From Morinoia aosen (taxonomy: Eukaryota; Arthropoda; Malacostraca; Amphipoda; Talitridae), in NCBI GenBank assembly GCA_030386875.1, contig CM059563.1:33146139-33210138 (forward strand): 64,000 nucleotides of DNA. The letters are read 5' to 3'. The position numbers and the translations under genes are program-made. This document shows, piece after piece, positions 1 to 64,000 of the stretch (its first letter is position 1; each line of letters starts with the position of its first letter). The notes under the pieces are model-generated. The model did not search any database. It had not been told where the DNA came from and saw only the letters and a program-made list of their open reading frames with translations.

Positions 1-411
1 AGTACAAGTCAACCTGTCTACTGTATGTTTGTAAATTATTCTATTCTCTATTCTACCTGCAAATGTCCACTGTCTTGAATAAATAGCTCATTCGAATAAT
101 TATAGTTTTTTGCTCATGGGCATGGTCATTATAAAATTCAATTCTCAATTGTTCCTAATTGTTATGCCCACAATTTATTTTGCAGTATACATACGTATTT
201 CATGTTCACATGCAGTGCTGCACTTCATGTTACGGTACACATATTATAAATTCATATGCAGAATTTGAGTATTTTTCATATTCTATTGCTCCTAATTTTC
301 AAATTTCATTTTATATTTTACAGTACTCATTTTATATGCACATCCAGTGTTAGAGTATTTCTCATAGCAATTAGGGCTTTACACTGATGACGAAGCCATA
401 AATTCTGGCAG
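1..411 (+). other. Intron 3' end upstream of first visible TRRAP exon
   Basis: This is AT-rich intronic sequence with no coding similarity that I can see. It ends in the acceptor TTCTGGCAG at 403-411. Confidence 0.6.
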
Positions 412-1189
412 GTCTGCATCAAATGGGAAGAACGGCGTGTGGCGGATGAGAAGGCCGGCGTAGTGACTCCTGCGGTCGAGACGCGCATGAAGGGTCGCAC
501 TCTTCTCGACCAGTACCGGCCCGCCGTGCATGCAGACACAGTCGTGTACTTCCTCGTACGGCTGCCGTGTCAAGTGCACGAGACAAGCACGGCCACCTCA
601 GCGCTGCTGCCCAATGCCAGCCCTCCATTGCCGGCTGCCACTGCCAGCGAGTTGCTATCCAGGCGTTGCTCTCTCCTGCTCAAACGCGCTCTCGTCGTCT
701 GGCCAAATGCCGACCCCAAGCTCGGTTGGCTCGACAAGCTCTTCCAAGGCGTGGATTCTCCCCAGTACAGTCAGGGAAATGTGTGCTCTGGTTTGGAGCT
801 GCTTACTTTCCTGGTGGGGAAACTGAAACGAGAACAAATGCTGTCCGCCGTGAAAGGCTTATACCGCGGGTTGTTGTGCTGCTGCGCTTGTTCCAACCCT
901 CGCATCATCCGTCTGCTTCATCCTCTCCTCTCAACCCTGTTCACCACTTTTGGGGTGGATGATCTTGAGGAGCTGATGTCACGAGCGACAAAATTAGTGC
1001 AGGACACTCTCAATAACTATGACCGCGGCCCTCCCGGCTCCGTGTTGACGCTGTACCCCGCCCTGATGGTGATGCGAGCTGTCGCACAGCACTCCACCCA
1101 GTACCTGGACAAGCTGATGGCGTCCGTCATGAAAGTGCTGCAGAAAATTACGCGGGACCACTTGACGCCCATCGGACCTGATATCTCAA
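412..1189 (+). CDS. TRRAP: TRRAP exon (late HEAT region)
   Basis: The exon opens in frame with VCIKWEERR after the acceptor ending at 411. It runs through DTVVYFLVRLPCQV, LSRRCSLLLKRAL and NVCSGLELLTFLVGKL, which align with the TRRAP helical-repeat region before the FAT domain. It ends in phase 1 at the donor CTCAA|GTAATT, which completes an AAT codon with the next exon. Its last 16 bases and the donor are duplicated 100 bp downstream. Confidence 0.9.
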
Positions 1190-4100
1190 GTAATTGCCTT
1201 AGTGTACTGATAGATTAATGCATTTCTTTGATGTCTTGTTGATGAAATGACGGCTTCCCACATGGCGCCGCTTGGACCTGATATCTCAAGTAATTGATGT
1301 AGTGTGCTGATGGGTTGATGCCTTTGAAATCTTGTTGATGTTTGATCTAATTATGTTGGCTTCCCTCTGCTACTGACCAGTTATGCTACTGTTCCCTAAA
1401 GGATCTTGTATAGGAACTCACCTTGTGCGTAGATTTCCATTCCCTTAAAACCATATCAATGGGTCCTTCAACCTTCTTCTCTTGAACACCTTTGTTGTGG
1501 TTGGGAGGCCTAAACTGATTTAATCTAGTCTCTTCTTTGTCTTTTCTTTCCCTTCTAACTGAACAAGCTATTTCTGTGCTCTGAGTCCCCTGTGTGGGAA
1601 CGCACCTCATTTTCTACAGGCCGAATCAAATGATGCCTTCTTTTCGCTCTTTGGAGATCGTCTTTGTTGTAGCTAGGAAGTCTTACACATACTTATACTC
1701 GTATAATATGATATATATTCTTGATTTACGCTGAACAATATCTCTGTAAGCACTTCAATGTTGAGGAAATAATCCTTCAATGTTGAGGAAATCAATAATG
1801 GCCACAGAGAGCGCTTCTTTACGTATTGTTCTGATGTTCGATGCGTTAGTGGCATAATCCCAGGGGAAAATGTGAGGTTCCGTGTTGAAGGTTAGGTAGA
1901 CCTGTTTTGTTGTTACCGTAAATCTTATTCTTGTTAATGATCATTTTTTCTTGGTTTGCTGATGTCCTGTTTTTCAATATCCACTACTTTCTTATACTTT
2001 GTCTTGTTCCATAAACTTCTTTTTCAACTTACTGTTTCTATGCCCTTCTGCATAGATTCCGCGTTCCCTTAACTCTATACTAAATGGAGTTAAGGGAATG
2101 GAGTTCATACCTTCTTCCTCTCTTTGGATCGCCTTTGTTGCGTATAGGGATGCGTAAACTAACTAATGATCTAATCTAATCTACATAAGCAGTTTGGTGG
2201 AGAAATAAGCTGACCGGCGCTTCATTTTAAGTTTGGAAGACGACGTCCATGTCTTATTCATGTGGTGATTAATTCTTCTGAATGTTACACCACGCAAACA
2301 CAGAGAAAACGAATACAGTTATTTGCATTTCTTGTGGTTAAAGTACCGTTATTTTGAGCATCAAAAACACGGATCACTTTCACTACAACTTCTAGAGCGC
2401 CTTGTGTTTTAGTGCTGCACTCAATGCCCCACTACAACTGTGCCGGTATATCAAACCATACTGCAGAGTTTCTGTCTGCTACCGATGTGAGGGAATAACC
2501 CAAGATGATTCACCATAAACTCACCTCGTATGCGAGTGCCCAGTTACAGAACAATTAGCGTACTGATTTTTAATGAAACATACTCTTATTTCCAGTTTTT
2601 TAATTTTCAGAAATCTAAAACTATCTGAATTAGGTAATGTCATAATCGAATCGCTGTCCGCTGAATTAGGTAGTCAAAATTGGTTCCCCTTGATTGTATT
2701 CTCAAAATCTGAAGGCTATCTGAATTAGATAGTATATCTTCTGAACGATGTGTGTAATCTTTATTGAAGATTTGAGGGGTAACTGCAATATTTTCCAGAT
2801 GAAGCCAACCGCGTGGACACTCTCATCGTGCTACTCGAGCTTGTCAAGAACAGAGTGTGTGTGCTGAGCAGCGAAATGCGCAAGGTCTTCATTGGCAACG
2901 TGATGGTGGGGCTCATTGAAAAAACGCCTGACGTCAAAGTAATGAAGGCCATCACCAAAGTTGTGGGCGAGTGGGTGCGGATGAAACACACTGCCTCGCT
3001 GCCTGGTCAAGCGCCCAGCCTGCGTGAAAAGAGCATCTTGCTCGTGAAGCTCATGCAGTACGTCGAGAAACGTTTCCCACTTGATGACGAAATGATGGCG
3101 CAGTTCTTGAACATCGTGCTTTTTGTGTATCGTGATGAGTATTTGAAGACGACTGAGCTTGTTAGCAAACTCGAGACGGCCTTCTTGACGGGTCTGCGTT
3201 GCAATCAGCCACAGATCCGCGCGAGTTTCCTTCAAGTGTTCCAGGACAGCATGCCTAACAGGCTGCACAGTCGCCTGCTCTACATCGTGTGTTCCCAGAA
3301 CTGGGACGGTATCGGGCCTCATTATTGGATCAAGCAGTGTATTCAAATCCTGCTGAGCACTGCCTACGAGAAAATCCCCATCCAAGTCTCCCGCAGTGAC
3401 ATCATGCTACCTAGCGTTGCCTCTGTTATTGGCTGGGCAGAGCCGGCAGATCGCGCTCATTTCTCCATGCTTGCAAATGTAAAGGAAGAAGATGTCGAGT
3501 CGTCCTCTGCAAATAACTCTTCAGAAACTAATCAGGATGACATTGACATGGAACTCTCTTCAACTGTACCTGGAGAGAGCTCTCTTTCTGGTTCGCGTTC
3601 CTCAACAAACTCGAGAGCCAAAGTTTTGATGCTGATTTCAACCCAGTGGAAGTTTTACCAAGGTGCTAACGAAGTGTACACGAACCATTTTCTGGCGGGC
3701 ACGGCCCAGCTCTGCCACATGGACACAGGCTTGGCAGAGTGGGTGTGGAAGCAGCTCTTCCCGCGCATCTGGAGTGTGCTCAGCGAGAAGCAACAACAGT
3801 CCCTGAGCAGAGAAATTCCTCCATTCCTGTCATCTGGCGCGCACATCGTTCAGAAGGAGAGCCATCCGTCGGCCATCCAAACTTTCGTGGAAGCTTTATG
3901 TTTGTGTCAGCCTAGCGTGTCCATGCGGCCCTTCTTGCTTCAGTACCTGGGCAAGGGACACAACCTCTGGCACCGCATGAGCCTCCAGCTGGAGGCCATC
4001 ATGCATGCCAGTCAAGGGTCACCTCCATCTGGCTCCCTCAAGAGGGACTTGGACTATCCCGACCAACTTCTCACACTGCAGCAGGTCAGCCACTCGTTTT

Positions 4101-7100
4101 TTTTCAACTCTTCTATTTGCTAAGTTTCTAGAATTTTTGTGGTTGTTTTTCATCCACTCATTTTTGCTCTAATTTACGCTTTGCTCTGAGGACACCTTTG
4201 GTTTTTTCAGCTCTCCTACTTGCCAAGTCTTCACGGTTAGTTTTCTTAGTTATTTTTTGCTGTTTTTTTTTTACTCAGGAAAACTTTTTTGTGGAGTGTG
4301 GGATTCATCCGTCACACCTTTAAAAGCTGGTCTATTTTCATTATTGCTCCTGCTCAAATTCCCTTCAATTTAAACTAATCGAGGCATCCAATTTCTCAAA
4401 CGATAGAAATTATTTCTTTACTGCTGCTGCTACCATTACTTATTTTTCTCTTTAAACCATTAATGATGAATAGAATGTCTCAAGCTATCACTGCATTGCA
4501 TTTGAGCGAAATTAACAATAATTAGAGGTTATTTTGGTGTTTTCAGAACTGTGGCTTGTGTATTGTACTGTTAAGCACGCCAGTTTTTACTATGTTTAAA
4601 CACTTTGATCGCAACTTGCCCACTGGTGAGAACGGAGGGGATTTCCATAATGCTGGTGACCCTGTGCATACTACCAACCAGTAGTCACCAACTCAATTTT
4701 CCTAAGTACTTGATCAAAGCTAAAAGAAAGCAAGATTTAATTAATAATTTTTGGTATTTACAAAATTGCTTGCAACAATTGGCATTAAATTTGAGTTAAA
4801 TATTGAACCCTAGTTTTACCAATTGTGGCTCAAGTGTTAACCTATGCAGTATTGAATTTGACAGGAAGCGATGGTGGGCCTGAGCGATCTATACTCCCAG
4901 ATGCGAGAGGACGATCTGTGGGCCGGACTATGGCAGACGTATGCCCACTACCCAGAGACCAAGCTCGTAAGTGCCGGTGTTAGTGCTTTTGGCTGTTGTG
5001 CGTGAATTGTTCCTCTTGTTAAATTGCTCATTGTTCATCCTGTGTATACTAGATAAGATTCAATTGTTCCTCTTGTTAAGTTGTTAAATGTTCACCCTGT
5101 GTATCCTACATAAGATTCAATTGTTCCTCTTGTTAAGTTGTTAAATGTTCACCCTGTGTATCCTAGATAAGATTCAATTGTTCCTCTTATTAAATTGTTT
5201 ATTTTTCAATCTGTGTATCTTAGATGAGATTTAGTTATTCCTCTTCTCCGTTCTGCACTGTATCTAGAATAATGTCAATTTTAAAAGGCGCGGACAGTCT
5301 GAATTGATGAAATTATGAATGTGTTTTTATTCTGTTATGATGTGCCAGAAAAAACACTGATTCAGGCCTAATAACTGTGAAGTTCCAGTTTAATTTATCT
5401 TCTTCAAACCTGTATCGTGAGGTTGAGTCTTCCTTGATAACTCTTATGCATTATGCCGCAAGTTTTTGAAGGAGTTTTATGAAGCCACAAATTTTTTTAT
5501 TGCCACTTTATGTTAATTGTTTCACGTTAACGGGGTAGAGCAGTGTTGAGAATTTTTTATTTCATTCTCTCACCCCCACTTAAGGAGATACTACTATTGT
5601 ATCCCTGGGAGCCAACACTCCCAAAGGAATTATGCGAGGTCCCAAGCTAAGGGTTGGGTAGGCCTTCTTTCTGTTGAAATAGAATAGGTTTTTGTTTTGG
5701 TACAGACTTTTTATTCTCGGCTCACTGCTGTCCTGTTTTTCAGCACTTACTTTCCTCTTCAACTGTTATCTCGTTTCATTAACCTCTTTCTTGGCTTAAT
5801 GTTTTTATGCTCCTTGTGCGTAGATTCTGCATTCCCTCAACTCCATACTAAATGATGCCTTCATTCTTCCTCTCTTTGAACATCTTTGTTGTGGTTAACG
5901 CTAGGAGAGGCTAGAACTTTCTTATAATCCATCAATCATCCATTCTCTCGCATTAGTTAATTTTTGCATTTTCTAATTTTCAGGCTGTGACATTTGAGCA
6001 ACATGGCTTCATGGAGCAAGCGGTGGCTGCGTATGAAGTGGCCATGAACAAAGGCAGTACCGACATGGCCATCAGGGCTCTGCCCCCTCGCCACAATGCT
6101 GAGGTCAAGCTCTGGGAGCGCCAGTGGCTCAGGTGATCTCACGCAGCTGTGCAGCCCTGAATTGTAATGTTGTGTGTTTGTGCCTGGCTTAGGTGTGCAG
6201 ACCTTGATTGTTGTGTGTTTGTGCCTGGCTTAGCTGTGCAGTCCTTGATTGTTGTGTGTTTGGGCCTGGGTTAGCTGTGCAGACCTTGATTGTGTGTGTT
6301 TGTGCCTGGCTTAGCTGTGCAGTCCTTGATTGTTGTGTGTTTGGGCCTGGGTTAGCTGTGCAGACCTTGATTGTTGTGTGTTTGTGCCTGGGTTAGCTGT
6401 GCAGACCTTGATTGTTGTGTGTTTGTGCCTGGCTTAGCTGTGCAGTCCTTGATTGTTGTGTGTTTGTGCCTGGGTTAGCTGTGCAGACCTTGATTGTTGT
6501 GTGTTTGGGCCTGGGTTAGCTGTGCAGACCTTGTTTGTTGTGTTTGTGCCTGGGTTAGCTGTGCAAACCTTGATTGTTGTGTGTTTGTGCCTGGGTTAGC
6601 TGTGCAGACCTTGATTGTTGTGTGTTTGTGCCTGGGTTAGCTGTGCAGACCTTGATTGTTGTGTGTTTGTGCTGGCTTAGCTGTGCAGACCTTGATTGTT
6701 GTGTGTTTGTGCTGGCTTAGCTGTGCCACTCTTGTATTTTGTTGTGTGTTGCATAACTTTATATGTGTTGTCCTGCGGATAGCACAGCTCTTACTTGTAT
6801 TTCGTCTTGTATGCTGTTCCTTACTTCCTGCAAAGGTTGCATTCAAAGTTCAATTAAATATTTTTAATGACTTCTGAGTGGGGTATTTCCTTTGATGAAG
6901 GTTAAGTAGGATTAAATATTTTGTCTTGCTATTCTTCACGAATTATGTTTGAGTATGTGTTGAAATTTTGCATCTGGCTAAGTGTAGGTATCTCCACTTC
7001 GATGCTTGGTGTGCTGTTCAGAAGTTCTGATGATACTGGTAATACCAGTGTTAGGCTGTCTCATAGCTGCACGATTTGATGCTTTCCATGAACATGAACT

Positions 7101-10100
7101 AGCATTTCTGTTGCGAGACACCGAGCTGCATTATCATTTCGGTGGATAGCTTCTACCGGGAGAGGTGCTGTATATTTTTTATGCAAAGAGACAGAAGAGT
7201 TAGGCAAAAAGTACTCGACACCACGTTATTTGTTATTGGTACGATGCTGTTTGTACTCACCCGCTTGGTCAACACTTCGACTGCAACGTTGGTCATATTT
7301 GATGACAGGGAGTTTTCGTTATGCTGCTGACCAATCAGTAGTCACAAACTCAATTGAAAAATAAACTGAATCAAAACTAAATGAAAACACGATCCAGTTA
7401 ATGTTAGGTATTTTCACCATTGCTTACAACAATTTGCTTTAAATTTGAACTCAATATATTAAATTTCAGTTTCACTTGCCACAGTCTAAAGTGTTAATTT
7501 GTAGGAGGTGGAAGGCTTATTTTGCTACATGATTCAAGTCAATGGTGCACTAATGATGAGCGTTGTGCTCAGATGCTCGAAGGAGCTGAACCAGTGGGAA
7601 ATTGTGCGCGACTTTGGCTCGGACCCGAACAACGGGCTACCCCAACTGGTACTGGACAGCGCGTGGCGTGTTGCCGACTGGACTGCGATGAGGGACGCTC
7701 TCACTGCCCTGGAGCGCGCCTCGTATCCCAGGTACTGCCTTTTGCGCTCGTTCTTAGGTAGCGTGACGTGTGAATTGCTTCTGTGTGGTGTGATCACCGC
7801 AGGGCTGCTTTACTCTCTTGTGGTAACCTGAAGTGAAATCTGACGATGCTTTCATTTGGATCTTGTCCTTCAGGCAACACAACTTTTGTATTTATGGGAG
7901 ATACCCCTAAGGGGGATACAACTCTTGTACCTATGGGAATTACCCCTCAGGAGGATACAGCTATTGTATCAATAGAAATTAGCACTTCAAGGACGAAATG
8001 GGCCTAATCTGATAGTTAGGTAGGCTTTCTTTTTATTGAGTTAAAATGTTTCGTTATGTTAAGGCCATCGAACGGTTTTTTCCCATGAAACTTCAAAAAT
8101 TAGTAAAAAATACTTCAGGAGTGAAATAAGCTCGGAGGGATTCACCATATGTTTAGAACATTCGAATGGACGATCAAAGCCCTAAATTTTTAGAATTTGC
8201 CCAAACCCCTCCCCCCTCTAAGGGCAATTTCTAAAAAAAATCTAATTTCTCAGTCAATACTGTACATAGAAACTATTAATTTTTTGTTCGATTCACAATG
8301 AATTGGTCTACAAATCTGGGATTCAGTTTTTTGATATCGCTACAAATTTTTTTTTTACATTTTTGAATTTAAAACAAAATTTTTTTTAATTATTTTTCTT
8401 TACATGTTAATAAAAAATTCTATTCAACGTATCAAAAATCGACCTCTCAGGCTTATAGTACTCACCTTGATCTTTACGATGCTGAAAAGATCTTCATAAA
8501 TGTAAAACTGTAGGAGAAATTGAGCCGCACAGCCGAAAAAAACTTGTTATGAGAAAAAAGCTTTCCAGTTTTTCAATTATTTCTCCAACAGTTTTTAACT
8601 TATGGAGGAGTTATTTTTTGCATTGTAAAGATCAAAGTGTGTACTATAAATTTGCATAGTAGTATTTTGAAGAGTTGATTAGAAAATTTTTTGTTGCTAT
8701 TTAAAGTAATCACTAAAAAATATATATATTATGTTTCAATAATTCAAACATTTCTTAAATTTTTTTTGAAGCGATATCAAAAAACTGGATCTTAACTTTG
8801 TAGATCAATTCATTGTGAACCAAACAAAAAAAACTAAACGTCTCTATGTACAATATTGACTCATAAATAAGTTTTTTTTATAAATTTCAATTTGAGGGAG
8901 CAAATTTGAAAAAAATTTCAGGGCTCTGCATTCGAATGTTCTAAACATATTGTGAATCCCTCCGAGCTTATTTCGCTCCTGAAGTATTTTTTATTAATTT
9001 TTGAAGTTTCATGAGAAAAAAAACGTTTGATGGCCTTAAGGACCACCTTTAAAGGTTCACTGCTGTCCTGTTTTTTGACAAGTGTTTTGTGCTGTTGTGG
9101 AACAACCGTATGGGCTTACAATTGATATTTTACCTCTCATAAACTCATGAGAGCATCTGCCGGTGGGTCCCCTAATGGAAACCGGTTAGGTAATACAATT
9201 CGAGATTAAAATAAGTTTTGTGTTCACTTTCTTTTGTCCATGAATATAAGTGTGATTTTGTTTCGCATTCACGTATATACAATATAATTTAATAGCAAAT
9301 TGGTTTAGGTTGTAAAAACCAACTTTTTCATAAGTTAGCGAACCAACTGACTTCAATACATGACACTGCCGACACTGCAACCTCCTCGTAGTATCTTTGT
9401 TGCCTCAGTGCCTTATGTCTTTGTCTGTATTAACTTATCAAGCCGTCCTGGCTTGAGGGTCCAAGTGATTGGCTTTCATTGTGATGATACCCTCTCGTTT
9501 TGTTCACTAAGCATGCGTGATCAGTGAGTCGTGTTTGTCTCTTTGTTTCTTGCTTCTTAAATTTGGATTTTGGTGCCGCTGCTGTGACTGAAGGTACAAG
9601 GCTATGCGAGAAGTTTTCACATCAACCTTTCAGTTGACATCAGCTTATGCAAAACGATTGTGATAGCCTGCAGAAAGTAGGTTTGTGGGAGTTCAAGAAA
9701 AACTGAATTTATTGAACATGGACTAAAGAATGTTTTGCTATCAGCCCATTCAACTTGCTCAGCTACTTTGAAAGCACCATTGAATATTAAAAACAAATAA
9801 TGTGGTGGAGATAATTTCTCATGCATATTTCATATAAACTCTTTAGGTGCAACGTGACCCACCGGTGGTCCCGGAGGAGATTTTCATGATGCTACAGACC
9901 GACCAGCAGTCACTAACTCAATTTCGATAAATGCTTAGTGAAAACTAAATGCAGGGGCGACCTATTTAGTGTTCGTTATTTCCATAATTGATCCCAAAAA
10001 TTAATTCTAATTTGAGTTGAAAATTGAACTGTAGTTTAACATTTAGCCTTTAACATGCTAAAATACACATAAAAGATATTTTGGATCCATGGGGCTATAT

Positions 10101-13100
10101 ATCTCTTGTAGTTAATTTAAGTGTATAATTTCCAGAGAGTACCAGTGGAAAGTTAACCTGTACAAAGGCTACCTGGCCATCTGTGTGGTGGACGACCAGA
10201 CGGCCACTACCGCAGTGGACAAAATCGTCGAGCTGACATCGGCTCTCTGCATCAGGGAGTGGAAACGCCTGCCTAGCATCGTGTCGCACATACATCTGCC
10301 CTTCCTGCAAGCCGCGCAACAGGTGCGTGTTGTAACGTGTGTTCGATGTGTGTATTCTACGGACGAATTTTATTTGCATTGGTATGAAATTGCGCCTCGC
10401 GCACCTTGTTTGGACTTCTCCAGACACTTTTTGCTTACTTGCGTCTGCCCAAATTAACGCATTTCTGTTGGAACACTCCAGCTGTGGTGTACTTCAGTGT
10501 CTTGTGCTGTGCATGTCAGTGGTGGCGCTTTTTCTTCTCTGAATAAAACGTGTATAAGTGAGGGTTTGAGTGATAAATGCCTACAGCACACCTGCTGGGC
10601 AAAAATAATGATGTTGATGCTGCTTGTAGGTGATGGAGCTACAGGAGGCATGGCAGATACACCAAGGCCTAGTGCAGGGTCGCTCGAGCAGCGTGCACGA
10701 CATGAAGGCCATCATGAAAACCTGGCGCAACCGCCTGCCCGTCATCGCTGACGACCTCAGCCACTGGTCGGATATCTTCACCTGGCGCCAGCAGCACTAC
10801 CAGTACATCGTCAACCACTACTCAGAGTCCAACGAGGCTGGCCAGGTAGTGAAAATATTCGGCCAATTTGGTTACAGTGACTGCAATGCCAGAATTTTGG
10901 GTTTAGGCAAAAGATGGGATGTAAAATCATTAGCTGTGAATAAATTTAATCGTACACTTGATTTCAGTTGCTTTCGAGAACACGTTCCGTATTTTATGTT
11001 GTAGACAGGCATACAAATGACACGTCATAATTTTGTGGGTGTATTGATGATGAATTCAAAAGACACCCGAGGCGTAATTTTGAAACTAAAGTAAGCTTTG
11101 TTTTTCATTTTTCTCCATTTCTAAGTTCTAATTTTAGTATCTCTTGTTTTACAGAGACGCACCCATAAGTAGCCCTTCATTTTCTCCTGAATGAATTCGA
11201 ATGTTAGTGTCTCTGGTTTTGCTGGATAATTGGTAGGTTTTGTAGTAGCTGAGTCATACTGTGCAACCATGTCGTTGTTTTGTGTGGTTTGAGCATGGGG
11301 CTCCCGGACCCAGTGTTGCTCACGATGTGTGCTGCTGAGTTACTCCCTCCCATTTGACACTTTGACTGTGACGTGAGCCACCGGTGGTCACTGGGGGAGT
11401 TTTCATAATGCTACTGACTGACCAGTAGTCACAAACCTAATTTCCATGCATACTAAATCAAAACTAAATGAAGGCACGATCCTTTTAACGCTTGCTATTT
11501 TCGACTTTGTTTACTACAATTGATTTTAAATTTGAGCTGAATGTTAAACTTAAGTTTCCACAATTGCGTTTGAAGTGTCGAGTGTTGTGCGTGCAGCAAC
11601 AGAGCCACAGCATGCAAGGGGTGCACGCGTCGGCGCAAGGCATCATCCACTTCGGCAAGATCGCACGCAAGCACAATTCGACCAACGTGTGTCTCGAGTC
11701 CCTCTCGCGCATCCACTCCATTCCCTCTGTGCCCATCGTTGACTGCTTCCAGAAGATAAGGCAGCAGGTCAAGTGCTACCTCCACATGGCCGTTGCTAAC
11801 AACATGGGAAAGACCGAGCTTCAGGAGGTACGGGTGTTTTTGGATGTCGTCTCCACCAGCGCCATAACGTTTATTTTTTTATTAATTTCTTCACTAAATC
11901 CATTCAACCTATTTAACTTACTTGATCTATTTAAGATGAAATTCTTAAACAAAACTTGTTTGACTGAACTAAATACATAAATTCTGGTATTTCCATATCT
12001 ATATCATAAAAGGAGCCCCGTCCGTCCGTCCGTCCGTCCGTCTGTGTGTCACGCCCACCAGCCGAAAGTGTGAGATGAGCGTATCTGTGATACAAGCTTC
12101 ATCAACTCCACAATTTTCGATGCCTTAACCCAGCAGAATGCGAGTCGGAATGAATATCACGTGTATTGGTAGGTTAGATTAGGTTGAATAGAATATCAGC
12201 GGTTGAGACTTGGGGAAGTATTGGAAAGCCATAGAATAGCATGGGAAAGCCAAGTTGAAGCTCAGTTGGTCCTATAACTAATCCTATCATCATTTTGACG
12301 GGCCGTGTGCACTCGTATTCATGAAACTATGTAGTTTCACCGCGTGTTTGATGTATGCTAATACGTAATGCGTTATTCTGCGAACGAATTCTTATTTGCA
12401 GTGGTGCGAAACTGTGTTGTAGGGCTAACGAGCGCTGTCCCCCCCGCACTGTGTTTGGCTCCTCCAGACACTTTTGCACACTCGCGTCTGCCCAAATTAC
12501 TGCATTTCTGTTGAGAAGTTCCAGTTGTATGGCCGCGTGTTGTGCTCGAGTGTGTTGTCCCGTGCATGTCGGTGACGGCGTTTTTATCAGGTCACTTGCT
12601 GTAGACCAGGACACTTCTCGTTTTATTACAAGCTCTCTGTTTGATAGGTTTAGAAGCAAGTAGTGAAAATAAGATGAATTCAACTCCTAGTTCTAAAATT
12701 TTATTGATTTTTTTACTTTGAAATTCTGCTTTCTAGTTCCATCGGTGGTGAAATATTACCATTTCGCTGTTTTCATTTGCGCCAAGTGAAAGAATGTTTT
12801 ACCTGCACATTATGGGTAAATTTCTTTCTGCAGCATTGACTTTATACTAGAAAACAGACAACGTGATCCACGTGGTCTGACAGCATTGCAAGGTTCAATT
12901 GACGGGAAATAATAGATGAAAAGTGGCGTCTCGTGTACCAATTTTGGGAAGAAATGCCACAATAGTACTTGGCTACTCCGGCATTTCTTTTCGATTCTAC
13001 TTTGACTATTTAGGAAAGTCTCCGTGCCTTTCCTGTCAAAGATGTAGTGGCTGTTGTTTATTTTCTCACGCACCGACCGCCTTTGTGTGGAGCGATGCTT

Positions 13101-16100
13101 GGGTTGGCTGGCAGCGATGTCTCGAGGGTGCCCGGTGTGCCAGTGTCAGGGACAGACTGAGGCTATAGTGCAGTGTGTCTGGGAGACTTTTGCTTGTAAC
13201 TCATATATATGTGTACATATGTGTATCACTAGGTAAATCTCTCAATCACATACTGGAATAAGTGAATGGCATTAAGCCTGTTTCTCAACCTATTTAGAAT
13301 ATAATTTGACACAGGTATGAGGTAAAATTTTATTGTGCAATTGCATTTCTCGTAGTTTTTAGGAAGGAAAAAATACATTTGAGCCGTTGAGTCGAATAAC
13401 CTAACCAAACTTAATGTTAACAACCGCAGAAACAAAGCCACCGTGTTAACGGAATAAATAGGATTCTACATTTTTGCTCCAGAAAGGTTGGGAGCGCACT
13501 AGTTATGATTGTGGTGAACACTTCATTGCTCTGACTGCCTGCTTTAATTTGTTCAGACTAATTAGACCATTAAACTGCTGTTAAACAGGTACTCAGCTCT
13601 ATCTAACTTTTTGTTTCTTTGCAGGGCTTGGAAGTCATTGATTCTACCAACTTGAAATTCTTCACTAAAGAAATGACTTCAGAATTCTACGCATTGAAAG
13701 GACTATTCTTGTCACACCTCGGTGAGTGCCGCAGCCTGCACACACTCGAGTTAGTGCTCTCACGGCACACGCCTGCTTGTCTATCTGTGTCAACTCTGCC
13801 TTCTGCTTCATTTGTCTTACCGAGATACTCTGAAATATTTCTATAATAGCGGGTTTAAAAATACTAAATATACAATATATAATTTCCAATGAAGGGACAT
13901 GAAGTTGTATGCTCCCATAATTGTGCGCTTTGTATATTTTAGCAAAGTTAGCAGTTCTTAGTTTCACTAGCGAAGAAATACTCTGTTTTTGAATGTACAG
14001 AATGAGTTAGTACAAGCAAGGCTTGTATTTGCATCAGATTAGATTATGCAAGGGTAATGCATCTCTGAGGTCAGGCTTTATTATAGCTCCTATTCCTCTC
14101 CCAAGGAAGTCAATAAATTTTACGTGTATATTCGAGCGGCGCATGGCGTACTGTTTCCAGATGCGTGTCACAGCATCGCTGTCTGCGAGTATGTGAAGCC
14201 CGAGTCATTTGTTATTGTACTCAGGTTGCGTCATACTTCGATCATTCTTGGTGTTCGTGGCTAAAAGATAGGTGGTGCTGTGCAGGTCGCGCAGAAGAGG
14301 CGAACAAGTCGTTCAGCGCCGGGGTGCAGTACCACGAAATGCTCCTGAAGGGCTGGGCACTCTGGGGTGACTTCATCGAGACGGCCTTTGTGAAGGACCC
14401 CAGCAACCTCAACTCTGCAGCCCAGGCTATCATTTGCTTCCTCCATGCTGCACGGTCATTATTCTTTCCTTATGTATACGGCCCGTCAAAAATGACGGGA
14501 TTCAACATTTACCTAACATAAATATTCCAGATGTGGATTGCAAATAAATATATCCTACCCGTTGGAACCCGCGATTAAAATGTTCTTTATCTTGTGCTCT
14601 GGTGAAACTCTTATTACAGATTTAAGTCATTATAGTCTTGTTTGTATCTCATTAACGAGTCGTGAAGTGTACTTTCTCTGAAACGAACGTCCTACATTTA
14701 GGTCTTATTTTCTTATTTCAAAACTTTGCTTTTCGAGAACAACAAATTTTGTGGGATCTGACTAGTGCTTTGCCTATGTAGTTTGGCACCATTATAACTG
14801 CTAACTCAATCCACAATGATTGGGTCGAGATCAGTTATGCTTTAATTTTCCCGCGTCATCATATTTTGAGTATGTGAGTGAATGTTGAATTTTGTTCATG
14901 GCAGCTACGGCAGAATTTAAGGCTGATTTGCTATGCAGTTCATATGCCTGCTGTGGTCCCCACCATCGAATGTGACCGTGTTGGTTGATGCAGTTCATTT
15001 TCTATTTTTGAGGCAGATCTTGGCAGTTTGACACTTGGCACGTTTTATTTGCTAAAATTTTATAAGAAGTTTTGACCACAACCTTACAGGAAGTTCTGGC
15101 TAAAATCTTGCAGGAAGTTCTGATTGTTTCCAACTGGAATGAATGATGTCATATATTTCTTTAAAATTAGATAAATTTCCGATTATCCCCTCTCAGAGGT
15201 AGTTGTTTCAATTCAAACCAGAGGTTTGAATTTGTAGTGAGTGGAAGTTTGCATTTGATTTTTTTTTTCAAGACGACCGTCCGTCCGTCCGTTTTCTGGA
15301 AATGATTTGAGTTCCACGGTGCACACAAATGTGCATCGAGTCTTCAGTAGCTAACTTTAGCAGGAAATATGGTGTGCCTTCAGTTCCTCTCTGGGGACGT
15401 ACGATAGGGAATTAATAAATCAATGTTAGTTTAGTTTGTCCTATATTATGCTATGGAGACTGGTGACCCTGGATGAGATGCTGTTTGGTTATGTCAGCTC
15501 CAGGTAGACCTTCGGAACTTCTATCTTTCGTACTCGCGTTGTTTTTTTTTGAGTTTTTGTCTCTTATTTCTTTTTTATTCCTTTCCCTTCTTAACTTACT
15601 TTTTCTATGTGCCTGTGTGGGAACACGTTTTATGCATAGATTCCTCTTTTTCTACATTTCATAGTGAAGGGTTCCTGTTTTTCGCTTTTTGAGAAAACCT
15701 TAGTTGTTGCTAGGAATTCTTACAACTAACTGATGTACAATAATTACTGCACTTTCTCTCGATAACGGCAGGAGCACATTCATGCTAAAAGCTTGAGTCC
15801 AACCGCTGTGAATAGCTAGAGTACTAAAATGTAGAATATTTTATTATTCATTGAAAAAAGAAATAATTATTTACCTTTTAGTTGAAAGGAATAAAGCTCA
15901 GTTATATGATTCGTTTCAATGTCAAATATCTATCTGCCACAATGCTATTATGTTGCATTTGATAGCTGCTTGACGCTTGTACGTTTGCCTCTGCCACTAC
16001 TTGCTTCAGTCACTGCCTGCCTCTTGTAAGCAATTAATCACAGATTACTTAGTACTCGCGCATAAAGTAGCCTGCCCCACACTTCATGTTCTATATTTAT

Positions 16101-19100
16101 GTTGTACAAAGTGATGTGGAGGCACATCACGTGACGACTACTTTGTGTTAGCAGGTGTGAGAACGAAGTGAAGGCCAGGAAGTACATCGCGAAGGTGTTT
16201 TGGCTGCTGAGCTTCGAGCCTGTGAGCGGATGTCAGCTGACGGACGCCCTGGACAAGTATGGGTGTGGGGTGCCCCCGCTGCAGTGGCTCGCCTGGATCC
16301 CGCAGCTCCTCACGTGCCTCGTCAGGCGAGAGGGCAAGGTGCGTCTGTCGCCCGTGCTGTGGTGACGTGCGTCTGTCGCCCGTGCTGTGGAGACGTGCGT
16401 CTGTCGCCCGTGCTGGGGTGACGTGCGTCTGTCGCCCGTGCTGTGGTGACGTGCGTCTGTCGCTCGTGCTGTGGTGACGTGCGTCTGTCGCTCGTGCTGT
16501 GGTGACGTGCGTCTGTCGCCCGTGCTGTGGAGACGTGCGTCTGTCGCCCGTGCTGTGGTGACGTGCGTCTGTCGCCCGTGCTGGGGTGACGTGCGTCTGT
16601 CGCCCGTGCTGGGGTGACGTGCGTCTGTCGCCCGTGCTGTGGTGACGTGCGTCTGTCGCCCGTGCTGTGGTGACGTGCGTCTGTCGCTCGTGCTGTGGTG
16701 ACGTGCGTCTGTCGCCCGCGCTGGGGTGACGTGCGTCTGTCGCCCGTGCTGGGGTGACGTGCGTCTGTCGCCCGTGCTGGGGTGACGTGTGTCTGCCGCC
16801 CGTGCTGGGGTGACGTGCGTCTGCCGCCCGTGCTGGGGTGACGTGCGTCTGTCGCCCGTGCTGGGATGACGTGCGTCTGTCGCCCGTGCTGTGGTGACGT
16901 GCGTCTGTTGCCCGTGCTGTGGTGACGTGCGTCTGTCGCCCGTGCTGTGGTGACGTGTGTCTGTCGCCCGTGCTGTGGTGACGTGCGTCTGTCGCCCGTG
17001 CTGTGGTGACGTGCGTCTGTCGCCCGTGCTGGGGTGACGTGCGTCGGTCGCCCGTGCTGGGGTGACGTGCGTCTGTCGCCCGTGCTGTGTGACGTGCGTC
17101 TGTCGCCCGTGCTGTGTAACGTGCGTCTGTCGCCCGTGTTGTGGTGACGTGCGTCTGTCGCCCGTGCTGTGGTGACGTGCGTCTGTCGCCCGTGCTGTGG
17201 TGACGTGCGTCTGTCGCCCGTGCTGGGATGACGTGCGTCTGAGGCCCGTGCTGGGATGACGTCCGTCTGTCGCCCGTGCTGGGATGACGTGCGTCTGTCG
17301 CCCTTGCTGTGGTGACGTGCGTCTGTCGCCCGTGCTGGGTGACGTGCATCTGTCGCCCGTGCTGGGTGACGTGCGTCTGTCGCCCGTGCTGGGGTGACGT
17401 GCGTCTGTCGCCCGTGCTGGGGTGACGTGCGTCTGTCGCCCGTGTTGTGGTGACGTGCGTCTGTCGCCCGTGCTGTGGTGACGTGCGTCTGTCGCCCGTG
17501 CTGGGATGACGTGCGTCTGAGGCCCGTGCTGGGATGACGTCCGTCTGTCGCCCGTGCTGGGATGACGTGCGTCTGTCGCCCTTGCTGTGGTGACGTGCGT
17601 CTGTCGCCCGTGCTGGGTGACGTGCATCTGTCGCCCGTGCTGGGTGACGTGCGTCTGTCGCCCGTGCTGGGGTGACGTGCGTCTGTCGCCCGTGCTGGGG
17701 TGACGTGCGTCTGTCGCCCGTGCTGGGGTGACGTGCGTCTGTCGCCCGTGCTGGGGTGACGTGCGTCTGTCGCCCGTGCTGGGGTGACGTGCGTCTGTCG
17801 CCCGTGCTGGGGTGACGTGCGTCTGTCGCCCGTGCTGGGGTGACGTGCGTCTGTCGCCCGTGCTGGGGTGACGTGCGTCTGTCGCCCGTGCTGGGGTGAC
17901 GTGCGTCTGTCGCCCGTGCTGGGGTGACGTGCGTCTGTCGCCCGTGCTGGGGTGACATGCGTCTGTCGCCTGCGCTGTGGTGACGTGCGTGGTCGTGTTG
18001 TGTCCAGACATTGGTGTGAATGTGCTAGGGCGTGTAGTGGTGACGTGCGTGGTCGTGTTATGTCCAGACATTGGTGTGCATGTGCTAGGGCGTGTAGTGG
18101 TGACGATAACGCTCATGTTGTGTCCAGTCATGGGGGTTCATGTGCTGTTTATTTCTAGAGAGTTGAGGAGCCTGGCATAATAAAATGTGTCTTGTTGCAG
18201 GTTATCCTGAATTTGCTGAATAATGTGGGCAAGCTGTACCCTCAGGCAGTGTACCTGCCAGTCCGCACCCTGTACCTCACCCTCCGCATTGAGCAGCGAG
18301 GTCGCTTCAAGAGAGGTACGATTTCATTCCTTCCTATATTCCTTTTCAAAACCCTAAAATAATAATAATATATTTCTTTTTCCACAATTTTCACGTTTGG
18401 AGAAGTTACTGGAGAACTTGTAAAGTTCAAGTGCGAAATTCCAATTGAGCAATCCCTTCTGTTCAGTGGATATGCTCCGTATTGCTCATTGAAAGATAGT
18501 CCGTGCAGTTAAATTTATTGTTAATTGAGTGTATTATAAATTTTTCAAGTAGAGAAACACGAGACTAGCCTTCGTACTTCTGCCCTACCTTATCAGAGTT
18601 AGCTGAGAGAAATCTGTATACACTGTCTTCTGAGACGCAACTGTGAGGAGTTCTAAATGGTGGTCAATGAAAGAGGTGTACAATGGCTGCGCTTCACGTG
18701 AGAGATAATGGAACATTCTGATGGATGTTGCTCTGGTCTATCGCAGATGACAATTGTTCTGTTCTGTTGGAGATGATTGCTCTGGTCTATTGGCTTCTGG
18801 ACAAGAGTGTCCTTCAGTAGTCAAATTAGGCATTTTGTTGTATCGGCACTCCCCCTCAGGGGGATACAACTATTGTATCTATGGGAATTAGCGCTCACAG
18901 GGGAAAAATGTGAGGGCCAGAGCTGAGAGTGAGGTAGGCCTTCTTTTTGTTGAAATAAAATGTTTTTTGTTATGTTAAGGACCACCTTTTTTCGGTTCAC
19001 TACTGTCCTGTTTTTCAGCACCTCTGACTTTCTTCTTCAACTTTTATCTTATTTCATGAACTTCTTTCTCATCTTACTGTTTCTATGCCCCTTCAGCATA

Positions 19101-22100
19101 GATTCCTCATTTTCTTATCTCCATACTAAATGGTGCCTTCCTCCTTCCTCTCTTTGATACGCTCTATTTTTGCAGCGGTTAGGGAGGCTTAAACTAACTT
19201 ATAATCTTATAATCTTGTATCGGCACTCTTCTTGGAGCTTAAGTGAACAATGGGTGCAGTTGCGAGACCAAAGGATTTTCCCTTGCCTTCTTTTGTGTCT
19301 CTCTTATGATTAGTGTCACTGATTATGATCAGTGATGAAGCGATGCATTAAAAATTGCTAGTGTACAGCCGAAGCCGGTCAGACATCAATAATAATTGAT
19401 GCCAGTTACTCAAGTAATCAATCGATTATTAATTAATTATCTTATAGTGATTGATATTAATGATCCAATTAATTAATGAATAATTATCAATCAATGAAAT
19501 AACCAATGATTAATTATTAATCAATTAAATAATCAATGATTCATCATTGATGAATGAAATAAAACAATGATTATTGATGTGAGTAATTAATGATGCCTGT
19601 CGACCAGACCCGTCGGGCGCGTCGCAGGCCAGTACGCAGCCCGGCCAACAGCAGTCCGGGGAGACGATCAGGGCTACGGAACCCATGCGCCACTGCTCCC
19701 GCATCCTGCAAATCCAGCGCGACTATCACCCCACCGTCCTCGTCTCTCTCGAGGGCATCGTCGACCAGGTCAATAGTGCCTAACAATTGCCTACCATCAG
19801 TAAACTCGTCTCTCTCTCGAGGGCATCGTCGACCAGGTCAATAGTACCTAACAATTGCCTACCATCAGTAAACTCGTCTCTCTCTCGAGGGCATCGTCGA
19901 CCAGGTCAATAGTACCTAACAATTGCCTACCATCAGTAAACTCGTCTCTCTCTCGAGGGCATCGTCGACCAGGTCAATAGTACCTAACAATTGCCTACCA
20001 TCAGTAAACTCGTCTCTCTCTCGAGGGCATCGTCGACCAGGTCAAAAGTACCTAACAATTGCCTACCATCAGTAAACTCGTCTCTCTCTCGAGGGCATCG
20101 TCGACCATGTCAATAGTACCTAACAATTGCCTACCATCAGTAAACTCGTCTCTCTCTCGAGGGCGTCGTCGACCATGTCAATAGTACCTAACAATTGCCT
20201 ACCATCAGTAAACTCGTCTCTCTCTCGAGGGCATCGTCGACCATGTCAATAGTACCTAACAATTGCCTACCATCAGTAAACTCGTCTCTCTCTCGAGGGC
20301 ATCGTCGACCATGTCAATAGTACCTAACAATTGCCTACCATCAGTAAACTCGTCTCTCTCTCGAGGGCATCGTCGACCATGTCAATAGTACCTAACAATT
20401 GCCTACCATCAGTAAACTCGTCTCTCTCTCGAGGGCATCGTCGACCATGTCAATAGTACCTAACAATTGCCTACCATCAGTAAACTCGTCTCTCTCTCTC
20501 GAGGGCATCGTCGACCAGGTCAAAAGTACCTAACAATTGCCTACCATCAGTAAACTCGTCTCTCTCTCGAGGGCATCGTCGACCATGTCAATAGTACCTA
20601 ACAATTGCCTACCATCAGTAAACTCGTCTCTCTCTCGAGGGCATCGTCGACCAGGTCAAAAGTACCTAACAATTGCCTACCATCAGTAAACTCGTCTCTC
20701 TCTCGAGGGCATCGTCGACCATGTCAATAGTACCTAACAATTGCCTACCATCAGTAAACTCGTCTCTCTCTCGAGGGCATCGTCGACCATGTCAATAGTA
20801 CCTAACAATTGCCTACCATCAGTAAACTCGTCTCTCTCTCGAGGGCATCGTCGACCAGGTCAATAGTACCTAACAATTGCCTACCATCAGTAAACTCGTC
20901 TCTCTCTCGAGGGCATCGTCGACCAGGTCAATAGTACCTAACAATTGCCTACCATCAGTAAACTCGTCTCTCTCTCGAGGGCATCGTCGACCAGGTCAAA
21001 AGTACCTAACAATTGCCTACCATCAGTAAACTCGTCTCTCTCTCGAGGGCATCGTCGACCATGTCAATAGTACCTAACAATTGCCTACCATCAGTAAACT
21101 CGTCTCTCTCTCGAGGGCATCGTCGACCAGGTCAATAGTACCTAACAATTGCCTACCATCAGTAAACTCGTCTCTCTCTCGAGGGCATCGTCGACCAGGT
21201 CAATAGTACCTAACAATTGCCTACCATCAGTAAACTCGTCTCTCTCTCGAGGGCATCGTCGACCAGGTCAATAGTACCTAACAATTGCCTACCATCAGTA
21301 AACTCGTCTCTCTCTCGAGGGCATCGTCGACCAGGTCAATAGTACCTAACAATTGCCTACCATCAGTAAACTCGTCTCTCTCTCGAGGGCATCGTCGACC
21401 ATGTCAATAGTACCTAACAATTGCCTACCATCAGTAAACTCGTCTCTCTCTCGAGGGCATCGTCGACTAGGTCAATAGTACCTAACAATTGCCTACCATC
21501 AGTAAACTCGTCTCTCTCTCGAGGGCATCGTCGACCATGTCAATAGTACCTAACAATTGCCTACCATCAGTAAACTCGTCTCTCTCTCGAGGGCATCGTC
21601 GACCAGGTCAAAAGTACCTAACAATTGCCTACCATCAGTAAACTCGTCTCTCTCTCGAGGGCATCGTCGACCATGTCAATAGTACCTAACAATTGCCTAC
21701 CATCAGTAAACTCGTCTCTCTCTCGGAGGCATCGTCGACCATGTCAATAGTACCTAACAATTGCCTACCATCAGTAAACTCGTCTCTCTCTCGAGGGCAT
21801 CGTCGACCAGGTCAATAGTACCTAACAATTGCCTACCATCAGTAAACTCGTCTCTCTCTCGAGGGCATCGTCGACCAGGTCAATAGTACCTAACAATTGC
21901 CTACCATCAGTAAACTCGTCTCTCTCTCGAGGGCATCGTCGACCATGTCAATAGTACCTAACAATTGCCTACCATCAGTAAACTCGTCTCTCTCTCGAGG
22001 GCATCGTCGACCAGGTCAATAGTACCTAACAATTGCCTACCATCAGTAAACTCGTCTCTCTCTCGAGGGCATCGTCGACCAGGTCAATAGTACCTAACAA

Positions 22101-25100
22101 TTGCCTACCATCAGTAAACTCGTCTCTCTCTCGAGGGCATCGTCGACCATGTCAATAGTACCTAACAATTGCCTACCATCAGTAAACTCGTCTCTCTCTC
22201 GAGGGCATCGTCGACCATGTCAATAGTACCTAATAATTGCCTACCATCAGTAAACTCGTCTCTCTCTCGAGGGCATCGTCGACCAGGTCAATAGTACCTA
22301 ACAATTGCCTACCATCAGTAAACTCGTCTCTCTCTCGAGGGCATCGTCGACCAGGTCAATAGTACCTAACAATTGCCTACCATCAGTAAACTCGTCTCTC
22401 TCTCGAGGGCATCGTCGACCAGGTCAAAAGTACCTAACAATTGCCTACCATCAGTAAACTCGTCTCTCTCTCGAGGGCATCGTCGACCAGGTCAATAGTA
22501 CCTAACAATTGCCTACCATCAGTAAACTCGTCTCTCTCTCAAGGGCATCGTCGACCAGGTCAATAGTACCTAACAATTGCCTACCATCAGTAAACTCGTC
22601 TCTCTCTCGAGGGCATCGTCGACCAGGTCAATAGTACCTAACAATTGCCTACCATCAGTAAACTCGTCTCTCTCTCGAGGGCATCGTCGACCAGGTCAAT
22701 AGTACCTAACAATTGCCTACCATCAGTAAACTCGTCTCTCTCTCGAGGGCATCGTCGACCATGTCAATAGTACCTTACAATTGCCTACCATCAGTAAACT
22801 CGTCTCTCTCTCGAGGGCATCGTCGACCAGGTCAATAGTACCTAACAATTGCCTACCATCAGTAAACTCGTCTCTCTCTCGAGGGCATCGTCGACCATGT
22901 CAATAGTACCTAACAATTGCCTACCATCAGTAAACTCGTCTCTCTCTCGAGGGCATCGTCGACCATGTCAATAGTACCTAACAATTGCCTACCATCAGTA
23001 AACTCGTCTCTCTCTCGAGGGCATCGTCGACCATGTCAATAGTACCTAACAATTGCCTACCATCAGTAAACTCGTCTCTCTCTCGAGGGCATCGTCGACC
23101 AGGTCAAAAGTACCTAACAATTGCCTACCATCAGTAAACTCGTCTCTCTCTCGAGGGCATCGTCGACCAGGTCAAAAGTACCTAACAATTGCCTACCATC
23201 AGTAAACTCGTCTCTCTCTCGAGGGCATCGTCGACCAGGTCAATAGTACCTAACAATTGCCTACCATCAGTAAACTCGTCTCTCTCTCGAGGGCATCGTC
23301 GACCAGGTCAATAGTACCTAACAATTGCCTACCATCAGTAAACTCGTCTCTCTCTCAAGGGCATCGTCGACCAGGTCAATAGTACCTAACAATTGCCTAC
23401 CATCAGTAAACTCGTCTCTCTCTCGAGGGCATCGTCGACCAGGTCAAAAGTACCTAACAATTGCCTACCATCAGTAAACTCGTCTCTCTCTCGAGGGCAT
23501 CGTCGACCAGGTCAAAAGTACCTAACAATTGCCTACCATCAGTAAACTCGTCTCTCTCTCGAGGGCATCGTCGACCAGGTCAGTAGTACCTAACAATTGC
23601 CTACCATCAGTAAACTCGTCTCTCTCTCGAGGGCATCGTCGACCAGGTCAATAGTACCTAACAATTGCCTACCATCAGTAAACTCGTCTCTCTCTCGAGG
23701 GCATCGTCGACCATGTCAATAGTACCTAACAATTGCCTACCATCAGTAAACTCGTCTCTCTCTCGAGGGCATCGTCGACCTGGTCAATAGTACCTAACAA
23801 TTGCCTACCATCAGTAAACTCGTCTCTCTCTCGAGGGCATCGTCGACCATGTCAATAGTACCTAACAATTGCCTACCATCAGTAAACTCGTCTCTCTCTC
23901 GAGGGCATCGTCGACCATGTCAATAGTACCTAACAATTGCCTACCATCAGTAAACTCGTCTCTCTCTCGAGGGCATCGTCGACCATGTCAATAGTACCTA
24001 ACAATTGCCTACCATCAGTAAACTCGTCTCTCTCTCGAGGGCATCGTCGACCATGTCAATAGTACCTAACAATTGCCTACCATCAGTAAACTCGTCTCTC
24101 TCTCGAGGGCATCGTCGACCAGGTCAATAGTACCTAACAATTGCCTACCATCAGTAAACTCGTCTCTCTCTCGAGGGCATCGTCGACCATGTCAATAGTA
24201 CCTAACAATTGCCTACCATCAGTAAACTCGTCTCTCTCTCGAGGGCATCGTCGACCAGGTCAATAGTACCTAACAATTGCCTACCATCAGTAAACTCGTC
24301 TCTTTCTCGAGGGCATCGTCGACCAGGTCAATAGTACCTAACAATTGCCTACCATCAGTAAACTCGTCTCTCTCTCGAGGGCATCGTCGACCAGGTCAAT
24401 AGTACCTAACAATTGCCTACCATCAGTAAACTCGTCTCTCTCTCGAGGGCATCGTCGACCAGGTCAATAGTACCCAACAATTGCCTACCATCAGTAAACT
24501 CGTCTCTCTCTCGAGGGCATCGTCGACCAGGTCAATAGTACCTAACAATTGCCTACCATCAGTAAACTCGTCTCTCTCTCGAGGGCATCGTCGACCAGGT
24601 CAATAGTACCTAACAATTGCCTACCATCAGTAAACTCGTCTCTCTCTCGAGGGCGTCAGGAAATTTTACTCATTTTTTCATCACAACCGAGCCAGTAGGA
24701 TTGGGACCAAGACCTAATGATGGAGGCTTCGTTGCTTCACTCATTTGCTGTTGCTAGTATTGGTTCCCCAGAAATTTACGAGATAAACAGTGTTACTGAA
24801 TATGGCTTTTACATCTTTTGCTTGAAATTCATGTATTGTGTAATGATACATTGGAAAATGAATTTGAATATCTTTTAACAAGATGAAAGTGTGGAAATAT
24901 TCACGTTGGTTGCTCTGTTGCTCTGTCAATTCACGTTGGAATTTTTCTTGACTTTCGAAGATAGGAGGTTGTTGAACACATCATTCGAAATTATTCCATT
25001 CTTTATTTAGACTTTTACACTCTTGTACTTTGGAAGTGCTTTGATTCAAGGTTTTGTAACTGGATTAGATGTTTTGGAAAAAGCGTGCATGTGGAAAAGT

Positions 25101-28100
25101 GTGCAGAGTTCTGTATTGGCAAGGATTGCTTTTTATTGTTTTCCAAAGAGACATGTTCATAACTCACGTTTTGTTAGCGTTGTGGCTCATGATACGTGCG
25201 TTGGTGTTACAGATGACATGGTTCAGAGAGAACTGGTATGAAGAAGTTCTCCGACAGTTGCGGCAGGCTCTCGCCAAGTGCTACTCTGTAGCTTTCGAGA
25301 ACTCAGCTGCAGTGTCGGAAGCCGTCATCACGCCACACACTCAGTCCTTTGTCAAGAAACTGGTCGCCACTTTTGGACTGGGCATAGGTGAGGCTCTCTT
25401 CAGCTCAGCTGCTGTTTTGTAACCATTTTATACTGTAATGTGTCATCAGTTGCAAGTTTAATATTTGTGCTGCTATTGTTTTGTAACCATTTCACCAGTT
25501 TCCAATACAATATTTGTGTTGGTTCCACAATGTCCTATGAAGTACAAATGGTTTTTGGATTTCAACAATCATATCGCAGCTGAAGAATGAGAGGCAATCG
25601 TTAAACATATGCTATCTAAAAAACAATGAAATTGTATCTCCTTGAAACTCACTTCGTCACTCTACTTAAAGGATTTATATTTGAATTGGCATTCCTTTTG
25701 ATGTGAAACACTAAAAAAATTGTGGTGTGAATGCCCGGCTTGATCTTATGTGTTACATCGTTGTAGTTGGATTGCCAATGAGTGCATTGAGCAAGCCATG
25801 ATAGCACCATACGCTCGACGGTGGGCTTACCATAGCAGAATTGCATGCACTTCTACCAATGAGCTGCATGCTAGTAAAATGTTGAAAGAATAGTCACACA
25901 TTTCCTTGAAGTTACAAATATCCGTGTAACGTTGGTGATGAGACCATTAGCATCGACGAATAGTTTCTTTCATTGGGTGTCTTTGCTTTTTTTGAGTCAA
26001 TTATAACATGATTCTGAGAATGAATAAATAAGCTAAGCTAAATGCTCTGTGAAATACTAGAGTCCATTATTGATTTATGAAGAGCTTCTTCCATGCAAAT
26101 ATATTGACCTGACGCTATGCACCTCCTCAGAGAACCTAAACAGCTCAGGGGTGGGCGTGAGTGGCTGTGGCAACACAAATACGAACAGCAGCGGTAACAA
26201 CAGCAGCAACAGTAGCAGCAGTAACAACAGCAGCTCAACAACACACCACACCAGCACAGGCTCCGAGTCCCTAGCTAGACGAGCGCAGGCCACGGTGCAG
26301 GACCCCGTCTTCCATAAGCTCAAAGGGCAGTTCACTGCAGACTTTGACTTTGCCCAGCCTGGGTCTGTGAAGCTTCACAACCTCATCCACAAGCTTAAGA
26401 AATGGATCAAAATCCTCGAGGCTCGCGTCAAGCTCCTACCAAAGTAATGATGTGTTATCGATGAACTACTGCGTGGTGTTAGTGTGTGTGAAATGTTGTA
26501 CTGAGTGGCTTCTGTACTTGATCTGAATAGGAATTGCTAGTTAATTACAATTTTCTTTTACCTCTTCAAGTATAAACTATGCTTGGCACATGATAAGTAC
26601 TTACCATCATAACCCGTTGGGGGCACCAAGTCAGTACAGCAAACTAGTGAAGTGGTTTATCTCAGTATGTGCTACACTCGGTCATTGCCGTGGCTGTTTC
26701 TTCCTGTAGCCTTCAAGTCTTTCAGTAAAATGAACTGAATGAGGGTTTTATCTGGCTGAGTTCTGTGGTTATATTTTGTGTCGTAGAATGGTACCCATTT
26801 ACCGCAGTGTATGATTTTCACTTGTTGTATAGTGTGGTTCATTTCAGGTGGTTCCTGATCGAAGACAAGTGCAGGTTCCTGAGCAACTTCAGTGTACAAA
26901 CTGCGGAGGTGGAGCTGCCTGGCGAGTGTCTCATGCCTAAGGTGCGCGTCTTCATTCTTGCTGCTCGTGGCCGAGGCTTATCTCTATATTGACTCTCAAT
27001 CCTTCAGTGCAATGCATACCTAGTTCTTTCAGTATCTGTTCTTCGTGCTGCATGAAAACATTCATTTCTTTTTCAGAGCGTGCAAATTTGGTACGGGGCA
27101 CATTTTATTTGGTAGTGTTCGGGTTCTGATTACTTAGTGCATTTATTGAAAGTTTTGAGCAGACCTGCCTGAGGCTCTTCATAATTTCCAAGTGTCTATT
27201 ATTTCTTGAGGATTAAATATCCCGCGTCCTGTTATCGTTTTCGCAGTATGGCTTATGTACCTTCTTCTACGCATCTCGTGTAAATGAAAATGTTCACAGT
27301 TCAACTTCACGAAAATTTATTTAGCTATCAAATTGTCAAGGTCTTGTATATTTTGCAATTGCATTAACGTGCATAATAATGGCAAGCTTTGGACTTCAGA
27401 AAGAATTAGTACTATTTCAATACTAGTATAATTCATTTGTTTTAACAGTAGAATATATAACTTTTTACAAACCCAAATTAAGTTCTAGTGTACATAGCCT
27501 ATGACTCAACGGTGCTGAAGTGCCATTGCTGGAACGTATGACAAAATATTCATCAGTTTTATTTACGGGCAAGAATAGTCCTTTCTTCTCAAAATGTTTC
27601 AGTCGTCAGGTTTTTCTTTCGTTTCTCCCTCACCTCAGTTTTTCCTACGCCAACCTCTGTGACCTTCTTAACTCCCGGTTGCTAAACCGCGAGATGTTCT
27701 TGTACTGTGACGAATGGGAGAAACAATGAGTGTCCCATTCTATAACAGGTGCACGATTTGAAATAGTTTGAATTGAGTACATCGTGAATAAGAGTTGAAA
27801 TAGTATGAAATGACCACATGGTGATTATTTGTAGCTAAGTTGCAATGCAACTCGACACCTCCCTGAGTTCTACATTGCTCAAATGTATTTCACTGCGCCA
27901 TTGTTGGGTGAGCAGAACTCGCGCTACTACATCCGCATCGCGCGCTTCCTGCCGAAAGTGGACATCGTGCACAAGCACCTGTCTGCCCCCCGCCGCTTGC
28001 ACATCCGGGGGCACAACGGCCGTGTGTACCCCTACCTCGTGGTCAGCGACTCCAGCCTCAGCGAGTCGCGCAGGGAGGAGCGCCTGCAGCAGCTCTTCAG

Positions 28101-31100
28101 GATGCTCAACGTCTTCTACACGAAGCAGAAGGTAGCGTCGTGTCCGGACTGCAATCCTCCTGGTCTCTTCTCTGTTATGACCTACATAATACAGTATTAC
28201 CTGCTTAACTGCGGAGATACGTACCAATTTTCTAGCGCAGCTAACGATGCAAGCAGCTAACCAGATATTCGGTAGCAAACAAAATCTCATTTTTAGAAAT
28301 AAATGCAATACCTAAGGTAAGGGTTTCTATACATCTAATAATTATAATCAAAATGCCTCATTAACTTCAAAAGATAAACATGTATGGTAATACAATAATT
28401 TTCGTTTGATGGAGTTTTTAATTTATTGTAAACATTATCGTATTTATTAATTCGTATAATTGCCTAAGTTGGATACAAAACTTACTTAAATTGTAATATT
28501 TTACCAATGAAAAAAAAAAGGCGTTATTCCCACAAAAGTTTGTTTTTAAAAAACTTGTTTATGTTTAAGAAATAAAATTATAAATCTTACAAGTTACAAC
28601 AACAATCACAACACAAAGCTCGTATGTTAATTTATCTTTATAATAATTAACAAGTGCATGAATAGAATCTCTAAAGCTAGTTACCCTTGTGAACGACGAA
28701 AGTCCTTCACTGCCCCATTCGCCAAACTGTTTCTGTTGCGCGTTCCTATGCGTGACATTGCGGTCCGTACTGTGCGGCACCATTGGTGCTGGAACCGCGG
28801 GCTGGAACCTCAGCATGCCGGTTGACACCAGAGGCGGTTCCATGCAAGCGGTCGTGCTGACCGGTCGTTCCATTTACCGTGTCCTGAGTTACGTACAGGC
28901 AGTCGCACTGACCCGTCGATTTGCTGTGCTAAGCTACGTTCCAGCTGTCGTGCTGACGTGTACCGTGATTTATACGCTGTGTGTCTTGTTATAGCAAGTG
29001 TAATAAAACTAACTCTTGACTGTCGGCCGCAACTAAGTCTTCTCTGTTTGCCATCGTTTTGACCGCCGTCCTGCTCTGTTAAACCTTACTACTGTGCAAG
29101 CAGCCAATTATGTTTTAACCGCTTTTAACAAGTGTTTAAAAAAAAACTGTGCTTTTAAAAACCCTGTTAAATTTGCCAATAAATTTAACAAACTTATTGA
29201 CTTTTAAATCAACTCTGGAAAAGGAAACTTGAAAAGAACTGACAAATTTTACTGGTTTGTTGCTGAGGCCGTTGGCTTGAAGGCTTGGCCTCCTGACATA
29301 GAAAAGCTAGGGGCCCGGTGACACCCTTTTTTTCATATTCTAGTTCTGATACTTTTTCTGCTGTCACCTTGTTATTTTGATCATCAAGAAAAGGCTCAAC
29401 ATACTCTTGAGGAGCAAAATTTTCTGCAATGTCGCTGTAAACCTCCATTAACTCTTCATTGTTACTTAAATTTTATGGCTCTCCAACGTTTCTTCAATAT
29501 TAAGTGATGTTACATTCTAAAAACCAGCTTTCACTGCTAAACTCTTCACATCGTTGTTTTTTTTTGGATTTTCTAGGTGCAACATTTGAACATTCTCCTT
29601 TCTTCTTTTGTTACTCTGCTGAGTTTCACTCGATATTTTTAGCAGTACAAGGGTAATTAAAAGGCTTGTGCTGTTGATAAAACATTTGTAAAGATAGTGA
29701 TGTATGATAACTGCCCCTGAAGTTGTGCAACTTTCGATGAGCAGTCACAAAAACAAGTGCGCATCTTAAAAGGTTTGCAGCTAACCAGCTAAGCAGACAT
29801 TACTGTTTGTCCTTATTTGACATGCCTTTTTCTCTAATGACCTTTGAATTACTTTGTTCTGCATTGCCATTACTTTTGCTGAATTTAAATACCCATGACC
29901 TCAAATGCCTTCCTTTCCTGTCCATCCACATCTCGTTACACCATTGCAATCAGCGGATTTTTGCACGAGTTCGTAATATTTGGTGTCGTGTTCCATGTAA
30001 GGGGCTTTTAGCTTTAAGATGCTAGATTGCCTAATTTTTGCTTCATCACCTAGTGAAGCAAAGATTTTTATTCTTTTTTATAATTATATTCAGTGTTGTT
30101 CATAATGTTGTTGTTGACCGTATTGTTCATGAGCTGCACTCGTGCGGGTGCCATTGTTGAACACTTAGTTGAAGAGAATTGACGTAAATATGACTGTTTG
30201 CTTGAATGGTTTGTCTTTATTTAACTCCCGGAAATAATTCTTTTCATGACTCAATAACCGAGAGTAGCTGTAAAATATAAACACAGTTAGGAGTAAAAAG
30301 GCATTCAAGTGTAAATTGTGGGATTTGTACTGAGTATATTTCTTGTAGCTTTTCGGGAATGATTCTTCGTGTTGAGGGACGTGTCTGGTGTGTCTTGGAG
30401 TTTGTGCTGCCACCCACATTTTCTGGGCACGAGAAAGCTCTGTATTCATGGGAAGTTCTCATCTATGACTTAGGAAAGCTTCTATGTTGCTGAGTAAATT
30501 TATAAGGCATTCTTAAATGATTTACATCTGTTACAGGAGTCAAGTCGCCGCTTCATCCACCTGTACGTGAGCAGAGTGGTGGCGTTCTCTCCACAGAACC
30601 GGCTGGTAGAAGACAACCCAAGCTCGCTGAGCCTCATGGACATCTACCGTGAGAGGTGTCAGGTCAAGCACCTGGAGCCTGATACTCCCATCACTCGCTA
30701 CTACGAGCGGCTGGCAGGCGTCCAGGCTAGAGGAGCACAAGCATCTCATCAGGTCAGTGTAGATTTTTCCCCACCACTCTACCTTATTTACAGTACCATA
30801 GATTCAGTGTCGATTTATCTGCACTACATTACTGTATTTGCAGTGCCATTGATTCAGTGTAGATTTGTCCACACCACTATGCTGTATTTACAGACTCCAA
30901 GAGTGCCATAGAGACTATCTAGAGTAAGGCCAGTACCCCCCTCTAGTTGTTGAAATCTTTGGGAGGCTGATGCGCCTTCTGCTAGACACCAGTCGTATCA
31001 AGATCTGGGTGCCTGAACACGTTGGTGCCTCAGAAAATGAGAGAGCTGACCTTGAGGCAAAGCGTGCTGCCGCCACTATAGCGATGATCCTGAACCTATC

Positions 31101-34100
31101 AGTCACTAGCCTTAATAATTAGCTTCGTATTAAGCAGCGTTGAGGGACCTATGACAGAATTAATGAGACGTTGTGAACCATTTTGATTTGTGGAAGGTGG
31201 AACAAACTATGCTAGTGGACCACATCGAATTGCTGCAGTCGCCGGATGGAGGTGGTCTTATGCTTCCTTTGTATCGGTTATGTCAAGCTGACCCACAGCC
31301 GTCTCATGGAATGAATGTCTTTCTCAACCACTTGGCTAACTGAGTCGCGATCCTCTTACCTATGGGCATTCTCTCGCCAAGTGTGCTGCCCGACCAAAGT
31401 AATGGTGTAGCGTCAATGATGAACTACTGTGTTGTATTAGTGTGTGTGACATGAGCGGAATCTGAGCTAAGGCCCTTCAACATTCCACCCCACCCTGAAT
31501 ATCTTTCTGGAATTGAGTGATACCCTTCTAGAGGTACGAAGTATGGAATCATGCAGCAAGACTCTGGTTGAAGTATGATAGCTGAAATATTGGAGCCTTT
31601 CGAGGCAATGCTCTTCTTTTCTTTCATCTGAGACTGATAATATGCAAACAAAAGCGTACTCGGACTTACTGTAATTCTGCATTGTGTCCCAAACGAAATA
31701 CTTTGTTGTAATTATAAGCACCATGCACAAATGTCAACCTTTATATCATACGGCGACATGCTGTTAGTCAGCGAAGAGCTGGCATCTTACAGCACTTCAC
31801 GTATTTACTACGCCACGTTAAGCTTATATGGGAGGTTCTAATGTCATTTGACTCGAACTAGCCTGATTTAATTGAGCTCACACATTAACATTTGTTGAAA
31901 TAACTTCATTTACAATTCACAATTTTAATAGATTAATTTTACATACATTAAAGGATCAATATTTCACTTGCATTTGTTGGAAGCTGGGCATGCATTCAAC
32001 ACTTCTATCGTTGAAAATCTGAGTTATGTATGTTTTGTGGCGTGTAGGTGCTGCGTGACATCGTAAAGGAGGTGCAGAGCGGCATGGTGCCGCGCACAAT
32101 GCTGAGCGAGTGGGCACTGGCAGCATTTCCTAATGCCACGGACTACTGGACCTTCCGCAAGATGGTCACTGTACAGCTGGGAGTGCTGGGCCTCATGGAG
32201 TACGTGCTGCACTTGGCCCGTCTTTACCCGGACATGCTCTATCTCCACCGAGACTCTGGTCTTATTAATGTCGCCTATTTCAAGTTCAACGTGGACGACA
32301 CCAAAGGTATGCGCTACTGGTGTCAATTTCGGACATGTTAGTTGCTCTATTGGTCAAAAATAAAATAATGGGATTTTTGATCAAAATTAATGTTGCCTTT
32401 TTCAAGTTCGACTTGGACGACACTAAAGGTATGCACTGCTGATGTCAGTTTTAGGCATGACAGGTGCTTGGTTGGTCGAAGATAAATGTGATTCTTGATT
32501 GAATTACAATAGAGCTTCTCCCCTCAAGGGGATACAACTATTGTATCTATGGGAATTAGCGCTCCTTGGGGGAACTATGTAAGGGCCCGAGCTAAAGGTT
32601 AGGTAGGCTTTCTTTTTGTTAAAATAGAATAGGTTTTTGTTTTGTTACGGACCATTTTTTTTGCGGTTCACTGCTGTCCTGTTTTTCATCACCTACTACT
32701 TTCTTCTTCAACTTTTTCTAGTTTCATGATCTCCTTTCTCAGCTTTCTGTTTCTGTGTCCTTTCTGCTTAGATTCCGCGTTTCCTTAACTCCATTCTAAA
32801 TGGTGTCTTCTTCCTTCCTCTCTTTGGATAGCCTTTGTTGCGGATAGGGAGGCTTAAACTAACTAATAATCTAATCTAGAAAAGAGCTTCTAGCTTGATA
32901 TGTAGAGATAAAGTTCTTGTTCTGGAATTTAGAGCTAAAGAAAGTTGACTAATTTTGTTTGCAAAAGAGGCGGGGAAGATTCATTTACTATGAGTTGTAG
33001 ATAGTTGCGAGTGAAACAATTACAAACCTAGTATCTAACTGTCATCAAAATTAGCATTGTGAGCCAAGTGCGCTTTGAGATTTCTGGCAGCCTTCCAGCA
33101 AGGGAACAAATTCCGAAGTATAGCATTAAAAATAGTCCATGTACGTGCAGTTTTATCTTAAATTTAGTTAAGCGTACGAGACAAGTAAGTATGCTAATAT
33201 TAAGCTGCGAGAAAGAGTTGATTTTTTGGCTGTTTATTAATTATGTGATTTTTTCATGACTTTAGCGTAGAAGTTTTGTCCTGCACGTTATTCATGCCAG
33301 TGGATTAAGTTTAGAAATGATTTATTGTCTGGTTTTCTTAATTTAGTTCTATCGTTTGTTTTAGTTTTATTTTGCATGTGTCAGAGAATGTAAGGTTTAA
33401 GTGTGCTTTTGAATGCTGTGTAGGTAGGGGCTTTCCTAGTATCATACGTGACTTAGCGGTTACTTCAATTTCATGAATTATGGCAGTCAAAGTGGTTTAA
33501 AATATGTTGCCGAAGGTTAGAATTTTGTTTAGTTTCAAGTATTTTGTGTTGGGAACTTCGAAGAGATAATCAGTGGTATTAGGTTAGGTCAAGAATTCTT
33601 AGGTTCATGAAAGAATAATTTACGTGGATATTGTATCCTACGTTGGAGCAAAAATTCGCAATGTGAATAAGTTATCAATTTAAGTGTTGTCTCTGCCATG
33701 TGAGGCTTCAATGCCACGTAGAATATACAGATGCAATGTGCGCAGAAGTGATTTTATTGCTGTTTTTTGGATGATGTCATTGACTGCAAGGAAAACTAAA
33801 ATGGACTACAATAAGGGTATTATTACATAAGATGTACAGCGTCGGCCCTTAGAGGAGAACAACTATTGCATTTATGGGTATTAGTGCTTCCAGGGGGAAA
33901 TTGAGATGCCCTGAGCTGAGAATTTGTTAGGCCTTCTTTTTGTTATAAAATGTTCACTTTGTTAAGGACCATCTTCTTTCGTTTCACTGCTATACTGTTC
34001 TTCCACACCTACTGCTTTCTTCTTCTTCAACTTTGATTTTATTTCATGAACTTCTTTCTCAACTTACTGTTTCTATGCCCTTCCTGCATAGATTCCTCGT

Positions 34101-37100
34101 TCCCTTATCTCCATACTAAATGCTGCCTTCTTCTTTCCTCTCCTTGGATCGCCTTTGGGGCGGATAGGGAGGCTCAAACTAACAATCTAATCTAAGCTAC
34201 TATTTGCAGGCGAGTTAGACGGAAGCCGCGCTGTGCCTTTCCGCCTGACGCCGAACTTGGCGGCGCTGTGCACCAGCGTGGGCGTGACGGGCCCCCTCAC
34301 GGCGTCCATGATGGTGGCGGCGCGCTGCCTCGCCACGCCTTCCTTCAAGCTCCAGTCGCTGCTCAGGGCCATCCTCAGGGATGAAATCATCACCTGGCAT
34401 AAGGTAGCTGCTCATTTGGTCCTTCTTTCGTCTTCGGCGTTTGGCGCTTCTGTGATGGAGACTTGTTTTAGCATGTCCTTGATATTATTTCTGTGGTCGT
34501 ATTTTCATTTATTTACCTATGCAATTCTCATGATCGTTCTTTTGTTGCGAGAACCCAACTTTTTGTATGGTGTAAAGACGGTTGTGAAAATACGGCCATG
34601 AATGTGGAATTAGATATGCACCAGATTGAAGTGCTTGGTTTTTTAGTTGGTTACAGTATACAGGGTATCCCACCAAAAAGGAAACCCCAAATGAAAATGA
34701 TATAATTCTAAAACTATTTGCGGTATTACTATTATTTCGACTACATTCTTCATTGAATGCTTTTGAACAAATGCTATACATTTTGATAAAATACCTTTAG
34801 AAATACTTACCGTGTAATTACTGGAAATCTTCAGAAACATCTAAGATCTTCAGAAGTATTTACCCCATAATCACTCTACCGAAGGCTCTCAGAAACATGT
34901 TCGCACAGGAAAGTCATACAATAAAATGTACATGCTAGCCACACTTAACTTTATAGGAAATTTCACTGTTCCCTTTACCAATTTTACTGGTGCCGAACTG
35001 TGTTATCATCATTTGTATCGTAAAGGGAGCAGTCTATAGACAAGGATATTTGATAAGGATTACTTGTCCATAACAAGTATTCCAGCCCACCCACACCTTC
35101 CCGTGGTGGTACCGTTAATATACCCACTAGGAGTTGCAACTCATTACATATCGTTTATGTAAATTGGCAACATAGTGATCATAAGCTTATTTATACGAGT
35201 GTTGTCCGTGGGTAGAACCAACGTGGGGGCGCCCACTAACATCTGGGTCTTTTATCTTTAGTTTTGTATGTTTATCTTGAACCTGTGTTTTGAGCATTGA
35301 ATAAAACTCGCATATCGCGAGTAAAAAGGAAACATACACCCCTGGTCCCGGTGGCCTTGTGCCCCGAGGACCAGGCGATATGAGGAGGGGCGGTGGAGGC
35401 CCGCGGCCTAACCGGGGACGCACCGGGAAGGACCAGAAGCAGCGAGCGAAGGAGCCAACAAAAGTGACGACCCAGCCAAATGAAGTAAAATCTATCAGGA
35501 CACCAATCGCCGCAATGACAGGCGAGCCAGCAAGTGTCTGTACAACTACGTGTGGATCTTCACTGATGGCAACGAACCATACAGCTCATAATGGAGAGCA
35601 CCAAAAAAATATCACCGACCGCATCACCAACATAGAGAGGAACCTTAACCAGTTGGTTAGATCGATGAGCAGGGTGTTACCGGATCGTGACATCTCGAAA
35701 CTGAATACCGAAGACAGTAACTCTGACATACCCCCAACCTGCATCGAGGAAAGAATTAAAAACCTGGAAAACACCGTCGAGGAAGTAACCCAAGCTCTAT
35801 CAGCCCATTTGTCACCTCCGGAGGAACAAGGGAAGGTCACCCAGAGTGCGAGACATAGGAAGAAGAACAAATTTGTCCCTCTCAATGTTACCGAACAGCC
35901 ACCACAGCGGAGCTTCACACGCTTCTTTACCATGAAGTTTACACCCGAAACAAAACGTAAGATAGACCCCTACCTGGTGAAAAACGTAATTCGCTCAGCC
36001 ACCGGATCTCCGCCCAAATCCATCACCACCAGTGGAAGGGAGAGCTTCACACTCGAGGCCAGAGACAACAGGCAAGGCCAGGCACTGTTGACCATCACTA
36101 ATATAAACGGAGTGCCATGTGAAATCTTCGCCCACCCAAAACTCAATAAATCCAAGGGACTCATTTATATCAACGAATACAACATGGAGAACTTCAGCGA
36201 ATTCGAAACTGGGCTCAAAGAAAACTATAACATCAGCGAAGTAATAGACGCCACCTTCATCAAGACAAGATACGAACAAACAAGCGCGATAATTCTAGAA
36301 TTCAAATCAGAGTCTCCCCCCGATTTCATATACATTCCCGGCGAACGATCAGACACCCGAGTATACCCATATATCGACAAACCAATGCACTGTGCCAACT
36401 GCCAGATGTACGGACATACCAAAAAGCGTTGCAGCCGAGCCACAACCTGTGGAAGGTGCGGGGCAGTGGGGCACGGCAGCAGTCAGTGCCTTGCCTCTGA
36501 AGCCGAATGCATCCACTGTCACGGCCCTCACCAAGTTAAAGACAAAACCTGCCCAAAGCAAATCGAAGAGGAACAAGTACTTACAATCCAGAACAATCAC
36601 AAGGTCGGGAAGCGCCGTGCTAGACAGATGCTGAACAGCCCAACTGAGTCAAATGAAAAACACGCCGCTCCCTACGCCACTCACTTCAAATGTACTTTGG
36701 ACTCTAACGAAAAGCGCAAAATTTCACCCTGGGTGCTCGAGCGAAGCCTTCAACTTGAGTTGGGCGAAAAGCCAAAGAGAATTACATCACAGGATAAAGA
36801 CTCATTTATCATTGAAATTGCCACCAAAGAACAAAGTACCCTAATCCGTAATGTAAAAACCTTAAACAACATCCCTGTCTCCATAGCTGAACACCCTTAC
36901 TTCAACTCAGTGAAAGGCCTCATATATCTATATGAGTACGACCTCTCCAATTTCGAGTGCTTCCGGGACGGACTCATGGAAGACTACGGACTGAGTGATG
37001 CAGTGAGAGCTACCTGGATCAAACCGAAAAACCCTGTCTCCCAAGCAATCTTACTTACATTCAGGCAAAACCTCCCAAACTACATAACCATACCCGGAGA

Positions 37101-40100
37101 ACAATCACTAACCAAGGTATTTCCATACGTGCCGCGCCCCATGTTCTGCAAGAAATGTCTGGAGTATAACCACACCCAGAAACGATGCACCAGGCCTGAA
37201 ACGATATGCGCGAGATGCAACAACGTAAACCACGATTCCGGCGAATGCACGAGCATCAAGATAGAATGCCACAACTGCGGCAAAGACCACTTCGCAGGCT
37301 CCTATAAATGCATTGAATTCAAGTACCAACAAGAAATCCTTGCAATCCAGCACAAATGCAAACTGAGCAGAGTGCAAGCAAGACAAAAGCTGGAGAGTGA
37401 ACAACACCAATATCACAGGAACTACGCTTCTGCCGTAACATCTACCGCTGCACAAACACCCAGCCGACAACCTCCAACACCGATTAAACAAGTGGGGACA
37501 GCTCCTCCAGCTCTTCCACTAGGGCCCTCTCAGCTCTCAGACGGTACGCAAAGGAAAAGAAAAAACTCTGAAAGCAACGAAAAACCATCAGGAAAAAAGC
37601 AGGTAGCGGAAGCAGTCTACGCTGATCCAAGCACAGGAGAAATATTTTCTACCCCAGTACAAATTACACCAGATTACGACTCGGCAATGAGCGACAGCGA
37701 AATTACAAGTGAGAACAACCCGACCGTTAGAAGCGAAACCAGAAGAATTTATAACCAGTACCAAAAAGAAGTCAAAGGAAACCAAAATGAATAACGGAAT
37801 CTGCATCCTACAGTGGAACTGCCAGGGTGTTCGAGCCAAAAAGAGCGAACTTTTAGAACTAATTAACTTGCATAACCCATATATTGTTGCTCTCCAAGAA
37901 ACTAAACTTTGGCACAACTCAAATTTTTTCATACCCCATTACAATCTACTAACCAAACATGGCCACTTTAACGTCACGCCTCATGGAGGAGTTGGACTGC
38001 TTATTCATGAGTCAATTCCATTCCAAGAAGTCACCATAACTTCTGCCATCCAGGTCATCGCAGCCACTGCCCACATCACTCGACGGATAACATTTGCGTC
38101 GCTGTACACCTCAAGAAGCCACCCCATAACCCAGGAAATAATGAACGAACTAATAAATCAACTACCTCCGCCAATCATTTTGATGGGGGACTTCAACAGC
38201 TATAGTACAACTTGGGGTTGTGAAACGATAGATGCCCGTGGCCGGATAATTGAAGAATTTATAGACCAACATAACCTAACTCTCCTCAACACAGGAGCAC
38301 ACACACGAGTTTCTTACAACTCTGAGTCCGCCATTGACCTAACCCTGGCATCTCCTCGTCTGAGTGTGGACTTGGTATGGGAGACTTGTAGATCTCCGGA
38401 AGACAGTGACCATATTCCCATCATAGTACGACTAATTAATGCACAACGTAACGATCAGAAACGCTCAATGTGGAACAACAAAAAGGCAGACTGGACGTCT
38501 TACGAGGCGCACCAAAACTGGGAAAAACTTAAAATCTCTGACGAGCATACATGCTCTGAAGCTCTCAGCACCTTTATCGACACTTTAACAGCAGTTGCAA
38601 ACGATTGTATTCCAACCATAGAACTCACAAAATTCTTTCCGAAGCCCTACTGGAGCGCGCAGCTGACACAAACACGCACCAACCGCGAACGCCTCTATCA
38701 AAAATTCAGGCAAACAAAATCTGCACAAAATGCCCTACGCTGGAAAAGAGCCAGGGCCATCCACAGAAACCTTCTGCGAGAGGAGAAGCGGAAGGCATGG
38801 ACAGCATTCACCAGCACATTTACGAAGAACACGCCAATGACCCGTATTTATGAAAACATCAGAAAAATTAAAGGCAGACCTCAAAGACAGTTGTCAATAT
38901 TACAAGAAAATAATATAAGCTACTCTACCGTTCCAGAAATAGCAAACAAATTAGCAGAAACATTTAGCTCAGTTAGCAGTGCGACGAATTACCCTCAGGA
39001 ATTTTTACGAAGAAAACAACGTGCAGAAACTAACCAATTGGACTTCTCATCGGACAACAACGAAACATACAACACCGCATTCTCCCTCGCCGAACTGGAT
39101 TCTGCCTTGGAGACTACGAAAAATACATCACCTGGTGCAGATGGAATTTCATACCAAATGCTTAAGCACCTTCCAGAAATTGGTAAACAAAACTTACTGT
39201 CTCTCTACAACAAATTATGGCTTCATTCGTATTACCCGCCTACCTGGAGAGAAGCAGTAATAATCCCTTTTCAAAAACCTGGAAAGACCCCACATTCGCC
39301 TCACAACTACAGGCCAATTGCGCTCACGAGCTGCATCGGGAAGGTTCTGGAACGCCTCATCAACAATCGACTCATCGACTATTGCGATATGCACGGCCAC
39401 CTCAGCAATATCCAGTGCGGGGGTCGCCGGGACAGGTCCACCGTTGACCACCTAATCCGTCTCGAAACCATTATCAGAAACTCCTTTGTCCACAATGAAC
39501 ACTTCGTTAGTGTCTTCTTCGACCTCAAAAAGGCATATGATACCACCTGGAACTACGGCATTATGCAAGACCTCCATCATCTACATCTCCGGGGAAGACT
39601 GCCTCTATATATCCAAGAGTTTTTACGGGACCGTACTTTCAGGGTACGAGTAAATAACCACCTATCCAATCCATGCCCTCAGGAAGAAGGGGTCCCACAG
39701 GGTTCAGTTCTTTCCGTTACCCTCTTCATTATCAAAATCAACGAAATAGCTTCACAGATCCCTAAAGACCCACGTTTCCATGCATCACTATATGTAGACG
39801 ATTTCCAACTTGGCTACCGACACAGTGACATCAGCATCATTGAAGCCAAACTTCAAGAATGCATCAACAGAGTGGCACTGTGGACGCAAAACAATGGATT
39901 TTCCTTCTCGATGGATAAATCTAAGGCTGTCCATTTTACCTCCCTTCCAGGCCTTCAAGTACCACCTACCCTGAAAATCAGCAACAAAACCATCGAATTT
40001 GTGGACGAAGTTAAGTTTCTTGGGCTCACGTGGGACCGAAAATTGACCTGGAAAACCCATATCAACAACATCAAATCAAGCTGCAAGAAGAACTTCAACA

Positions 40101-43100
40101 TAATCAAATCAATCTCTTCCCACGACTGGGGTGGAGACCAGAACACTCTACTCCACTTGTACAGAGTATTTGTCCGATCTAAACTGGACTATGGCTGCAT
40201 CGTGTACAGCTCCGCTGCAACATCAACACTCAAACTTCTGGACCCCATTGTAAACGACTGCCTACGATTTGCAACGGGAGCATTCAAATCAACACCTATT
40301 CCCAGTCTACAAGTCATCTCCGGCGAAATGCCCCTCCAGCTACGAAGAGAGCAACTTTCGCTGAAATACTACTTGAAAATAAGAAGCCACTTGTCCAACC
40401 CAGCCCGCAATTTGGCTATACCACCTACCAACAGGAGACTGTTTGTAAACAAGCAGCTCACGCCGTCTTTCGCTGTTCGCACCTACGAACTAATTGAAAA
40501 CCTTCAGCTTGACCAACTGCGGATAAAGCCCTCGTTCTCGTACCGATTGCAAAACGTCGATGTACCCACATGGAATACTATCCCAGCAGACGTGAACCAG
40601 GACCTAACCTTCTACAAGAAAGAATTCACCCACCCAGCCTTATACGTCCAGGAATACCAGAGGCTGCGACGGGAGGAATACCGAGGATACATACCGATAT
40701 TTACGGACGGCTCTAAATACGACGATCGAGTCGGTGCTGCGGCGGAGTGTAGCGGAACAAGAAGGACAATATCTCTCCCCAGCGCTGCATCAATATTCAC
40801 TGCGGAACTACACGCACTTGAACTGGCATTGAAAATCATTCGCGACCACAGTGGGGATAAGTTCGTTATCTATTCAGACTCTCTAAGCGCTCTGACATCA
40901 CTGCGAAACGCACGCACGTCCCATCCTCTTGTACGAATCCTCAAACACCAAATTGATGACATATTCAAATACCGCAAAACTGTTAAATTGTGCTGGATTC
41001 CGAGTCATGTGGGTATAGACGGCAACGAGGCAGTCGACAAGCTTGCAAAAAGTGCCGCACTTCGCCCTGCGGAAAGTGTAATGCTCTTTTATCGAGACTG
41101 GTACCCAATTATCGCTTGCAAAATCAATACCCGGTGGAAAGAAAACTGGCAACAAGAGGGAAATTTTTTACTGAACATCCAACCTGACCCGTATCCCCAC
41201 AAAAAGAACGAACTATCCCGAAAAAATGAAGTCATTCTTAACCGTCTCAGATGTGGCCATACACACCTTACCCATGGATACCTGATGAACAGCGCAGTAC
41301 AAGAGCCTCCACCCGGCTGTCCTCTCTGCCTACGTTCCCGCCTTACCGTGCACCATGTAATTTTAGACTGCCCAGCCTTACATCACGCAAGACGTCGTTA
41401 CATCAGCCTATTCGCGGATAACAGCAGCCCACCTCCTTCTATCAAGGACGTGTTGGGGTATGAAGCTCCTATTGCTGAACTCCTAGAATATCTCCGGAAA
41501 ATCAACGCATATGATCTCATATAAATCGTCCAACCAATCCCGTGGAAAGCATCTATGCCCTGAACCATCTGCCGTAATCAACTGTTACGCTCACCACAAA
41601 CAGTATACTATGAAAGAGCTCCCTGGAAGCCCTATAACCGACGTGTGTTCATGAAAGACCAGCTCCACAACAACAGAGAGTATTCCAAGTAAGCGGCCGG
41701 GCGTTCTGTGCTACCACTCTCATCTTATGAGGGGGTTCCAGCACGGGTAAGACGCTCGGCCAAAGAGAGGGAGGGCTGCTGGAACCCCCACTTGGGGGGT
41801 TCAGCTAGCTCAATTCATGATTACCTAGTGTAAGCTAGGGGGGTCCATAGTTGCAAATTGCTGGTGACCCTGGTGGAAACTCATCCCTAAATTTATTATT
41901 ATTATTAACTTTATATTTAAGTTTTAGGAAAGAATTCTTCGAAATTAGTGTGTAGTAACTCGTTTCATTGATAAATTGTCTGCAAAGATTTTAAGGGTCA
42001 TCCAGGCCCCTGTCGGTCCGATGAGCATTTTTTTTTTTTGTTGTTGTTGAAAAGGACCCTTAGATGGTGGACTATTCGGTCCTAAAATTTTATGGCGCTA
42101 CGGACACTAGATCCCCTCCCCCCAGGGGGGTGTAAGGGGACCAAAAATCCTGAATTTTCGACCCCATATGAAAAGAAAACCAAACAGGAAAGGGGAACTA
42201 AATTTGAAAGCGTAACTTTGTTTACAATGCTTCAAGGATTCTAAAACTGTCTTTGGTTTGTTCTAGTATGAAACTCAGTGAGTTCTATTATTTTGAAATA
42301 TTAATAAAAAATGAACTGAAAAACCAATATGTCCAATTTTTTCAATGAACGAAGGCCTGAAACTGAAAAATGAATAGAAAAAATTGTGTTTCTTTTTAAA
42401 AATTACACATCATATGACGTTACGCTGGCGACCCCGGTAGAAACGTTTCCGTAAAATTATTATTATTAAATATTATAGTCAAATTTCATAAAAATCAGAC
42501 TGCAAATATAAAAGGTCATAATTTTTATAATTCAATAATTTTTTTTTGTAAATTACAATTCACAGTGTGAATATGAAGTTGTGCATGGAGATTATCGATG
42601 TAAAAATGAAAACAGCATTCAATTACATAAATTGTCCTTTGTATTACATTTCAGATAAAAATTTATTTATACATTATTACTAACAACCCTTATTTTCAAC
42701 CTTCAAAAGAATAGCAGTCAGTGAGTTTTTATGCTAGGAAAAAACAAGAACAGTTTTAGTATTCTTGAAACATTTCTAACAAAGTTACGGTCCCTTGTTT
42801 CCCAATTGTACATATAATTTTTTTTAGCACAGCTCAAAACCCAAAATTTGTTTATATTAAGTTAGTGATCAAATATCGCATATAGAAAAGACGAAAAGTT
42901 TCAAATGGAAAATTTGAGACCGTAACTTTGTTTGCAATGCTTCAAGGATTCTAAAACTGTCTTCGATTTTGTTCTAGCATAAAACTCAATGAGTTCTATT
43001 CCTTTGAAATATCCATAAAAATGTACCAAAAAACTAATATTTCGTATTTTCTCAAAAAAAGCCTAAATCGAAAAAGTTACAGGAGTAAAATATGTTTATT

Positions 43101-46100
43101 TTCAACAACTACATATACTGGCCAAATTTTAGACCAATCGGCTCGAAATTTGAAAATCGCTCGGATGACACCCTTCAGCTCCAATTCCTTTCACATATCT
43201 ATTTCTGTCCACACTCTTGATCGCATTGATGAAACAACTCGTTATATTAACTGTGGCTCATATTTTAGTACATTATATTTGTTAGTGATTCTTTCTTTCA
43301 GTTCTGTAGTGTTGAGGAGGGCTAGAATATTCATTTTTAAGTGTTCCCATAGAAAATAATTGCACGGTGTTAGATCTGGGGACTTTGGAGGCCAATCAAT
43401 ATATTGATTCAGTGCAATTATACGTTTATTAAAAACTTCTTTGAGTCATATTATGATGCTGTCAGCAGACAGAAAGCTGTGAAAATATGGCTGAGAGAGT
43501 TTTTAACAACCGCATAGTTGCATTAAATCATATAATCCCCATATCTATCACCGTGGGATTATTTTTCTATGGGGACACTTACAGACAAATATTCCAGTCC
43601 CTCTGTAAACAATGAAAAAAAGAAAATCCCTAATGAATTCAATGTACTACAAAAGTTGGTTGTTTAACTTGTTTTGTCAAATATTGGTATCACATATGCA
43701 TGCGAAGGTTCCATGAATTGATAATTTGCTGTTTTCTAAAGCGTGAACTAAAGTTAAATTGTGGCATGCACATTATATTGGTTGGTTCCTGCTCAAACAT
43801 GTTTCTGAGGACCTTTGGTAGAGTAATTACAAGGAAATATTTTGCAAAATATGAAGCATTTGTTGGAAACTGTTCAGCGTAGAATATGGTCAATACGGAA
43901 TGAAAATGCAGCAGATATTTTTGAACCATAATTTCATTTCAAGTTTTGCTTGTCGTGGTACACCCTGTAAATATTTTACGTGCGTTGTAGCTAATTGGTA
44001 GACAGAACATTCAGGAGTAAAGTTGTGGAAGGAAAAAGAGAGCAAAAAGTATTTCCAGAACATTTTTCATAATTGGTACTGCATCATATTGGATTTTTAA
44101 AAATCTTTTAAAATAAAAACCTTTGTTTGTAGATATATCGAAATAGTTAACACAATTATCATATATTTGTGAAATGATGTAATATAATCCAACGATGACA
44201 ACTGGGCAAAGAGCATTAAGTGCTCGGTCATGGTAGCGTGTTTGAAAAACCGAAATGGTGGCAAAAAAATTGTATGACGATATTGAAACGTTGAAAAAAC
44301 GCTTTGAAGAGCGAAATTTCCATTGACATTGTCACGTGAGCTGAATAACTGGATGTGGTGGAGTGAGGGTAAGTAGGAGTGTGAGCAGCGTGATGTGAGG
44401 GCGGATATGGTAACACGAGTGCCACTCGTGTTACCATATCACTAAAATACTGAAGTTCAGTGTCCACTAAAATACTGAAGCATAAAATTTTCTTGCCAGC
44501 ACCTCTTGTTCTCTCCTCAATTGTTCCTGTAACTCTTGAGTTATACTTGATACGGATGCAATTTCTTCGGAATTTAGTGGTCATGGTAATGGCAGCTGAT
44601 AGAATTTCATGTTGCATCAGCAAATAAAAATTATTTTCATTTGTTTTAGTGCAGTCATTGGTTTATTTTACGTGTGCAATCGTACATGATTGAGCGGCCA
44701 CATCCTCTCCCATTGAACATCTTGTCTATTCAGATTTACTTCAACTCGCTTGTGCGTTAGAATGTAGTGCTCATTTGTGTCGACAGCCCCGTATCCTCTC
44801 ACATTTCTCTGAGATTTGTTTTGACTTGCTGCTGGTGCATTAAAATGTAGCGTTCATTTATGATGACTGGCTACTTCCTAACATTTCTCTTGAGATTTGC
44901 TTAGCGTCGCTGGTGCGTTAAAATGTAACGCTCATTTGTGACGACGGCCCACTTCCTCTCAATTCTCTTGAGGTTTGCTTAGAGTTGCTGGTGCGTTAAA
45001 ATATAGCGTTCATTTATGACGACTGGCCACATCCTCACATTTCTCATGAGATTTGCCATGACTCGCTTGTGTGTTAGAATGTAGCGTTCATTTGTTTCGA
45101 CAGCGGCAGGAGTCTAGCGTGGAGACGATGTGCAGCGGCGGAGGAGGTGCGGCACGAGGTGGCCACATCGAGTCCGACGCGCTCGTCATGCGCGTCAACA
45201 AGGCCGTGTCCAGCATCCTGACCAGGGTGCAGGCGCTGGCGCAGCTCGACCAGTCGGAGAGCAAGGTGAGATGTTTGTCACTTCATCGCGAATTTCGCGT
45301 TATAACTATGCATCGTTAATTGTGCAAGTATGTCGCACTGAATATGTTAAGAAAACGACTACATATTCCACATAAGAGATAAAAAATTGTTGGTTTAATT
45401 TGCTATATGTTATTTTCAATTGTGTGCTGGAACTTATCTCAAATGTTTGTTTTCCCCCTGGAGAATTGTATCAAAAGGATGCGCATGGTTTGTGCCGGGT
45501 GCTTATGGAGGTGCCGAGGACAATCAAAAATTTCTTTGTTCATATAAAAAGATTTGGCCAATATGTGCCAACACAGCGATACCTGGAGAACGTGGCCCTT
45601 CTTTGTGACCTAATATTTTACTATTTTTTTTTTTTAGTTTATTTATTTCAGTTCGAGAAGTAGAATGTACATAATTTTATTTTCATCACTTTGTCTTATT
45701 TTTTCAAAGTATTTTTATTGTCGTTTTGGTCAACTGTTTTCTACCAGTATTAGTTCGTTTCACCCTCTCAAGTGTTTGTTGTTTTTTGTCTCTGTTTCTT
45801 TTTAATGATTGTTCAAATTCTTTATTGGTATTGTTTTTGGTATTCAGTACCTCTACCCCCTCAGGGGGATACAACTATTGTATCTATGGAAATTAGCGCT
45901 TCCAGGGAGACAATGTGGGGGCCCGAGCTAAGGGTTAGGTAGGCTTTCTTTTTGTTGAAATAGAATAAGTTTTTGTTTTGTTACGGACCATCTTTTTCGG
46001 TTCACTGCTGTCCTGTTTTTTCAGCACCTACTCCTTTCTTCTTCAACTTCGATATTGTTTCATGAACTTCTTTCTCATCATACTGTTTCTATGCCCTTTC

Positions 46101-47846: not shown

Positions 47847-48708
47847 GAAGATGAACGTCACTTTGTGTCTATGGCTGCAGCAGAATGACAGCTGCTTACT
47901 GGCCCTGGCTCAACGCCCACTGCACTTATCATCCAACAGTGCTTATGCTAGATATCCACTTTTTATCCTTACGCTAGAATGTGATATATTTTTTTAAATT
48001 CAATCGTACTTAGTTATCGCATTCAGATGTTCGTTAGGTTTTTTACTACGGATCTCTTGGACACCCAAGTCCTAGGATCTTCCACGGCTATTACGTAGGA
48101 GCTTTGTGTTTCTGTCTTGATACGTTTGCCTTGTTAAGATGTTAATTTAGCACTAACAGTATTTTCTTGGTTACCTAGCCTTCATGTAATTACGTGACTC
48201 ACGATTTATTGTTCATTTTTGTAAATCAATGTATTACCTGTCATAATTTTTACTCCGAATAGTATTTTTCGATAGTCAAACACGTCGTGCTACGGAAAGT
48301 TTTCATGTAAGGATAATACTACTACCAGTAGTATTTGTCCGTGGATGTAGCCCCAGTACCTGCTCTCATATTATCTGCATTACTTTCGATTTATTCACAC
48401 TTATGTAGAGGATAAATTGGAGGCAATGCAGGCTCTTGTTTCTCATTAGTGATAGATTGATAACTCTTATGTTATCAAATGTGTTGAAACTCGTCGTCAC
48501 CCGCGTCTTCATTGAAGGTCGGGCTGGCTTCTTGATAAATACATTCTTTTTGAAGTACTCCTAGTTTGTTTTTACCATCGACTTCCTTGCATCAATTTTG
48601 CATTCATTGTTTGGCCAATGGAGGACAGTTAGGGAGTGAGCACTAGCGTGTCACCAGCCACTAAACTTATCAGGTTCAACAGGTAGCCGAGCCTCGGAGG
48701 CCAGTAAC
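47847..48708 (+). other. TRRAP 3' UTR and downstream flank
   Basis: AT-rich with no further ORF of note. No canonical AATAAA is seen. GATAAATACATT near 48531-48542 followed by a T-rich GTTTGTTTTT could be a variant polyadenylation region. Confidence 0.4.
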
Positions 48709-48713
48709 CACAG

Positions 48714-49065
48714 TGTTGTATAGTGACGTACTGGTGGTATTTATGGGGGGTTCCGGCTGCGGAGATTTATGAGTCTCGCTCGGCACGGTCACATGTATAG
48801 ATAGGGCATCCGCCGGAAACAGCCGATGAGCCCCTGGCGTTTACGAGCGCCGGATAGGTCAGAAGCGACCCTATTGCCCAGCGCCGGAAATATCCATTGT
48901 TGCGAACTAGACTTAAGAGCAAGCTGTGTGAACTACAGAGTCAGTACAATATTAGTAGTGCTGCTGTTCGTTTTGCTATCCTGCTGCCTGGTTTACAGCT
49001 AGGCTAACCGATCTACTAGTTCTGTTCAGTAAACCTTATATCGTGCTGAAAACCACGATATTACA
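48714..49065. mobile_element. Solo LTR, 352 bp, with 5-bp target-site duplication
   Basis: CACAG at 48709-48713 and 49066-49070 flanks a segment that starts TGTTGTATAG and ends ATATTACA, fitting the TG...CA rule. It is GC-richer than its surroundings. A 5-bp duplication suits gypsy, copia or BEL elements. No internal region or partner LTR is in the window. Confidence 0.7.
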
Positions 49066-49685
49066 CACAGCAATCACACATTTAAGTTTTCAAATTCTTG
49101 AACAATTTTAGCCTTTCAAATATTTCCACTGTTTGTTTACCATGATGAAACATGTAATCATTTTTTGCATGTTCAAACGCTGTTGAAGTGAACATCGAGT
49201 TGCTGCTATAGACAAAGAAGTGATGAGGTACTTCCACCAAGAATGAAGAGCTCATCTCACCTGTGTCTTCGCGCGGTGATGCTGTAATTACATCTCGGAA
49301 ATTTCACTGTTCCCTTAACCACGTTAGACTGGTATCTAATAGAACTTATTGTATTTTTGATAAAGGAATTATTAGAAACGGACAAGGACACGATTATTTG
49401 GTACATACATACATACATATACCGGGCTTATCCTCCCTATGGGAGGGTAACCGACAGCAAGCCACAATCACCACACTTAGTCACTAGGAGGCGAGAGAGG
49501 CAGCACTGGCCGCACCTGAACTGCCAGGATCAGCAGCAGCCCAGTACAACCACCTTCCACAGTCAGGCTCGACAGCCACAGCTGGTTTACCCCGACCGCT
49601 TCATTGAGTGCAGCCCCTCCCCCCGCACATGACAGGTCAACCCCATCACACGCGGGCAGCTTCCAGTAACGCGTCAAAAATAAAA

Positions 49686-52600
49686 TTACCTCCTTATACA
49701 CTGCCCCCACTCACTTCTGTCCGCAGCCATCCCTCTCGCCACGTCCATAGTCAGACCCCTCTCATACAAAGCACGTCGCACCCCATCCATCCAACTCGTC
49801 CGTGGTCTACCTCGCGCTCGAAGACCACTCACTTCCGACATATGTATCTTTTTCACCAGCCGCTCAACATTCATTCTTTCAACATGCCCAAACCATCCAA
49901 GCACTCTTTCATCCACTCGCCTGCTCAACTTTTTGATAACACCCGTCTGCCCCCTAACCAACTCATACCTGATCCTATCTCTTCTAGTTACTCCATACAT
50001 GCTCCTCAAACACTTCATCTCAAACACATCCAACTTCCTCCTCTCAGCTGCTCTCAACCCCCAGGACTCTGCTCCATACAACAAAACTGGCACAATCAAA
50101 CTTTCATACAGTCCCCTCTTAGCATTCATACTCAAACTCCTGCATTCAAAAACTTTCCTCATTGCACCCAATGTCTTACAACCTTCTCTCACTCGATGTT
50201 TCACTTCTACTTCTATATTATCCTTAACAGTCACATCCGACCCGAGGTACCTAAAATGCTCTACCTCCTCTAAAACTTCCCCATTCAACCTCACATCCAA
50301 AGTTCCACACACTCCACCTCTTGAACATCTCATCACCTTACTTTTATTCACATTTACCCTCACTTTCCGCCTTTCGCACACTCTACCAAACTCTACAACC
50401 AGTCTCCTCAGTTTTTCCTCTGAATCAGCCACAAGCGCTGTATCATCTGCAAACAACAGCTGACACACTTCCCAATACATACCATTTCGTCCCACCAACT
50501 GCGCACCTTTTCCCAACACTCTGGCATTCACTTCTCTCACCACACCATCCATAAACAAATTAAACAACCACGGCGACATCACACATCCCTGTCTCACACC
50601 TGTCACAACTGGGAACCATTCACTCACCTCATTCCCTACTCTCACACATGCTCTGCTATCAATGTAGAAACTCTTGATCGCATTCAACAGTCTCCCACCC
50701 ACTCCATACAAACTTACCACTTGCCATAGAGCCTCGCGATCCACTCTGTCATACGCCTTCTCTAGATCCATAAATGCCCAATATACATCCTTTCCCTTTA
50801 ATAAGTATTTTTCATTCACCTGCCTCACAGCAAACATTTGATCCACACAACCTCTACCACACCTAAAACCACACTGTTCTTCAGCAAGCACACGATCCGT
50901 CAACACTCTCACTCTTCCAATTAACACTCTTCCATACAGCTTCCCAACGACACTCAGTAGACTTATACCCCTAGAATTACTGCACTCATACCTGTCACCT
51001 TTCCCCTTGTACAACGGAACTACGCACGCGCTACTCCAATCAACCTGCACTTTACTAGCCTCGAAACACACATTTAATAAACGCACCAACCATTCTATAA
51101 CCACATTTCCTCCTTTCTCTAGACATTCAACCGTGCAGCCATCCAAACCTGGAGCTTTCCCATTTTTCATTTCATCCAACGCACATCTCACCTCTGCACT
51201 TCTTATTCGACTTCTATTCACTTCACCAAACACAGGCATTCTAACATCACTTCCAACAGCTACTATACTCTCGCAATCCTATCATCCCTCACGTTCAGCA
51301 GTTCCTCAAAATACTCCGCCCATCTCTTTCTCACATCACAACTCTCCACTTGCATCCTACCATTTGTATCCTTCACTCTTGCCTCATTCTCCACCTGATC
51401 CTTCCTAATTCTCTTCACTTCCTTCCAGAAAACCTTCCTTCTCTCCATGAAATCCCCTCCCAACTTCCTCCCCCATTCCTCATCCGCCGCCCTCTTCGCG
51501 CTCCTTACCATTCTTTGTACCTCTTTCTTCCTCTCCTTATACTCTTCAAAATTTTGCTGGTTGCCTCGTTGCAGCTACCTTTCGAACGCCCCCCGCTTTC
51601 TTTTCACAGCCGCTCCTACTTCTCCGTTCCACCATTCACTCCCCTTTCTAATCCCCCCTCCAACCTTCCTTACCCCACACACTTCCCTTACACATTTTTC
51701 CACCGCATCTTTAAACAACTTCCATTCCCCTTCCACTCCACCCACCTCACTTTCCTTCACCCTCCCATACTCCACTTTCATCTTCTCCTGATACTCACAC
51801 TCACGCTCAGAATCATGTAACTTGCTTACATTTAACACCTCCCTTCCACTCCTCCTTTTTACACCTCCCCACATTCCACTAACTCTCAGCTTTCCTTCCA
51901 CCAAATAATGATCCGAAATCCCATTCATCTCACCACGGAACACATGCACATCGAGCAAACGACCCATCACTCCCCTGCTAACCAAAATATAATCCATCAA
52001 TGCTCTCTCCTCTATCACACCTCCATTCGTCCTCACATATGTTTACTTGTTTATACTTTTTTTCTGAAACAAACTATTCCCAACCACTAACTCACTCTCC
52101 ACACATAACCCCACCAAGAAATCCCCACTCTCATTCACCCCAGCTACTCCGTACTTACCAACAACACCATCCACCACCTCATCACCCACTCTTGCATTCA
52201 GGTCCCCCATCACCACAACTCTACAACCACTCCCCACTCTAGCCACCCACTCGGACAATTTCTCCCAAAACTCCTCTCTCTCTTCCCCACTCCTCTCCGA
52301 TCCCGGTCCGTACGCGCTCACAAACACCCATGACTCTTCCCCCATTTCACTCGCACCCACATTATTCTTGATCACACCTCACCCCATTCAACTACTTTCT
52401 CTCTGATTCTTACACTCAATAATATAGCCACACCCTCTCTTGCATGTCCCCCACGTACTCCAGACACTCTCCCTCCCACACTCCCAAACATCAACTCACC
52501 ACTACCTTTCAATTTCGTCTCACTCAAGGCCAATACATCCATCTTCCGGTTTAACATCATTCTTCCGATCTCCTCCTTCTTACTCTCAGTTGCTTTACTT

Positions 52601-52941
52601 CCACACCTCCTTACGTTCAAAGATCCTAGTACTAGGGTTTGAGTGGTCTTTCGACCTCTCTCACCCCCTTCATTGGCCAGCTGCGTCTCGGGAAAATCAT
52701 TACAGAGAAGGGGATCCCCAGTCCCCTCGCTCCGTCCACTATAGTCGCCTCTTACGACACGCAGCGGACCACGGTGGGAGAATTCAGACCCCCCCCCCCC
52801 CCCACAGGGGGAAAAAGCCAACAGCATCTGATGTTCCCAGGCGGTCACCCATCCAAGTACTAACCAGACCCAACGTTGCTTAACTTCGCTGATCGGACGA
52901 GAAGCGGTGCATTCAACGTGGTCTGGCCGTTGGCATACCAT
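49686..52941 (-). pseudogene. RTE ORF (endonuclease plus reverse transcriptase), broken
   Basis: The minus strand carries endonuclease blocks LGSLNVRRCG and ALSETKLKGSG (52941-52372), then VVVMGDLNARVGDE (52375-52043) and DYILVSRG...ISDHYLVEGKL (52036-51575). The RT lies at 51239-49686 with NGKAPGLDG, FMDLEKAYDRVD, GVRQGCVMSPWLFN and the active-site variant LLFADDTALVAD, followed by GWFGHVERM and ARGRPRTSWMDGVRRAL. I see a frameshift near 52375, in-frame stops near 52040 and 51576, and another frameshift near 51250. This copy is therefore inactive. Confidence 0.88.
52817..52934 (-). rRNA. 5S rRNA-like sequence forming the head of the RTE element
   Basis: The minus strand reads GCCAACGGCCAGACCACGTT to CATCAGATGCTGTTGGC, the full length of 5S rRNA. 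The internal promoter is intact: A-box AGTTAAGCAACG and C-box GGATGGGTGACCGCCTGGG. Compared with typical animal 5S it has small changes such as GCCAGACC for GCCATACC, so it is probably a derived copy. It opens directly into the RTE reading frame. Confidence 0.88.
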
Positions 52942-53270
52942 GATTGTATGGTACTTTTGGTAATTTGTCTGTACCTAGCCGACCAGCACCTTCCCGAGGT
53001 GATACGGTTATTATAGCCAGCTGCGTTAGTGTACAATTTACATTGTAACTGATTGTATGGCTTACAAATTTTTCCATTCATCTTGTTCTTCAGGCTAGAA
53101 CCAACGCGAGCCGTGCTCTCTACCATCAGGGTCTTTTTCTTATTTTTGTACCGTGTTAAGAAATGGATGATAATATATGGTATTTTCCCTAAATTCAATG
53201 TGTGGGCCCTTGCTCAGTGTGAACAACTTCCTTCCCTCTGCCCTTTGTGAATAAAAAATTCGGTTAACGA

Positions 53271-53729
53271 CAACTTCATTCAGAGACTATTTAGTTGTCG
53301 CCTTGGTAATTCACCCAATAATAAAAATAAACTCATTCAACGACAGCTTCGGTCATAGATTATTTAGCTGTTGCTTTGGCGATTTTGCCGAAGTTGATGC
53401 ATTTGGAGGTTTTTAAGATTTCAGAAGTTTTGCGAATGTTGAACAGCGAGCACAAGGATCCAGAGGTCCGTTTGGGCCTTTTTATTTTAGATTGGTAGAT
53501 TTTACGAGATACTGTAAATGAGCAGGTAAACATTACATTAAGTGGACGAGTTCAGGGTATTTCAATGTTGTAGCCCCATCTGAGACACAGGCTTGCTAGT
53601 AATTCAACTAACAAGACCACACTGTGTGTGTGGTCTCAAAATCTCAACATCAACCTTCACATACCCTCGACAAAAAAAACTAATTTATAGTTACATTGGT
53701 GTCACACACAGTTTTGAATTCGAAATATT
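53271..53729 (+). other. Intergenic, short duplication
   Basis: GACAACTTCATTCAGAGACT / GACAGCTTCGGTCATAGATT with TATTTAGYTGTYGCYTTGGY recur at 53268 and 53340, a ~72-bp duplication. No gene seen. Confidence 0.5.
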
Positions 53730-53930
53730 GCCCAAACCACCATAAAATTTAATTCAACCCTCACACCACCGTTATTATCATAATCGTCGCTAATGATCCA
53801 AAGCTGAATATCCGCCACACCAGGCAACATTCGGACATACCGTGCAGCCAGACCCCTTGGGGGGCTTCAACTGCCCACCTATTTATGGCCGAGCGCCTTA
53901 CCCACGCTGACCCCATTATGCTGTTTTATC
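53730..53930 (-). mobile_element. I-like retrotransposon 3' fragment, inverted
   Basis: The reverse complement contains GGGTAAGGCGCTCGGCC and AGCCCCCCAAGGGGTCTGGC, like the 3' UTR of element 1 at 41756-41810. A decayed ATTATTATAA-type tail lies near 53770. It is a 5'-truncated insertion. Confidence 0.6.
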
Positions 53931-54179
53931 ATCAGTACCTAAATGGAGAAGCTGTTTCCAAATTAACAAATTTTGTCTCGAATAATTCCAAGCACATATC
54001 TTGACCGAATGTTGAGATTTACAAATTTGCACACACATAGATTGCCTTAACATATTCCAGCACTCATCCTACTGGGACACCGTCTTTCAACAAGTCACCG
54101 ACGCTCCTGCCACTGACACTCCCCCAGAGGATACTTCTTAGTTGCTGCAAAACAGGACGTGATTCAATTATATGTTCTA
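53931..54179 (+). other. Intergenic, no gene
   Basis: Nothing recognised. Confidence 0.4.
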
Positions 54180-54729
54180 TGGAATTTTCACTGTTCCCTT
54201 TACCAATTTTACTGGCATTGAGCGTATAATCATTTGTTTTATGCATCTTCGAACATTGTTAAAGGGAACATTAAGCTGCTGCAGACAAGGATATGACAGA
54301 GCTACCCGCACCAAGTGTGTAGGTATCTCAGCCCACCTTACCTTCCCGCGGTGATGCCGTTATATACCCAGTCGACTCAACAATATAATTGTATTGTGTA
54401 TTCTTGGCGACCAATGTATCAATATTTTTTCATTCAAAAATCGCTGACATTGGGTAGAACCAATACATGGGGCGCCTAGGGCACGCAAGTGCTCTAGGTT
54501 CTTGCACTTTTTTCAATTTATATTTTTGATAAGTTGTTTAGCCTGAATTTGAAAGAATACTTATGTTTTGTAACGTATATTGAGAGGTCCTTTGTAACAA
54601 AACGTTAATAAGTAAACTGTGCAAACATATTTGTATCGAGGCGGAAAAAGCAAAAAGGAAAAAAGGGAGATCAACATCGCGCATCCCTTCCCTGGTCTTG
54701 GGGGTGTCACACCCCAGAGATCAGGGACC
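54180..54729 (+). promoter_or_regulatory. 5' UTR of I-clade retrotransposon 2
   Basis: TTTCACTGTTCCCTTTACCA, ACCTTCCCGCGGTGATGCCG and GGGTAGAACCAATACATGGG match the 5' UTR landmarks of element 1 in order. Confidence 0.65.
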
Positions 54730-57700
54730 ATGGGAGTATCAAGCGAGGGGGAGCTCGAGAGGCTCTGTGACCGGCCGCCCCAGCAGGGAGCGCGGTGCGG
54801 GTCCTATCCTATGGCCGCTGCGGGTCCGAAGACCGCCGGAACTGCGAGGGGGCAGCGCGGGGGAGCGGCTGCGCGCCCTGCTCCGCCTGCCGCTGCTGCG
54901 GGACCTACAACTGCTGCTGCGGCTGCTGGCGCTGAAACAGACAACCACAATGTGGTGGGCGAAAGGATGGACGCTCTCGAGGAGAAGATAAACTCACTTG
55001 TGGACTTGATTCGACACCTACAACCAACCTACAAGAACACCCTGGCTGACTCCAGGCCCAGTGAACCCGAGACTGTGGAAGAAAAGATCAGTAACATTGA
55101 GCGCATCATAGAGGTTGTGCTAGGGGCAGTTTCTGGGCCCCTTCATGGGTGCACGAAGAGTGCTCCTGGTGCGGGAAACGAACGAACGAAAAAAAAAAAA
55201 TACACCCCACTTGACCTAAACAACCTGCCTGAAGAAAAACGCTTCAAGAGATTCTACATCATGAAATTTACTCCTGAAAACAAGAGGAAAATTAACTCTT
55301 ATCTCCGTAACGAAATCCACAAACAAATCAACCTCTTCCTAAAAAAAAATCGCGACGAGCGGTCAAGAAAACTTAACAATAGAAGTAGTCAACCAACAAC
55401 AAGGCGAAGCACTTATGAAGATGACAAAGATAGGCCAAGTACCCTGCCGAGTTACCGAAGCCGGTCACTTAAACATCTCTAAAGGCCTCATCGACGTCAA
55501 CGAATTCAACATTGAAAATGTTGAAAAGTTTGCGAACGGCCTTGTAGAAAACTGCAATGTTAGCACAGTCACTGAAGCCTCCTTTATTAAGCCTAAATAC
55601 CAACAAACAAAAGCTTTCTTAGCAGAATTTGACCAAGAAATTCCTCCCGGTTATATATATTCCAGGAGAACGAACAGACACCAAAGTTTACCCCCACAGA
55701 GATAAACCAACGTCATGCTTCAAGTGCCAACAGTACGGCCACACTTGGAAAAGGTGCAACAAAACTCACCCCGTCTGTGGCAAATGCGGACAGGAAAACC
55801 ACACCTCAGACACGTGCTTGGAGGATAGAGCGACCTGCCTCTATTGCCAGAAGCGACATCGGGCAAGAGGCAGGGTTTGCGCTAAGTACCAAGACGAGGA
55901 GAAGATTTTGGAAATCCAGCGAAAATTCAAGGTGGGGAGACGAAGAGCCAGACAAATCATGAACGGGGTTGAGACCATACCCGAACAAAGAAATAAAGAA
56001 GGTGCAACACACTTCATTTCAAGCTCTCGGAGACAGACAAACGAAAATTCATTCCATGGGCCTTCGAAAAAAATCTCAGCTATAAACTCAGCCAAAAACC
56101 TATAAGTATCCGATCCTGCGGCAAAAATCACTTCATTGTCGAAATTTCTCCCAGCAATTGCAATACCCAAATTACCAGTATAACCTCTGTCAACGGGATG
56201 CCGGTAGAAATCAGTGAACACCCACGGTTTAACACCATACAAGGGCTAACGTTCGTTTACGAATATCACCTATTCGATTTCGAGGAATTCAAAAGAGGCC
56301 TTAAGGAGAAACATAACTTGCAAGATGCCCAAAAAGCAACGTGGATCAAGCTTAAAAACCCCAGCTGTTCAGGGTTCTCGACGGCAGTTTGGGTCTAGTA
56401 CATGGGCCAGTTTGCTTTTGCAGTATTGAACCGGGGGATGCGCTCGTGGTTTGTGGTTGGTTGGATGAGTTCTAATTGAATTGGATAGTGATCACTGTCG
56501 TGCAGATCATCGTGAACAGAGTATCTAAAGTCGAGCTGGCAGTTTGACGAGCAAATCATCAGGTCTATTGCAGAGATAGTGGATGTTTGGTGATGGAAGT
56601 GGGTGTGCTGGCCTGAGTTGAGGAGTGCGACGTCGTGCGTTAGCAGTAGGCGCTCCACCAATCGTCCTCGGGCGTTTGTAGTATGGTCTCCCCACAGCGT
56701 ACTTCGTGCATTAAAATCTCCCATGATTATGAACGGTTCAGGCAGCTGTAGTATTAGCGAGTTCAGGTCTTCATAGGTGACATCCAGGTGGGGTAGGTAG
56801 AAGGAGCATAGAGTGCGCAGAGATAAACCAATGTCATGCTTCAAGTGCCAACAGTACGGCCACACTTGGAAAAGGTGCAACAAAACTCACCCCGTCTGTG
56901 GCAAATGCGGACAGGAAAACCACACTTCAGACACGTGCTTGGAGGATAGAGCGACCTGCCTCTATTGCCAGAGGCGACATCGGGCAAGAGGCAGGGTTTG
57001 CGCCAAGTACCAAGACGAGGAGAAGATTTTGGAAATCCAGCGAAAATTCAAGGTGGGGAAACGAAGAGCCAGACAAATCATGAACGGGGTTGAGACCATA
57101 CCCGAACAAAGAAATAAAGAAGGTGCAACACACTTCATTTCAAGCTCTCGGAGACAGACAAACGAAAATTCATTCCATGGGCCTTCGAAAAAATCTCAGC
57201 TATAAACTCAGCCAAAAACCTATAAGTATCCGATCCGGCGGCAAAAATCCCTTCATTGTCGAAATTTCTCCCAACAATTGCAATACCCAAATTACCAGTA
57301 TAACCTCTGTCAACGGGATGCCGGTAGAAATCAGTGAACACCCACGGTTTAACACCATACAAGGGCTAACGTTCGTTTACGAATATGACCTGTTCGATTT
57401 CGAGGAATTCAAAAGAGGCCTTAAGGAGGAACATAACCTGCAAGATGCCCAAAAAGCAACGTGGATCAAGCTTAAAAACCCCAGCTCCATCCCACTGCTT
57501 CTCACATTTCGCCCCACTCTGCCAGAATTCATAGAAATAACCGGCGAACAAATGAAATCCAATATATACGAATATCTTCCAAAACCGATGCTCTGCAAGA
57601 AATGCCAAGAATATGGCCACACCGTCAAACACTGTCCAAGCGCTGAAGTAATTTGTGGCCAGTGTGACACAAGCGGACACGAGCGAGACCAGTGTACCAG

Positions 57701-58366
57701 CGGCAAACTCGACTATCACCATTGTGGAGGTGACCACTTTAGGGGTTCAGAAAAGTGTTTGGAACATAAATACCAGAAAGAGATACTGACAATTCAGACC
57801 CGTTGCAAAATGACAAGAAAACAGGCCCAATTAAAACTCAGTAAAGAACAACCCCAACTCAGACACAACTTCGCGCAAGCTCTACAGCGAAACCTGAGCG
57901 GACACCAGCACTCGCCAGACCCAGAAACGATGAACTGCAGTAGCAGCACAAGGACCAGCCATCCTCGTCCGGCTGCTGCACCTAAACAGGGCATCGTACG
58001 GGAGACCACGTCCTGCGTCGAAGTCAAAAGAAAACGTGCTGGCTCCGACTATGATGAAGCCCCAACAGAAAAGAAAAAAGTAACTGACGCTTCAGCTCAG
58101 CTAAACCCCACCACAACAAATATAACTGACAATGGAGGCGATTCGGCACTGAGTGAGATGGAAGATACCAGTGGAAATAACCCATCTGTGCGAAGCCAGG
58201 CAAGACATATCTACAATGAGTTCACCAAACAAAATCACACGGATGGGCGCTACAAAAACCCCTCACCAAAAGAAGGGCGCAAATGCAGCAGCGGCATTCC
58301 TAGGACGACGGAGCAACGGAAGGAGCGCTCTCGGAGCCGGTCACAACCGCGAGGCCGCTCTCAATA
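54730..58366 (+). pseudogene. I-clade retrotransposon 2 ORF1 (Gag-like), broken and internally duplicated
   Basis: The start ATG at 54730 has a good context (ACCATGG). The frame has Gag blocks homologous to element 1: FYIMKFTPENKRKI, GLIDVNEFNIEN, CFKCQQYGHTWKRC and two further knuckles, then a second module with GLTFVYEYDLFDFEEFKRG, CKKCQEYGHTVKHC and more knuckles to 58366. It is broken by frameshifts near 55340 (A-run) and 55660. A 670-bp block is duplicated (55697-56366 and 56818-57486), separated by 451 bp of inverted endonuclease sequence. A further frame change lies near 57150. An Arg/Ser-rich C-terminus ends at TAA. Confidence 0.85.
56367..56817 (-). pseudogene. Inverted fragment of retrotransposon 3 endonuclease inside element 2
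   Basis: The minus strand reads YLPHLDVTYEDLNSLILQLP, FIIMGDFNARSTLWGDHTTN and SDHYPIQLEL, almost identical to 61504-61951. It shares the same in-frame TAG after NWPMY as that copy but keeps Met where the 61590s copy has Lys (IMGDFN versus IKGDFN). Confidence 0.9.
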
Positions 58367-58439
58367 ACCCGGAAAGATCAACACCGTTGCTATATGCCAC
58401 CTATAATCTCATCCCTTCCACATTTCTTCCCACCTTTAT

Positions 58440-58730
58440 TCCACCTTAACGTACAACATTACCGAAACTAATATCCTTCAGAACTGTCAAGGACTACGTT
58501 CAAAAAAGGATGAACTCGCCCTTCTAACCAATGACTATAACCCTATTACAATTAATGACTATAACCCTCTTCAAGAAACAAAGATGTGGAATAATTCTAA
58601 CTTTAACCTCCCACACTATGTGTGCCTCCGTCGAGATGGCTATTTTAACGTTACCCCCGCACGGAGGAGTAGCATTATTGATCCACGAATCTGTTCCATT
58701 TCAAGAAATCCACCTCCTCACGCCATCCTG
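58440..58730 (+). pseudogene. I-clade retrotransposon 2 ORF2, 5' remnant of endonuclease
   Basis: ILQNCQGLRSKKDELALL, LQETKMWNNSNFNLPHY and, after a frameshift near 58655, HGGVALLIHESVPFQE match the start of ORF2 in element 1. A short AATGACTATAACCCT stretch is duplicated (58528 and 58553). The ORF stops where the 5' end of element 3 begins. Confidence 0.8.
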
Positions 58731-58734
58731 TCCT

Positions 58735-59207
58735 TGTCGCGGGGAGGGGGCTTGTGTGTTCAATGAAGCCCAAGGCTATGCTGTCCCAGGTTCAACCATG
58801 ACAGACTGGCTTGGGCCGAGATCCAGACCAACTGGGATGGCAACACTGACAACCGAGCTGACAACTGGATACTCTCCTGGACACGCATTGACCTCTCCTT
58901 GGATTTGATTTTAATGCCGGCCAGGACCTAGACCCGACCTGCCGGCTTGATAGTCGTGCGCGGCAAGGGTTAGCCGATGGCCGGGTGGAAAGGCGGGGGG
59001 CGGTTTAAACGCCAGTGAGGCGCGGAAACGTCTCGCTGGTTAGTCAAGCGCAACAACCTGCTGCATCTGCTCGTGCCAGGAGCTATGCCTGTGCTTAGTG
59101 AGTGTGCCCGTCGGGACTACGTAAGCCTGACAGAAGGGTTCCCCTTGTTGGCGGCCGCCCAAAGCTGGTGCCGGCTCAGGGTACAGGTGAGACCTAACCT
59201 ATTAACC
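58735..59207 (+). other. Probable 5' UTR of I-clade retrotransposon 3
   Basis: A GC-rich leader (AGCCGATGGCCGGGTGGAAA, GGAAACGTCTCGCTGG) precedes the ORF1 start at 59208. The 5' boundary is inferred from where element 2 similarity ends. Confidence 0.5.
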
Positions 59208-61208
59208 ATGGATATTTCAAACTCAACCCCCCCCCCCCCCCCCCCAAACCGTAAAACAACTTGATGGTGACGACTTCAACCCGCCCCCGGACTTCATGGA
59301 CACCTCCCAGACAGGAAATGCGGAAGGCAATTCTCTGTCAACCTCCGCGGCACCAAAACCATTGCAGAGCACATCTGCGAGTGGCGAGGAACGCGAGGAG
59401 CTGCAACAGCAAAGTAAATACACACTCAAGCCTTTCAATCCGACATTTAATGATAAGAGACGCAACACAAATTCTAACCACCGAGGAGAGCCAACTTTGG
59501 ACTCGGCCCAGAAGATGGCACAAGAGAAGGCACACCAGAAGCAACCACTTATTGCACGAGAGACTGGGATGCTGAAACACCGCTAGGTCCCCACGATAGT
59601 GGCCCACGGTGGACGAGAGTAAACAGAGGAGGACCTGAACGACGGTGGCGCCCGCAGCGAACGGGAAGACAGTGGACTGCATATGATGAAGAGTACAAAG
59701 ATACGCCGTAATATGCAAAGTACATCAATATAAACTTTCCAAACCTAGACATAATCAGAAACCTCAACGTGATCCAAGTTGACAAAGACATCAGAACCCA
59801 AATAGGTGACCCGGGGAAAATCTCAAGATGGGGCAAGAGTTCTCTACTAATAACCACCCAGTCGGAAGACCAAACGAAAAAACTCCTGTCCATAACACGC
59901 ATTGCTGGAAATCCAGTTGTCGTTTCTCTTCATCGGACCCTCTATGTGGTTAAGGGCGTTGTGCGTAGCCACGCTTTTGGAGGATGCTCAGAGGACGATT
60001 TGAGAAGGCAACTGAGCGACCAAGGAGTTACAGACGTCCGGCGAGTGAAGATAAAGAGAGAAGGAGAACTAGTTACAACAAATACCTACATCCTTACCTT
60101 TGAAAAACATTCCCTTCCAAGAACCATCTCCCTCACATCCTGGCACCACGAAATTGTCGAAGCATACAAGGAAAGACCGCAGCAATGCTTTAGATGCCAG
60201 CGATTTGGCCACGTAGCTAAGTACTGCCGAAGTGAGACTGAAACCTGTGCCCAATGTGGAGGAACAGGACACAAAAAACTGGATTGTAGAAACCCAACCT
60301 GCTGCTACCATTGTCAGCAAGAACATTATTCCAACGATAGAAGCTGTCCCAAGTACATACTTGAAAATGAAGTCCTGGCCACTCAAGGGAAAGAAAAAAT
60401 TTTCCGTCCTGAAGCTCTCCAAATGGTCCTGGAACGATCACCAGACCACAACCGCCTCTACAGCACGGTACTGCAAACGCCAAGATCAAACCCCGACACA
60501 GCAAATAACCCGGCGCGTACCAAAACGAATCTACAGGCAAGTACATCTAGTACAATACCTGGCGCTCTCAACACAACAACGCAAACGATAAAACTCCCAG
60601 ATGCAACACCAACTCTCGCACCCACGACTACCCCGGACTCGACTCCACAATCAGCTGCAGAGGACGCTAATGTAAATAAGTCGCCACATAGACTGCCGGA
60701 CAAAAGTGCCGTACCCCCGAAGCCACCAACGCAGGAGGGTATGAGCGAACCCGGTAGCGGCAAAGACTTACCTTCTGGTGCAGCAAAAATGACGACTCAT
60801 TGCAAAACCCAAGATAATTCACGAAAGCAACTGGATCCTACTTGCCCACCACGGACCCAGAAAACGAAGGAACCAACTAAGGAAACGCAAGCGCGCGAAG
60901 AAAGAAAAGCGAACAGATACACTTTTAAGAGACTCAATAGGCCAGACAGTCTAAACCAGCTATCAGCATACGACAGTGACAGCTCTGTCGATCAAACCAG
61001 CAATAGCAAAAAAGACAACCCATCAAAGAAAGTACGGCAAAAGTCACCCAATAAATCCCACAGGACATCTTTGGGAACAAAGGAAATACCACCACGTGGA
61101 AGACCAGCCGAACGCCCTAGCTCTGGAGCTGCCAATCGTGGCTCTAATGAGTGCAAAATTCCTGTAATAGGCCAACAACCGCGGCCTTGGGAGCAGAATA
61201 GGCGCTGA
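59208..61208 (+). pseudogene. I-clade retrotransposon 3 ORF1 (Gag-like), frameshifted at the 5' end
   Basis: ATG 59208 (ACCATGG context) is soon followed by a C19 run (59227-59245) that shifts frame. Another interruption lies near 59585-59710. From about 59710 the frame is open to 61208: an RRM-like Gag core (LLSITRIAGNPVVVSLH, VVRSHAFGGCSEDDLRRQL), three knuckles (CFRCQRFGHVAKYC, CAQCGGTGHKKLDC, CYHCQQEHYSNDRSC) and a long Thr/Pro/Lys-rich tail. Its TGA overlaps the ORF2 ATG in TGATG at 61206-61210. Confidence 0.85.
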
Positions 61209-63777
61209 TGCTGAAGACATTCATTCAATGGAATCTACAATCCTACCTAACCAAATTCAATGAAATCAAAAAAATCTCTCATCATCAAACACCAATTTGT
61301 ATGTGTCTACAAGAAACAATGTTACGAAATCAACAAGCCCATCCCCCCTCGCATTATAAAATAATCATATCCAATGTTACTCGTGCCGACAACCATGATC
61401 GAAGTGCTGCAATCCTCGTCCATTATTCAGTCCCATACAAAATATTGAGACTGAACACAAACTTGCAGGCAGTTGCTGCCCGGATTCACCTCAACAAAAG
61501 CTACACTCTATGCTCCCTCTACCTACCCCACCTGGATGTCACCTATGAAGACCTGAACTCGCTAATACTACAGCTGCCTGAACCGTTCATAATCAAGGGA
61601 GATTTTAATGCACGAAGTACGCTGTGGGGAGACCATACTACAAACGCCCGAGGACGATTGGTGGAGCGCCTACTGCTAACGCACGACGTCGCACTCCTCA
61701 ACTCAGGCCAGCACACCCACTTCCATCACCAAACATCCACTACCTCTGCAATAGACCTGATGATTTGCTCGTCAAACTGCCAGCTCGACTTTAGATACTC
61801 TGTTCACGATGATCTGCACGACAGTGATCACTATCCAATTCAATTAGAACTCATCCAACCAACCACAAACCACGAGCGCATCCCCCGGTTTAATACTGCA
61901 AAAGCAAACTGGCCCATGTACTAGACCCAAACTGCCGTCGAGAACCCTGAGTTGTACACAAGTGAAAATACAGAGATATTCATGGACAACGTGTGCAACA
62001 TTCTCCTATCAGCCGCCAATGCCGCCATACCTCTCACCAGCGGAACGCTTCAGAGACCACCAGTCCCGTGGTGGGATGAAGAATGCGACGACGTAAAGCG
62101 TGAGAGAAGAAGAGCAGGAAGAGCCTTGCGCGGATGCGACAGCATCGCCAACAAAATACGTTACAACCGAGCGAGAGCCATTTGTAGGAAAACATTTCAA
62201 CAGAAACGTTCCAAGTCATGGGAAACATACCTCAACAGCATCACATCCCGGACGAGCATGACCTCTGTCTGGAAAAGAGTGAAGAAACTATCGAGTAAGT
62301 TCACTCACTCCCCAACGCCAGTAATAGTGGACAACGACCAACGCCTCCACAGCAATCCGACTACAGTTGCAAACCTAATCGGAATCCACATAGCCAGGAC
62401 AAGCAACATCTCCAACGTCAGCGCTAACTTCTCAACCCATAAGCAAAGAATGGAGAGCCAGGTGCTACGCTTTGGAAACAACAACGATATTTACAATGTT
62501 CCACTTAATATAGAAGAACTACACGGAGCCCTATCAAAAAGTAAAGAAAAAGCCCCGGGACCTGATACCATCACCTATGCAATGGTAAAACGCGCGCATG
62601 AATCTTTCCACCAGCTCCTATTACACCTATTCAACTATATCTTTTTACACGATGTATTCCCGGACCAGTGAAAAACTGCAATAATAATCCCCATCCCCAA
62701 ACCAGGAAAAGACCCGCAGTGCGTGGGAAATTACAGACCGATTGCCCTCACAAGCTGCTTGAGCAAACTATTGGAAAGAATAATCAACTCACGGCTCATG
62801 TTCTTCTTAGAAGCAAATAATAGAATTACAAACGTGCAGTGCGGCTTCAGATCATTCCGTAGTACGACCGACAACGTCGTGTGCCTAGAAACCGCTATCC
62901 GTACGGCAATGGGTCAGAAGCAGCACTTCCTGGTCATCTTCTTCGACTTGGCTAGGGCGTATGATACTGCATGGCGATATAATATAATTAAAAAGCTCCA
63001 CACTGGACGACTCAGAGGACACCTACTGCACTTTGTCAATAATTTTCTCACCGATCGCAAGATAAAGGTACGTGTAGGGAATTCCTTCTCCGACACAAAA
63101 TATTTACAAGAAGGAGTGCCCCAGGGCAGTGTGCTAAGCTGCACCTGCTTCCTGATTGCGATCAACGATATTGAAGAAGACTTACCTCTCTATGTAAAAA
63201 GCTCCCTATAAGTGGATGATTTTGCCGTATATATAGCAGGACACCGAACGGACACGCTGGAAAGACAACTCCAAATCGCAATAAACCGACTGGAGCGCTG
63301 GACTGACCGAACTGGATTTCGTTTTTCTACTACCAAGACAAACAGCATGCATATCGGCCGAGTACGTGGGTGTACCAAAATCGCACCGCAACTGGTCCTA
63401 CACGGGGAAAACATCAACCAGGTGCAGACATACAAATACCTCGGGTTAACTATAGATGAGAGCCTAACATGGCGACCCCACATTCATGTCACATTCATGA
63501 CGTCATGACGCCATGCATGACGTCATGCATTAAAGGGCTGAACCTCCTGAAGTTCCTCGCCCACTCGTCGTACGGATCCGACAAAAAACTATTACTACGT
63601 CTCTACATAGCCCTAATCAAACCTAAAATTGATTATGAATGCGAAGCCTATGGGTCCGCCTGCCCTTCGCTACTGGCGACTATACAACCGATCCAAAATG
63701 CAGCTTTGAGAAGAGCAACTGGCGCCTTTCGAAGCTCGCCCATAGATTCACTACACAGCGAGACCGGGACCAAGTGA
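61208..63777 (+). pseudogene. I-clade retrotransposon 3 ORF2 (endonuclease and RT), multiple stops
   Basis: The endonuclease starts FIQWNLQSYLTKFNEIKK, with QETMLRNQQ, a mutated IKGDFNARS and SDHYPIQLEL. A TAG follows at 61922. The RT linker and fingers follow (KAPGPDTITYAMVKRA), broken by TGA at about 62669. The RT core YRPIALTSCLSKLLERI, FFDLARAYDTAW and GVPQGSVLS runs into TAA at 63209-63211, exactly at the Tyr of the YVDD active site. A duplicated ATGACGTCATG stretch near 63498-63528 breaks the frame again. Similarity ends near RRATGAFRSSPIDSLHSE, so no RNase H is present. Confidence 0.9.
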
Positions 63778-64000
63778 ATGAACTCGGGGTTTAATGTCTT
63801 CCCCTCTCTATATTTATGAGTACGTTATTTCTATTTCTTTTCTGACAGACTCATTCGGCATGACGTTACGTTAAAAGTTAAGAAGGGTAGCACGGAGTGC
63901 TGCCACCACGAGGTATATATAGCCTCGACTAAAAATTAGAGTTTTGAACAATCGTGCGTATTTTCTCGGGTAGCATTGGCTGAGGGCCGCGGCACGTGTT
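63778..64000 (+). other. Window end, unassigned
   Basis: No gene is seen. CGAGGTATATATAGCCTCG at 63910-63928 is an inverted repeat with a TATATA centre. This could belong to another retroelement or to the flank of element 3. Confidence 0.35.

Follow-up and report, generated by a model that had tools for sequence, protein, structure and literature searches.

Minisatellites in which the repeat unit spans an exon–intron boundary, known as mirages, have been described in the amphioxus gene Adh3 and in the amphioxus globin genes BflGb6 and BflGb9 (excerpts of PMC3087553). According to the same excerpts, the Adh3 units measure 10–72 bp, with somatic instability reported for that gene, and BflGb6 carries units of 150–160 bp, six in one haplotype and three in the other. 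The array that we describe here, in a TRRAP gene of the amphipod Morinoia aosen, resembles these in its boundary-spanning unit, in the AG and GT signals carried by many copies, in its variable copy number (in amphioxus, between haplotypes) and in that both 5′ and 3′ boundaries are hit; it differs in belonging to an arthropod, in the number of its 68-bp units (72 in one gene copy, 51 in the other) and in that such arrays recur in several introns of this one essential gene as well as in further genes. Intron gain by tandem genomic duplication, in which a duplicated piece with AG|GT yields GT…AG modules (excerpts of PMC3443670), is a further relative, but here an existing donor was hit and an existing intron lengthened, and no new intron is shown. 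Judged from sequence, the array is most likely a tolerated mirage of the kind known from amphioxus. This would extend mirages to an arthropod, with arrays longer than in the globin cases and at several junctions of one essential gene. No report of such arrays in an arthropod appeared by title among the matches listed in a literature search that was sparse in subscription papers.

The stretch analysed (the window) is 64,000 nucleotides long, and all features below lie on its + strand. Exon E14 (19608..19768, model numbering) and the exons around it align with human TRRAP (PDB entry 7ktr, E = 6.5e-139), and the 20 joined TRRAP exons give 1561 codons with zero stops. The exon begins after the acceptor GTCGACCAG|ACCCG, a start forced by the reading frame, and ends at the donor GACCAG|GTCAAT, where the true 5′ splice site, donor 1, reads GTCAAT (19769..19774). 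After the array, the unique rest of the intron (24657..25212) runs to a 3′ end of GTTACAG and is followed by the next TRRAP exon, E15 (25213..25387), assigned from the human TRRAP match and the frame. We aligned 26 related proteins, 25 of which cover the E14/E15 junction (that of Caligus lies outside it); 24 of the 25 read through the junction in the same way and without gaps, with LEGIVDQM exact in 20, and the Octopus protein reads differently there. By its TRRAP the organism falls within Arthropoda. Donor 1 is of average strength for this genome, ranking 28th of 59 from the weakest by the species matrix; by U1 pairing it is the 17th strongest among the 20 TRRAP donors. The unbroken frame suggests that it is cleanly used.

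Tandem Repeats Finder (TRF) reports the array at 19743–24654 with a period of 68, 72.2 copies, 98% matches and a score of 9456. It occupies 19739..24656, starting inside E14 and ending, at about 24656, in a partial exon-derived copy after 72 donor-bearing units, the donors being counted by the anchor GTCGAC. The first intron base is at 19769 for donor 1 and at 24599 for donor 72, and the donors are spaced by 68 throughout, with a single exception of 70. An amplified exon–intron junction with 72 donors, of which the first, at 19769, is the genuine one and 71 follow at a 68-bp period, had been proposed by a sequence-only reading; bar that one spacing, the counts bear this out, and donor 1 is the frame-keeping donor of TRRAP. 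The same reading had the make-up of the unit right but not the lengths, which it put at about 30 coding and 38 intron nucleotides: 32 nt are exon-derived and 36 nt are intron-derived. The last 30 nt of E14 form the first exon-derived copy, and the array copies carry an additional CT. Past donor 1 the frame reads VNSA-stop, as had been predicted for use of any later donor, and the unit length of 68 (2 mod 3) puts the units out of frame. The donors comprise 43 CAG|GT, 27 CAT|GT, one TAG|GT and one CTG|GT, and donor 1's nine letters, CAG|GTCAAT, recur exactly in 32 of the 72 units when counted by unit type. Two marks of a mirage are thus present: a tandem unit across an exon–intron boundary, and splice signals in many but not all copies (GT in 72/72, AG|GT in 44/72).

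A second copy of TRRAP lies inverted on the same contig (C8:35.235–35.325 Mb), and the two copies are mostly 96–99.8% identical. All 20 exons are found in it with lengths unchanged, GT stands at 20/20 donors and AG at the 19 mapped acceptors (the start of E3 matches no mapped acceptor), and the 1561 codons show 25 silent and 0 replacement differences. Its 68-bp array has 51 units compared with 72 in the window (51.2 and 72.2 by TRF). An array of that length is therefore also compatible with an unbroken protein over the 20 mapped exons, and the array is not an oddity of a single place in the assembly. Each copy has 16 unit types, only two of them common to both. CAT|GT is found in 27/72 units in the window and in 1/51 in copy 2, where AG|GT stands in 49/51; the variation between CAG|GT and CAT|GT that had been read as a feature of the units in general holds for the window copy and is specific to it. 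All four of the compared arrays with more than four units differ in length between the copies: besides the 68-bp array, these are the 28-bp (59.2 units in the window and 27.2 in copy 2), 41-bp (13.8 and 15.8) and 57-bp (4.2 and 5.2) arrays. The length instability expected of a mirage is thus seen between near-identical copies, be they alleles or paralogs. A mirage should also leave regular splicing undisturbed; indirect signs of this are the 1561 open codons and the lack of replacement differences between the copies. Copy 2 may represent the alternative haplotype, retained in the assembly, and would then be a further allele rather than a second gene. We also considered copy 2 as one arm of a huge palindrome; a 600-base probe placed at C8:33.60 Mb had no near-identical counterpart in mirror position, so that the duplication, haplotypic or segmental, stops short of this point.

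The geometry of array and junction, the differences in length and units in copy 2, the same architecture in other genes and the amphioxus precedent make it probable that the 68-bp array is a mirage, born of a boundary-spanning tandem duplication, later changed in size, tolerated by the gene and drifting. A tandem duplication would by chance have spanned the boundary, taking in the last 30 nt of E14, the donor and the first 36 nt of the intron, and the array would then have expanded and contracted, presumably by unequal exchange or slippage. TRRAP would tolerate the array owing to the location of the copies, which sit past the true donor and within the intron: with donor 1 paired with the preceding exon, the entire array would be removed with the intron. 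Mis-splicing at a later donor brings a stop as the fifth codon past the exon, and such RNA would probably be discarded by decay. Array length and the CAG/CAT mix would drift under little or no selection. Two observations sit less easily with drift: the short arrays are equal in both TRRAP copies (39-bp, 2.3/2.3 units; 60-bp, 2.2/2.2; 50-bp, 2.8/2.8; 122-bp, 1.8/1.8), and copy 2 could represent an additional allele of the one gene.

Arrays lie at other junctions of the gene (all located by TRF). A 28-bp minisatellite of 59 units (16339..17990) begins exactly where the intron does, at the E12 donor (GGGCAAG|GTGCGT), and its units open with GTGCGT or close variants (untallied). A 50-bp array of 2.8 units (30754..30893) starts one base inside the intron at the E19 donor, and a 122-bp duplication of 1.8 units (32264..32486) crosses the E20 donor, taking in 43 nt of exon, the donor and intron. 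Further arrays begin 38 nt past the E4 donor (57 bp, 4.2 units, 5005..5245) and 35 nt past the E5 donor (41 bp, 13.8 units, 6168..6726), and one ends 5 nt upstream of exon E22 (78 bp, 4.7 units, 44725..45104). Beyond TRRAP, we surveyed loci covering 30 of 126 kinesin and 32 of 79 myosin matches; nine of these 62 exon matches were removed as near-identical duplicates, leaving 53 exons. Donor and acceptor positions were picked by script, those of L075 and L051 being corrected by hand. Junction-spanning arrays are present at at least four donors and one acceptor among the 53 exons, as identified by TRF, one local alignment test (applied to donors) and inspection, with no single blind rule. In the myosin exon L078 a 42-bp unit consists of the exon end and donor, with seven further copies at up to three mismatches in the stretch examined; the myosin exon L069 has seven further copies of TCGTCTTCCAGGT, again at up to three mismatches. 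The kinesin exon L040 has arrays on both its donor and acceptor sides, and L034, also a kinesin exon, shows the same architecture.

It is possible, if somewhat doubtful, that splice junctions are true hot spots of tandem duplication here, for example through R-loops or co-transcriptional splicing, with the array as one outcome; such a process would supplement the mirage reading with a cause and is compatible with it. Of 12 TRRAP arrays, 6 start no more than 50 nt from a donor (p = 1e-5). With arrays collapsed to one unit and the coding array omitted, 6/11 starts are at donors (p = 7e-5), a clustering that a purely neutral origin leaves unexplained, and so are 6/7 starts of long arrays (p = 1.4e-6). 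In the survey, arrays scoring at least 100 lie at either end of an exon eight times compared with 2.6 expected (p = 0.006). However, the distance windows were picked post hoc, and the survey excess shrinks to 4 versus 1.4 expected for donors alone (p = 0.052), 4 versus 1.25 for acceptors alone (p = 0.038) and 8 versus 4.95 for both ends with arrays scoring at least 50 (p = 0.13). Placing whole TRRAP arrays randomly gives p = 0.40, 0.14, 0.007 and 0.018 for windows of 0, 15, 50 and 100 nt. Controlled at the level of single positions, neither TRRAP nor the survey shows excess duplication at donors: 4/20 TRRAP donors are duplicated compared with 0.28–0.30 of intron positions, and 3 of the 38 survey donors that satisfied the length and distance limits compared with 0.07–0.11. 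The wider proposition is unlikely, namely that junctions are favoured birthplaces of minisatellites in this arthropod lineage, that a sizeable share of introns begin or end in arrays of splice-site copies and that the spliceosome copes since exon definition applies to the outermost copy alone and additional rounds of splicing can erase AG|GT units. If true, it would make this genome a natural experiment on choosing one among dozens of near-identical donors and a nursery of new introns.

Distinctly improbable is a self-erasing array, in which CAG|GT units act as donor and acceptor alike, so that splicing from unit to unit, or correction once a late donor has been used, would restore the exact mRNA; errors would then be mended by further splicing, which could make the array tolerable, and it could be removed stepwise. 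The AG|GT of a dual site is indeed present in the 44/72 and 49/51 units noted above, the consensus unit contains a donor, CTAAC and a CT-rich run ahead of CAG, and its 9-mer GTCGACCAG also forms the end of the genuine E14 acceptor. As an acceptor, however, GACCAG|GT is weak: its score of 1.85 is above only 6/60 matrix acceptors, and 33% of background AGs outscore it. The unit also contains CATCAG|TAA, which has a better acceptor score and would break the frame if used. Moreover, 28/72 units in the window lack the AG, and arrays with copies lacking AG|GT also exist (the 28-bp TRRAP array and that at the L040 acceptor). In Drosophila, the ratchet points of recursive splicing consist of an acceptor and then directly a donor; the units share the AG followed directly by GT but are without a strong pyrimidine tract just before the CAG. 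In human UBC and VCX3A the repeat unit likewise contains AGGT, a potential donor and acceptor; the UBC sites are used both ways, and such expansions are argued to be less harmful (excerpts of PMC10809524). Unlike the TRRAP units, which are intronic, out of frame and weak as acceptors, those of UBC belong to coding sequence, and the intron there spans a whole number of unit lengths (excerpts of PMC10809524).

The suggestion that the extra donors act as a decoy, U1 sponge or dosage device, holding U1 or slowing the correct choice and so setting TRRAP output, can draw on the 32 donors that share the nine letters of donor 1, on its average strength and on the immediate stop after late donor use, but it is very improbable, because array length and donor variants differ between two unbroken copies (72 and 51 units, 2/16 unit types shared), which indicates drift and not maintained copy number or donor strength, because CAT|GT, although it weakens pairing with U1 (−5.6 kcal/mol becomes +0.7), occurs in 27 units in one copy and in one in the other, and because such arrays are also found at other TRRAP junctions and in other genes. 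Since few nuclear RNAs are as abundant as U1, a U1 sponge is numerically implausible.

If the array is a tolerated mirage, its 72 near-identical donors, of which the first alone is able to yield the full-length protein, provide a test of position in 5′ splice-site choice, and copy pairs of unequal array length are material for testing functional claims. None of 32 inferred mutation events falls at the GT, an outcome with a chance probability of 0.38, so the intact GTs are uninformative; the core from −3 to +6 took eight events compared with 4.2 expected and is thus not conserved. Regular higher-order blocks of units do not exceed chance, the longest repeated block being four units in either copy (null means of 4.8 and 3.7). 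On the suggested test of whether the CAT|GT fraction departs from random along the array, CAT units show mild clustering: among the 70 CAG/CAT units in the window there are 25 runs compared with 34.2 expected (p = 0.015). Identical neighbouring units number 10 in copy 2 compared with 9.8 expected (p = 0.54), and 23 in the window compared with 16.6 expected (p = 0.036).

A 68-bp tandem array was found by Tandem Repeats Finder (TRF) at 19743-24654 (72.2 copies, 98% matches), where a sequence-only reading had placed it. The exon that carries it, E14, is a TRRAP exon, and each unit joins 32 nt from the exon end to 36 nt from the intron start. Counting the donors bore out the 72 that had been claimed, with the first intron base at 19769 for donor 1 and at 24599 for the last donor. 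A match to human TRRAP combined with splice rules gave a map of 20 exons (E3-E22), which splice in silico into 1561 codons with no stops. Donor 1 is the frame-keeping donor, as had also been proposed; reading on past it gives Val-Asn-Ser-Ala-stop. On the sequence criteria that could be tested, the array is a mirage, the name given in amphioxus genes to a minisatellite with a unit that spans an exon-intron boundary.

Searching the whole genome of Morinoia aosen (1.99 Gb, 29 contigs) for the 68-bp array revealed a second, inverted copy of TRRAP on the same contig, 2.1 Mb from the window (G000 C8:35235058-35325000; copy 2). The two match across most of the ∼90 kb tested, with identities that are mostly 96-99.8% but ∼91% in one repeat-rich upstream block, and with gaps and local rearrangements close to the left end. 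All 20 mapped exons are present and unbroken in copy 2, differing by 25 silent codon changes and no protein changes. The 68-bp array has 51 units in copy 2 versus 72 in the window; each array contains 16 unit types, of which two occur in both, one being the consensus and the other a common variant. Units with the donor CAT|GT (the bar marks the splice boundary) make up 27 of the 72 in the window versus one of the 51 in copy 2. Three further arrays that exceed four units likewise vary in length between the window and copy 2 (28 bp, 59.2 versus 27.2; 41 bp, 13.8 versus 15.8; 57 bp, 4.2 versus 5.2), and short arrays (such as the 39-, 60-, 50- and 122-bp arrays) show no length difference. The differing copy numbers and the few common unit types thus indicate that long arrays change length and homogenize within each copy. 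The likeliest account, which we consider probable, is that the TRRAP array is a tolerated, drifting mirage. The role as a decoy or sponge suggested by the sequence-only reading is unlikely, as there is no conservation of copy number or of donor quality.

Copy 2 may represent the second haplotype or a genuine duplication. Several equal-scoring match pairs lie 0.4-2 Mb apart in the assembly, which hints at uncollapsed haplotypes, and shared words show near-identity for three of these pairs, L023/L024, L029/L030 and L035/L036; a single probe 0.4 Mb from the window found no partner.

A matrix built from 59 donors of the same genome gave donor 1 a score of 7.09 bits (28th of 59 counted from the weakest), CAG|GTCAAA 5.08 and CAT|GT 2.67. 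The U1 pairing energy is -5.6 kcal/mol for CAG|GTCAAT (17th strongest of the 20 TRRAP donors) and +0.7 for the CAT variant. The nine donor letters of donor 1 recur identically in 31 later donors of the unit table, so position rather than strength would have to decide among them. Self-erasing splicing, as reported for the dual-specific sites of human UBC (PMC10809524), is possible and unproven for the TRRAP array: GACCAG|GT is weak as an acceptor (1.85 bits, with six of 60 acceptors weaker), yet the genuine E14 acceptor, whose final nine letters equal those of the exon end at the E14 donor, itself scores 1.97 bits. These letters (GTCGACCAG, 19599-19607, forward strand) do not occur again outside the array on the forward strand of the window.

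TRF arrays with a score of ≥50 and a period of ≥12 number 12 in TRRAP, one of them coding, and six of the 11 noncoding arrays begin ≤50 nt from a donor: at E4 (+38 nt), E5 (+35), E12 (0), E14 (-26), E19 (+1) and E20 (-43). The E12 array (28 bp × 59, 16339-17990; 27 copies in copy 2) starts exactly at the donor, and another array ends 5 nt upstream of the E22 acceptor. The proximity of starts to donors gave p = 1e-5 with arrays uncollapsed (6/12), p = 7e-5 after each array had been collapsed to a single unit and the retrotransposon insertion excluded (6/11) and, treated in the latter way, p = 1.4e-6 for scores of ≥150 (6/7). Two controls counted against enrichment. Random placement of whole arrays gave p = 0.007 at 50 nt and 0.018 at 100 nt, with no clear excess at 0 nt (p = 0.40) or 15 nt (p = 0.14). 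When donor-centred 40-mers were sought again within 400 nt, 4/20 TRRAP donors were repeated versus 28-30% of random intron positions, and 3/38 donors versus 7-11% of controls in a survey of kinesin and myosin exons. In this 40-mer control each position in a long array is counted, in the array-start test each array; the two ask different questions. Minisatellites are dense in this genome and some lie on junctions; a preference for splice junctions is plausible but not shown.

The survey comprised 53 distinct exons (62 matches less nine near-identical ones). The same architecture as in TRRAP was found at the donors of four exons (L078, L069, L040 and L034); in L078 the 42-bp unit consists of exon end and donor. 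Arrays with a score of ≥100 lay near either exon end in eight cases versus 2.6 expected (p = 0.006), with four versus 1.4 at donors (p = 0.052) and four versus 1.25 at acceptors (p = 0.038); at ≥50, both ends together gave eight versus 4.95 (p = 0.13). The acceptor core of the kinesin exon L040 (C11:22590492-22590743, reverse strand) is matched 24 times with ≤3 mismatches within an upstream 31-bp array, which mirrors the TRRAP array on the acceptor side.

In a tree of 27 sequences built with FastTree, the window TRRAP groups with the related protein P0001 (64% identity, probably transcript-derived), and both fall among arthropods, with arachnids on one side and the copepod and insect sequences on the other (local supports 0.96-1.0), which sets the source apart from amphioxus. 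The arthropod host is new, and no report of such arrays in arthropods appeared among the titles listed by the literature searches; also new are the size of the 68-bp array (72 and 51 copies) and the recurrence of this kind of architecture, both at several junctions within a single essential gene and in further genes.

A non-LTR retrotransposon that carries two long open frames is inserted in TRRAP intron 21 (34956-41905) and is missing from copy 2; an 11-letter direct repeat is common to both of its ends. Open frames at 54616-63774, with zinc-knuckle-like and reverse-transcriptase-like stretches as judged by eye, resemble at least one further non-LTR element. A dispersed repeat family of ∼360 bp occurs at 5571-5929, 18847-19206, 32510-32878, 33835-34199, 45856-46211 and 47396-47770, and several members are also present in copy 2.
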